Translations under genes and position numbers: made by a program | Assembly: GCA_035048485.1 (NCBI GenBank) | Contig: CM068587.1 | Coordinates: 25,748,534-25,812,533 of the forward strand | From: Pteria penguin | Taxonomy: Eukaryota > Mollusca > Bivalvia > Pterioida > Pteriidae | Length of the DNA stretch: 64,000 bases | Reading direction: 5' to 3' | In this document: one piece after another, positions 1-64,000 of the stretch | How the letters are laid out: the number at the start of each line of letters is the position of its first letter | Numbering within the stretch: position 1 is the stretch's first letter | The notes under the pieces: model-generated | Seen by the model: only the letters and a program-made list of their open reading frames with translations | What the model was told of the DNA's origin: nothing | The model's database searches: none

Positions 1-39
1 ACATGATAATAGATATATACTGTATATCTAACACAAGCC

Positions 40-165
40 ATCCCGGATCCCTGTTTTAAGTTAACAGGTGGAATCAGGTACCATGAAGGAGTAAGCATCC
101 CCTGCCGACCGATCACGCCTGCGGTGTAGAAATGAATTCCAGTTTTACATTCAAAAAGACGTTCT
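40..165. repeat. Dispersed repeat fragment with 'catgaaggagtaagc' motif
   Basis: This non-coding stretch contains the motif ccatgaaggagtaagcatcc. Related sequences occur near 29268 and, reverse-complemented, near 48760, 56970 and 60600, as well as in the minisatellites at 21.3-24.7 kb. It is therefore a member of a dispersed family. No coding potential is visible, and the limits are approximate. Confidence 0.5.
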
Positions 166-454
166 CGTTTACCCTTTCGATATTTGAACAATCCACATCT
201 TGTGACATCATGTCGCGCGGGCAGTGATGCAAGCATAAACATGGCAAATCTTGCTCTAGAAAACCCAAAATGGTAAAAATCGGCTTTTTCCTATTTAAAG
301 AATACCAATATATTAAGATTATTTGAACTATTTTTAGTTCGATTACGGTTAATCTGCAAGTACGAAGTTCTTTTACTTCACCATTTCACGAACTGAAAAA
401 AAAAATGATTGCGATGTTTTGGGCGCACAAATCTGAAAATAAGCGCATGCGTTA
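166..454. other. Non-coding, nothing recognised
   Basis: AT-rich sequence without a convincing exon, RNA gene or repeat boundary. Confidence 0.5.
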
Positions 455-1035
455 GATAATGCATCTGACCTACATTTTCCGCTTGAATGACTCGGTTTAG
501 TAGTTTGGGACAATACAATATTGAAGAAAGTATAGGTGCCACAGTTACCAAACTTGCACCATAGCTTCATCTTGGGGTGCTGACTTAAGTACATGCTTCC
601 TATGATGCATCTGACCTACATTTTCTGCATGAGTGACTCGATTAAGTAGTTTTGGGTAATACAGCATAAACATGCACATTAAGTTTACTTGGGATGCTGA
701 CTGAAGCGCATGCATCCTATAATGCATTTGACATACATTTTTCACTTGAATGACTCGGTTTAATAGTTTGGGGTAATTCAGTATTGAAGAAAGTATAGGT
801 GCTACAGTTACCAAACCTGCACTATAGGCTCATCATGAGATGCTTGACTTGAGCACCTGCATCCTATGATGCATCTGGCCTACATCTTCCGACTCGACTG
901 AGTGACTCGGTTAAGTAGTTAAAGGTATTTCAGTATTGAAGAAAGTATAGGTGATACAGTGGGAGGCTGACTTAAGCGCATTCATCTGATGGTGCATCTG
1001 ACTTCGATTTTACACTTGAGTGACTCAATTCAAGA
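455..1035. repeat. Degenerate tandem repeat, alternating ~146- and ~119-bp units
   Basis: The segment starting atgcatctgacctacatttt recurs at about 459, 605, 722, 869 and 990. Each is followed by a gaatgactcggttnagtag motif and, in the longer units, by a block around attgaagaaagtataggt. The spacing alternates between about 146 and about 119 bp, so the array looks like full and internally deleted units of one repeat. Short open frames here run through the repeat and are not genes. Confidence 0.7.
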
Positions 1036-1569
1036 TTGCAATGTTCTGTAAAACTTCCTTTTTTTTTGTTTGACAAGTATTGTGTCGAGGTGTGCGTGGT
1101 AATTCATGTTTAAATGATACCACACAAAAATAAGATTAATGTGCACTACTCCATGTGGCCGAGCATTAAGGGAACGCGTATACGCAATTTCTGTTTAAAT
1201 CTGCCGCGGTTTGCATTTAGTTAAAGTACCTGTCGATGTTAGAATTATATAGTCAGATATACGTTTTTTGGTAATTATTTTAACATGTTCTAGGATAATA
1301 GAAGCCCCTTGATTAGAAAATAAAGTCTGAAGTTGAAGAGTATGAGAAACTGTACGGAACAAGAGGTTCCCAGGAACCTTAATCGCTCACCTGGCAAATT
1401 CCCGAGAAATCCATATGTGAATTTTAACCTCCTTTACTGTACAGCTCAAGATACTGTCAAGTCAATGTTAAAGTTATTGAAAAGTAAGTCAAATTTCCAA
1501 ATCAATGTCAGTTAGTCAGACGTTATTGTATATGAATAAAAAAAAAATCTAAAAGAGGCGGGTCCAGGT

Positions 1570-1890
1570 AACATGAAGTACCTATACCTCCTATACCTTT
1601 CATAAGAATTTTGATCACACTTCACCAAAGTGTTCTTTAGGTTAAGGTCTTTTTGACAAAGGTCACTCAAGGTCATATCTGAAATGTCAAGGTTACTAAT
1701 TAATTATGACTGAAAATACCATGAAGTATTTATATCCCTGACACCTTTTATCATAATTTGATCATACTTCACCAAAAATGTTATTTAGGTGAAGAGTTTT
1801 TGGACAAAGATCACTCAAGGTCATTTCTGAAAGGTCATGTTCACGATAAAAAGTTTTATTTCATAACCAATCAAGGTCAAGCTTACTCAT
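1570..1890. repeat. AGGTCA-rich dispersed repeat, copy 1
   Basis: Repeated blocks contain ggtcactcaaggtcat and gaaaggtca, each after a 'caccaaa-tgtt' phrase. The same phrases recur at 3040-3480, so this is a dispersed or internally tandem repeat, not unique sequence. AGGTCA is the nuclear-receptor half-site, but nothing here shows regulatory use. Confidence 0.55.
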
Positions 1891-2839
1891 TTAATTTAAG
1901 ATACTGTGATCACTTGCTGTTCTACAGTTGACTCAAATGGATATCCATATGAAACATTGAGATTTGAAATCGTCATTCAATTAATACAATGATTTTCTAT
2001 ATACTGAATTATTCATTTCCTTCATTATTGCTGTGCTTCTTGGAGCATCCATCAGTTTTACTGGGTTTTTTTATATGAATTGATCCAGCATTATAACTGC
2101 CGTTCGGGGAGTATCCATCACTTTTACTGATACTTTTTTTGCTTCTTCCCTTTTTTTTTCAATTTTTTTTTTTTTTTTTTTTTTGGTTTTGTTTCTTTGT
2201 CTTAGTTCTTTTTTGTAAACGTTTAAAAAATCGTTTTCTAGAATTCCTCCAACATTCATCAACAAACAACCTATGGTACCCTAGAAAGTGAAAAATAAAT
2301 ACTCGGAAGCGGGGTGGGGGGACTGCAACGCCCCCCTCCCCAAATAATTTCACCGGCAAGGTAAACTTTTACCGTTTATATACAAAATCGTATAGGTTAA
2401 TTGTTTAAACAACAAAGAATTGCAATTCGCTCAGTTTCTTTTTATCCAAGACTACTATTTGGACCATAGCCCCAGGGTTACCGTGTTTTCGCCAAGGCGC
2501 TGAGCACTATGTTGCATCAATTTTGTAAAAACTTAATTTCCATTAATCTCTACCAAAGGGCATTCTTGAGAAATGTACACAATTACTGTGGTAATAAGGC
2601 ATAATCACAAGGAATCAATCCTTCATGGTTAAAGTCGTATAGCCCACATTAAAGTTTTGCAATGTCAAAAGTTATAATATCAATTGATAGCTCTGTTCAT
2701 GATGAATTTATATGTGGAATATCTATGCTCTTTCTTATGTGGTTCAAAAGATTCTGCTTATATCAACGATTAAGGTCACTGTGTAAATAGCTGATCAATT
2801 GAATGAAATGCAGGTCTTTAAAGTGTAAAGCTTTTGCAA

Positions 2840-2843
<4 letters not shown>
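1891..2843. other. Non-coding with homopolymer tract
   Basis: There is a T-rich tract at about 2140-2185 and a short C/G-rich low-complexity patch near 2310-2345. No exon, RNA gene or transposon is recognised. The small open frames here arise from the homopolymers. Confidence 0.5.

Positions 2844-2915
<72 letters not shown>
2844..2915. repeat. (AT)n microsatellite
   Basis: An uninterrupted AT dinucleotide run of about 72 bp. Confidence 0.95.
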
Positions 2916-2916
<1 letters not shown>

Positions 2917-3039
2917 ACTAATTTTCCGGTGATTTCCCCGACTTTTATGATCCGCGAAAAATATCGGGGGAGTATGCAATCGTTGTCATGTGCGTCCGTC
3001 CGAGCTCATATCACTTTGATCGTTAACTAGAATTACCAC

Positions 3040-3480
3040 ATTTCACCAAAATGTTCCTTATGACACGGACGTTTGGACAAATATCACTCAAGGTAAATAC
3101 TGGAAGGTCAAGGTCATTTAGCACATACCCTTAAAACACATGTACATGTATTGGGAAAGGCCTCGTATTTTTAAACCATTCATCAGAATGGTACTATATT
3201 TAAAAGCTGTTGCTTTGCATAGGGACTTTTGGATGAAGATCACTCAAGGTCACTGCTGAAATATCAAGGTCACTCAGCACATATCCCTCAAATATTGGAA
3301 AAGGACTCATATCTCTCAAACCATTCATCAGAATTGTATCATATTTCATACAAGCGTTCACTGGGACAGAGACTTTCGGATAAAAGTCACTGAAGGTCAT
3401 TTCTACAAGGTCAATTGACCATGTGTGTCCGTTTTTTCTTGAAAAGGGCCGGGTCATGTTGGGAATAAGTGGCACATATT
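3040..3480. repeat. AGGTCA-rich dispersed repeat, copy 2
   Basis: Several blocks read 'atcactcaaggtca...ctgaaatatcaaggtcactcagcacatat'-like in degenerate tandem, with about three recognisable repeats. They are shared with 1570-1890. A 91-codon minus-strand frame runs through the repeat and is judged spurious. Confidence 0.55.
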
Positions 3481-3885
3481 ACTAGCACTTTTGCATTTGT
3501 CATATGATTAATATTTTATACTGATGCTAGCTTAAATGTAGTAAATATTTCATGTTTAGGGGTTCATTCATTTGTTTGAGACGTTTTCAAATTTTGTAAT
3601 ACCGTCATGGAGCAGTATTAAATGAGAAGGCTTTGTAGCAGTGTATGTACTTATTAACACCTAACATAATTTCTATGAGCTGCGCAGAAGTGCATGCTAA
3701 CTGGCAGACTGACCAGCGCGAGGCATGCATTACACATAAGATGCTTCATAACCACGTGACTTATAAAAGATAACATGCATACTACAATATAATCTCACTT
3801 TTTGGAAGCCTTGTGATACAGGAAAGAACAAATATATAAATATGATATTTTCTCCAAGGTCCTCTGCCAATAACTGACATATTGC
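3481..3885. other. Non-coding, 3' flank of the minus-strand ankyrin/SOCS gene
   Basis: Contains no recognisable exon. It lies downstream of the stop codon of the minus-strand ankyrin/SOCS gene and would hold its 3' UTR. I do not see a perfect AATAAA close to the stop. Confidence 0.5.
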
Positions 3886-4850
3886 TCAGGAAACGTGTAC
3901 TTTGGTTGCAAACACTGTGCTAGGAAAATCGGAAACAAATGCGTCATCTTCTAAAGCTTCATAACACTTTGTAAATGATAATGGAAGTTCCATGTACGGC
4001 TTTAGTACATCTTGAAGATTCAAAAATTCTTTGAAATATTTAGGTAAAACTACACTATCGAGAAATAAATGAATTTTGTGACCATAATACTTCCTCAAGG
4101 AATTTCTGCATAATATAGATAAAGTGCGAGGATTGTTTAGAAACTGCATAGTTCGAGAGCATGCATAGAAATCCGGATCTGAACACAACTCGGACAGTCG
4201 TTGTCGGTCATTTTGAGGAACAGTATGTGCAGCGTAAAGAACGAGGTATAACAGCTTTTCTCTCTTCTTTCCGCCTTCAAGGATGTCGTTCAAAACAGAA
4301 CCTTTTTCAGTACAGATATCAACATTATGATGGATATATTCAGCAAGTAAACGTGGTGGGCATCCTAAAACAGTGATATCTTTTTTATTGAATAACATGG
4401 CACCGTTGGCTAATAAAATTTGAATAATTTCAAGATCCAAATGTACTATTGCATCATAAAGAGGAACGCATGGGAACTGACCCACATCAAAACTCCCATT
4501 TACGTCATATCCAGAGAATATCATGCGCGACAATAACTGCGCAGTACGATGTTTCGTACAATGGAAATCGTACAAAATGTTAAGTAAAAACGGTTCTTTT
4601 TCTTTATGCGACATATCGTACTGTCTCAAAATATCTGAACACTCACGAAAATTAAATGCAATAGCTAATTGTAAAGCCGAATGACCTTTAAATGTAAAGG
4701 ATAATTTGTTGTTAGAGATAGGAGCAGACAAAAGAACTTTCAACATTTCCGGCGAATCATCAACGGTAGCTTGGATGACGTGCGGAACACTTCTGGCTTC
4801 ATCTTGCAGTGGAAAATTATCCTTTATCCATTTAACTATGTCTATAGCGC
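3886..4850 (-). CDS. ASB-like minus copy, exon 3 (ankyrin repeats and SOCS box)
   Basis: 965-nt terminal exon with acceptor caacgttgcag|gc at 4851 and stop TGA at 3886-3888. It encodes about 320 residues with the ankyrin-like segments and, at about 4010-4135, the SOCS box. About 134 residues from 'TVLGCPPR' to 'PLSF' are nearly identical to the paralogue, while flanking parts are much more diverged. Confidence 0.82.
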
Positions 4851-7800
4851 CTGCAACGTTGATATTGAAAATAAGTAGATGGAAACATATAACATGCTAA
4901 TGTAAACAATGCTGATCCAATATGATTCAACCTTTTTTCTTCCATTTTTCTCTCAATTTCTTTGATGATATGTTCCGCTGATGTGCAGAATTAGCAAAGA
5001 TTATTTATAAACATACAAATCTTCGTTTTTAATCAAAAATAAAATACGGAAGATAATTAAACCTTATATATTAGAAATGTTATTGTTATGGAAACAAATT
5101 ATTTAACTGGTAGATTTCGTATTGATATCCAGCACTTAAAATTAAATCCCGTTCAAATATTTTGATAGAAAATAATTATATCTATGAAAATGAGCTTTCA
5201 GATAAATGCTTTACTTTTTTATTTAAGTTGCTTCAAATAAATTAACTATTAAATATTATTTTCCTTCTTCAAATATTCAAGTAAATCCTTTAAAATAATT
5301 CATTAGACTCGTATTGCTTACATGATCACCTTGAGCATATAAAACATGAAAGTATAAGAATATTTTAAATTAATTGTAATCTTTGAAATGCTATTAATTG
5401 TCCAGTTCAGAACCGCAACATAACACAAGTTCTTCTTTGATCCTTCAAAAACAGAATAAATCCAATACAAGTCCCATCTGAGCCTCTTGTTCTCAAACAA
5501 GAGACTCAGAAGGGTCTATATCGCTCACCTGAGCACTTTGAGTGCACGTGATTGAAAAACTTGAAAGTGTCAAAATATTTTCTAAGGAAAATATCCATTT
5601 CTAGAAATGCTATTTTAATTGAGTCAAACCTAACACTATATCATTCTAGTATACATTATGAAAATCAAAGAAAACACCAAACAAATTGCAAAACACTCGA
5701 GTTCAAAAATATAACAAAATGTGTCAGAACTTCATTTCGAAATTGAACCAAAATAATACTTTATAAACACCCTGTAAGATCACTCTGATGCGTTCGCTTT
5801 GATGATTTATGCAGACGGTCTTAAGAAAAAGTTTGTCAAAGAAGTGTACCCTCTTTGATCTATGTTGCCCCTATCTGGATCCGTTTGTAGGGACCTTGAG
5901 TACTTTATACCTATCAAGCTGCATCAAAATCGTTTATTTAGATCTGAAGAAGACGTATATCAAAGCTTATAATTACATACTAAAAGTATACCCCCTTTTT
6001 TAATCTTAAAAATTTGTGTATCCATTTTTTCCAATTCATTAATTTTAATAAACTTGGCTAAAATACACAAAATCAATGCATTAAAAGCAACCTACAAGAA
6101 AGGAAAACAAAAATTAAACAAATAGATTTAAAAAATAATAAATAAGTAAATAAATGCTGAAAACAGGCAAAAGTCTTAAAACTGTTTAAATTTAAATTTT
6201 TGAAGGGATACAAAAACAACAAAATTCTTAAGACACTGAAACATTCGGGTTGATGATCTTCACAGCCGGTCTGAGAGAAAAAAAAAATAAAAGATTGATT
6301 TTGTAATGGAACCAAAATCAACTACACTTCTAGAGCGACTCTTCACTTTGGTGCATTCGGGTTAATGCACTTGTGGTGACTTTTAGCACTGTATCTCTAC
6401 CAAGTTTTGTTAAATTCACTTCAGTGGTTATGGAGAGGTTGAAAATGTGAAATGTCGGCGGACGACACGCTATGACAATAGCTCACTTGAGTCTCGGCTC
6501 AGGTTAGCTGAAAATCCTCCACCCCCACCCCCACCCCATTAAAAAAAAAAACTAAAAGAAAAAAACAAACAAACCAAAACAAAACAACCAAAATTAAAAA
6601 AAAAAAACAAAAAAGAAAAAAACAACAAAAACGATGTTGGCTCTGATGAGCTTACTATTAAGAGTTGTAATACCTTGTTTCACTGCTTCATTCAAGACCA
6701 TCGTGTGCGGAAGAACTCGGTGGGTCATCAGATTCTTTACTATCAAACTGTCTTTCATGCATTCATCCACAAATTCCCAGTCCCTTTTCCTTCTTTGTTT
6801 AATATCTGTGTACTTCACTAGATAAGGCAGGAAGCTACGTAGACAGTCGTATGTTTGAAACTTGATAATTAAAGGTATGCATTTAAATAAGCATCCCTCT
6901 GCTTTAGTATAGCATCTATTTGCTTGCATCACTGCCGCAGGGAGGAGGATGTCGCAGGCTTTGACATCATTTTGAGCAATTGGACCTTTAAATAAGTCAG
7001 ATGTTAAAGATCGCCCTGATAGTAATATAGATCTGCATTCATGCCTAAAAGTACGTCCGATAACAATGTCCTGTGTATAAAGTCCGGCATACAAAATATC
7101 ATACTGTTTATGCTCTATCATTAAGTCAAAGTTACTTAATTTATGTTTCAATGTGCAATCACCGGGTTTTTTCATGCTCTTGTGAACTCTCTCTACGGTA
7201 AGGTATGAAGACTTCATTCCCATGGCAATAAATACATGGGAACAGTAAAATGCTACGTTGCCTCGGTTTCTATACTGAGAGTAAGGGAGCAGCACATTCG
7301 GATTTGTAATTTTCTTCTGGTCTAAGAATGATGTCAGAGGAAATAACGGTTTATCTGGAACATCAATGCAGTCTGTTTTACAAGTACCCTTTAAAACCAC
7401 GTGATATAAACGCAGGAGATCGGTTTTTCTTTCTATTCGAAAATTCTCTGCAAAATCAGAACAAGTATCTGCACCACAATCACAGCCTGTAAAGAAATGG
7501 AAAAATATCTTAGATATGAATTTGCCAACGACGTCATATGAAATCGCCTCTTTTTTCTTTTGTTTGTATGCAATAGGGTGTTACTCCAGCGGTATCGCAT
7601 AGACTATAAATCGGAGGACCAGGGCTTGACGCCTGCCTTCCGCTCAGAATTTGCTACGGTGATTTATAATCTTCTGTCTCATTATCTTATTCTTCGGACG
7701 AGCCAGTATGAACCGATGTCGCGTTGGCACGTAAGATTCATCATTTTTACGGGTACGTAGGCCAGCATTACGAAGCAAAGTATCAGGGAGGTGCTGTCAC

Positions 7801-7895
7801 TGTAGAATACAATCATTTTCATTTTAAAACTTTACTTGAATAAATAAATAAATAAATGTATAATAACGATGACGACGACGACGACGACGACGACG

Positions 7896-7936
<41 letters not shown>

Positions 7937-8844
7937 AATAATAATGATAATAATAATAATAATAATAATAATACCTTTTTATAGATATATTGATAGTATA
8001 CAAGATTGATGACGAGGGTTTGAGTTTGACCTCTTATTCCACATTTCACCTTTTCTGGTGAATTCACCAAGTACCAAATTCATTTATATCACTCCGAATG
8101 GTTGTCTGATTAATTACGTTGGTGTTTTACGTCACTTTCAACAATTTTTCATTAATAGTGCACATAAACGATGTTCAACCCGGGAATCGGACTCATACTG
8201 ACTTCGTCGAAAGACAAGCGCTTTAAAAGCAACGGCTATCGTGACACGGGGCCTCTCGCACTCGAAACACAAGATACTGTGTCCACTGGCTCAAACGCTT
8301 ATCGGAGGAAGTTCTAACATACAAAACGTATAATTAGAAGTGTCGCTTAAAACTGAAATAACATAAAGTACAAGTACATGGTATGTTACACCATGACTAG
8401 TTTATCCTTCGGATTTCGAGTTGTGTTGTAAATAAGGAATTTATGGCCGATTCAGATTAAAAATGTTAAATAGCATCAGTCTCGTTGATGTAATTTTGAT
8501 ATATCATTACAGAACATAGACAAGCGCTTGAGTACTTGCACTTTGATATTTGGAGTGTTTGTGATGTCCGACATTTCATTGGCTTGATCCTTGGTCGTTT
8601 TAGACACTATTCTAAATATTTCTTTAGGTGTTATCTTTTAAACCTTGCCAACCACACACGTTGTTAAGTAAATATACTTACTGTATGATATAGGAATAGT
8701 GACTAGCAATTTCCTTTTCAATATCAGGTTATTGATCTCCTTCTCTGTACTGTGTGTTATTTTCCACAGCCATGAGGCCTGTAGTTCTCGGATCTGATCC
8801 TCTGATGCAGTTTGTTCGGACGACCTATCTACTGCCTCGGCCAT
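3886..8844 (-). CDS. Ankyrin-repeat and SOCS-box (ASB-like) protein, intact copy
   Basis: Three-exon gene; joined exons 8844-8682, 7486-6674 and 4850-3886 give about 646 residues. Every junction is GT-AG in phase 1 and keeps the frame. The last exon holds ankyrin-like helices, for example around 'HSALQLAIAFNFRECSDIL' and 'PLYDAIVHLDLEIIQILLANG'. Near the C-terminus it has a SOCS box: BC box 'TLSILCRNSLRK' (elongin B/C contact) followed by 'VLPKYFKEFL', a Cul5-box-like LPxx motif. By family knowledge such proteins are substrate adaptors of cullin-5 ubiquitin ligases in the cytosol; the substrate is unknown. The first about 325 residues match no family I recognise. The start ATG at 8844 matches the paralogue's exon length exactly (163 nt), but further 5' non-coding exons are possible. 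A diverged paralogue lies head-to-head at 10611-15802. Confidence 0.8.
4860..5489. other. Intron 2 (part) of the minus ASB-like gene, nothing else seen
   Basis: AT-rich intronic sequence between the exon 3 acceptor and the inserted dispersed repeat. No other feature is visible. Confidence 0.55.
5490..6515. repeat. Dispersed element with CTCACCTGAG / CTCAGGT ends, copy in intron 2
   Basis: The left end reads gggtctatatcgctcacctg and the right end tagctcacttgagtctcggc followed by tcaggttagct. The same paired ends occur at 13118-14335, and a left part recurs at 44238. Interiors share phrases such as 'aacttggctaaaatacac' and 'catcaaaatc'. The element is about 1 kb and antisense to the host gene. 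It encodes no recognisable protein. It is probably a non-autonomous or decayed transposable element common in bivalve introns. Confidence 0.6.
6516..6640. repeat. A/C-rich low-complexity tract
   Basis: Ccacccccacccccacccc followed by about 100 bp of A-rich sequence with scattered C. It lies just downstream of exon 2 inside intron 2. Confidence 0.7.
6674..7486 (-). CDS. ASB-like minus copy, exon 2
   Basis: 813-nt exon. The acceptor is tttctttacag at 7487 and the donor is aaacaag|gtatta at 6673, both phase 1. It starts with a cysteine-rich stretch (CDCGADTC) and contains 'CKTDCIDVPDKPLF'. It ends in 'EAVKQ'. The plus-strand paralogue is six nucleotides longer because of a Gly-rich insertion. 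Confidence 0.8.
7565..7655 (+). repeat. tRNA-derived SINE head fragment (degenerate)
   Basis: The segment has a tRNA-like A-box region (tactccagcggtatcgcat) and a B-box-like gggcttgacgcctgcc at tRNA spacing. It resembles the SINE at 20070 in organisation. No tail is clear. It lies in intron 1 of the minus-strand gene. Confidence 0.4.
7868..7975. repeat. Compound trinucleotide microsatellite (GAC)n(AAC)n(AAT)n
   Basis: Consecutive GAC/GACGAC, AAC and AAT/AATAAT runs of about 108 bp, interrupted only by single substitutions. Long Leu/Ser frames on the opposite strand come from this repeat and are not coding. Confidence 0.92.
8105..8262 (-). repeat. tRNA-derived SINE, degenerate copy
   Basis: Read on the minus strand, it has a B-box-like gattcccgggttgaac preceded by an A-box-like segment. 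It is followed by the molluscan SINE core seen on the plus strand as ttggtgttttacgtcacttt. The same core occurs at 9540-9600. Confidence 0.55.
8682..8844 (-). CDS. ASB-like minus copy, exon 1
   Basis: 163-nt coding exon starting at ATG 8844 and ending one base into a serine codon before the donor gtaagt. It encodes a charged N-terminus with 'IRELQASWLWKITHS'. The paralogous exon has identical length and the same 'RELQASWLW' core. Confidence 0.78.
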
Positions 8845-9529
8845 TATTGCAGCCAGTCACATTTAAATAACATGGAGAGTTTATATGTTTATACAGAAGT
8901 TTGATAAATATAGGTATGACGTGGAGGTATTTACGTGTTAATTTAGATTTCTAAATTTATACATAAGCAAGAAAGATAACTCTGATTCCCTTGTGGTAGG
9001 ACGGGTCTATTCCGTACGCGTCACTAAATTTGAAAAACTCGATGACATCCTGACATCTTGTTGCAACTCCTATTTAATTGAATCTTTCTCCATGCCACGA
9101 GGTAAAGAGCTTATCCGGTTTGTATATTGCGAAGGGATTAAGAATCGACCCCATCCTTTTCACTAGACAAATCGAAGGTAAATAAAATAATTAAATAGAT
9201 ATCCTCTTAAAGTCAGTACATATTTAGGGAGTAAACAACAGGTATACCATGGTTATTCCCTGACAACATATTAACAGAGCCAAGATTACGCTTGTTTCTA
9301 ATGGTATACCTCATTACCTGTCAAAGTCATCAATCGTTGTTCGTTTACATTCATTCTTAGGCGATCTGAAATGCCGGACCCAAGCATATTTCATATGAAA
9401 TTTCGGAACCTATTCTAATTTTCTTTTTAAAACACGCACAGTTTTATCGTTTGTGATTGCTTGGAATTCCGAATTCGTTTTTGTTGTGAATACAGACAAA
9501 TGAATGCTTCAACGATAGACAAAATGGTC

Positions 9530-9710
9530 CCAAATCAGTTGGTTGGTTGGTTGATTGGTGTTTTACGTCGCTTTCAACAATATTTCAGTTATATCGCGAC
9601 ATGGAAGCAGGAGGTTACCAACCTCTTAAACATAGTGGCGCAACCCGGATCGTCGGCGCCGCAAGCCAAGCGCTTAACCACTACACCACGCCTGCCCCTG
9701 TCCTAAATCA
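9530..9710 (-). repeat. tRNA-derived SINE with conserved core
   Basis: On the minus strand it reads as a tRNA-like head, with an A-box region (ggtgtagtggttaagcgctt) and then a B-box-like block (gatccgggttgcgcc). This is followed by the core complementary to attggtgttttacgtcgctt. The organisation fits the V-SINE/core-SINE type described from molluscs; naming a specific family needs a database. Confidence 0.7.
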
Positions 9711-10109
9711 GAGATAACTTATTTAAATAAATAAAGGAATATATGTATTGGTTATATTATGCATTTAACTGCTTTCAGTTTGAATATACATATGATGAAA
9801 TTATATTCAAGGAGAAAATCAGTATTAAGAATGCTGCAGTAATACATGTGGTCCAAGCGAATCGAGATCCAAGAATCTGGGTTATAAATGCCTGCATGGC
9901 TGTTCCTTTCTCAGTCGATCAAAACTTACGAAATAAAACTGGTGAATAGACTGAGATAATGTGGATAAAGTGTCTTGTCCATGAGATCACCGGTAACGCG
10001 AAAAACTGTCACCCAATAAGTTCAATAACCTTGGTGTGACGTATAACGTCAATCGAACAAGCATAGGGCCTACACGTAAACTGTGGGACTGAGTACAGCT
10101 GTTTTATAT

Positions 10110-10295
10110 AAAAAAAACCCAAACAAACAAAAAAAAAAATAAAAATAAAAAACAAAACCAAAAAAAACCCCCAAAAAAACAACAACAACAACAACAACAA
10201 CAACACAAAAACCAAAACAAAACACCCCCCCCCCCCAAAAAAAAACCCCACCAAAACAAAACAAAAAAACCAAAAAAAAAAAAAAAACCCCGAAA
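10110..10295. repeat. A/C-rich low-complexity tract
   Basis: Runs of A broken by C and (AAC)n, with a C14 run near 10226-10239. Long Phe/Val frames on the minus strand are artefacts of this tract. Confidence 0.85.
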
Positions 10296-10610
10296 AGGAA
10301 TCGAATATCAAACCCCGCGAACAGCTAGCTAAACAAAGCAGGTGAACTTTACAAGACCCATTTGACACATTCATCCATCTTCTATAGTAGGGTATCCGGT
10401 ATGTATGTATATAACAATATTTAACTATATATCTTAATATAGTAAATCAATCATTGTTACAGCGATATTAATAAATACAAATCGAAGTAACCAGAGTTAT
10501 CATTCTTGTGTTATGCTTGTAATCACGTTTAAACTTCCACGTCATATCTGCATTAACACTAAGTTAGTAACATGTAATCCATTGTTATTCAGATGTAATT
10601 TTCTTCTGTA

Positions 10611-10773
10611 ATGACAGAACTTTGGGATCTTTTCTTCAGGCGAAATCCGTCCGAGGAGGAGGTGCGAGAACTACAGGCCTCGTGGCTGTGGTATATAACC
10701 CACAGCCCAGAGAAAGAGATCAACGAAGTTATGCTTAACAGACCAGGGCTTGTAACTGTTAATATCTCATACA
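10611..10773 (+). CDS. ASB-like plus copy, exon 1
   Basis: 163-nt coding exon from ATG 10611 to the donor gtaagt at 10774. It ends one base into a serine codon, exactly like the paralogous exon. It encodes 'EEEVRELQASWLWYITHS'. Confidence 0.78.
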
Positions 10774-11936
10774 GTAAGTACATTGTTTGGTTATTAAGGG
10801 TGAAATAGAAAGCCTTCAACAGTATTATATTCCTATCTACACTACAGAAGTTCTCTTTAAAAGAATCAATTATATTCGGAAGCAAAACGTATCTAAAATG
10901 TAAAGTTCATGTGTGGGTTCAAGGTCCAGTTACTCACCTATTTATTTATTATTCCATATACACATTCACTCTTTCTCTCTCTAATATGCATGCCATATTC
11001 ACCCGAATGCGGATATACTGTACGATCAGCACAGTGCCATTTCAACACTCGGTGATACAGATGTATATCTAGAATGCTTTATGGATACTCCAAAATGGAA
11101 TATATTGTCTTCCCTTTTTGTGCAATTTTTATGAAACTTTACAGGAATGATACTGAGAAAGTAATAGTTAGGAAACGGTGTTATATAGTCTACATCTGGC
11201 GTCAAAGCGAGCGTCTTCATAAATTTAGAATGCACTTACTGCCTTATCTCTTAAAGTTAAACGATTTGTAGGATAAAGTGTATGTTAAAATGAGCCATTC
11301 TTTTAATGTCCATCGTATTACATTATTGGTTCACAATCACATGTCAACAGTTGCTTTTATATTTTATATAATTGTCACACTTTTCCCTTTGCAGTGTGAA
11401 GCCTATAGAGAGTTTCCCGTGATCGGTCTAAGTGTCATACCCTAGTCCCTACAGTATATGTTACGTTGTCCTGTATTCATCTTACACTTACATTGTAGAG
11501 ATACAATATATTTATAGCGTCTGTATGTTTCATAGCAGATATGGCTAGCCAGAGAGGAGACGCCTCCAAAATGTTAATGATTATGTTTGTTTGATTGTAA
11601 ACTTCAAAAGTAGAAGTGATCTTAAAACAGATAAATAATGATAATAAAAGCAAAACAAATAAACGAACAAGCAGTACAAAGTAAGGGTTTAGTCATGTTT
11701 TATTGACTAAGTTAAGAATATGAACAGTTTTATAAAAACAGGCCCCCGTGTATTTCATTATGTGTTTAAACATTTCGTAAACATTTCCAATATTATACAT
11801 GATATGTAAATTACAAATTTTATAAAATGAGTTTTGGTGTTATTTATTTATTAATTTTCATAGAGATTTGTTACAAAACGTTTGGTAGTGTATTGAATGT
11901 GTATTATCAGTATTAATCAAAACACTCTTTTTTCAG
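10774..11936 (+). other. Intron 1 of the plus ASB-like gene
   Basis: About 1.16 kb of AT-rich sequence with no recognisable repeat or RNA. Short open frames are spurious. Confidence 0.6.
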
Positions 11937-12755
11937 GTTGCGTATGTGATACGGAGAAATGTGCTGACAAAGCAGAGAATTTTAGAATGGAAAGCGAAAC
12001 CGATCTCCTGCGTTTATATCACATCGTTTTATCTGGAAATTGTAAAACAGACTGTATTGATGTACCAGACGACCCGCTATTTCGTTTGACACCCTTTCTA
12101 GATATCTCGGAGAAGCCAAGCTGTCATATTATATCTTATCCTGACCATCGAAGACGAGGCAACGTCGCATTTAATTGTTCCCATGTATTTATTGCCATGA
12201 ACATGAAATCCTCATACTTTACTTCAGAAAAAATCTACCACAAAATCATTAAAAGACCAGGAGAAAACACATTGAAACATAAATTAAGTAACGTTGACTT
12301 AATGATAGAACATAAACGATATGATATTTTGCATTCTGGGCTTTATGCACAAGACTGGATTATTGGACTTACTGTGAGACAGGAATTTATGCAGTTCTCA
12401 CTATCAGGACAAAGTTTATCGCGTGATCTATACGAAAAAATCATTGTTCGAAATGACGCAAAATTTTGTGACATCATACTTCCGGCCGCAATAATGCAGA
12501 CGAAGAAATATTTATTAAAAGCGGGGGGAGGGGGGTCTTTATTGAAATGTGTAGACTCAATAGTCAAGTACCAAGCAAACGACTGTCTACGTAGTTTCTT
12601 GCCGTATCTACTGAAGTATACAAATATTAAAAAAAGGAGAAAAGAGGATTGGGAGTTCGTGAGTAAATGCATGCCAGATATCAAGATTATGAAGAATATG
12701 ATTATTCATAGGATTATTCCACACACGATGGCATTGACAATGGCGGTGAGAAAAG
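11937..12755 (+). CDS. ASB-like plus copy, exon 2
   Basis: 819-nt exon with acceptor cttttttcag|gt and donor gaaaag|gtacac. Another donor (gtgaga at 12746) would give the wrong phase for exon 3, so 12755 was chosen. A Gly run (KAGGGGS) replaces the paralogue's KAEG, adding two codons. Confidence 0.8.
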
Positions 12756-13114
12756 GTACACGAAGCTTTTAATATGTAATTTATTCAGAGACATGAATGG
12801 AATGTTTGAATGAAAGAATTAATGCTTAACATTTCTACAGAAAATTAATTGATCAAAGATTTCTTTTCAAAAGAAATGATCAATACTTGAACTTAAAACA
12901 AGGTCTTAAACAGGGTCGTCCGGAAATCAAAATAGATTTTGGTAAACTTCCATGTAGTTTAATTCGGTAGTAACCATGCCCATTGCCTCCATTCTTACTA
13001 TCTCATGGGCCTGACTCGGTAAACATGGCTAGCGACGATTCACAAATTTTATCACGAGATTCTACAATACCTCCTTTTCAGAGAATTGTCTCGAAAAGGA
13101 CATAATCTTATGAT

Positions 13115-14335
13115 TACAAGAGGCACAAGTGGGTCTATATCGCTTACCTGAAAGATAGAAATCATTGTTCATAATGATATTAAACAACAATGTTAGTAGG
13201 TAGTCTTTAGTTTTTTAAAACGTCAAAAAATTATATGGAACCATCTTTACTTAATACCTACCAAGTTTCATCAAAATCAATCAATAAGTAGTGAAGAAAA
13301 CATTTAAAATGTGAAAAATCAACCCCTACTCTCTTCCTTCTGCAGTCTTAAATAATTTTTCGACAAAAGCATTCCTTTAATTAAATCTGGCTAAAATACA
13401 GCAATTAAATGCATAAAAATAAACCCTAGAGAAAATATTTATGAAATGCTTTTTTGACTTTGAAATGATATAGTTCAAAAGTAAGGCAAAAACAAATAAG
13501 ATATTATCATTCGGACTGGAATACAGAACAGTAACACTTCTTCACACATCCATCTTTAGCACTCTGATGCATTCAGTTTGTCTTTGTATGCAGCGGTTCT
13601 GAAAGAGAAGTATTTCAACAGAGTTTACGGTCTAAGACTTTCTTTTAGTTATTGTGGCGCCAGCTGCATATACAGAAGAAAAACTGTTATAGTTTTAGGG
13701 GACATATAGTACTTTTATTCTATTAATTTCATCAAAATCCATTGAGTCGTTCCAGAGTTATATGTGAAAAAATATCCTCCACTCTACCTCTTTTGCAATT
13801 TTAAAAAATCTTGAAAAATCCAAAAATCTGAATTTTGTCAAAATTCGTTCAAAACATTCCTTTACTGTATTCTGGTTTAAACAAGCGTTTCATTGCATCA
13901 AAAGTCAACCATAGGGAAAATATTGAATTAAAACCATGTATTTTGCATGAAAATGATAAAGTCCGAAAAGATGTCAAAAATGCGTTGATTTCAACGAAAT
14001 GAAAAAACTCGAAACATGCATCCTTCTAGATCACTCTGATGCCATTAGTTTCATTATCCATAGAGAGGTTCTGGAGAAGATTTTCAATGAGGACTACCCT
14101 CTGAGATATATTTTAGGCCATGGTGGCACCACCTGTAAACTGGTTTATACGAAATGAACAATCTTGGCAGAGAACCTATAGCATTTCATGTATACAAAGT
14201 TTCATTAAAATCCTTCAAGCGGCTTTGAAGAGGTAAAAAATGTTAAAAGTTTACAGACAGACGGATAGACGAACGACGGACAACAGGTGATCAGAGAAGC
14301 TCACTTGAGCTTTCAGCTCAGGTGGGTTGAAACCA
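13115..14335 (+). repeat. Dispersed element with CTCACCTGAG / CTCAGGT ends, copy in intron 2
   Basis: The left end aagaggcacaagtgggtcta and the right end agctttcagctcaggtgggt match the ends of the element at 5490-6515. The interior contains phrases repeated within the element ('catcaaaatcnattna'). It is in the sense direction of its host gene, whereas the copy in the paralogous gene is antisense. The two insertions are therefore independent rather than inherited from before gene duplication. Confidence 0.6.
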
Positions 14336-14826
14336 ACAATAAGGCATCAACGTTTGAATTATTTTAATTCAGGACTAGTAACTACGCTTATCTTATTGTG
14401 TAGTTGACCCAGTATAATTTTCTGATTAGGAAGGATTTTTACAGAAATGTAAGATGGCCCATGTCTGCACCCATTACCCCATTTGGTCCCAAAGATCCCC
14501 CAAATGACCTCGCAAACTTTCTTCTGACGTTTTGCGCTCAGTGGCCCACTTTAGAACATCGAGGCGAATCGAACTAATTACTTTTAAATTCATTGCTTTC
14601 TTTTTATATATTAGTCGACCGCGTGATTATGCGAGGATCTCGTTGTGTCACATGAGCGGTCATAAACTCAGATAAGGGATCATTCATTACATCATCTATG
14701 CTTCAAATCAGGGAGGCGTTACACCTCTCACCATGTTAAGGTATGTGTCGCAAAACTCCGGTTTTCCGTTTTCCTCTACAATCAGCATTTTTTCATCGCA
14801 TTTTAAAAAATATTTTCGTTTTTCAG
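14336..14826 (+). other. Intron 2 remainder of the plus ASB-like gene
   Basis: Unique-looking intronic sequence leading to the exon 3 acceptor. No other feature is visible. Confidence 0.5.
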
Positions 14827-15802
14827 ACGTAGTGGATCTTGTAAAATGGATAAAGGATACATTTTCTCTGCAAGATGAAGTCGGTAATGTCCCGCACGTC
14901 ATCCAAGCTACTATTAATAATTCGCCGGAAATGTTAAAAGTTCTGTTACCATCACCAACAGCTAACTCGAAATCACGTGACAAATTATCCTTCACATTCA
15001 AATTCTATTCCGCTTTAGAATTAGCTATATCATTAAATTTTCACCAGTGTTCAGAAATCCTCAGACAGTATGATATGCCGAAAACAAAAAAAGAATGTCC
15101 TTTACTCGAACTTTTAAACGATTTTCAAAGTACGAAATACACCTTTGCGCAGTTAGTATCGCACATAACATTAGCCGGATATGACCTCAATGAATGTTTC
15201 AAATATGGTCAGTTTCGATGCCCTCCTTTATATGATGCTATAGTAGATTCTGATCTTGAGATGATTAAGATTTTATTAGCTAATGGAGCTACGTTATTCA
15301 ACGAAAAAGATATCACTGTTTTAGGATGCCCACCACGTTACTTGCTGAATATATCCATCATAATGTTGATATTTGTACTGAAAAAGGTTCTGTTTTGAAC
15401 GACATCCTTGAAGGCGGAAAGAAGAGAGAAAAGCTGTTATACTTCGTTCTTTACGCTGCACATACTGTTCCTCAAAATGACCGACAACGACTGTCCGAGT
15501 TGTGTTCAGATCCAGATTTCTATGCATGCTCTCGAACTATGCAGTTTCTAAACAATTCTCGCACTTTATCAATATTATGTAGAAATTCCTTGAGGAAGCA
15601 TTATGGTCACAAAATTCATTTATTTCTCGATAGTGTAGTTTTACCTAAATATTTCAAAGAATTTTTGAATCTTCAAGAGGTGTTGAAGCCTTATATGGAA
15701 CTACCATTATCTTTCTCACAGTGCTATGATGTTTTGGAAAAAGACGCATTCGTATCCGATTTTCCATGCACAGTGTTTGCAACAGATGTTTACAGTTTCT
15801 GA
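14827..15802 (+). CDS. ASB-like plus copy, exon 3 with one-base deletion
   Basis: The acceptor is cgtttttcag at 14826. Frame is open to about 15337, where one T of a TTT run seen in the paralogue is missing. The remaining SOCS-box part is open in the next frame to the TGA at 15800-15802. Confidence 0.75.
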
Positions 15803-15827
15803 ACAGTTCATATATGTTATTTTTATA

Positions 15828-15833
15828 AATAAA
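15828..15833 (+). promoter_or_regulatory. Polyadenylation signal AATAAA
   Basis: A canonical AATAAA lies 25 bp after the stop codon of the plus-strand ASB-like gene. Confidence 0.7.
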
Positions 15834-17284
15834 ATTTTTCGATAGGAAATGTTTTATTTTTTTACTCAATTATGATCAATCTGGAGATAAAATTTTATTG
15901 CAATATGTTAATAGGGTTACGGACTCATATTGTAAAAATCTGTGAAACTGATACATTTACCTTGCCGAACTGTGGTAAGCAGTATATTCTAACAGCAGTT
16001 TTGACAGAGTTTTAAAAGAATTTTGTCCGAATGAAAAAAAAAAGATGAATTATTGTAGTTGGTACACATTTGGAAAGGGTACTAAGAAGTTCATTAGATT
16101 CATAGCTACCATCTATGTCTCATGCACTACATTACTAGCTTATGACATAGCTACCATGTATGCCTCATCGGCTTATGCAATACATTACTTACTAGTGACA
16201 TAGCTACCATGTATGCCTCATCGGCTTATGCAATACATTACTTACTAGTGACATAGCTACCATGTATGCCTCATCGGCTCATGCAATACATTACTTACTA
16301 GTGACATAGCTACAATGTATGCCTCATGCATTACATTACTAACTAGTGAAATAGCTACCATGTATGCCTCATGCACTGAATAATTAACTAGTGACATAGC
16401 TACCATGTATGCCTCATACATTACATTACTAATTAGAGACATAGCTACCATATATGCCTCATGCATTACATTACTGCCTAATAACATAGTTACCGTGTAT
16501 GTCTCTTGCATTACATTACCAAGTGTGACATGACTACCATGTATGTATCATGTATTACATTACTAACTAGTGACATAGAAACCATGTATGCCTCATCGGC
16601 TCATGCAATACATTACTTACTAGCGACATAGCTACAATGTATGCCTCATGCATTACATTACTAACTAGTGAAATAGCTACCATGTATGCCTCATGCACTG
16701 AATAATTAACTAATGACATAGCTACCATGTATGCCTCATACATTACATTACTAATTAGAGACATAGCTACCATATGTGCCTCATGCATTACATTACTGAC
16801 TAATAACATAGTTACCGTGTATGTCTCTTGCATTACATTACCAAGTGTGACATGACTACCATGTATGTATCATGTATTACATTACTAACTAGTGACATAG
16901 AAACCATGTATGTATCATGCATTACATTACTAACTAGTGACATAATTACCGTGTATGTCTCGTGCATTACATTACTACCTAGTGACATAGCTACCATATA
17001 TGTCTCTTGCATTCCATTACTAACTAGTGACATAGTTACCATGTATGTCTCATGCATTACATTACTAACTAGTAACATTGCTACACTGTATGTCTCATGC
17101 ATTACATTACTAATTGTGACATAGCTACCATGTATGTGTCATTCATTACATTACTAAGTAGTGACATAGTTACCATGTATGTCTCTTGAATTACATTACT
17201 AGGTAGTGACATAGTTACCATGTATGTCTCATGCATTACATTACAAACTAGTGACATAATTACGTGTATGTCTCATGCATTACA

Positions 17285-17395
17285 ACACTAACGCATCCAC
17301 ATAATCTTAGAATAACACAGGCGTAGGAACCGGGGTTGCATGGGGGCCCCTTTTTCATATTAAGGTAATATAGAAAACTACATTATCTTATTAAC
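17285..17395. repeat. Spacer block A inside the 45-bp satellite
   Basis: Non-satellite segment reading 'ataatcttagaataacacag...cgtaggaacc...ccccttttcatatt'. It is repeated in diverged form at 17465-17580 and 18935-19025. It is thus a recurrent component of the array, not a random insertion. Confidence 0.7.
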
Positions 17396-17464
17396 TTACC
17401 ATGTATGCCTCTTGCATTACATTACTGACCACTGACATTACTACCCTGTATGTGTTATGTATTA

Positions 17465-17580
17465 CAATACTAACATTACATCCGCATAATCTTAAAATAC
17501 CATAAGTGTAGGAACCAAGGTTACATGGCCCCTTTTTCATTTTAAAGTAACACACAATATTATATTATCTTATTAACTTA
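17465..17580. repeat. Spacer block B inside the 45-bp satellite
   Basis: Second copy of the spacer block at 17285-17395, sharing 'cataatctta', 'gtaggaacc' and 'cttattaactta'. Confidence 0.7.
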
Positions 17581-18421
17581 CCATGTATATCTCATGCATT
17601 ATATTACTAACTTGTGATATAGTTACCATGTATGCCTCATGCATTACATTACTAACTTGTGATATAGTTACCATGTATGCCTCATGCATTACATTACCAA
17701 CTAATGACATAGCTACCATCTATGTCTCTTGCATTACATTACTAGGTAGTTACATAGCTACCATGTGTATATCATGCATTACACTACTGATTAGTGACAT
17801 AGTTACCATGTATGTCTCATGCATTACATCACTAAATAATGACATTGCTACCATGTATATATAATGCATTACATGACTAACTAGTAACAGTTATCATTTA
17901 TGTGCCATGCATTACATTATTAACTAGTGACACAGATACCATGTACGTGTCATGCATTACACTACTGACTAGTGACATAGTTACCATGTAAATATTATGC
18001 ATTACATCACCAGCTAGTGACATAGCTGCCATGTATGCCTCATGCATTACATTACTTATTAGTGACATAACTAACATGTATGACTCATGCATTATATTAC
18101 TAATTAGTGACATAGCTACCATCTATGTTTCATACGTTACATTTATAACCAGTGACATAGCTATCATGGATTTATTATGCATTACAATACTAACTAGTGA
18201 CATAGCTACCATGTATGCATTATGTATTACATTACTAATTAATGACAAAGATACCATGTATGGCTCTTGCATTACATTTTAAACCAGTGACATAGCTACC
18301 ATGTATGTATCATGCATTATATTACTAACTAGTGACATAGATACCATGTATGTATCATGCATTATATTACTAACTAGTGACATAGCTACCATGTATGTAT
18401 CATGCATTATATTACTAACTA

Positions 18422-18881
18422 CTGTCCGCGCCACTCACTCTGGAAATCGGAAAATCTGGATTTTCAGTTTTTCATCTTCAGAATAATTTCAAAAAGGCAA
18501 AACCATTCGATAGATCTTGTTTAGTCGTAACTTTTGGTGTATGCTATATGTTTGTATGAAGAAGCGTTCATATTTTATAGAAAAAAATCAGTTTTAGATA
18601 GGGCGATTTCCATGTTAAATTTTGACGTGACGTCGCCAAGTTTCCCATAGACTCAATGTTAAACATCGGCGACGTCACGTCAAAATTAACATAGAAAATG
18701 TCCTATCTAAAATGATTTTTCCCTGTAAAATACGAATGCTTCTTCGTAGAAACATATAACATACACCAAAAGTTACGACTAAACAAGATCTGTCGATTGA
18801 TATTAATTTTGTAAAACTATTTTAAAGATAAATAAGTGAAAATCCAGATTTTTCGGTTTACAAAGTGAGTGGCGCGGACAG
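18422..18881. mobile_element. 460-bp palindromic foldback/MITE with TA target duplication
   Basis: The whole element is an inverted repeat. Its ends are ctgtccgcgccactcact and the exact reverse complement, and the centre is ttgacgtgacgtcgcc / ggcgacgtcacgtcaa. It sits in the satellite between TA dinucleotides at 18420-18421 and 18882-18883. Removing the element and one TA restores a normal 45-bp unit. TA duplication is characteristic of the Tc1/mariner superfamily. No open frame is present, so it is non-autonomous. Confidence 0.85.
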
Positions 18882-19025
18882 TAGTGACATAGCTACCATG
18901 TATGTATAATGCATTACATTACTGACATTACATGCACACAATATTAAGATAATATAGGCGTAGGAACTGGGGGCGCCGGGTCACTTTTCATATTAAATTA
19001 AATTGGAATATTATCTTATTAACTG
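18882..19025. repeat. End of the 45-bp satellite and third spacer copy
   Basis: The interrupted satellite unit continues to about 18930, followed by a third diverged copy of the spacer block containing 'aatataggcgtaggaactgg'. Confidence 0.7.
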
Positions 19026-19382
19026 ATATGACATTCTGAAAGTTTATGTGAGTTGTTCATACAATCATGTGAGCACTTTGTTTATTCTGGCATATAGAAC
19101 AAGGGGCAGAGACCAACAAATTTGAGGAAAGTTGTCTAAACGATTCAGACAAAACCCACAAAAAAGAAAAAAAAACAGAAAAAAAATCCATCATTATTGA
19201 GGTTTTCAATCTTTCAGCAAATTTTGTCAAATCTGCTGATAAATACCTGTGATCCCATATGCACATATGTGTATATTATTGGAGTGTGCCCCTTGACCTA
19301 TATGCACTCTCCATACATACCTATACTCACTATCTGTTTTTATCACCTTGTATGTACGTTTTGTTATCTTTTATATTTTTCT

Positions 19383-19385
<3 letters not shown>

Positions 19386-19464
<79 letters not shown>

Positions 19465-19471
19465 TGTGTGT
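19386..19471. repeat. (TA)n(TG)n compound microsatellite
   Basis: About 40 bp of TA followed by about 45 bp of TG with single interruptions. Small frames of alternating Tyr/Ile and Cys/Val are artefacts. Confidence 0.95.
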
Positions 19472-20069
19472 GGTTTTTTTTTCTATATGTTGTATGGCAT
19501 CTGAATAAACTGATTGAATTGAATGCTACATATATATGCGCTTATATATCTAATGTATGAACAATTAACTTGAATTGTCAGCACATCATGCCATACAAGT
19601 TTCTCCCAAGTTGTAACAGGGTTAGTGACTTACCCAAGTCTGTATAGATGTCTTGAGGTTTTCAATAATATAAGTTTGAAGACACAACTTGAAATGGTTC
19701 ATTTTGTTTTTATTATTTGCATACAATAAATAATGTCTTATTTATTTTACCCGAGAAAAAAGACTATACTGCAGCGGCACCGACACAAAAGACGCATCAT
19801 GCACTGATGGATAGTCAAACGATTAAATAAGGAACAAATCAATGGTATTACTACTATCACAATAGAAGACGCTTAATGAGACCATATACATCACGAACCT
19901 TTCATTTATGTGCGTAAAATTGTAAATCAGATGACGTCACAATACCTTACGCCTCGGTCATACCTCGAACAAACATTGAAAATGTATTGTGATGTCATGA
20001 ATTCAGTGATTTTCCGCGAAAGCGATGGGTCAGTTTGATAAACAGTGAATATTTTGTCAATGAATAAAG
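19472..20069. other. Non-coding, nothing recognised
   Basis: No exon, RNA gene or transposon end is visible in this AT-rich stretch. Confidence 0.5.
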
Positions 20070-20335
20070 CCGGCGAGGCCTAGTGGTATCGCGCTGGACT
20101 CCTGATGGGGAGGCCGGGGTTCGAGTCCCGCTCTGGTCATGCCGGTGTTCTGTCTTTCGGTTGAGACAGTAAAAACCGAGGCCCCGTGTCGTAGTATGCA
20201 TGGCACGTTAAAGATCCCTCACTGCTTCGGGTGGGTCCGTTGCAAAGGTCAAAATTTCTATGCCCCGCATCAGGCAGATACACCATATACGTGAAATATT
20301 CGTGGTGTGACGTTAAAGAAAAATCAATTTGTCCA
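20070..20335 (+). repeat. tRNA-derived SINE, best-preserved copy
   Basis: The head has a clear A box (ggcctagtggtatcgcgc) and B box (ggttcgagtcc). It is followed by a body with 'ctgtctttcggttgagacag', 'ggcacgttaaagatccctca' and 'gtgggtccgttgcaaa', and a tail near 'gtggtgtgacgttaaagaa'. The same body is recognisable in diverged copies at 24795 and 36690. Intact boxes make internal Pol III transcription plausible. It is not a host tRNA gene because the acceptor stem does not pair. Confidence 0.8.
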
Positions 20336-20577
20336 TTAATATGCATATTTATTGTATTTGTCGTATATCTATTGGGTTGAATACAAAAAACAAATATCCC
20401 AGATAGAGGAAAGAAAAATGTTAGAAATAAGTAAATTTTCAGTGATTTTTACTGAAAATTGTCAGTTTTGACCCAAAATTGCAATATTTCCCAGTTGCCA
20501 AAACATTTAAATGACTCTCTAAATGGCTTTCAAATCATCATATTTTTGATAATCATTTTTTGTGATAAAACTTTGAT

Positions 20578-20696
20578 GGTCTGTTCACTAATCTGGTTAA
20601 AATCATATCTTTATTCCGCTTCTCTATTTGTCCTATTGACGGTAAACAGAGAAGCGGAATAAAGATATGGTTTTAATCACATTGGTCTGTTCACCA
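20578..20696. repeat. Short hairpin flanked by direct repeats
   Basis: Arms of about 30 bp ending in tatctttattccgcttctct and its reverse complement surround a loop of about 21 nt. The hairpin is flanked by tggtctgttcac on both sides (20578-20589 and 20684-20695). Either a small hairpin element was inserted with target duplication, or this is a template-switch inversion. Confidence 0.6.
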
Positions 20697-21255
20697 ACAT
20701 ATATCTAGGGTTTTGTTTTTCTCCAAATTTTCAGTGAGTTTTGAGAAAAATTAGTACTGCAGCCAAAAAATTGAAATAAAAGGACACAATGCTTTCAGAC
20801 TTTTATAACAAAACAATATGATAAATGTACAAGGAAGTGTTTGATTTAAAATCTATTGATTTTGCCGGAAAAAATCCCTAAAACCCAAGAGCAAAAGTGC
20901 TTACATAGATAAGATTGTAGAGTATTTCAAAAGCTTTAAGAGAATCGTAGCTTTTACAATCTTGCTTGGATTTTACATGGGTTTGATGCCCACCAAAATG
21001 TATATAAGATTATCCCAAACTGTCAGCTATGTTTATTGAAATTTGTCAGAGTTTGCCCTTAACAAGTTGAATTAAAACTGATTGTGTTTATACTAGCATT
21101 GTTAATTCTTTATTGTGACTGTAATATATGTAAAGCTTTAGAAACCAACAAATGTGAAAAATGTATGAGTAATGTATATTTTACAGTATTAAAAGTGTTC
21201 TTAATTTAAAAATGATGGGTTTTGCAACAAAACTCCCAAATGCCATGAAGACCAA
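20697..21255. other. Non-coding, nothing recognised
   Basis: AT-rich sequence between the hairpin and the minisatellite. No feature is supported. Confidence 0.5.
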
Positions 21256-22760
21256 ATTGCTAATTGCAGACACCTGAGTATGATGTATGTCATGGAGGAG
21301 TAATCGCAAACACCTGGGTATGTTGTATTTCATGGAGAAATGATCACAGATACCTGAGCATGATGTATGTCATGGAGGAGTGATCACAGACACATGAGTA
21401 TGATGTATGTCATGGAGAAGTGGTAACAGACACCTGGTGAGAAGATGTGAAATGGGGGAGTAAGTAATCATAGACACCTGGCGAGAAGGTGTGCGATGGA
21501 AGAGTAAATGATCATAGACACCTGGTGAGAAGGTGTGTGAGGGAGGAGTAAGTGATCATAGACACCTGGAGAGAAGGTGTGATAGAGGAGTAAGTGATCA
21601 TAGACACCTTGTGAGAAGGTGTGTGATGGAGGAATAAGTAATCATAGACACCTGGTGAGAAAGTGTGCCATGGAGGATTAAGTGATGATAGACACCCGGT
21701 AAGAAGATGTGAAATGGAGGTGTAAGTGATTATAGACACCTGGTGAGAAGGTGTGTGAGGGAGGAGTAAGTGATCATAGACACCTGGAGAGAAGGTGTGT
21801 GAGGGAGGAGTAAGTGATCATAGACACCTGGAGAGAAGGTGTGTGAGGGAGGAGTAAGTGATCATAGACACCGGGTGAGAAGGTGCGTGATAGAGGAGTA
21901 AGTGATCATAGACACCTGGAGAGAAGGTGTGCGATGAAGGAGTAGGTGATCATAGACACCTGGAGAAAAGGTGTGCGAGGGAGGATTAAGTGATCATAGA
22001 CACCTGGCGAGAAGGTGTGTGATGGAGGAGTAAGTGATCATAGACACCTTGAGAGAAGGTGTGTAAGGGAGGAATAAGTGATCATAGACACATGGAGAGA
22101 AGGTGTGTGAGGGAGGAGTAAGTGATCATAGACACCTGGAGAGAAGGTGTGTGATGGAGGAGTAAGTGATCATAGACACCTGGAGAGAAGGTGTGCGATG
22201 GAGGAGTAAGTGATCATAGACACCTGGAGAGAAGGTGTGTGATGGAGGTGTAAGTGATCATAGACACCTGGAGAGAAGGTGTGCGATGGAGGAGTAAGTG
22301 ATCATAGACACCTGGAGAGAAGGTGTGTGATGGAGGAGTAAGTGATCATAGACACCTGGAGAGAAGGTGTGCTATGGAGGAGTAAATGATCATAGACACC
22401 TTGTGAGAAAGTGTGCCATGGAGGAGTAAGTGATCATAGACACCTGGAGAGAAGGTGTGCGATGGAGGAGTAAGTGATCATAGACACCTGGAGAGAAGGT
22501 GTGTGAGGGAGGAGTAAGTGATCATAGACACCTGGAGAGAAGGAGTAAGTGATCATAGACACCTGAAAAGAAGGTGTGTGATGGAAGAGTAAGTGATCAT
22601 AGACACCGGGTGAGAAGGTGTGTTATGGAGGAGTAAGTGATCACAGACATCTGGTGAGAAGATGTGAAATGGAGGTGTAAATGATTATAAACACCTGGTG
22701 AGAAGATGTGAGATGGGGGAGTAAGTGGTGATAGTCACCTTGTGCGATGGAGGAGTGAGT
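21256..22760. repeat. 44-bp minisatellite array
   Basis: The unit reads approximately gtgatcatagacacctggag plus agaaggtgtgtgatggaggagtaa, with period 44 bp and about thirty units. The best-conserved core is 21740-22520, and the array decays at both edges. No coding capacity. Confidence 0.92.
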
Positions 22761-23430
22761 GATCATAGACTCCTAGAGAGAAAGTATGCAATGGAAGAGT
22801 AAGTGAACATAGGTATCGAGAGAGAAAATGTTCAATAGAGAAATACGTGATCATAGACACTTAGAAAAAAGGTATGAATTAGAAGAGAATGTGATAATAG
22901 ACTTCTAGGGATAACGTGTGCCATGAAGGAGTAACTGACCATAGACATTAAAATATAAGGAGTGCGTTGGAGGACACTTAGATATAAGGTGTGTCATGAA
23001 GAGGCCAAGTATCATAGACAATTAGGAATAAGGTGTCTTAAAAAGGAGTAAGTGATGACAGACGCCTTGGGATAATGTGTGTCAAAGAGGAGTAAATGAA
23101 CATAAATAACTAGATATAAGGTATGTCTTAAAAGAGTAAGTGTTCACATATACACACACACATACACACACAAACACACACACACTGTGGATAAGGTGCG
23201 CCATGAAGGAGAATGTTATCAGACACCTAGGTGTAACATATCCCATGGAGGAGTAGATATTCACACAGACACCTAGATTCAAGTTGTGCCAAGGGGGAGT
23301 AAGTATTTACAGACAGTGGATAAAGTGTGTCATGGAGGAGTATGTAATCACATACACTTGGGGATAAAGTGTATCATGAAAGTGTAAGTGATCATAGACA
23401 GATTGGAAAAGTGTGCCATTGATGAGAAAT
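22761..23430. repeat. Degenerate transition zone of the minisatellite with a (CA)n patch
   Basis: Units are still recognisable ('ggagtaagtgatcatagaca'-like) but strongly diverged. A CA-rich stretch lies at about 23145-23185. Confidence 0.75.
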
Positions 23431-24682
23431 CATGGAGGTGTAAATGACCACAGACACATATAGGGACCAGGTGTGTCATGAAGGAGTAAGTAATAATAGA
23501 AACTTAGAAACAAGGTGTGTCATGGAGGTGTAAATGGCCACAGATACCTACGGACGAGATGTGCCATGAAGGAGTAAGTAATAATAGAAACTTAGAAACA
23601 AGGTGTGTCATGGAGGTGTAAATGGCCACAGACACCTATAGGGACGAGGTGTGCCAAGAAAGAGTATGTAATAATAGAAACTTAGAAACAAGGTGTCTCA
23701 TGGAGGTGTAAATGGCCACAGATACCTACGGACAAGATGTGCCATGAAGGAGTAAGTAATGATAGAAACTTAGAAACAAGGTGTGTCATGGAGGTGTAAA
23801 TGGCTATAGATACCTACGGACGAGATGTGCCATGAAGGAGTAAGTAATAATAGAAACTTAGAAACAAGGTGTGTCATGGAGGTGTAAATGGCTACAGATA
23901 CCTACGGACGAGATGTTCCATGAAGGAGTAAGTAATAATAGAAAATTAGAAGCAAAATGTGTCATGGAGGTGTAAATGGCTACAGACACTTATATGGACT
24001 AGTTGTGCCATGAAGGAGTAAGTAATAATTGAAACTTAGAAACAAGGTGTGTCATGGAGGTGTAAATGGCCACAGATACCTACGGACGAGATGTGCCATG
24101 AAGGAGTAAGTAATAATAGAAACTTAGAAACAAGGTGTGTCATGGAGGTGTAAATGGCTATAGATACCTACGGACGAGATGTGCCATGAAGGAGTAAGTA
24201 ATAATAGAAAATTAGAAGCAAAATGTGTCATGGAGGTGTAAATGGCTACAGACACTTATAGGGACGAGGTGTGCCAAGAAGGAGTAAGTAATAATTGAAA
24301 CTTAGAAACAAGGTGTGTCATGGAGGTGTAAATGGCCACAGATACCTACGGACGAGATGTGCCATGAAGGAGTAAGTAATAATAGAAACTTAGAAACAAG
24401 GTGTGTCATGGAGGTGTAAATGGCTATAGATACCTACGGACGAGATGTGCCATGAAGGAGTAAGTAATAATAGAAACTTAGAAACAAGGTGTGTCATGGA
24501 GGTGTAAATGGCTACAGATACCTACGGACGAGATGTGCCATGAAGGAGTAAGTAATAATAGAAAATTAGAAGCAAAATGTGTCATGGAGGTGTAAATGGC
24601 TACAGACACTTATATGGACTAGTTGTGCCATGAAGGAGTAAGTAATAATTGAAACTTAGAAACAAGGTGTGTCATGGATAAG
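23431..24682. repeat. 88-bp dimeric higher-order minisatellite
   Basis: The repeating unit is 88 bp, made of two diverged 44-bp halves: one with 'gatacctacggacgagatgt', the other with 'aatagaaacttagaaacaag'. A variant block ('gaaaattagaagcaaaatgt') recurs at 23941 and 24561, 620 bp apart, or about seven dimers. This shows a further order of amplification. Confidence 0.9.
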
Positions 24683-24794
24683 TTGTGTTGTCAATAGGTT
24701 GCATAAATTTCAATGATTGACGGGTTTCCTGTTGTATTATTTGTCAAATGGCAATGATTTTCCTACTGGTGAAACGTTTGGTAACATTTGTTTA

Positions 24795-24980
24795 TCGGAG
24801 GACTGAGCTAGACAGGCTCAATCGAAGAGGTGTTGGACTCGTGAACGGTGAACTCGTGAAGTTCCCGGTTAAAGTTTCTCCAGTGGGTCGTTGATGTCCT
24901 GTCTTTCGGCCGAGACAGTTAAAAGCGAGATCCCCGTCACAGTAGATATGATCCTTCGTTATTTCGGATGGATAAGGGTT
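24795..24980 (+). repeat. tRNA-derived SINE, degenerate copy
   Basis: Shares 'cctgtctttcggccgagacag' and following body phrases with the SINE at 20070. The tRNA-like head is eroded. Confidence 0.6.
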
Positions 24981-25254
24981 TTTGGAAAGTAAAATATAAA
25001 GTAACGTAAGGAATTTCAAAACGCTCGTTTTGTTATGGATAATTCGATTAATTTCAGTATATAAATAATTATACATAAATACTTATTTATCATCTTAAAT
25101 GTATATTCAGTGATCAAGGGAAGCTTTATGCGGGTTTCTTATCATAGATATAGGAGAAAATGGCACAATGCATGATCAATAATAGATCATTTTTCAATTA
25201 TTTCCTACTGAGCGTTTAACAGCATCGTATATATGCTATATATGCCACTCGCTA

Positions 25255-26493
25255 ATGAATAGGACTTTATGCGAGAACAAGATGGCTTTAAATATGGCAA
25301 TTTTCGTAATGTGCGTTTATCTAAAAATTGTTCAAGGGCATTATTTTGATTGGAAAACAGAGAATGTTCGTGAGCTATCGGACATTCTGATTCATCCTAA
25401 TAGTCGATTAATGGAACCTGTTATAAAGCATTCCTCCGTTCCCGAAACAAATGTGGAGATGTCAATTTCTGTAAGAAATTTAATAGACTTTGATGTGTCT
25501 GCAGGAGTATTAAAGCTGTTTGCCATATTCACATGGAAATGGACAGATGAAACTTTAAGATGGGACAGATATGAATATTTAGACCAGTATTATATTCGAT
25601 TGTCCAAAAATAAGATTTGGATGCCTCTTATTTACATTAAAAATTCAGCTCATGGGACGGATGCGTTGACTGTAGCGGAATCTGTTTATGTTGGTGCATC
25701 GGGAGGATTATCATACGAATCCCCCCTAATTTTGGAGACATTATGCACTCCCGATGTTTCAAAGTATCCTTTTGATGTACATATTTGCGATATAAACTTC
25801 GCTCCTTTATTGGATAACCCTGGTTTTTCTCTCGAGTGTCATCATTTCTTTACTAGCGATATGTGGGAAAACTCCAAGTGGAATGTAACAAAAATCAAAG
25901 TAGTTAACAAAGAAGGTAGGTATGTTGATATATACATAAGACTTGCAAGACATTCTTCTTTTCTGATGATGAATCTTGTCGCACCTATTTTACTTTTAGG
26001 AATTTTAAACTTATTTGTTTTTATTCTCCCTCAAGAATCCGGAGAACGCATGGGTTTCAGTATTACAATGCTGTTAGCATTTGTGGTGTTTCTGTCCTTC
26101 ACATCTGAAAATCTACCGGACAGTAATACATCAACTTGCATTTTTAATTTGTTCCTGGTAGCACAACTTGTCGAGAGCGCTATGATTACAGTTGCAGTAA
26201 TATTCTTATCCTGGCTTTATCATATGTCTGAAGAAAGAAGACCCATACCTTTGTTTTTGCATTACATTTTTCGTAAGCATCGAACAGCATCTGTGAAACC
26301 ACATGATGGATTGATATTTGTCATAGAAGAAGAAAACCCAGAATCTGAATCCAACAACAAAACGGACACTCATCACCCAAGTACCTTAACATGGGTCAAA
26401 ATCGCTTCCACGTTTAACTATATCATTTGCATTGGATTCATCCTTCTTTCACTTGTAGAGAAAACTGTTATGTTTGGAATGATCGTTAGTTAA
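25255..26493 (+). CDS. Nicotinic acetylcholine receptor-like Cys-loop channel subunit, intronless
   Basis: A 412-residue single-exon open frame. A hydrophobic signal peptide (about residues 10-28; the ATG at residue 10 is an alternative start) leads into a ligand-binding domain. The Cys-loop has cysteines 164 and 178 separated by 13 residues, with YPFD inside. Four membrane segments follow at about 244-268, 275-296, 305-331 and 390-410. The second begins 'GERMGFSI', typical of cation-selective nicotinic channels. The cytoplasmic loop is short (about 55 residues). The vicinal cysteine pair that marks alpha subunits in loop C is absent, so it may need a partner or bind another ligand. Family knowledge places such subunits as pentameric channels in the plasma membrane. 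Absence of introns suggests retroposition. A close paralogue lies at 44931-46187. Confidence 0.88.
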   Translation: MNRTLCENKMALNMAIFVMCVYLKIVQGHYFDWKTENVRELSDILIHPNSRLMEPVIKHSSVPETNVEMSISVRNLIDFDVSAGVLKLFAIFTWKWTDETLRWDRYEYLDQYYIRLSKNKIWMPLIYIKNSAHGTDALTVAESVYVGASGGLSYESPLILETLCTPDVSKYPFDVHICDINFAPLLDNPGFSLECHHFFTSDMWENSKWNVTKIKVVNKEGRYVDIYIRLARHSSFLMMNLVAPILLLGILNLFVFILPQESGERMGFSITMLLAFVVFLSFTSENLPDSNTSTCIFNLFLVAQLVESAMITVAVIFLSWLYHMSEERRPIPLFLHYIFRKHRTASVKPHDGLIFVIEEENPESESNNKTDTHHPSTLTWVKIASTFNYIICIGFILLSLVEKTVMFGMIVS

Positions 26494-26851
26494 AGGAGAA
26501 TCATATAACAATGTTTGTTTGGAAATCCTGGACTTATTTTGTTGCGTTTTGAAATAGTAGCATATCAATGCAAATCTTAATGCCTTATGTATTGTTTTAT
26601 CGTAACACAATTATACGTCTGTCTGTAGACGATACGCTGGGCGTCTGTCTGCTCATCCGTTCTTTCGAGGCCAATTTATTTCAGAAAGTTTTCGGTCATC
26701 CTCTGCGTTGGTGAAGTAAAATTGGTGTATATATTAGAGTATGAGGTTCTACATGTGAAATAAGATTTCTGTCACAATACTCTCATTTTACAAGAGGTGT
26801 TGACTTTGATGAAAATCATTATTACTTAGTAAATGCTGTTTTTGTTCTTTT

Positions 26852-26857
26852 AATAAA
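26852..26857 (+). promoter_or_regulatory. Polyadenylation signal AATAAA
   Basis: Canonical AATAAA about 360 bp after the stop codon of the receptor gene at 25255-26493. It is the first one that looks well placed. Confidence 0.45.
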
Positions 26858-26944
26858 GTTATGAAGTTGATTTAGAGATGAGTATGTTACTTGAATGTAT
26901 GACAATGACGGAAGTCTTTTTTGATTATGTATTTAATATACCAT

Positions 26945-27360
26945 CAGGGGCGTAGCTAGAAATATTTAATGTGCACGCAAAGAAATCTTTTCACCAGGCG
27001 CACGCAACCCTCTCTTGCAAGTGGAGGTTTGAGGGTCTCCCCGAGAAAATTTTGTAAAATTCAATGCAAAGTCGTGCTTTCTGGACTACATCTTGATAAC
27101 ATTGAAACTATTTTTGTCATAAGAAATGACGTTTAATATTGAAGAATATATGTCGAACACAATAAAAGCTGGACTTGAATCTACCTCTTAACATTAGAGT
27201 CTTTTAGATTTTGAGAAAGTTGAAGATTAATGTCTTCGCAAATTGATTTGACACTCACGAGTTGTCATGATATGGATGTCTTTGAGTCACATTTTAATTC
27301 TATTTTGTCTCCGTGATGTGCACGCCATGGCTTGCTGGCATATAGGCAGCTACGCCCCTG
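26945..27360. mobile_element. hAT-like MITE, 416 bp, with 5-bp target duplication
   Basis: Terminal inverted repeats are caggggcgtagcta at the left and agctacgcccctg at the right. The sequence accat flanks both sides, giving a 5-bp duplication. CAGGGG-type ends are typical of hAT transposons, and a 5-bp rather than 8-bp duplication fits the hAT5 group. There is no transposase frame, so it is non-autonomous. Confidence 0.8.
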
Positions 27361-28480
27361 ACCATTTGATTTGTTATATATTAACCAATTTTAAACAAAT
27401 AACGCCTCTGCGGTGAGGAAGGTACCAAAGGTTTTGAGTTTTTACACATTAATCTTTCAAAGACGAACATTTCTTCATATATCCTTTTTAGTAATAGATT
27501 GCTTTATCAAAACTATCAGATCCAGTTTTTACCTTTAGAATTATTTGATTGTTCTCTTAAAAGATGGAGACAGTTTGTTGATTGATATCTTTTTTTCGAC
27601 TGACGAGTTAGAGGGTGTAATATTTACATCTTATATTCAACATAATGCTATGATATCGATGAATTTTAGATTCTTGTCTTTCATTTTTTGAGCTCAGACC
27701 TACAGATATTGTGTTACATTAAATGTTGTCTATTGTTTTGCAATTTTTGTTCTTTTTCTTCTTATTGCCTATAAAGATCGGGATTGGGCGGGTGCCTATT
27801 GTTCATTAACGTGGTACAGATTGTAATTTCTGTTTAGTATTGAATACTGCATTGTGTTCTCAAGTTTCCTCTATAAAGATACTCACATGTGCCGTCAATG
27901 ACAGTTTAAGCATATTAATTTCTTAAGACATCGTTCACTGAATCGAATACAGCACTGGATTGGACTCGCTGTACCGCTCACCAACGTGGTATCAGGGATC
28001 GCATACCTGGGGATAAATGCAAGTACATCTGCTCAAGTTTGGTGGTTCTCTTCACCATATATACTCTAGTGGCTACTATATAATGGTGTAATCATCCTGG
28101 TATAGCATTGAGGGGAAACTACATTCATACTGAATTTCTCATGCTTAAACGAGAAGGAAAAATCAATTTTAGATATGATCAGATTTTTAAACGACATGCA
28201 GCATTACTTCAGTCAGCAGATAAATACATTGCATCTATATAAATCTATGATATAGTACAATATATGCACAAAGGCAGTTGCAAAGGCATGAATCGTTATG
28301 TGTAGTCTTAGAAGATGAATCATTGAAGGTTTGTATTTTAGATATTGCTTAGTTTATGACGTATTTTCGTTGTGACATTGAGCTTGGAGTTTGGCTTTCA
28401 TTTCAATAGATTAAACCTTAACAATAACTTTTGCAATGCACATGATAAGGCTTTAATATCTCACATGTGTATTTCTTATA
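27361..28480. other. Non-coding, nothing recognised
   Basis: AT-rich sequence without supported exons, RNA genes or element ends. Confidence 0.45.
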
Positions 28481-28700
28481 ACAATACCTTTCTGTTGACA
28501 ATTTATTTTACCTTTTGACCTTGGATTGTGACCTACTTTAAAAAAAATTAACCTTGGCCATAATTTTGAAGGCAAGTGACAGGGTTTTGATATTTCATAT
28601 GTATATTCCTTATGACGAGGGCTTGTGAGTTTGACCTATAACTTTGACCTTAAAGATTGACATATTTTTAGGATTGTCCAGTAGTCACACTTTTTTACAT
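28481..28700. repeat. TGACCT-rich dispersed repeat (reverse of the AGGTCA family)
   Basis: Contains repeated ttttgaccttggattgtgac and tttgaccttaaagattgaca phrases, the reverse complement of the AGGTCA-rich repeats at 1570 and 3040. Limits are approximate. Confidence 0.4.
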
Positions 28701-29234
28701 TAGCGGATTACATTTTTATCTTTTAGTCCATATTGATGCTCTACTTATTGTGAAGGCATATATGTTAAACGTTTTATTTATAAGTCTATGCTCGTGATGT
28801 CAATAGAAAAAATGAAGCCATTTCAAATGAAACCAAGGTCGATTACCTTGTGACCTTGCCCATGGCCTCTTTGTTAAGAATAGCTGTTTTGGACTGTGTT
28901 GCAATAGTACAAAAAGCCTCACAGGCGACACATGTGTTCACTTGAACGCCATTTTAGTTGTGACCAAACTTTTGTGCAATATGAGGTATCAATAAGATGA
29001 CTTGCCTGCACTTGAAAGAGCTCTGTCGCTTATCATAATGATAAACTTGACTGCTGCCTTAATGCCCATATCTCATCGTGGTTTATTGACCAAACAAATA
29101 AAACGAGACAAGAATTAACAGCCTATATACCAATTGTTTTCCACTTACCCGGACTACCTATTATTAATGAGTAAAATGCTAAGATACCGTAATCAATGAC
29201 CATTCTATTAGACAAAATAGAGAAATGCTTTCAC

Positions 29235-29325
29235 TTGCCCCTGGGGAAACCAAGGGTGGGATGTAGTGCCATGGAGGAGTAAGATTCCCTGTTGACGGAT
29301 AATATGCCTCATGATGTCATACTAT
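29235..29325. repeat. Dispersed 'ccatggaggagtaag' fragment
   Basis: Contains tgccatggaggagtaagatt, shared with the repeat at 40-165 and with the minisatellite units. Otherwise non-coding. Confidence 0.45.
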
Positions 29326-29709
29326 TGTATGGGCTAGTTTAACTCGTGGCCATATGAGGTGGCAACGATATTACCGTATATTACTAATATATTTTATTTT
29401 AATATCTAATCAATTATCTGATCAATAAATCCTCGGAAAAGTTAAGTGACTGACCTCACTACGGACTTCAGTGTATAAATTTCGAAATTGCATATCTTAA
29501 AAGTACCCCATGGAAACAGTAGTTGTCAATTTTTATATTATCTGAACAGTATGGTTGAAAATATATTGGTATCTAATAAATAGATTTGACTTAATGAAAT
29601 AACAGTGTATGAGATAGTAGAATTCCTATGAAAGTCATCGACATGTATACTTTGACGGCAGATAATCCCTATTAATCATTGCTTGAAATGTTTTTGAGCT
29701 TGTAGTAGA

Positions 29710-30015
29710 CGGACATAGCATGGTTTTACTTATGTTGATGTCGCCTTAATATTTTTGATAGCTACATATAATTCTATAAACGTTTCATGTGTAAAACATT
29801 TTTATGACCTCTCGTCTTGAGAAATCTGTTGATCTTTTTTCTCTATATGGAGGGTTATTCATAAATTTTTAAATGTGTATCCTTTGATTGTGCTGCTTTT
29901 GCTGTGATTGGGAAGGTGGGTGCCCGTAAACCGGTACACCAATTTAGTGACGTTTATTAACTGACCGTCCTAAGTCGGTATCGTAACCGCAGCACAATCG
30001 AATATTTTTGTAATG
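29710..30015 (+). mobile_element. Naiad family-2 3'-terminal fragment with terminal hairpin block
   Basis: Matches the 3' UTR and terminal block of the Naiad copy at 43300-43610, including 'gttgatgtcgc', 'tatgacctctc', 'cctttgattgtgctgc' and 'gaccgtcctaagtcggtatc'. The block here has perfect 11-bp inverted ends (gattgtgctgc / gcagcacaatc). No coding part is present. Confidence 0.7.
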
Positions 30016-30453
30016 TCTTTTTTCCATGTATATATTACTATTATAATTTTTGTATGGATATAAGTCTATACAGTTAGAAATAGGTATATATATTTATTCT
30101 ACTGTTCACAATATTATATTGCTGTCACATCAACTGTATATTAGCTATAAATTGAAAATTGCCTTATGACTGTGTATGTACATGTATGCATTTATGTGTA
30201 AAGTAATTGTAAAGGTAGCCTAGTCCTGACAAGATATTTTTTCTTCTACTTTCCTCCACCACTTCAATGTTAGTAATTGCTGTGTTTCAATGATACTTTG
30301 ACCAAAACTCTTAATTTATCTGATATATTAATTAACATGTGTAAACTTAGATGGCTCTCTTTCTCTCCATTTTCCTATTATTACAAATTATCTATCATTA
30401 ATGAAGAAATTTGTGTAATATCATAATGATGCCTACCATTATATTTCTTTTGA

Positions 30454-30457
<4 letters not shown>
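30016..30457. other. Non-coding, nothing recognised
   Basis: AT-rich, with no supported feature. Confidence 0.45.
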
Positions 30458-30521
<64 letters not shown>

Positions 30522-30538
30522 GCACGCACGCACGCACG

Positions 30539-30590
<52 letters not shown>
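30458..30590. repeat. (CA)n / (CACG)n microsatellite
   Basis: About 133 bp of CA dinucleotides with a central CACG stretch at about 30515-30545. Confidence 0.97.
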
Positions 30591-30592
<2 letters not shown>

Positions 30593-30599
30593 AAATGTT

Positions 30600-30665
30600 T
30601 TGTGTGCGTCCTTCGTGATTTGTGTCAAGTAGCTTTCTCAGATGTCTTCTGTTTTCTTTTCTTGT
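30600..30665 (+). mobile_element. Probable Naiad terminal fragment abutting the (CA)n tract
   Basis: The stretch 'cgtgatttgtgtcaagtagc' and 'cagatgtcttctgttttctt' matches the segment downstream of the terminal block at 51720-51775 and, in reverse, at 35150-35200 and 62030-62090. It directly adjoins the microsatellite, consistent with the microsatellite insertion bias reported for Naiads. Confidence 0.45.
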
Positions 30666-31675
30666 TAAACCGTTTGCTCCATGGTCATGTGATTTCAGAT
30701 ACCACACATTTTTAATAGTCTCTGTGTGGAAACTGTAATTTGCCCATGGTCTTCAATGCTATAGTTATTAGATTATATTTATCTATTATAGAAAATAAAA
30801 GAAGTCTTTCGGTAAACCTTCATTATTTACTATATTTTATTGAATGCAAACAGATTTTCCTTGATTTGAAGTTTTTAGATAAACATTGTTGGGCTATCTA
30901 CACATAGTATACCTTAACCTATACTAACTGTGACTATTTACATATTGTGACCGTGGTCATATTTCTCAAACTTCATATAGATACAGGTTATATTACCTAT
31001 ATACGAAGTATGATGAAGAAAAGTATCGGCCCTACGGATACCCTGAGATTAACTTCTTCAAATCCTTGTTGCTTCCAAATTCTTGCCACGTAGATACATA
31101 GATAATTACTCACTGTTCACCATTTTGAAAGTATGACTAACCCTTAAACTGTTGACAGCGAATTCCGTGTATCAAAGTATATCGTAATTGCCCTTTATCT
31201 CATTATTGTTTTGAAGCTTCACATATTCCTGTAATAAGTCTATTTGCTACCTAAGCATTTGATGTGTTATGGTGTTGGTCATGTATATAATCGGATAATA
31301 CATATTTTCGCAACTCTCTCGCAACTTTGATGCTGAGAGGATATAATAACGCCAAAGTCTACCCATGCCTACGTGCGCCCCTCTCTTTGTCCGGAATATA
31401 AAACCTATGTTATTATGTTGATCAATTTAATACTTAACATAATTTTAAATGAGACAATGAATAAGGTCGCAGTGAACCATGGCATTAAAATATTCTGTGG
31501 TCTATAAAAAATTTTGTGGTGCTGTTATTAAAAAAATAGTAATACACATTATACAACAATGTATTTTGAACTGATTCAAGATTATATATTTAAGTTTATC
31601 CTTACAATTGATATCTGACCAAAATTCTTTACCTAAGTTCATATCTCCAAGGACAAGGTCAAAGCTTAATAAATT
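30666..31675. other. Non-coding, nothing recognised
   Basis: AT-rich region without supported features. Confidence 0.45.
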
Positions 31676-31679
31676 TCTT

Positions 31680-31970
31680 GTTGGGTATGTAAGAAAGAAA
31701 AAAGAGGAGTTACTGGCTCAGTTATGTGGCAGAAGTCACCATGGAGCTATACAATACATGAATATAAATAAAAACTAGAACATATAACACATTACAAAAA
31801 TATTTGATTGTAGTGCAATTACGATACCGACTTAGGACGGTCATTTAATTTGACAAAAGCCAAACAAATGGTGTGGTTAACCGGTTTACGGGCCCACCTT
31901 CCCACTCACCTTAACAGCAGAACAATCAAAGGACGTACATTTAAAAATTTGTAAAACTTTTATACTATCT
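31680..31970 (-). mobile_element. Naiad family-2 terminal fragment (minus)
   Basis: The reverse complement of 43424-43690 matches almost base for base, including 'agaggagttactggctcagt' and the block around gtcggtatcgtaattgcact. It covers the distal end and terminal hairpin block and lacks the coding region. Confidence 0.75.
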
Positions 31971-32384
31971 TTGATCAAATTGATACTTCACATGAGATAA
32001 GGCCGTCTCAAATCCTTGACACATGGTCAAGATCACAGTGAATAGAAACCGAACTATTTGTTTGGTGTCTAGCCATTGAGCATAATGTGCTTCATGCTTA
32101 CTTAATACGGTTTCGTATGTTGCAAATGGAGTGTGTCATGACTGTGATTTGCTCCATTGCAAAAAGTTTTAAATATAACACAAGGGTTATCCTCGCTACA
32201 GAACTCTCAAGACTACTTTCATACACGAAGGGATGTCTGCGTTTTAAAATCTTAATGTTACTTTACTGTTTTATATCGTTGTCATGAATTTCATATAATT
32301 ATTTCCGTTATTTAAACGTGCATGAAAAACAATATTCCACCATGGCATGCGTATGGCGTATTGATATTTCAGGTAATATATGAG

Positions 32385-32790
32385 ACCGAAGCAAGTAAAG
32401 AATACAATGACTTTGTTTTGAGAGCAAGGCGACTTTCAGATAAGTGGTGTTCCAGGGATATGTAGGGGTAAAATAAGAAGTTGTTCTGTTGTTGTGATTC
32501 TTATTTTACGATATGAGAATTCGTTATCATAAATGGAGAAAGTCATTCTGGTTTAAAACTTATTTGAAATGAGAATTATTTCAGCCATCAACCATTTTGA
32601 AAACAGAATTCGACGTCTCTTTACTTGGAATCTTCCTGATTTGGCACCTTCTTCTTGACGTGCATGACAAATATTGTTAGCAAGCAGGAGATCATTATTT
32701 CCTGTAGGCACCTGATCTCATTCCCTTTAGGGAGTATCGCATATCATAATATGCTCCTTAAACAGACGCTCGTTTTGTTTTGTTTTATGT
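32385..32790 (+). mobile_element. Naiad family-1 3' fragment (5'-truncated)
   Basis: Begins within the C-terminal coding part ('aatgactttgttttgagagc', as at 56658). It continues with the 3' UTR phrases 'agcaagcaggaga' and 'gcacctgatctcattcc' seen after the element at 54227-56821. Strongly diverged and internally rearranged. Confidence 0.55.
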
Positions 32791-33180
32791 TTTATTTATT
32801 TTTCATGGTGTTTCCTTTTTGTTTCATGTTTGTTTACTACGTTGGTTTAACTTAGTATAATATTATTCACCACATTGCCCTGAAGCTCAAGTATCACATT
32901 ACCATCATAATATTTGATGTCTTAAATACTATTTCAGTACTTATAACTATCCTATAACTCTGATTGGTAAAATGAAAACATCACATAGTACACAAATAGA
33001 CACGTTCTAATTATTTACTTATAATATCGGGGTATTTTTTTGTTGTTAACAACCCCAAAAACGTCGATGTCGGATAAATAGAATGTACCGCTGTCAGATT
33101 ATTTATGGAATAATAAGTTGACCATAACAAAATAATTTTCACATATCTCAAGAGACATTTTTAATTACTAAGACAAATCA

Positions 33181-33434
33181 ATCGCACATCATTCAATAAT
33201 TGTTTTATTGTTGTTGACCTTGATTGAAATTGTTTCAGTAAATAAGAAGCAACAATTTAATAGTACTAATGTTATTGTGTATTTACAAAATTGATGACTC
33301 CTATAGAATCGCACATCATTCAATAATTGTTTTATTGCTGTTGACCTTGATTGAAATTGTTTCAGTAAATAAGAAGCAACAATTTAATAGTACTAATGTT
33401 TTTGTGTATTTACAAAATTGATGACTCCTATAGA
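33181..33434. repeat. Two-copy 127-bp tandem duplication
   Basis: The segment from atcgcacatcattcaataat to gatgactcctatagaa is repeated once at a distance of 127 bp. Only a few substitutions separate the copies, so the duplication is young. Confidence 0.9.
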
Positions 33435-33609
33435 ATTGCATACGAAGTTAACACAAGTTTAGAAAAATTCTTGATGTCACAGACACCTTATAAGGATGTG
33501 AAATTCGTAACTGCTGCCACTGTGGCACTAACATCAACGTAACACGGCTGACGGAGAGAAGTATGCGTCTCCTGCTTGACTAGACAAACAATCACAATTG
33601 CCAAAACAT

Positions 33610-33685
33610 AGACTCACATTTGACAGAAGATCCATCGGTGGTACTCGAACCCGGGGCCTTCCGACCCAAAATACAAGCACTCTGG
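33610..33685 (-). repeat. tRNA-like SINE head, degenerate
   Basis: On the minus strand a B box (gggttcgagtacc) follows an A-box-like segment at tRNA spacing. No intact acceptor stem or body is seen. Confidence 0.4.
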
Positions 33686-33689
33686 AGCA

Positions 33690-35135
33690 TTTTGGTATAA
33701 CACTCATCAACATCTTTTAAATAAAAATTAAACACGTAAGTAACCCGAATAATGGCTTGAAGGCATAAACCAAATTTCTAACAGTTAGAATGTGGTTAAG
33801 GGCAAGTTTCCATAATTCCAAAAAAGAGCGTTTTCATTGGACGTTAGCTTTTGCTAAAATTAATATAAGATATCGATGATGATTGATTGCATTAGGGTAT
33901 AACATTTTATCAGCGATATTCCTTCATCCTCTGTTTGATATAGTATTCATAACAAAATTAACACGTTCTGTCAGAACAAGTTAAAATTAAAATGAAGGGA
34001 AACGACTTTTATATAAGCTGTTCAGTTAGGGATATGTAAGTGACAGGCTTAACAATATCACAGTGGTCATTCTTTTATCGATTCAAGGTTTCTTATAATA
34101 TAATGATATCTCCTTATCCAGAACCAAGAGTGATATTCTGAATGATCTGATATCATTTTATCATCAAACCCTTCTTAGTTTATTGTATACGAGAATCACA
34201 GTGTACAGCACGAAAATAAATGATGCAGTGTCACTGTTTTACATAAATTTAAGAAATGGGGTGGGTATACACATACCTCTGGAAACATAGGCAGCAGATA
34301 TATGTATTTCGGTTTTTTCACCCATTAGTTATTCATTACGGATAAATAGTATGTGTATAGCATTTTATATTGGGGAAGAGAAATTATCGTTTTAAGGATT
34401 GTCAGGGATACATTGAACAAATAAATACCTACAAATATATGTGATGTATAAATATAAGATCGTTCCATTTCGTTTTCATCATTATGCAACTCGATAATTC
34501 TTTCAGATGACCTTCCCAGATCATAAGATGCAAGATTTGTCGTGTCGTGTTTAATAACTATATTACTTTTTAAATGATGTCGATCTATGATTCAGAATTA
34601 GAAATAAATTACCTCTATTTGAATTGTCTGCAGGTCATGTAAATTTACCATGAAATAGTTGATGGGAAGTTTACACTTTTGTTAACTTATGAAACAAAAT
34701 AGTATTTGCTTAAGTCCAAATAATAGATTATGCTAAAGGAAAATGTTGTTTTTCCAATGCACTGATAACGAAAACAAATTTATAGTCAATATCTCATGAT
34801 ACCTGTCTTTAATTTCCAAAACTGACTAAATAGTTTAAATAATTGTGTTGTTGATTTGACGCAGAACGTTGTTGTCGTTATTTTGAGAAATGAAATAAGC
34901 AAGACCCATAATACTCTTATAATATAATAAGAGTCCAGTCCGATTTCATCAAACAGTTTAATGTCTTATTGAATATAACAGCTCTGGAATTAGAGGATAT
35001 TTTTGCAAAATTAACACACATGTAATTACTTTTAGATAAATATATTGCATACAAATATGAATCGATTAATCTAGTAAAATTCAATAAATGACTTTACATT
35101 TTTGTAATTTCAAAAAATTTCTCGGAGTCAAACCA
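33690..35135. other. Non-coding, nothing recognised
   Basis: AT-rich sequence. Scanned in both directions without finding a supported exon or element end. Confidence 0.4.
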
Positions 35136-35139
35136 TTTT

Positions 35140-36005
35140 TAAAAGAGAAAACAGGGGACATCTGACAAAGTTGTATGATACCAATCACCAAGAACAAGCA
35201 CACATAACATGATAATAGTAGAATATACAGGAAAAACATTATTAAATACTCGATTGTGGTGCGGTTACGATACCGACTTAGGACGGTCATATGAAGTAAC
35301 GAACGTCACTAAATTGCTGTGGTTAACCGATTTACGAGCGCCCACCTTCCCACTCACCGCAAAAGCAGCACAATCAAAGGACACACATTTAAAAATCTAT
35401 AAATAATTCTCCATATATAGAACAAGGATCAACAAGTTTCTCAAGAAGAGAAGTCATAAAAATTTTATTACACACGAAAGGTTTGTAGAATAATATGTGC
35501 TATAAAACTATGCAAGGGACACCACATAATGAAACCATGTTCTGCCCTTCTGTAAGCGAGCTTAGATCCTTGATCAATAGGAGTACCGACTAACAGTCAG
35601 AGGGGACGAGGATCAGGACCTTATCTCTTCTGAAAACGTTTGGACAAGGTCCTTCATAGAATCCCTACCGCCATGTTAGTTAGCGTGCAACGCTCAAGCA
35701 AATGTCTGTATTGGGCTGTAGAGGGACCCAATACAAGAACTATGGTCTTAGGCGATGATCTCGGAGTCATACTTTCGATGTCGATGGCGTTTAATTATTC
35801 GAGCACTCGCCACCGTAGAAATTAGGATGGGAAATTCCGCTGGATAGGTATTGTTGAAAAGTCACATTTCCGAATTTAGATAAAATGTCTGAATAAGATC
35901 TGTAAAATTTAACAAAAGTTTTTCGAAGTTTATGATATCTATAACCATGAGTAAGAAATTTAAAAGTAATCTGCATTTTTTTTTGCGTGAAAATCCAAAC
36001 GTTAG
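35140..36005 (-). mobile_element. Naiad family-2 fragment: C-terminal coding end, SECIS-like hairpin, terminal block
   Basis: The minus strand encodes the C-terminal phrase 'FLTHGYRYHKLRKTF' and 'GISHPNFYG' (35800-35976), matching the Naiad at 42830-42970. It then has a SECIS-like hairpin (35586-35690) and the terminal hairpin block (35231-35410). It is truncated at its 5' side, so most of the reverse transcriptase is missing. Distal phrases at 35140-35220 match those at 51720 and 62030. Confidence 0.8.
35586..35690 (-). ncRNA. SECIS-like hairpin, second copy
   Basis: On the minus strand, ATGA is followed by 12 nt (aggaccttgtcc), then AAA, a small apical stem-loop, a 3' arm ending aaggtcc, and TGAT. 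Helix II forms about ten pairs. Relative to the copy at 43151-43246, a G-U becomes A-U and a U-U mismatch becomes U-A, changes that preserve pairing. Outer arms CTAACA / TGTTAG also remain. Confidence 0.6.
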
Positions 36006-36009
36006 TGTA

Positions 36010-36685
36010 GGCTCTAGCTTAGAAAGCGCAGTTGAAGACCAATTACTAGCATTTAATATAAAACTTGATTTATAGAAGCCAATACATTGTTGAAAGATCG
36101 TTTTTATCTATGCTTAACTTGAAATCACACATAGCTTTACAATGGTCAGATAGGATCTTGTCTTTAAACAATGGAATCTCAACATACGTAGAAGTAGAGT
36201 TCAAATCAGTTTTAAGAACTGTAATATAGTAAATTTTTCAAACAATGATAATATTATTATCTGCTTTGTGAGCATTTGTGAGTATTATGTAAATCAGCCA
36301 TTTACTTTTTAATAGACTGGACTGGTATATAATGTGGCTGTTTGAATAAATGGGGATTAACTGTAAAATTACTAATTCGAATATCAATAATTTTACACCA
36401 TGTTCCTCTAAATATTCGAGTGCACTGGTTTCAAAACAAATAGAAAGAGAGGTAAGGCTCACAAAAAAGTCTAAGCCAGATAAATATACGTCAGCTTAAA
36501 GATGTAAGCAACTTGATGACCGTGTTGTCGAATATTTTGTGACATTCAAAATGTTGTTTTCTTGATATCTGTTATTTTGTTTTGAATTAAGTTGGCATTG
36601 TCATGTAGCTGAAATAAGGCAATTTAATCACATTTTTTTTTACATTACGCCATTGGTCCTAACCTGACTCTAGTATTAAAGAAAG
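36010..36685. other. Non-coding, nothing recognised
   Basis: No supported feature. Confidence 0.4.
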
Positions 36686-36689
36686 AAAG

Positions 36690-36905
36690 AACATTAGATC
36701 GGTAGTTCAGTAGTTAACATTCCTGTTTTTTTTATGGATAAGACATAAACCCAGGTTCCATTCCTTTCATGAGTTTTGTAGGAAAAAGTATACTCACTAT
36801 TTTGTGTGGGTCCGTTGTAAAATTTAGTAAGCGACATGACAGTCAGGTAGCACCACCATACAGATAAATAGTTTGGTGTTAAAACAAAAGTAATCGATAA
36901 AATAT
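36690..36905 (+). repeat. tRNA-derived SINE, old degenerate copy
   Basis: A-box-like ggtagttcagtagttaac and B-box-like aggttccattcc are followed by body phrases 'tgtgggtccgttgtaaaatt' and 'tttggtgttaaa', shared with the SINE at 20070. Confidence 0.5.
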
Positions 36906-37925
36906 TTATAATGGAGAACTCTACCTCATCCACCACAAGAACGATCAAAGTGTATTAAAAATAAGACAAAGCCATAAGAAGCACAGGATCATCTTATTCA
37001 TATACATATATATTATATATATTATATATAGAATATTCATACTTTTATAACATTTCCAGCCAGACATTTTCATTTCTTGGTAAACATATGTAACATATTC
37101 AATTTCATCATGTCAATATCATTTCACCTACAGTTTGCCTTAATAAAGTTTAACAACTATGTATCATATGGATAACTAAATGAATGATTTGAAGTTACAT
37201 AACCGCCAACATGTAGCACGGAAACACCCAAATTTTTTTAGTCTAACTTTTACAATACTTCGCATATCTTCATAGACTAAAATGGTGAAAAACTCATTAT
37301 TGTCGAAATCATTGCTACTAGGATTTAATGGTACGTTTGAGAGTTTAGTGGGGATTTTTTTCACAATAATTCTAAATAATTTACGTTGACAAGGTTATAA
37401 TAGAACTAAAACACCATACTATTCAATCAAGAGATATTTTTCTCTCTTTTTTGTTATTTGTTACGGTAGCATGAACTATATGAATATATGACGTTATAGT
37501 TTATGATTTTGATTACCTGAGCGGCAAAAGTGTAGAAATGAAGTTTACAAGGACAACGAGTTTATCTGGGGAATATATGCATTAGCATGGAATGACGACT
37601 TTACAATAAACAAACGTGTTTGATGTCCCAGGTGACCAGTCAATAATGACCTGGAGCAGCACTCATTATTCAGATTGCCTTCTTTATTGCTTTTCTGTCC
37701 GTGAAGAGATATCCTGTTGTCGTTTTAACTTTATATTTAATAAGTCTGATGACTTTTCTACTCATTACACAGTAGTTCCTCAAGATAAACTAAAACAAGA
37801 TTTTTTTTTCAAAATGCAATTATTCATTACCATTATCATTATTTTAAAGTTATGCTAAATGTTCAAACTTGACACAGGAGTATTCGAAGTTAAGTGTCTC
37901 TAGAACAGTAACTGAAATCGTATTT
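36906..37925. other. Non-coding, nothing recognised
   Basis: AT-rich, including a short TATATATT cluster near 37010-37030. No exon or element is supported. Confidence 0.4.
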
Positions 37926-37929
37926 GGTT

Positions 37930-40895
37930 TCAATTTTTTTATTATCATTATGAACAAATATAATAAAGACATACAATACATACATGTATAGGCAAACACA
38001 ATGTTACACTACAACTTTCAAAACATATCACACTCACTCACTTTTCATCCTGTAAGAAAACCCATCCTTTTGCATTTTACAATGTATAATAATGATATAT
38101 AGTACATTAAGACGATCAAACTGTATATATACATATCTACATCCATTGAATATGTGTAACAATACAATAATGAATGTATAAAAAAATTAACAGGTAAATG
38201 CATTATATAGATGTACATAAAACAAAAAAAAATCTTACAAAATCATTCTTATCAATTAACATGATAACTTATATACATTATGCAAATGCGCTGTATAGTT
38301 TTCTACATTATACATTATATATCAAAATTTTTATCTATTATTTAATAAAAACAGTAAAGTCCCCCCCCCCTTTTTTTTTTAAATAAATTTGCTCCATTCC
38401 ATATTTTTCAGATGGATAAATTTATCAATTTTCAACAAACCCTTTTGCACCTGTAAAATTTGGAATGCAGTTTTTCATTTTCTGAGTATATATGTATTTT
38501 TTAATTAAACAAATTACTAAATTGAATGAGGTTTTTCTATTACTTTTGCCAAAAACAATATCAGTCTTATTAATGTTAATATCAATATTAAAATCACTTT
38601 TCATCCATGTAACAACATTTTCCCATATTACAGATTTCTTATTGCATGACCAAAAAATGTGAAGAATTGTTTCTGTATGGCTTTTAAAAAAAGTGCATAA
38701 ATTTGAATTAAAAAGACCTATCTTACATAATAAGGAATTTGTACCTAAAATTCTATGAATTATTCTGTATTGAAACCATTTTAAGCTAATATCATTCCCT
38801 AAATATTTAATTAAATCATTTTGTTCGTGCCATCATTTTTTTGTCAGGATAAAAGTTAAGTTCACTTTGCCATTTTTTTTCACTCTTTGGTATATCATAT
38901 ATATCATTTAGAAAAGTATTATAAATAAACCTTACACCCTTTGAATTTTTTTTAATAATACCTGAATGAAGTTTGGCCTAAATGGAATGCTTGTATTTAT
39001 ATATGTCATATCAAGTTCTTCAAGTATACCATGGATACATTGTATAACTCCATAGTATGGGGTAAAAGTAGGATTAAATCCAAACTTATTACAGAAACCA
39101 ACATACTGTAGAATATTACCATTAACATCTAAAAAATCATGTACTTATGCAATACCTTTTTTTGAACCATTGTTTATAGTAAATTAAATTTCCATTTATT
39201 TTAATTTTATCATTGTACCAAATGGATTCAAAGGCTATATTATCACTTTTACAAACAATAATTCTAAATTGATGGAAAGATATAAATACGTCTTTTTAAG
39301 AATTATTTGTGGTTTTATTAACTAAATTCCTGAAATATGAGCAATCAAAATTCAAATGATGATTTAAAATTCTTTGGAAGTATGTCCTGTAACAGCTTTT
39401 ACCATGAGGTTTAATTTGCATATGTTATAATCCTACGCATCTATGTTATTTTTAGACTTTCAATAAAAGACCTTACACCTATCATACGTAATCCTCCTTT
39501 ACAATAATCTTTGTGTAATAGTTTTCCTTGCAATTCAATCATTCTTATTTTTCCAAATAATTTAAGAAATATTTTCTCCAACTCTTTTATGAATTCATTA
39601 CTTGGGTTAGGTAGACTGATAAACAGATGTGGCAAAAAGAATAGATTTCACTACTGTTATCCTGCCAGCTGGCCTTATAAGACGCCTAGACTATGATTTT
39701 ATCATATGTTTTATTTCTTCTAATTTTTTTTCAAAATTTAAATCAATCATATTTTCTAGATCTGCTGTAAATGTTAAACTAAGAAAGGTAAAGGGCTCTT
39801 GTGACTATCTTAAATTGTAATCATTATTAAAATTGGCAGCAGAATTTCGAAGGGAACCTATTTTAATGCATGAAATTTTATGATAATTTGGCTTAAGCCC
39901 AGAATATTTAAAAAAAAATTGCTCAATCAGTGACAGAGCAGACCTGATGGATGATTCAGTGCCGTCTAACAGTACTGCTGTATCATCAGCATATTGAATC
40001 AGTTTATATTCTCTGATTATAATCCCTATTCCTTTGATATTTTTGTTTTTTCTTAACATTGCTCCCAAAATTTCAACACAAAAGAAATATGTAAGATGAA
40101 ACCGGATCCCCTTGTCGGCAGCCACGCCCAATTCTGAAGTAAGGAGATATTTGACCATTTTGTATGACACATAATTTGAAGTTTGTACAGAAAATACTAA
40201 TCCAACGTTGGATATTTTCACCAAAATTAAAAAAAAAATGAGGCACTTTTTAAATATATTTCCAGGACCCTGAAACAAAGGCCTTCTCAAAATCTATCAT
40301 AAGGAATCCTGGAATATTTCTTCCGTTACATATATATACAATATCGTATAAAAGTCTAGTGTTTTCACCGATATATCTTTCAGTTATAAAGCCTTCTTGA
40401 TTTTCATGAATTAAAGAAGGAAATACAGATATTATTTTTTAGCAATAATACCAGACAGTATTTTATAAGTAACATTTAGCAGAGAGATAGGTCTCCAATT
40501 TTTTATGTATTCTCTAGGTTTATTTCCTTTCGGTATAATTGACAATACACCTATTCTCTGTGACTGTGATAGTTCCCCCTTTTGAAAAATTGTTAAATAG
40601 GATCTATGAATAAAGTCACCAAGGTCGTTCCAAAAGAATTTGAAAAATTCCGCTGTAAAGCCATCACATCCTGGTGTATTGTTGTTCTGACACCTCTTTA
40701 ATGAATCTAAAACATTATATTTTGAAATACTTTCCTCTAAAATATTCTTCTCATTTTCTAAAAGATTTCAAAATCGTTTAGTTTTTCATTTAAATCAACA
40801 TCTTCTAGTAGGTGATCTCGACTTCTATAAAACTCTTCATAAAAAAGTTTTATTCTATTTAGAATTTCATTTTGTTCTTCTTTGTTGGCCGTCAT
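37930..40895 (-). mobile_element. L1/Tx1-like LINE, 3' portion (decayed)
   Basis: The minus strand encodes, in shifting frames, reverse-transcriptase landmarks. These include 'IPKGNKPREYIKNWRPISLL' near 40440-40560, the YADD catalytic box in 'QYADDTAVLLDG' near 39960-40000, and a downstream 'KDYCKGGLRMIGVRSFIESL' near 39450-39520. A C-terminal Cys/His-type 'ETILHIFWSC' lies near 38640-38680. Frameshifts and stops make it inactive. The upstream part continues at 43692-43885, beyond an inserted Naiad. The 3' boundary is estimated from an A-rich tail near 37930. Confidence 0.78.
39805..40290 (-). pseudogene. LINE reverse-transcriptase fragment with YADD box
   Basis: The longest intact frame of the decayed LINE (161 codons) has 'QYADDTAVLLDG' and 'SGLKPNYHKISCIKIG', the catalytic motif C and the following palm segment of L1-type reverse transcriptases. 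Flanking frames continue the domain after frameshifts. Confidence 0.75.
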
Positions 40896-43178
40896 GAACT
40901 TTTGCATGCACTATCCTCTATTCCGGTAAATAAATTGAAATCTATCCTGGACGAAGCTGATCTTCGAAGTTTACGCAATTCTGATTGATATAAACTCAAT
41001 TTGATTATTTTATTTTCATATAATAAACTCTTTCCTCGTATTCCGTCTCTTCCACCCAAGCAGCAATTTCTCAAAATTAAATTTATTAATAAAGGCTTCG
41101 ATCTACTTAACATTTCTAATATTTTCCGTGATCATAGAGTCACATCTAAAATCCCCCAATATTTTGAGAATTTAGAACCTCCACTTATTTGTTACCAGTA
41201 CAAAAAGCCTATAACAAATCTTATTCTAAATTATAATAAGTTACATCTAATCCTGATGTTTCAGACTCTATTCCTTCATCGTGTTCTTGTGAAAAATCTA
41301 AATATGTTTATAAACCGGCAGGTCATGTTATTACTGGTGACCTAAACTGTATTTCAGACAAGAAATTGCGCACCCTTTTTGGAAAAGGACCTAAATATAG
41401 GTTACCGTCCAGGATAGATTTCAATAAATGCCGTGACGTTATAGAAAATGCTTTAACTACATATTGTAAACGTTGGTGTAAAAAAGAACAGGGAAAGGTT
41501 CATGCTCTTAATGATTGGAAATACGAGATTTTAAGAATTGTCGATATCCGTATTAAGAACTTTACGGAAAATCCGCATTTATTTCAACAGCCTAATACAT
41601 TGACGGCAAATTCTATTAAAAAGAAGATAGCTGACTTACATGCTAAATATGTCTTTGTTCCTGCTGATAAAGCAGGTAATAACATAATAGTTGTTTGAAA
41701 ACTATATTATATTGAAGTACTTAAAAACGAATTAAACTCCACTCATACATATATGGAAAGCTCTACCTCAAAAGACAGCACCTTGCACGATCCCCTCATG
41801 ACCATGTCCGACTTCAAAATTAAAACTGATAAATCTGATCTACCAACCATATATTGGCTCCCAAAACTACATAAAAGTCCATATAAATCACGTTTCATAT
41901 CTAATTCTAGCCACTGCTCTACTACGGTACTATCGAAGCATATTACGTCTGCTCTAACTACTGTAAAAGATCATATTATCAAATATTGTGATGTCGCATT
42001 TCATAATAGTAATATCAATTACTTTTGGTCGATTAAAAATTCTCATGAAGTTATAAACAAACTTCTTTCACTAAATTTCAAAGCGACTCAAATTTCTACA
42101 TTTGATTTTTCTACACTTTATACATCTCTGCCTCATGATTTGATTAAAAGCAAGTTGCTGTCTCTTATACAATGGTGTTTTCACAGAGAATCTAAAACTT
42201 ACATATGTACTTCCAATAACTCCGGATTCTTTTCCAACAAACAGTATACTTCATATAAATACTGGACTTGCAAGGAATTATGTAAAGCACTGGATTTTCT
42301 CATGAATAATATTTTTGTGCAATTTGATGGCAAGATATATCAACAAATAGTTGGGATTCCTATGGGTACTAATTGCGCGCCTCTGATAGCAGATTTATTT
42401 CTTTATTGTTATGAGAGGGATTTTATGGTTTCTCTTCAAAAATCAAAACGTTTTGACCTCATTGACAAATTCAATAATACTTGCAGATATCTGGATGACA
42501 TTTTGGTTATCGACAACCCTGAATTCGAACAATTTATATCAAAAATTTATCCACCAGAGCTCACATTGAATATAGCTAATACTTGAGATAAATCTACACC
42601 TTTCTTAGATTTAAACATCAAAATTATCAACCACCTAATATATACTCATATTTATGATAAACGTGAGGATTTTGGATTTCCTATTGTAAATTTCCCTTAC
42701 TTGGATGGCGATGTCCCTCGACTCCCATCATATGGTATCTATATATCTCAATTAGTTCGATTTGTCAGAGGCTGCACCGATGTTTTGGACTTTCATAAAC
42801 GAAATTTACAAATTACTACTAAACTTTTTAACTCAGGGTTACAGATATCACAAGCTAAGAAAAACATTCGGCAAATTCTTCAGATCTTATTCAGAACTTC
42901 TATCTAAATTTGGAAATATTTCTTTTCAACAGTATGTATCCAATGGAATTTCCCATCCTTATTTTTACGGTGATCTCGTATATAAACTAAGGAAAGTAAA
43001 AGGCTCCGATAACGTTATTTTATCATGTAATAAAATAATCAAACGTCTTATAAATAGACAATATGATATTGAGATCATCAAAAAGACTATAGGTCTTGTA
43101 TTTGGCCCCTCTACAGCCTTATGCAGACTTTTACTTGAACGTTGCACGCTGACTAACAGGGCGGTGGGGACTATATGA
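40896..43178 (+). pseudogene. Naiad family-2 reverse transcriptase frame with in-frame TGA codons
   Basis: The reading frame needs single-base shifts near 41240 and in a T5 run near 42826. Between these it contains three internal stops, all TGA, at 40986, 41696 and 42584. The CxC motif that defines the group is present ('SSCSCEKS', near 41278), followed by 'GKGPKYRLP'. Reverse-transcriptase boxes are 'FDFSTLYTSLP', 'GIPMGTNCAPL' and an intact 'CRYLDDIL'. The TGA at 41696 falls in 'IIVV-TGA-KLYY', where the family-1 copy has a cysteine (TGT) in 'FTCKKYY'. TGA exclusivity and the SECIS-like element downstream suggest a selenoprotein-coding lineage. Frameshifts mean this copy itself is probably dead, unless they are assembly errors. 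Confidence 0.78.
41696..41698 (+). other. Candidate selenocysteine codon (TGA at a conserved Cys position)
   Basis: The TGA precedes AAA CTA TAT TAT. The aligned family-1 copies at 55529 and, on the minus strand, near 50265 have TGT followed by AAG AAA TAT TAC. A Cys-to-TGA replacement is the usual signature of selenocysteine. Confidence 0.6.
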
Positions 43179-43246
43179 CGGGCCTTGTCCAAACCTCTTT
43201 CAGAGGAGACATGGTCCTGAACCTCGTCCCCTCTGACTGTTAGTCG
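43151..43246 (+). ncRNA. SECIS-like hairpin overlapping the Naiad stop codon
   Basis: ATGA at 43175-43178 (its TGA is the stop codon) is followed by exactly 12 nt (cgggccttgtcc), AAA at 43191, and a small stem (cctc-tttca-gagg). The 3' arm ends atggtcc and TGAA follows. Helix II forms about nine pairs. Outer helices GGGGAC / GTCCCC and GACTAACAG / CTGTTAGTC extend the stem. This matches form-2 eukaryotic SECIS architecture (AUGA, AA, GA). The alternative is conservation of a C-terminal peptide in another frame. Confidence 0.62.
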
Positions 43247-43423
43247 GGACTCCTACAGATTTAGGGTCTTAGCTCGCTTTCAGACTGGCAGAGCACGGTT
43301 TATCATGTTGATGTCGCATATATTTTTATACCATTATGTATTTTACAATACCTTACGTGTTTATATTTTTATGACCTCTCAATATGCGATACCTGTTGAC
43401 CCTTGTTCTTTACATGGAGGATT

Positions 43424-43610
43424 ATTTATAAATTTTTAAATGTACGTCCTTTGATTGTTCTGCTGTTACGGTGAGTGGGAAGGTGGGCCCGTAAACCGGT
43501 TAACCACACCATTTGTTTGGCTTTTGTCAAATTAAATGACCGTCCTAAGTCGGTATCGTAATTGCACTACAATCAAATATTTTTGTAATGTGATATATGT
43601 TCTAGTATAT
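43424..43610 (+). repeat. Naiad terminal hairpin block, reference copy
   Basis: Conserved block from 'cctttgattgttctgc' to 'actacaatcaaatatttttg', containing ggtgagtgggaaggtgggc, ccggttaaccacacc and gaccgtcctaagtcggtatc. At least six related blocks occur in the window (29868, 31797 minus, 35231 minus, 47572, 51650 partial, 62127 minus). The ends form an inverted repeat and the ACCG-loop-CGGT piece forms an inner hairpin. It probably corresponds to the pseudo-LTR end of the element. Confidence 0.7.
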
Positions 43611-43691
43611 TATTTATATTCATTTATTGTATAGCTCTATGGTGACTTCTGCCACATAACTGAGCCAGTAACTCCTCTTTTTTCTTTCTAT

Positions 43692-43885
43692 TATATTCCC
43701 ATTATCATCAATAAGTTTTGTAACAGTTTTATTTATAAAATTTCTTTTTTCCAAGTTGCAGAAATATCTTGTGGGCTTCTCACCATTCTCTATCCATCTT
43801 GCCCTAAATCTTAATAACAAACCTTCTAAATCATACCTTCTAATGTCTTCAAGACGTTCAGTAAGTTCTGATATTCGGTCGGATA
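43692..43885 (-). mobile_element. L1/Tx1-like LINE, upstream portion beyond the Naiad insertion
   Basis: The minus strand encodes 'LLRFRARWIENGEKPTRYF' and 'NLEKRNFINKTVTKLID', the segment that precedes the reverse transcriptase in L1-type ORF2 proteins. Joining 43692 to 40895 restores the LINE reading frame across an ATA|ATG junction. The LINE seems 5'-truncated near 43885. Confidence 0.72.
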
Positions 43886-44237
43886 TTTGTTCATTATGAG
43901 TAACGAAAACACGAATTTGTCATTGGTAACTGCTTCTTTACTAAGATAGGTTCTCGAATATATAAATATATTGTTTTTGGCTATCCAGACATATATTTTG
44001 TTAAAACTGAAAGTGATTGGAAATTTAAGTGATCGAAACTATATTTGTTGTATTCGGTGACCAAATATTCCAACAAAACATTAATATTCCTATGGGCTAT
44101 AAGGGACCGCTCAAAATTTATCAAAACATGGGACCGGTGCAAAAGGCATGGGGACTAGGACTTTTGTTTATAACTTTTCGGGTAATGGGACTATGATGTT
44201 TTGTTGTAGTAGTGAGCATGGGACATGAACTTTTTTA

Positions 44238-44560
44238 AACAAGAGGCCCAAGTGGGCCTATATCGCTCACCTGAGTACCAAGATGATCAGTCATGCAGGA
44301 AGGTAGAAGTCATTTATTTTAGCATTGCTGTGACCAAGTCAACACAAATGTTGAAAATATGTCAATTTTTTTTTCAGACCAGAATAAAAAACAACAACAC
44401 TTTTTCGCAAAATATCATAAAAACTATTTTTATTTTAATTAAACATTCAAATAAACATACATATGCAGCCATGAAAAATAACAAATCAAAGTTTAAATGT
44501 ATCTCAGTGCTGAAAAAGAAAATGATTCAAAATTGTATGAAATAAAATGAGAATTTTTAC
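44238..44560 (+). repeat. Dispersed CTCACCTGAG element, left part
   Basis: The left end aagaggcccaagtgggccta plus tatcgctcacctgagtacc matches the elements at 5490 and 13115. Only the first few hundred bases are recognisable. Confidence 0.55.
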
Positions 44561-44930
44561 ACATTTGTTTCTTTTCAAATGACATAATTTTATAAGTTGA
44601 GTGTTGTGAAACATCTAAAAAACTTCTTTAGATCTGTAAAGAAACGAAAAAAAAAATCACCACAGCTGGATTTTAACCGCCATTATACATATTTTATTTA
44701 CCAAGTGGTATATGTACCACTGTGAGACCTATTTGTTAGCCATGGAAGCACCAACTATATATATGACTAACCAATGTAAATATCAAGAGAGAAAATCTCG
44801 TTTTAATGGATGAGACTACCAAGAAGGACCTCAAACACTTCACGCTCCCAAGAGCAAATTCTACAACATTGTTTTAAACATTTTCAAAGTCTAGAATATC
44901 TTAATAGCAATCTCGAGGTGTTAGAATATC

Positions 44931-46187
44931 CTAATTGACTATCATTCGAAACATAACAGCTTTCTCTATAAGAGATCCAATAATGAGTACAATACTCAAT
45001 ATCAGATTGAATTTAGCTGCCACCATCACCCATGTTACGTTGTTCTTGTCAGTTTCTTGGACTGTTTTGTCACCCGAATCTACATGTAGGTCGTCGTTAT
45101 TCTGTTTGGAACGTGCAAGTTGCCGACAAAATATTACTTTGAAGCACTTTGGTATGGTCGTGTCCCCTGGTAAATGATGCAGCCAAGATAGACATATTAT
45201 TGCTACTGTAATGATTGCACTTTCCACAAGCTGTGCAAGAAGAAACAGGTTAAAGATGCAAACTGATGTGTTACTGTCTGGTAACTCTTCTGCTGCGAAG
45301 GAAAGAAAAACCACAAATGACAACAATATGGTGATGCTGAATCCCATGCGTTCACCAGACTCCTCTGGTAAAGCGAATACAAAAAGATTCATAATTCCCA
45401 GAAGCAAAACAGGAGAAACAAGGTTCAATGTTAGAAAAAACGAATGTCGTTTTAGTCTAATAAATATATCTACATACCGTCCTGCTCTGTTAAGTATTTT
45501 TACCTTTGTTACATTCCACATCGCATTTTCCCACATGTTTTCAGTATCGAAAAAATCGCTGAACATGAAAAATCCTGGGTTATCTAACAATGGTGCAAAA
45601 TAAATAGGGCATAAGTGTACATCAAATGGATACTTTGAAACATCGGGAGTGCACAACGTTTCCAGAATAAGTGGGGATTCGTAATGAACGTCCCCTGATG
45701 ATTCGATGTAAACAGATTCTGCAACAGTTAAGGCATCCGTTCCTTTAGCAGTATTCTGAATGTAGACAAGTGGCATCCAAATCTTATCTTTTGATAATCG
45801 AATATAATTCTGTTTATAAAATTCTGATGCATCCCATTTCAATGTGATATCATTCCATTTCCATTGGAGAATTGCAAATAATTTTAAGGTGCCAGATGAT
45901 ATATCAAAGTCAAGTAAATTTTGCACCGATATATTCATTTTTACTATTGTCTTTGGATAATCGGAATGCTTAATAACTGGTTCGTTAAATCGGCTATTTG
46001 GATGCACCAGGATATCGGTAAGCTTTCGAATATTCGTAGTTTTCCAATTAAAATGATGCCTTGTATTTACGGTGGAATCATGAGGGCTTGGTGTTGTGGT
46101 CGTGGTCGTTGTTGTATTTGCTGTTGCTGAAACTATTGCCAGAACGACGCTAGAACAAACACTAGCTGCGATGAATTTTGCAAACAT
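44931..46187 (-). CDS. Nicotinic acetylcholine receptor-like Cys-loop channel subunit, intronless paralogue
   Basis: A 418-residue single-exon gene closely related to 25255-26493 over its whole length. A signal peptide (about residues 1-23) is followed by a Thr tract (TTTTTTTT, about 25-32) and the ligand-binding domain. The Cys-loop is C179-C193 with YPFD. Four transmembrane segments are present, with 'SGERMGFSITILLSFVVF' at the second. As in its paralogue, the loop C vicinal cysteines are missing. The acidic residue preceding the second membrane segment suggests cation selectivity by family rule. The cytoplasmic loop is short. The start ATG at 46187 is the first in frame and gives a good signal peptide. 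It probably arose by retroposition or duplication of an intronless parent. Confidence 0.88.
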   Translation of the reverse strand: MFAKFIAASVCSSVVLAIVSATANTTTTTTTTPSPHDSTVNTRHHFNWKTTNIRKLTDILVHPNSRFNEPVIKHSDYPKTIVKMNISVQNLLDFDISSGTLKLFAILQWKWNDITLKWDASEFYKQNYIRLSKDKIWMPLVYIQNTAKGTDALTVAESVYIESSGDVHYESPLILETLCTPDVSKYPFDVHLCPIYFAPLLDNPGFFMFSDFFDTENMWENAMWNVTKVKILNRAGRYVDIFIRLKRHSFFLTLNLVSPVLLLGIMNLFVFALPEESGERMGFSITILLSFVVFLSFAAEELPDSNTSVCIFNLFLLAQLVESAIITVAIICLSWLHHLPGDTTIPKCFKVIFCRQLARSKQNNDDLHVDSGDKTVQETDKNNVTWVMVAAKFNLILSIVLIIGSLIEKAVMFRMIVN

Positions 46188-47370
46188 TTTAACTGTAAAG
46201 ACAAACGTGTACTTTCAAGCCAGGGGTAAACTAGTAAATTCTAATGGAAACCTACATTTCATCGATAATGACTTACACTAAAATTATGAACATGAATGTG
46301 AACCACATACCATACGCAAGTATAAAGTTGAAGAGAAGTAGTCACTGAACATTAAATCAAGAAGAATCAACAACTCTTATTTCAGCAGTGGTAAAATAAT
46401 TAACAATGACACACGCTTCTGTATCCCGAGAAATTGTGATTATATTTTAATTAGATAATGAGTCTCATCACTTCTAATGTGATCATACCTTTGTGTCTAG
46501 TTTGGTCCGTGTTTACCTATGATTCCTTATTAGATTTTCTACACTGAATTGCGAAGCTGGTCATACTATCATATTAAATGTACTACAGACTTTTATCCTT
46601 AGAAATTAGGAAAGCGATTAGGTACCTGTACTCGTCAGCAATGATCAACACATACACAACGCAAAGATAATTGTACATTGTACATTACCAAAACGTATAG
46701 ACGAATCAAAAATCAGTTCAACATTCCATATGTTTATTCTATACATTTCCTGGTTTCACCTCTGTTTATCAAGGGTCCATGAATCATTAATGTCGTCCAT
46801 GGTATTTTGTTGTGAGTGAAATAGCATCGAAGAGTTTCGTATGTTAAATATATGACACACACTGTGTTATACCATTTTGTAATCATTAGAATGATCATGG
46901 TAAATGCACTGAAATAAATTTTAAAAGAAACAAAAAAAAAAGTTTACATTTAGTGTCTACGTGTCCAGACAATTTCATTACATGGTCTATTTAAGTCTGC
47001 AGAATTAATAACCTATGTTTTTTGTTATCGCTAGATACATGAATATCGGTTATTAGACGATTACGAAAAACTTTCACATGATTACATTTTAAGTTATTTT
47101 AAGTTACTAATTATCGTATAATCACATACTTAAGAAATAATTAAAAGTATCAGCTGGCTACTTACTTGTAATCTTCTTAGAACGAAATTATGGTATACCT
47201 CTATACAGCAAGGGATTATCGATATATTTCGACGTACGTCTTACATTCAAATGGATGTTTACAGGTACCGTCTGACTATTTGTGTAAAACTGTCGCGTAA
47301 GTCAGGCCCCGTTGCACTTTGCATTTGAGTAGAATTACACTGATTAGACATTAATACATTGTTGTAGAGA
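46188..47370. other. Non-coding upstream flank of the minus-strand receptor gene
   Basis: AT-rich sequence that would include the receptor promoter. I see no convincing TATA box placement, and no repeat. Confidence 0.45.
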
Positions 47371-47775
47371 CTCTAACGAGCCTTGTCCAAACCTGATCCT
47401 CATCCCCTTTGACTGTTAGTCGGGATTCCTATTGATCAAGGATCTGAGCTCGCTTACAGATGGGCATAGCACGGTTTACTTATGAGACGGCAACATATTA
47501 TTCTATAAACGTTTCGTGTGTAATAAAATTTTAATGACTTTTCTTCTAGAGAAACTTGATATATGGAGAATTATTTATAAATTTTTAGATGTGTGTCCTT
47601 TGATCGTGCTGCTTTTGCGGTGAGAAGGAATGTGGACGCTCGTAAACTGGTTAACCACACCAATTGAATGACGTTTGTTACTTCAATTGACCGTCCTAAG
47701 CTGTATCGTAACCCCAGCACAATCGAATATTTTTGTAATGTTTTCCGTGTGTATTCTAAGATTATCATGTTTTGT
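47371..47775 (+). mobile_element. Naiad family-2 3' fragment with deleted SECIS arm
   Basis: Starts within the SECIS-like region ('gccttgtccaaacc') but lacks its 3' arm, jumping directly to 'tgatcctcatcccc'. It continues with 'gactgttagtcgggattcct', the 3' UTR and a terminal hairpin block (47572-47745) in which the inner hairpin has lost its CGGT side. Confidence 0.7.
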
Positions 47776-48595
47776 TTGCATGTCCTTCAGTTTTCTCACT
47801 TAAAGATACAAATATCTGATTATACTGCAGATGCCGTATTGACGTAAGTCAACAAGTTGAAGGTAAAATTGGCTAACTTTCCCATTTAACACAAATATAT
47901 ACATAAAAATGTAAAAGAAAGATGACGCAGCTGTATGTGAAAAGTGTCAACGAACATGTAGCTTATCTAACAATAAGCACATAAAACGACATTAGAAAAT
48001 AATATGTAGTAATGCAGATACGGTACCGACTTAATCGCGTCAGAAGATATAAGTTTTTCCCGCCCCTGGCGGACAAGTAATCAATAAATTATGGCCCTCG
48101 TCTGATCTTCTCAAGATAGCTGTCATTTTGCCTGCAGTTTTTACTGTATAACTTCTGACTCGATTACTTTCTTAATGGTATGTTACGAGAGAACACGAAC
48201 GATGCATTGCCAGGAGATTTGCTGCGGACTCCGGTTAAAGGTTATTACGGCTTTATTTATAGCACGATGTATTAATTAACCGTCCGTTTGGAGGCAAATT
48301 GAAATAATCGTGCAAAAAAAAAAAGATGGATTATATGGGTAAACAGTTACAAAGTGTATATATACAAAGAGAAGAGACTCTCCCCGATCGATCGGTACCA
48401 GGTTTTTGTCAAAGCGTGCGAAAGTAGCGGAGATATCGAGGTTTGATGTTGGTCACCCATGTGATACGAGTCTTCCCTTTTACATATTGACGTATTACTA
48501 GTCTATTATGGATTAGGTCTTGGGAATTTCTCTTGTCTATTATGGATTAGGTCTTGGAAATTTCTCAATGTAAGGTCACCCCTGTGGTTCAGGTA
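47776..48595. other. Non-coding with a small tandem duplication
   Basis: The sequence gtctattatggattaggtct is present twice at about 48500-48565. Otherwise nothing is supported. Part may be 3' flank of the adjacent Naiad. Confidence 0.45.
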
Positions 48596-48911
48596 AAGGA
48601 GCAAGATGATGGTTAAATCCAAACCTAAAGTTTAAAACTCATGAAACCAGAGGACATACAAAATCAGTGAAAATGAAATACAAGTGGAAAATAACAAAAT
48701 ATGTCTACTTGAAGAGCATATGTGAACCCCTGTGATGGAGTGAGATCAGGTGCCCGGGGAGAGTGAGCATCTCCTGCTTGCTAGCAACATATACCCAGTA
48801 GAAAGAGTCAAATCGTGTAAATTCCATATGTATTTATATATGGAGAAGTCAAAGTAGGTAACCTTCTAGTATAGAAGATGTCAAATATGTGTAAAATGAT
48901 CGGAATCGGTC

Positions 48912-49409
48912 TCAGTCCAGAATATCATTTAAAAGTCTGGATAACGAGATATCATATGGAATAATAAGAGTCTCGTAACGCTCGTAGAATTTCCTCAGTG
49001 ACGTTGCTAGTCTAGCACATATATAACCCTGGTAGAGCAGCTTAACTGAAATTCGCCTAGCCCTCAGAACAAAGTCATTGTAATGTGAACATGCTCTGGA
49101 ATAACGTATTAACTGAGATATGAATACGCCGTATGCGGGCGATGATGGAATGTTGCTACTTATGAAAGGAAAGTTTGTGATAGCGAAATTGAAATTGTCA
49201 CGTTTGTCATAGAGTGAGGTGTTCAATTGACCATTAATGTCGAAAGACAACATAATATCTAAATACGAAGTACAATTACTACTTTCTGTGGTTTCCTTGA
49301 TCTCCAGTTCACTTGGATAGATGATGCTAAGGTAATCCGCGAATGAAGGATTATTAATTGAAAGCAAATCATCTATATATCTGTAAGTAAAACTGAAGCC
49401 AAGAGCCAA
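48912..49409 (-). pseudogene. Naiad family-1 RT C-terminal frame (minus)
   Basis: A 165-codon open frame containing 'YRYIDDLLSINNPSF' and the thumb/C-terminal region of the reverse transcriptase. It ends in 'LLNDILD', the same terminus as the copy at 54203-56821. Upstream domain parts are frameshifted. Confidence 0.8.
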
Positions 49410-49619
49410 TTGTTTTTTTTTCCTTGCAAAAGCAAAGACTGAATGAATTCAGCTTAGTATGAGTAAAGGTTTATGTCAGCCAGATGCGGAGCACAGTTAG
49501 TGCCCATTGGAATGTCGACTCTAAACACCACAAAAATGTTATCGACAAGAAAGTTCAACATCTGGATGACAGCTTTTTCAGTGCATTTATTTTTGGAATC
49601 AGAATTTTCCCTAACAAAG

Positions 49620-49780
49620 TAAGTTTTATTATGGCCTATAACTATATATTTGAATTTGCGGCTTCCGTTTTTACTAGTAAATGCATTTTTATTATTTTTA
49701 TTATTAAGTTTTATTATGGCCTATAACTATATATTTGAATTTGCGGCTTCCGTTTTTACTAGTAAATGCATTTTGAATAA
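49620..49780. repeat. 85-bp tandem duplication within the decayed Naiad
   Basis: The sequence aagttttattatggcctata and the following bases to 'actagtaaatgca' occur twice, 85 bp apart, joined by an ATT-rich linker. The related element at 56030 has this segment only once. Confidence 0.85.
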
Positions 49781-50615
49781 TTTCCGCTAACCTGTCTTTT
49801 AATTTCTGATGAGGGATCGTTGTGTAAAGAGTCGAAAAGTCAAAAGACTTGATGGAGTGAATTTTAGTAAAATTTTTGATTTTAGATGTTCTAACAACTC
49901 TTTTAAATTTTTAAGGATCCACATTTGATTAATTCCACTTCTGGAATATATTGTTTCGCAATATCTATTAAGGCCAGATTTAATTTCTGATAATATTTTT
50001 GTGAGTAGCATCGATAAAGATGATGTGGAACACTTCGAGGAACCAGCGATAAAGCGTTATTTGCAAGGATTTTTGTGCATTTTTGGAATGCAGTACAAAT
50101 ATCTTCTAAATTTAATTTATTTGTGTCAGTACCAAACGTATTGAGGACAGATTTATTCTCAAGTACTTCCGGAACCGAAAAGTTCGTGAGAGTATAAGTA
50201 GGATTTCCTGGAGCTGAATTTAATCCTGATTCTTTCACTAGGCTGTCAAAGTAATATTTCTTACAAGTAAATGTATAATTATTAGACGTTTTATCTGCTG
50301 GTGTAATGATATAATGTTCTTGGAGGAAGGTAAGTTCTGACAACATCAGGATCTTTAAAAATATATTTGGCTCCATGTGAATGATCTGGGTTCTCTGTAT
50401 TTTGGACCTTTAAGTAAAAGTTCTTTTCATTTAGTGTTTTTAACAATATCAAGATTACCAGTAATGACATGGCCACAAGGAGAATATACAAAATTAGATG
50501 TGGAACATGCACACGGTTGAGGATGGCATGCAGAGTTGCTAAGATCAAAACACTGTAGAAAGCCTTTGTAATTATAAATTCTGGATACAACTGATGGTAA
50601 AAGTTTGTTCTCTTG

Positions 50616-51640
50616 TAACGCCTAATGAAAGCGACATATTTCTAATTAATACATTGTGTATCGAGAATCTATTATAAATAATTCACAATTTAACCAAAGG
50701 TCATGTATCATCTCAATATTAAAAGTAGCTTTAACTGTGGGGATTCACTGAAAATTGGAAATCTTAACGATTAGCTTTAATGATATTTTCCCTGGAGATA
50801 AACATAGTCTGAAGCATTTATGAATATCTAATACTTGTCTCTATATTTTCAGTTTTGGAATTCGATACTGTATTAATAAAATATTCAGTTTTGAGAATAA
50901 TGTTTGATTCCTCGGACAACAAAGGGAAATTATACATATGAAAAATTTATTTGATGTAAAGATTTATATCCAGTTAGAATGGCAGAATCAAGATAAAGAT
51001 TTCCGCCACTTGTGTTTTAACTACGCACCTAGTGCAGCTGGGGAATATTCTCAATATCGGAGACTCTCCAAACCTGGTGATTATAAAAAAAATCGGGAGA
51101 CATTTCTGTCACTTTTATGGCGATTGTCTTTACATCAGGAGAACAGATTTTCAAACCGGTAAAAGAAAGGGTCGTGCGTATTACAGTTTGTATTTTAGTG
51201 CCATTTATCTTTCATTTTAAATCTGGCCTCTCACCATTTAGCCCGGAGAGGTGTTTTTACGGGAGCCCGTATATTTCATGAATACAAAATGAACGTCTGA
51301 CCCAAAATGATCTCGCTCACCATATAAAAGAAATGTCAAATAGACAAACCGTGACATTTAACTGGCGGCTACCTGCACGGACGGTCAATATGGCTGTACA
51401 AAACGTATGAAAACTTTATTTCCTCACTATGAACAATACATAGATATTTAACATCTATAGCACTAGACGGATTCATTCATTTATATTTTTACAATTTTGA
51501 CTGGTATTATACAATACGGATGCAAGTCTACATGTATAATGTAAACACACATTACATACGTTGTTACATTTCATAACATGATCCACCACAGATATGAGAC
51601 GCAGGGGTCTTGTCTGACTAAACATATTCCCATTTCTTGC
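50616..51640. other. Non-coding, with a probable dispersed repeat at 51000-51180
   Basis: The segment at 51000-51180 shares a 19-nt stretch (reverse of ccgatattgagaatattcc) with 57519-57537, so it is probably part of a dispersed repeat. No coding sequence is supported. Confidence 0.35.
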
Positions 51641-51644
51641 CTTA

Positions 51645-51790
51645 TCCTTTAAATCCGCAGCACAATCGAACAGTTTTGTAATGTGGTTTTTCCGTGTATA
51701 GTCTACTATTATCATGTTTTGTTTGCATGTCCTTGGTGATTTGTGTTATACAGCTTTGTCAGATTTGTTTTCTCTATGTTATCACAGAGT
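51645..51790 (+). mobile_element. Naiad terminal fragment (partial)
   Basis: Starts 'ccgcagcacaatcgaacagt' and continues with 'attatcatgttttgtttgca' and 'tgatttgtgttatacagctt', matching the distal side of the terminal block at 47730-47780 and, in reverse, 35140-35220. Confidence 0.55.
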
Positions 51791-52114
51791 TTAGCAGCAT
51801 TTTCTTACTAAATTCATTGATCTTACTAAACATTTCAGACTGTAATATTGCCGATTCCACTTCAGTGCGTGAAATTCAGAAGTTCCGCAGACATTTGTCC
51901 CTGCCCTGTGACTATTTGCAAAAGACCTTTGTCTCTTACTGTCATTTCGTCTTGATCAAAAATCTGAGATGACATAAATTGAAATTATTTGTAATAATAT
52001 TGTAATTTTCTAGCTTTCTCATTTTAATACAGGAATACAGGACTAGTAGTCCAAGGCAGATATGAAAATATAAATTGTATGTAATAAAAGACCTTTCCAC
52101 TACAGAGTAAGCAA

Positions 52115-52660
52115 CTAAATTTGATGTGTAGTGCAAAAGTGGTGGAAATTAAAGTCACAAATGAAAGTGGAAACGTGAAGGAAATTTGTTTGCCTACAGT
52201 GCAAAAACAATCAGTAAAAGTTTAAGTTGGAGACAGTTTCATTGCAAACCAGGAAAGACCGGCCACAATATCATCGATGCCAGTAGTCAGACTAGGAGAG
52301 ACAGCAATCATTGACCTAAGATAATAAAATTCCTAGGAAAGATAAAACTCAGTTTGTTTTAAATTGATAGAATAAATCATACGTGTAACATATCCATGAT
52401 GGTTGAAAACAGCACTGAGGACAAGAATATGCGCAAAAAGTGTGGTATGAAAAAAGCGGCGTTTTTATCGTGCAGTGCTGATGTTTGAGCATTTTGTGCG
52501 CACGGTATTGGCATTGGAAGTACAATTGACTGTTTAAAGAATATAAAATGTATATCATTCAAATGCCTAGCACATATGAAGAGTTATCAACAGATTGAGA
52601 TACAGAATTTAGCAAGCAGGCATGGCTGGAAGAAATTCTCAAAAAGAATCTCATAGTATC
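52115..52660 (+). pseudogene. Broken open frame of unknown identity
   Basis: From about 52124 a plus-strand frame reads 'KVVEIKVTNESGNVKEICLP', then a TAA, then 'VGDSFIANQERPATISSMPV'. A second piece near 52400 contains 'MRKKCGMKKAAFLSCSADV'. The amino-acid composition looks protein-like, but I do not recognise a family. It may be the remnant of a gene or transposon. Confidence 0.3.
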
Positions 52661-52996
52661 ACACAGATAAATGAACCTGGTTTAATTATTGAATAAATTT
52701 TCATTAAAATTATTATCAAACCTTGTTGATATCGTCTAAAATCCTGAAAATCTTTAACCATTTAGTGTATAATCAGCCTTTTGCCGTTTTCCAAGGCATT
52801 TTCAAAATTAGTAATCTTCGTTAGTACCGTCTAGTTCATTCCTCTCATCACAAAGACATTCCTGACAAACGCAATCTGCATGACTTCTCGCTGTCATTCT
52901 CAAAATTGAATCTCGCTGAAATTTGCTGGTATTTTTAAACAGCCAAGATTTGGCATTGGTGGTTGAAAATTATATAAATGTGGCTTGTGGCGATGT

Positions 52997-53275
52997 TCAT
53001 GGGAACCTTATTTTCAGATGTGACATTCTGTCTTCTCCCGATACATTGTTAATTTCCAAAAATAGACCTAACACACCCAGACAGAAAAGACCCTGATTCA
53101 GATGCTTGATATGCCATCCATTTGACAGACAGTCGTAACTAGCAGATGGATTTAATGTACCAGCGGAAGTAACCAATGTCTTACTTTTCGACAGTGAGTA
53201 CAGAGCAATGTTCTCTTGGAATGACAATGAAAGAACCAGTTTGGAATTTCTACAGCCATATGCGAATTCCATCAA
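52997..53275 (-). other. Unassigned 92-codon open frame
   Basis: Contains 'LMEFAYGCRNSKLVLSLSFQ' and 'LVTSAGTLNPSASYDCLSNG'. Its composition is compatible with coding, and the frame extends a little upstream of the first ATG. No domain, splice structure or neighbour supports a function, so it may be spurious. Confidence 0.25.
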
Positions 53276-54202
53276 TTTCGCGTCTTTGAATGACTCGCTC
53301 GACGATCAAGAAAATGTTCTTCAGAGACACACCAACTCTATTGGGCGTGCATTCAATCAATTGTCATGGTCATACAACAATAAGTTTTCCTTTGAATGTT
53401 TGTTTTCCTCTCTATAAAGCATTGCAACACCTTTCTTTATCAAAGAATCTAAGGCGATAGCAGTGCCTGCTCGTATTAACTTAGTCATTAAATTCTTGTG
53501 TTCATCTTTGCTAACGGAAGTTTTGGTGATTTGGACTTTTCAGTAAATTCACTTTGCGGAGAAGCATGTCTAACCTGTTCAATACTGATTGTTCCACACC
53601 ATGAATTTACCATAATTATCTCTGGTATATTGTATCTAAGTCTGTCGTGTTTTGGTGGTATATTGAAACCTACAAAGGTCAGGGCCCAAATCTAAGATCC
53701 ATAATGAAAAACACAAATCAATATATGTCGTTTACAACCATCCACGGACAGCAGCAAACATTCAAATCGACATCGTTAAAAAGGGAGAACAAAACAAATA
53801 GAACAAACTATAGTAATGCATCCTTTGTACATGGTCTAAATTTAACCCGAAACATATCAGTTTTGAAAAAATTAACACGTTGAATGATATATTAAAACCC
53901 TGGTATCTTAGTTAATCCCCCTTTCTTTCATGGGTCTCATAATTTGGAGACATATTTCTTCGCAAAGAGGCATGGCTTAAAAAATTACAATCGAAATTGA
54001 TTATTCTAGCAGATGCTAACTTTATTTCGAAATACGAGCCATAAATAATTATCCCTTAAAATTGAGAAAGCAAATCAATATGATAGAGATACCATTTTTG
54101 AAAGATCCCAGACAAAACATGGTCAAAGGGTGCGTCAAATAACGGGGAAACAGTAGAACGAGTACCTAGAGGTTTATGCTCTGCATTCAGAAGACTCATT
54201 CA

Positions 54203-57130
54203 TAGAATTGTAAGAGTTCAAATATTGTGTACGGTATTGAGTGTTCACTCTGTGGGTTAATATATGTTGGAGAGACAAAGGGACAACTCCGTACAAGAGT
54301 ATCAGGTCACAGGTCCAAAATAAATTGTGGTGGAAACCAATTACTCTATCGCCACTTCAACCAGCCTGACCACTCTATTCTCTCAATGAAAATTAGAATT
54401 ATAGAAAAAATATATCACCCCACAAACAATGCCAATATGAGCACTCCTTTTCGTCGGAAAAGAGAAGAATACTGGATAAGACGGCTCGGCACTGCTTCGC
54501 CCAATGGATGCAACGACAATATTAGTAGTATTGGTAATCTCACTAGTCCTGCGTGTCAATCAGTTAACGTACTCGGTTTATTCAACAAAAGCCAGAGGAG
54601 GCATCGAAGTCATGGTACACGCAAAGACAACAAACCTGAAATACATAATATTTCCTTTGATGCTCTTTTGCCATTTATAAATAAACCTTTGGGCCTTCAT
54701 CACATTCGTACAAAACTTTATTCTATTTCACTCAGAAAATTACACGAGTTGTACGTATCGTCCAGACACCGTATATTTACTGATATAAGCTCTGCAGAGT
54801 ATAGACTAGATGGCATTATTATGGACATATCGACCGCTAAACTTTTTCGTCCCGTCAAGTCAGATATTTCTATGGAAAAATCTAATCGCCCTTTAATCAA
54901 AATTAAATTTGCAAATAAAGGCATTGATTATTTAAATTTTGGCCAAATGTTAAATCATAAGTCTGTTTTAGAGAAAATACCTCCATATTTCAAAAACAAA
55001 GATCCGCCATGTATTTCCTATAGCTACACGCCATCAGTTGCATCCAAAAGTTATAATTACAAAGGGTTTCTACAGTGTCTTGATCTTAGCAACTCTGCAT
55101 GCCATCCTCAAGCGTGTGCATGTTCCTCATCTAATTTCGTATATTCTCCTTGTGGCCACGTCATTACTGGTGATCTCGATATAGTTAAAAACACTAAATT
55201 AAGAGAACTTTTACTTAAAGGTCCAAAATACAGAGAACCCAGATCATTCACATGGAGCCAAAATTTTGAGAATATTATGAACTGCTGCGAGGAATATGCC
55301 ACACCATGGGCAAAAAGAGAGGAAGTACAAGTCGACACTCTTTCGGAATGGATAAAATCTATTGCAGTACTGCTGAGATCAAAAATTAAAAAATTACAAG
55401 GTTCTGTAAACACCAGATTCGAATCTATTTTTAAAGATCCTGATGTTGTCAGAGAACTTACCTTCCTCCAAGAACATTATATCATTACACCAGCAGATAA
55501 AGCATCTAATAATTATACATTTACTTGTAAGAAATATTACTTTGACAGCCTAGTGAAAGAATTAGGATTAAATTCAGCTCCAGGAAATCCTACTTATACT
55601 CTCACGAACTTTTCGGTTTCGGAAGTACTCGAGAATCATAAATCTGTCCTCAATACGTTTGGTATTGACTCAAATAAATTGAATTTAGAACTTCCATATT
55701 TGTACTGTATTCCAAAAATGCACAAAACTCCGTACAAACAACGCTTTATCGCTGGTTCCTCGAAGTGTTCCACAAAATCTGTATCGATGCTACTCACAAA
55801 AATATTATCAGAAATTAAATCTGGCCTTCATAGATATTGCGAAACAGTATATTCCAGAAGTGGAATCAATCAAATGTGGATCCTTAAAAATTTAAAAGAG
55901 TTATTAGAACATCTAAAATCTAAAAGTTTTACTAAAATTCACTCCATCAAGTCTTTTGACTTTTCGACTCTTTACACAACGATCCCTCATCAGAAATTAA
56001 AAGACAGATTAGCAGAAATTATTCAAAATGCATTTACTAGTAAAAAAGGAAGCCGCAAATTCAAATATATAGTAATAGGCCACGATAAAACTTACTTTGT
56101 TAGGGAAAATTCTGATTCCAAAAATAAATACACTGAAACAGCTGTCATCCAGATGTTGAACTTTCTTATCGATAACATTTTTGTGGTGTTTGGAGGTAAG
56201 GTTTTTCAACAAATTGTCGGCATTCCAATGGGCACTAACTGTGCTCCGCTTCTGGCTGACATATTCCTTTATTCATACGAAGCTGAGTTCATTCAGTCTT
56301 TGCTTTCGCAAGGAAAAAAACAATTGGCTCTTGGCTTCAATTTTACTTACAGATATATAGATAACTTGCTTTCAATTAATAATCCTTCATTCGCGGATTA
56401 CCTTAGCATCATCTATCCAAGTGAACTGGAGGTCAAAGAAACCACAGAAACTAGTAATTCTACTTCGTATTTAGATATTATGTTGTCTTTCGACATTAAT
56501 GGTCAATTGAACACCTCACTCTATGACAAACGTGACGATTTCAATTTTGCTATCACAAACTTTCCTTTCATAAGTAGCAACATTCCATCATCGCCCGCAT
56601 ACGGCGTATTCATATCTCAGTTAATACGTTATTCCAGAGCATGTTCAAATTATAATGACTTTGTTCTGAGGGCTAGGCAACTTTCAGTTAAGCTGCTCAA
56701 CCAGGGTTATATATGTGCTAGACTAGCATCGTCACTGAGGAAGTTCTACGGTCGTTACGAGACTCTTATTACTCCATATGATATCTCGTTATCCAGACTT
56801 TTAAATGATATTCTGGACTGAGACTGATTCCGATCACTTTACACAGATTTGACACCTTCTATACTAGAAGGTTACCTACTTCGACTTCTCCATATATAAA
56901 TACATATGGAATTCACACGATTTGACTCTTTCTACTGGGCATATGTGACGGGTGTTGCTAGCAAGCAGGAGATGCTCACTCTCCCGGGCACCTGATCTCA
57001 CTCCATCACAGGGGTTCACATATGCTCTTCAAGTAGACATATTTTGTTATTTTCCATTTGTTTTTCATTTTCACTGATTTTGTATGTCCTATGGTTTCAT
57101 GATTTTTGGACTTGTGGTTTGGATTTATCC
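54203..57130 (+). mobile_element. Naiad family-1, longest copy
   Basis: Includes the GIY-YIG nuclease, CxC linker and reverse transcriptase in one frame (54227-56821), followed by a 3' UTR to about 57130. The UTR has 'agcaagcaggagatgctcac' and 'gggcacctgatctcactcc', shared with 48610-48790 and 32660-32740. The 5' boundary is uncertain. An in-frame TAG at 54203 precedes the nuclease and no ATG lies between. Confidence 0.82.
54227..56821 (+). CDS. Naiad Penelope-like retroelement protein: N-terminal GIY-YIG endonuclease plus reverse transcriptase
   Basis: An 864-codon open frame. Residues 1-97 form a GIY-YIG nuclease ('IYVGETKGQLRTRV', 'REEYWIRRLG') with the C6/C9 and His residues of the Penelope-type CCHH arrangement. 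A linker carries the CxC motif ('ACACSSS', about residue 298) and 'LKGPKYREP'. The reverse transcriptase follows: 'FDFSTLYTTIP', 'GIPMGTNCAPL', and motif C as 'YRYIDNLLS'. This domain order, nuclease before polymerase, is the permuted Naiad arrangement. Canonical Penelope elements have it reversed. By family knowledge the nuclease nicks the target and the polymerase copies the RNA there. Motif C has Asn where the related copy at 49380 keeps the second catalytic Asp, so this protein is probably inactive. The first codon of the open frame is GTG and the true start is missing or lost. Confidence 0.85.
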   Translation: MYGIECSLCGLIYVGETKGQLRTRVSGHRSKINCGGNQLLYRHFNQPDHSILSMKIRIIEKIYHPTNNANMSTPFRRKREEYWIRRLGTASPNGCNDNISSIGNLTSPACQSVNVLGLFNKSQRRHRSHGTRKDNKPEIHNISFDALLPFINKPLGLHHIRTKLYSISLRKLHELYVSSRHRIFTDISSAEYRLDGIIMDISTAKLFRPVKSDISMEKSNRPLIKIKFANKGIDYLNFGQMLNHKSVLEKIPPYFKNKDPPCISYSYTPSVASKSYNYKGFLQCLDLSNSACHPQACACSSSNFVYSPCGHVITGDLDIVKNTKLRELLLKGPKYREPRSFTWSQNFENIMNCCEEYATPWAKREEVQVDTLSEWIKSIAVLLRSKIKKLQGSVNTRFESIFKDPDVVRELTFLQEHYIITPADKASNNYTFTCKKYYFDSLVKELGLNSAPGNPTYTLTNFSVSEVLENHKSVLNTFGIDSNKLNLELPYLYCIPKMHKTPYKQRFIAGSSKCSTKSVSMLLTKILSEIKSGLHRYCETVYSRSGINQMWILKNLKELLEHLKSKSFTKIHSIKSFDFSTLYTTIPHQKLKDRLAEIIQNAFTSKKGSRKFKYIVIGHDKTYFVRENSDSKNKYTETAVIQMLNFLIDNIFVVFGGKVFQQIVGIPMGTNCAPLLADIFLYSYEAEFIQSLLSQGKKQLALGFNFTYRYIDNLLSINNPSFADYLSIIYPSELEVKETTETSNSTSYLDIMLSFDINGQLNTSLYDKRDDFNFAITNFPFISSNIPSSPAYGVFISQLIRYSRACSNYNDFVLRARQLSVKLLNQGYICARLASSLRKFYGRYETLITPYDISLSRLLNDILD

Positions 57131-57182
57131 ATCATCTTTACATTGTTAAAATCGATGAAATAATCTGTACTTACAAGGGTAA

Positions 57183-57539
57183 AATACGTGTCCAAAACAA
57201 CCTTATGATTCAGAACTGCTCTCCACATATACTCTCTGTGTTAATAAGAATCGCTTCAGGGATACCATACCCATCTGGGAGGATTTTCCAACAAGAAATT
57301 ACTTGAGTGTTGACATTGATGTCATGGATATGATGGTTTTGCCATTGATAAATAATTTTGTCTCTCAGAAAATATTTCCAGACATTTCTAGCTATTCTTC
57401 TTCTCCTGTTCTAGATGTACAAATAGCTGCACTTGTCTCCCGATTGGGACTTCGATTGTTTTGTAAAATGAAATGTCTCTTGAGAGGACCCAAAAGAAGA
57501 GACTATCTTTCCGATATTGAGAATATTCCTGAAATTTAG
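57183..57539 (+). other. Unassigned ~118-codon open frame downstream of the Naiad
   Basis: Open from 57183 to the TAG at 57537, with phrases 'DTIPIWEDFPTRNYLSVDI' and 'LVSRLGLRLFCKMKCLLRGP'. There is no ATG near its beginning. Its end shares 19 nt with a probable repeat at 51045-51065, so it may belong to a dispersed element. No family is recognised. Confidence 0.3.
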
Positions 57540-59565
57540 TCACTTCCTTATTACATTATTATCACACTTATTTCCTATGCAGATTGGAGTTCGTAAAACA
57601 AATCCACCCCGGAGGTTTTAGAGTTAAGTGTTATTATTTCGTTGCTCGAGCGTTGTGTGGCTATGACATTTTCTAAATGTGATCAGTCCGCATTTATGTC
57701 GTTCATGAATAGTTGAAAAATCGTGTGTGGTATGTTTGTCCTTGCCATTGATTGCAGGTTTGACTGATAATAAACGAGACCTTTACTCGTATCGAGTTTT
57801 AGTCCTGTATCTAGTTTTCATGGTCCCATTTACGTCCACTGTGCAAGTTATTAGGAATTCTACTGTGACATTGCATAACTTTTTTTTGTATATTATGTTC
57901 CAGGTCCTAGATAACTTTTAGTAGTTACTTGATTTTATTTCGGACTAAAGTGCAACGGACAAAGACAAAAAGATAATGCGTAAGGAATGTTCTGTGTATG
58001 CGTAATGGATATACATATATGGTATAACACTCGCTACGTTTTAATAAATACATAGGTAGTCGTGATACTACCCACAATGCACCACAAACATTTATGAAAT
58101 ACAGAAAGTCAGTGCTGAAGGTTTAATGTAATTTAGTTTATTTCAAAATCGATTTTCTTGGTTTCGGCCTAAGTTATTTCGAACTCAAAATAATTAGTGG
58201 CAAAAAATTAAAATCATTGTAAATGTTATTATCAAAATTATGAATGTCTGGTTTCTGTGCGAATAGGAGACTAGAAAACTTAAAATTAAATAAAAGAATA
58301 TTGTAGTAATAAGTGTGTAATATTCTATATTTAAGGATTGTATACTAGCAGCAATAACAAAAAAGTCACGAATCCTGTGAGAATTAATTCTATCTTTCCA
58401 TACAGCTACGGCAACGTTTCCTTGACATGTACCCTAGATCTGAATAAATAGTTCATTTGTGTCAAGGGAATTTTGATTGTACATGGATGTTGAATGCAGT
58501 TTAAGTAAACGCAAATATGTCATTGATGGTGATACAGTGGGATATTAAAATGATTAATATGTGACGTATATTTACCTTATTGGCCACATAAGGAGAACAC
58601 TAACTATCTGAACTACTACAGTGATGATTCATCATCATTGACTCCACTCAAACATTTTGCGGTTCGTTTAAAGAGAAAATGTATAAGTTTTGTTTGTACA
58701 CCGACAGAAAGTTTAATTGTGTATTCTTGTATTGTTGATGTAAAATTTGAGAATTCGATACTTGAACATTTTTAAAATTTTATAAAAATAGAGCCCTTAC
58801 ACGATAAACAACAAGGTAAGTATATTTTACATTCTTCAGCGAAGTTATTAACCTCCATGTATATATCAAAAATATATGGAGAAAAAGATAAACGCTAATT
58901 TGAAGTAGTATATAGCGACTTTCATTTTAACTTCTTATATGTCGAAAATCCCTCTACCAGATTGTAAATTCACTTTGGTAAAAAAAGAAACAGCCAGATG
59001 ACTTGGAGGAATTCATTATTATTCTTTCATTACAATGTCAGTCTATAGTCTTCACATTGTCCTTGTAATTATCAAAGTGGCATAACAACCCATACTTTCA
59101 ATTAATTATTTATTCATTTACATTTTACATAATTGCTCATATTGATAGCATTGTTTTACTTTTGGATACATGTGAGGAAAATATTAATAAGATTTGTGTA
59201 TTATTTTTTACCCCTATTTTATAGTTATTTTGAATATGCGTGTACATGAATCAGTCAGTGTTCATAGCAGGGAATGATTTACATAGCATTTATTGTTGTA
59301 GAGATTAATAATATCATGAATATGATTTAAATGAGTTACATTTTATCTTTCAATGTAACGGGAAGGCACAACTGATGCATCGATACCAAAATATATGATA
59401 TATATAAGTCTACTGATATAACTGGTCTATTCTCAAAATACTGTGTTGAGTGTTGACGCTGATCTACTGAATTTTCACAGTTTCTGATACACAAACATAT
59501 ACATCCTTATAATTTCCTTGGTATTAATTAAAAAAATCATACACCACTGACTGCAATTCTTATTG
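57540..59565. other. Non-coding, nothing recognised
   Basis: AT-rich sequence between the Naiad region and the 3' end of the EGF-like gene. No supported exon or repeat boundary. Confidence 0.4.
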
Positions 59566-59567
59566 CC

Positions 59568-59576
59568 TAAACTTTA
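59568..59576 (-). promoter_or_regulatory. Possible polyadenylation signal of the EGF-like gene
   Basis: The minus strand reads caaataaagt about 260 nt after the stop codon at 59834, containing AATAAA. Confidence 0.4.
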
Positions 59577-59833
59577 TTTGAATTTGATTCTGACGCATGT
59601 TAAAATATTTGAAGACTTAATGATTTACTGCCTCTAAATCTGCATAATGTTTATCGTGTAGAACAGCAACTGGAATAATGCAAAAAATACAACCACTACA
59701 CTGTTACAGAAATTAATTAATAAGTCTACATTTTCAATTAAACAATTAGATTCACAATAATAAATCACACAGCTACATATGACAAACATTTTGGGTACTC
59801 TTTGTATTGGAATTTAAACGGAGCAAATTTCAT

Positions 59834-59901
59834 TTATCCATAATGATGTTCTGCCTCTGGATATGCCCATCCAAACGATGCATCGTGATGTATGTCATGA
59901 T
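59834..59901 (-). CDS. Terminal exon with His-rich tail
   Basis: 68-nt exon, acceptor gattttcag at 59902, ending in TAA at 59834-59836. The phase-1 start completes a Tyr codon with the previous exon. It encodes 22 codons including the stop and is rich in His and aromatic residues. Confidence 0.65.
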
Positions 59902-62900
59902 CTGAAAATCACGAAAATAAAAGTTACCCCCTTAGACCAATATAATGCAGTAAAAGAAGATTGTAATAGTAATGAAGACAAGTATGTGCATAGATGAAAC
60001 AATATCGATTTCACGATATATTGAAATGAATTTGTTAAGTCAAGTTGTAAATGGGTGACTAAACAATTTATACTCTAATTACAAATGAAGTGTCAATTAA
60101 GAATTTACACATTTTACATATTAACTAGGTAGTTTTCATGTTTTCGTTGGGAATTTGTTGGCAAAGATTCATGTCAAGTTCATGTTATTTAAAGAAAAGT
60201 ACATTATTCAGTCCAGTTATTTAGTGTAGAATCTGGTAATAAAACTGTTTTTAAATAATAAAAGGCAAGAATCTTACATGGCACGCATCCTTTGTAAGGG
60301 TCTCCTTGGTAATTTGACCAACAAACACATTTTCCGTTAATAAGATGGGAATGATCACCGCATTTCTTTACAATTACCTTCCCTAAAATATACAGTTTCA
60401 ATAAAGAAATATATGAATGTCTTAAAATATGTAAACTTGTATGAAATGTTCACCTGCAATTAATATCCACAATATTTTTTACCAAATTTAACGAGGAAAT
60501 GAGTAACTCTCCTTGCGAATAGGAGATATAATGCCGCCTTCTTTTCAGGACTAATTGTAAAAAAATATATTAGATCTCTTTTATGCATGCAAACAGGAGA
60601 CGCTTACTCTCCCCGGGCACCTGGTCTCACCTCGGATTTTTACAGTATTTCGGGGTTCACAACAGTTTCTTTTTGAAACTTACACGATTTGGTATCTGTC
60701 CTTGGACTTTGAGAATGATTAACGGTTTGGTACTTCTTCGATATTGATTATTCCACACTTAGTGTCTGAATATTTTGCAAGGGCATATAAGACTCTTTTA
60801 TATTAGTTAGCATAAATACATATATAACATTACATGCGTCAGAATTAAATTCAAATAAAGTTTAGGCAATAAGAATTGCAGTCAATGTTAGTAATTGTAA
60901 CTCTCTCCGAAGTGTTAGTGAAAGGTGTCTCCTTTGTGTATTTTAGCTTGAGAAAAAAGATGGATTTTCAAAAGTTAGGATTAAAGTTTTACCGATGGTT
61001 TTGTTCTTGATTATCAAAGAAGGGAATTATTGTCAAATTGTATACCAAGTGTACTGGATTAATTCTGTCTTTATAAAATGTCATTACTTGCTACTCTGCT
61101 ATATTTGTGTTGGATTGGAAAAACATGCAAAAATAAATCTCAGAATACACAAAATTACGATACTACATGCAGTTATTCGGACCTTTGATATAATTTGTAA
61201 AATCACTTTGTCAATTAATGTATGTATACTTACAGCAAGCTACGTATGGGTTTCCACTGTAGCCAGGAATACACACACAGCTGTCACCTACCATATGAGC
61301 ATTTAAACCGCAATGCTTACCTATAATAATGAAATGACGTATTATGTAAAAGGACATGAGATAAATAAATGTAATGTATTTCACTGTTTGTATTATTAGC
61401 TGTTTATACATAAAAAGAACTAGTGGTTCACTTCATTATTAATATTTATTTGATTTCTAATTAGAAAAATGCTTGAAAAATGCAAATGTCGACTCTTTTT
61501 ATTTTGAAAGAATATCTTTTATGCTTTTATTGCTTCATTGATTTCTTTCAAAGAATAAAATGACGTAAAATCATCTGATCTACAATTTTAGTGTAAACCA
61601 TTTCTCAAATCTACATGAAACTTATCTATTGCGACATGTACACTAAATGGTATTCAGTGGTACCATTCATAATAAGTACATATGTTGCAATCTTACGACA
61701 AACTGTGTATGGATCTCCGCTGTAGCCTCCTTTACAAACACAACCATCGCCAGCCTTTTCTGCATTTGTACCACACGATCTTACTGCGAGAGAAATGAAT
61801 GGTACACAAGTAAATTCAAAGATGAAAAAAGTATTATAGGAAGAAAGAAAAGGAAAAGAAATAAACTGTACACATCAATATACCTTCGCCCTCGCACAAA
61901 TTAAATCATCTTAGAAAAGATATATCTTTCACTATTTATAGTAACATTTGTTTCTTTGAATTTATTATATCTATATGCTACTTCTCTGATATTATAACTG
62001 AAATTGTATGCCTGTCTTATCAAAGAGAAAACAGAAGACATCTGACAAAGCTGTATGACACAAATCACCAAGGACCTGTACACAAAAAAATGAAAACGGC
62101 ATAATATAAACGGAAAGACATTACAAAAATACTCGATTGTGCTCCGGTCACTCAATTGGTGTTGTTAACCGGTTTAAGGGCTCCCACCTCCTCACTCACC
62201 GCACAATCAAAACAGAAACATTTCCAAACGATTTCCATGTAAAATATGACAACAGCTGGCTCACTTTCATTATGACATTTACATCAACGTACTTATGTTG
62301 ATACATATTGAGAATGTAAATTAAACAATTGCCCAAAGAGGACTTAACTAAAATAAGAATATGATTTTATACAAATAAATTTCTAATTTGCAAACAATGA
62401 AGAACCATTTATATACCAACGTATGCTATAACACCGGGCCTTGAATTTTATTGTGAATTTTACTGTCCCATGTAAAAGAGAGAACTGCTAGCAAGACTCA
62501 AACTAAATCCTAAATCAGAAACCAAGCACGCTTACAAATGAGCTACTTCGGCTCAAATATATGTGCAGGTGCGTGCAATTCAAGGACTCATAACACTTCC
62601 ATGCTAATATTTACTACTAGAAACAAATTGGTGGTTTTGCATGGACATAATGCAATTTTTGCATTGTTTAATGATAAACTAAAAACATATTAAGCTTTTT
62701 GTCTGTACGTATATTTTTTATCAGTAGCTGTAAGAAAACATTGTGTTTCTTGTATCCGTTCACATTAAGTTTTTGGGCATTTTTGTTTTGTTTTGTTGGG
62801 GATTTTTTGTGTGTGTGTGTGTTTTCTTTCCGAGACGACATAACTACTATATTGAGTAATTGGTGTTTTTATATTTTACATTAATGCGGCAATGCATTCA

Positions 62901-63578
62901 GTAAAGATTCCAATATAATGTTGTGTCATACAAAGATAAAGAATATTAATGTGCTAGATAAATCGTTTTGAATGAAACTTATACACTCAATGGACGTGTT
63001 TTACATTGATAATAATGCATTTAAAAATTGATTAATGGGTAAAGGTCTAATGTTACCCCATAACTGATTTCACATTAATTGCGCATGTATAAATGAAACC
63101 AATATTATATATAACATTAAGTACTTACTGCATTTGGTGTATGGGTCGCCATGGTAACCGTGTGGACAAACGCATATGTTCCCATGTCTTATAGCAAGGG
63201 AACAACATTTTTCTATAAACATAAAACATCATTGTGAAATTAATTAATAGAAAATTTTCAATGAAAAGTTGATAAAATAACAGAGTAAGTATAACATATA
63301 ATCACAAGATTTATTTATGCCCTGGAAAAATCATCTTCAATGTCAAAAAGGAATATGGCAAAAAGGAATGAATTTAATAAACTTTCTAAACAGTATTATG
63401 AATATATTGAGCAAAATCAATAATGTTGACTACAGTAGTGGAAAATTGTCATTTAGGAGTAGATATCACTGGGTTTATGTATACTTACTGTAGCACGCTA
63501 CATACGGGTCCCCAGTATATCCAGAATTACACATACAATTGTCCCCAACGTGGTGAGCGTATTTACAACAAGTTCTTG
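59834..63578 (-). CDS. 3' part of a multi-EGF-like-module protein gene (incomplete)
   Basis: Six exons, read from high to low coordinates: 63578-63489, 63212-63129, 61783-61697, 61320-61234, 60382-60278 and 59901-59834. The first five each encode one module of the pattern C-G/C-x-x-A-x(3)-GD-x-C-x-C-x(2)-GY-x-GDPY-x(2)-C. Every intron is phase 1 with GT-AG, so exons can be shuffled, gained or lost without breaking the frame. The concatenated frame has no stops. The last exon adds a His-rich tail ('HDIHHDASFGWAYPEAEHHY') and TAA. The modules resemble the C-terminal half of EGF domains with a GDPY turn. An extracellular, calcium-independent structural or adhesive role is an inference. Signal peptide and upstream modules lie beyond the window. 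Confidence 0.72.
60278..60382 (-). CDS. EGF-like module exon (last module)
   Basis: 105-nt exon, acceptor tattttag, donor gtaaga. It is longer than its sisters by an N-terminal 'KVIVKK' stretch. Encodes 'CGDHSHLINGKCVCWSNY' and 'QGDPYKGCVP'. Confidence 0.74.
60585..60680 (+). repeat. Naiad family-1 3'-UTR-like fragment in an intron
   Basis: Contains 'aaacaggagacgcttactct' and 'ccgggcacctggtctcacct', matching 56960-57010 after the Naiad copy. Diverged, without coding sequence. Confidence 0.5.
61234..61320 (-). CDS. EGF-like module exon
   Basis: 87-nt exon, acceptor attattatag, donor gtaagt. Encodes 'CGLNAHMVGDSCVCIPGY' and 'SGNPYVAC'. Same length as the next upstream module exon. Confidence 0.75.
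61697..61783 (-). CDS. EGF-like module exon
   Basis: 87-nt exon, acceptor ctctcgcag, donor gtaaga. Encodes 'SCGTNAEKAGDGCVCKGGY' and 'SGDPYTVC'. Confidence 0.75.
62000..62225 (-). mobile_element. Naiad terminal fragment with compact hairpin block (minus)
   Basis: The minus strand carries a shortened terminal block from 'gattgtgcggtgagtgagga' to 'gaccggagcacaatcgagta'. The stem ends are intact but the inner ACCG-CGGT hairpin is missing. The distal phrases at 62030-62090 match 35150-35200. It lies in an intron of the EGF-like gene. Confidence 0.65.
62485..62570 (-). repeat. tRNA-like SINE head, degenerate
   Basis: On the minus strand, A-box-like gtagctcatttgtaagcgtg and B-box-like agtttgagtcttgc stand at tRNA spacing, in an intron of the EGF-like gene. 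Confidence 0.45.
62571..63128. other. Intron of the EGF-like gene, nothing else seen
   Basis: AT-rich with a short (TG)n run near 62808. No other exon with the module pattern is found. Confidence 0.5.
63129..63212 (-). CDS. EGF-like module exon
   Basis: 84-nt exon, acceptor gtttatag, donor gtaagt. Encodes 'CCSLAIRHGNICVCPHGY' and 'HGDPYTKC'. Confidence 0.72.
63489..63578 (-). CDS. EGF-like module exon (first in window)
   Basis: 90-nt exon, acceptor tctctttag, donor gtaagt. Encodes 'CCKYAHHVGDNCMCNSGY' and 'TGDPYVACY'. Confidence 0.72.
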
Positions 63579-64000
63579 CTAAAGAGAAATTAGATATGTA
63601 AGTTCATTCCTGCCCTATTAGCTACTGAGAGACATTTCAATAGATATTACTTGTACATTATATGCTTATTTGTGTTGTACTTGTTTATTTGAGTATGTAA
63701 CTTAAATGTGCTTAACTACATTTATTTCCTTTTTGATACTATTGAAAAAAGTGAATTCTTTATTGAAAAAAAGCAAATCTTTAATTAAAGTTCATTTTTT
63801 TTCTTATCGACAATGGGAGAGGACGTAGTGAAGCAGGTAACCAATAACACAATGTATGTTATATGACAGTATAATATAAATAATGCTGCATGAAGTCTAA
63901 GTTATTTTATCCACAAAAGCTTCCAATATTCTTTTAAAAATGTTGCAAAGATATACAGTATGCAAACTTTTTTTATATCAATATTAACCTTGTTAGTGAT
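63579..64000. other. Upstream intron of the EGF-like gene
   Basis: AT-rich intronic sequence up to the window edge. No further module exon is seen here. Confidence 0.5.

Follow-up and report, generated by a model that had tools for sequence, protein, structure and literature searches.

Naiads are Penelope-like retroelements in which a Cys-x-Cys (CxC) motif lies between the endonuclease and the reverse transcriptase (RT). Selenocysteine (Sec) is inserted by a host machinery whose components include SBP2 and eEFSec, and the GPx4 homolog of fowlpox virus has a SECIS within its open reading frame (ORF). Sec-encoding Naiads have reportedly been found in clams and spiders by Craig, Yushenova, Rodriguez and Arkhipova in 2021 (Mol Biol Evol 38:5005). 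The element described here shares with those Naiads an RT with a CxC linker, several in-frame TGAs and a SECIS, and differs from them in that the copy lacks the GIY-YIG endonuclease and is very probably dead. As in the fowlpox gene, the SECIS overlaps coding sequence, but the Naiad ORF ends in the SECIS core itself. Selenoprotein P, a multi-Sec animal selenoprotein, would resemble the Naiad lineage in having more than one UGA recoded per mRNA; the consulted part of PMC8266573 describes it as a cellular gene whose 3' UTR carries two SECIS elements, whereas the Naiad is a retroelement whose single SECIS contains the stop.

Here, we have analysed a window of 64 kb, the whole stretch of DNA presented, and show that its plus strand codes at 40887-43175 for most of a Penelope-like RT, which is identical to the family-1 Naiad ORF in the same window at 213 of 560 aligned positions (38%). 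The features of the element, and the two family-1 Naiads used for comparison, are:

40887-43685, plus strand: Sec-type Naiad (Penelope-like element), 5'-truncated; 3' end approximate (43676-43690)
40887-41235 (end approximate), plus strand: first frame piece, linker and N-terminal RT region, frame 3
40986-40988, plus strand: site A, in-frame TGA; apparent stop kept in the nearest lineage, without Cys in other Naiads
41240-42836 (approximate), plus strand: second frame piece, CxC motif and RT catalytic motifs, frame 2
41282-41290, plus strand: Cys-x-Cys motif, TGT TCT TGT, of which some relatives have W (probably TGA) in place of the first Cys
41696-41698, plus strand: site B, in-frame TGA; Cys or probable Sec across the family
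42584-42586, plus strand: site C, in-frame TGA; Ser in most relatives, best read as a lesion of this copy
42837 (approximate)-43175, plus strand: third frame piece, C-terminal part ending in TNRAVGTI, frame 3
43149-43246, plus strand: SECIS hairpin, with the Rfam SECIS_1 match at 43167-43230
43176-43178, plus strand: terminating TGA, part of the SECIS ATGA core
48915-50597, minus strand: broken family-1 Naiad, TGT (Cys) at site B
54227-56821, plus strand: family-1 Naiad ORF of 864 aa, TGT (Cys) at site B

The frame shifts twice, near 41.24 and 42.84 kb, and its in-frame stops are TGA only (40986, 41696, 42584 and the terminal 43176), with no TAA or TAG. On a frame-by-frame reading, the original prediction is confirmed as to the two frameshifts and as to the internal stops, which number exactly three and are TGA each time, while the start that it had placed at 40896 moves to about 40887, where homology begins. 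That all three internal stops are TGA has a probability of ∼0.014, weak taken alone, if random single substitutions in these codons are assumed, with ∼24% of new stops being TGA. Programmed frameshifting at either frame change was considered and rejected, because one relative (P0121) runs through both places in a single frame. A perfect 20-nt inverted repeat (40934-40953/41406-41425) has both arms in the coding sequence of the element; repeats as long occurred in 8 of 2000 shuffles.

Of the marks of a Naiad, the Penelope/TERT-type RT and the CxC motif are present and the N-terminal GIY-YIG domain is not. The GIY-YIG part is absent from the 40887-43685 copy, where homology begins downstream of it, and its loss is likely due to truncation. 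Among the relatives, P0115 has a GIY-YIG match (PF01541) of 27.1 bits against a cut-off of 22.6, and the domain was not found in P0121, P0025, P0015 or P0201; the match in the family-1 ORF is weak (16.6 bits, below the cut-off). To the left of the element, three minus-strand pieces match successive parts of Pfam RVT_1, weakly and each below the cut-off. The right flank, from about 43690, can be read by eye as belonging to the same LINE ORF, at an earlier point, and gave no Pfam match. Since the flanks read as pieces of a LINE ORF, the Naiad copy is probably a 5'-truncated insertion nested in that minus-strand ORF. A search for a target-site duplication between the flanks found matches of 6-7 nt only, nothing decisive.

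The fold of the family was approached through P0121, for which an AlphaFold2 model from a 97-row alignment has a mean pLDDT of 78.9. Residues 71-830 are modelled confidently, with ten-residue means of 76-97 except for 59 at 131-140, and pLDDT stays below 50 from residue 838 on. The W that stands at the terminator is residue 849, and the sequence past it looks non-coding. Foldseek ranks 1-15 are all telomerase RTs (E 2.2e-10 to 9.8e-7), with low TM-scores (0.25-0.32 by query and 0.28-0.43 by target). A sequence search of the PDB (query A2) returned no match.

We consider it highly probable, judging from the sequence, that 40887-43685 is a dead, truncated Naiad whose relatives would read UGA at sites A and B as Sec by means of the SECIS and would stop inside the SECIS core, site C and the two frameshifts being lesions of this copy's own; this judgement covers the whole reading jointly. 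Being truncated and frameshifted, the copy cannot encode the protein itself. The lineage has therefore to be judged from its relatives. Three protein searches, from which the best 120 of 2836, 988 and 258 matches were taken, gave 290 different proteins. When the other 289 were compared with P0121, 121 were at least 70% identical to it (near) and 168 were below this (far).

The protein sources state no genetic code, and TGA in the relatives is read from protein patterns, with DNA from the window alone. Some relatives appear, from their sequences, to have been translated with TGA as W and others with TGA as stop. Among the 121 listed near relatives, site B is missing from all 9 whose sequence stops at the terminator. 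Three others extend from a W at site B as far as the terminator, and each of them reads on through it as W; a further 29 show W at site B without extending to the terminator. The terminator column is W in all 16 listed relatives with a residue there (15 near, 1 far). Since stop or W at the terminator tracks absence or W at site B, and since the terminator column is all W, W behaves as TGA in these relatives. Further on, in PLWLL[VA]GTP, W occurs again in 15 of 16 listed proteins (P0121 included) that were chosen by a pattern requiring W at the terminator, and here the window DNA is TGA (43234). In all, four positions at which relatives show W are TGA in the window: 40986, 41696, 43176 and 43234. 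As for DNA of the relatives, a search of viral contigs gave no match, and a search of genome contigs gave two, with 33% identity in one case and a match of 84 nt in the other, which were left unused. Naiad-like sequence also turned up in records named after bacteria (L001, NYSS01000008.1; L002, NZ_JAQRMS010000122.1; P0053; P0134: Planctomycetota and Thioglobus MAGs; Campylobacter, Ca. Thiodiazotropha), which is probably animal contamination.

Site B (41696) follows a PADKAxNN motif, which we take to be part of the N-terminal region of Penelope-like RTs. The TGA had been said to stand opposite TGT (Cys) in both family-1 Naiads of the window, and it does. The near listed relatives have W in 32 cases and S, C and K in one each, while 16 end exactly one residue before the site and 12 start 1-12 residues after it. 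The 168 far ones have C in 47 (of 63 aligned), W in 14, R in one and a gap in one, with 30 ending exactly before the site and 41 starting 1-12 residues after it; the remaining listed proteins fall short of site B or start elsewhere. The proposal that 41696 is a Cys/Sec site is therefore borne out, in that relatives mostly have Cys, an apparent readable TGA or an exact break point there. The S, C, K or R in three near and one far listed relative speaks against the lineage reading. In a FastTree phylogeny of 160 RT sequences, of which 73 were labelled Sec (as judged from W or a start just after site B), 48 Cys, 38 unknown and 1 other, the inferred Cys/Sec label needs 4 changes by parsimony; 300 label shuffles needed 38 on average and never fewer than 27. 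As this switch seldom changes on the tree, gain and loss of Sec could be dated. Because other Naiads have Cys there, Sec at site B would be at least compatible with function.

It is very unlikely that the conserved UGAs are true stops, or sites of leaky readthrough, by which the protein is split, with the SECIS-like hairpin in some other role. Many predicted proteins do break at site B with homology continuing in frame, and stop-codon readthrough is reported in animals in the parts of PMC3840789 and PMC5100048 consulted; but the alternation with Cys at site B is that of a Sec site (47 C, 14 W and 71 breaks among the far listed relatives), and the 3' end matches a SECIS model.

Site A (40986) had likewise been proposed as a recoded stop, and in the nearest lineage it appears to be conserved as one, without a Cys counterpart among the relatives aligned there. 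All 22 near listed relatives with a residue there have W, 24 start 1-12 residues after it, and site A is without a residue in each of the 16 near listed proteins that break off at site B (in P0269 owing to an internal gap). On the strength of these three observations, the TGA at site A appears to be conserved in the nearest lineage. The exact column in distant Naiads is uncertain by one residue: in a multiple alignment of 97 of the 290 proteins they have Tyr in 23 of 28 and Cys in none, and in pairwise alignments they have Leu in 13, Tyr in 6, Met in 5, and Q, S, G, N and W once each. It is conceivable that site A arose as a nonsense change in an element that could tolerate it because a SECIS was already in place.

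At the 3' end of the element, the Rfam model SECIS_1 (RF00031) gives a full-length match at 43167-43230 on the plus strand. It scores 36.6 bits, above the gathering score (35), with E values of 7.8e-5 for 4.4 kb and 0.0011 for 64 kb, and this is the only Rfam match at the gathering score within the 64-kb window. The hairpin (43145-43250) folds at -50.9 kcal/mol (z -5.0), as well as which none of 200 shuffles folded. It shows, in order, ATGA (43175-43178), 12 nt, AAA, an apical stem and CCTGAA, so that the frame ends inside a hairpin of the predicted kind. With SECIS_1 it shares the AUGA core, the unpaired AAA, the apical stem and the UGA on the 3' side, and it differs in that the ORF terminator is part of the core: the terminating TGA at 43176 is the UGA of the AUGA. 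The claim that this stop lies inside the SECIS holds here and in a second copy, and apparently in relatives. A crude SECIS pattern scan of our own missed the main SECIS, found only that of the second copy, and gave 0-3 matches in each of 20 shuffles.

The second copy lies on the minus strand of the window:

35244-36393, minus strand: second Sec-type Naiad copy, diverged and internally deleted; TGA at site B (36240-36238)
35603-35665, minus strand: its SECIS, which at 31.5 bits (E 5.6e-4 for 1.3 kb) falls short of the gathering score (35)

It is 70-74% identical to the main copy in two aligned stretches and has an in-frame TAA by our reading of the alignment, yet it keeps TGA at site B, and its SECIS core also holds an in-frame TGA. 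Between the two SECIS elements, 24 of 32 pairs are unchanged, 3 changed on one side, 4 broken, 1 gapped and none changed on both sides, which speaks against resting a strong claim on the two. It is very unlikely that a decayed Naiad acquired its three TGAs as ordinary nonsense mutations and its hairpin by chance. The main copy is indeed truncated and frameshifted, three TGAs out of three is weak evidence as calculated above, and site C is unconserved; against this, sites A and B fall on break points and on W/C columns of the relatives, the SECIS scores above the gathering score at the right place, and a diverged copy shares the site B TGA together with a weaker SECIS.

Site C (42584) does not behave as the other two. 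Near listed relatives have S in 37, C in one and a gap in one, and far ones have S in 93, T in 18, N in 5, A and D in 4 each, V in 2, and I, L and Y in one each. With W in none and Ser in 130 of the 167 aligned residues, the proposal that 42584 encodes Sec was rejected, and from these sequences its TGA is best read as private damage of the 40887-43685 copy. That all three internal TGAs are Sec in a live sublineage is hardly credible, since no listed relative has W at site C, breaks off immediately before it or begins 1-12 residues beyond it, even though the site, 591 nt from the SECIS core, could be recoded and one relative (P0027) has Cys there. As site C is TGA and yet not conserved, a TGA alone proves nothing. 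Two marks of a eukaryotic selenoprotein are present, an in-frame TGA at a Cys/Sec position (41696) and a SECIS (RF00031) at the 3' end; conservation of every internal TGA as Sec or Cys is not, with 42584 unconserved and 40986 lacking Cys in the 28 aligned sequences. The original prediction of a Sec-encoding Naiad lineage accordingly stands for family membership, the SECIS and sites A and B, and fails for site C, having counted one TGA too many. The first Cys of the CxC motif, Cys in the window copy, is C in 78 and W in 28 listed relatives (19 near, 9 far), and this column is probably a further, third Sec site in other lineages.

We argue that, in a Naiad lineage that apparently encodes Sec at sites A and B, intact relatives would express one long protein with a linker bearing the CxC motif and a TERT-like RT. 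The host Sec machinery (SBP2, eEFSec), recruited by the SECIS, would decode UGA at sites A and B, which in the window copy lie 2189 and 1479 nt from the SECIS core. Translation would end at the UGA in the SECIS core, too close to be recoded, because a stop inside the SECIS falls below the minimum UGA-SECIS spacing, quoted as 51-111 nt in the part of PMC3316567 consulted and as 51 nt in that of PMC3737529. We propose tentatively, as something quite possible, that UGA has three fates on one mRNA, namely Sec at site B (Cys in relatives), Sec at site A (no Cys in the relatives sampled) and a stop in the SECIS core, and that the hairpin would by a conserved design protect its own terminator. An ORF stop that is itself the SECIS core would offer a direct test of how near its SECIS a UGA escapes recoding. 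Retroelements relying on the host selenium supply would also be one of the few cases in which mobile DNA and genetic recoding come together.

In the extracts of the literature searched on SECIS position and selenoprotein retroelements, we recognised no description of a stop inside the SECIS core, and among the papers covered by a text search none joined 'Penelope-like elements' and 'selenocysteine'. Sec-encoding Naiads as such are reportedly already known; the terminator in the SECIS core and a site A without a Cys counterpart may be new.

Other sequences were noticed in the window. More 3'-end fragments akin to the Sec-type Naiad lie at 29707-30016 (+), 31955-31682 (-), 47392-47741 (+) and 62214-62153 (-), of which the second is 96% identical (266/277) to 43425-43701. 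The family-1 ORF at 54227-56821 is uninterrupted and possibly young. Minisatellites with 44- and 88-nt units occupy 21414-24678, and GC skew is strong, 0.36 in 20-24 kb. An inverted set of ORFs, alike by eye, lies at 3886-7400 (-) and 11897-15802 (+), with a weak SOCS-box match, below the cut-off, in 3889-4746. Two uninterrupted ORFs for cys-loop ligand-gated channels are found in opposite orientation at 25255-26493 (+) and 44931-46187 (-).
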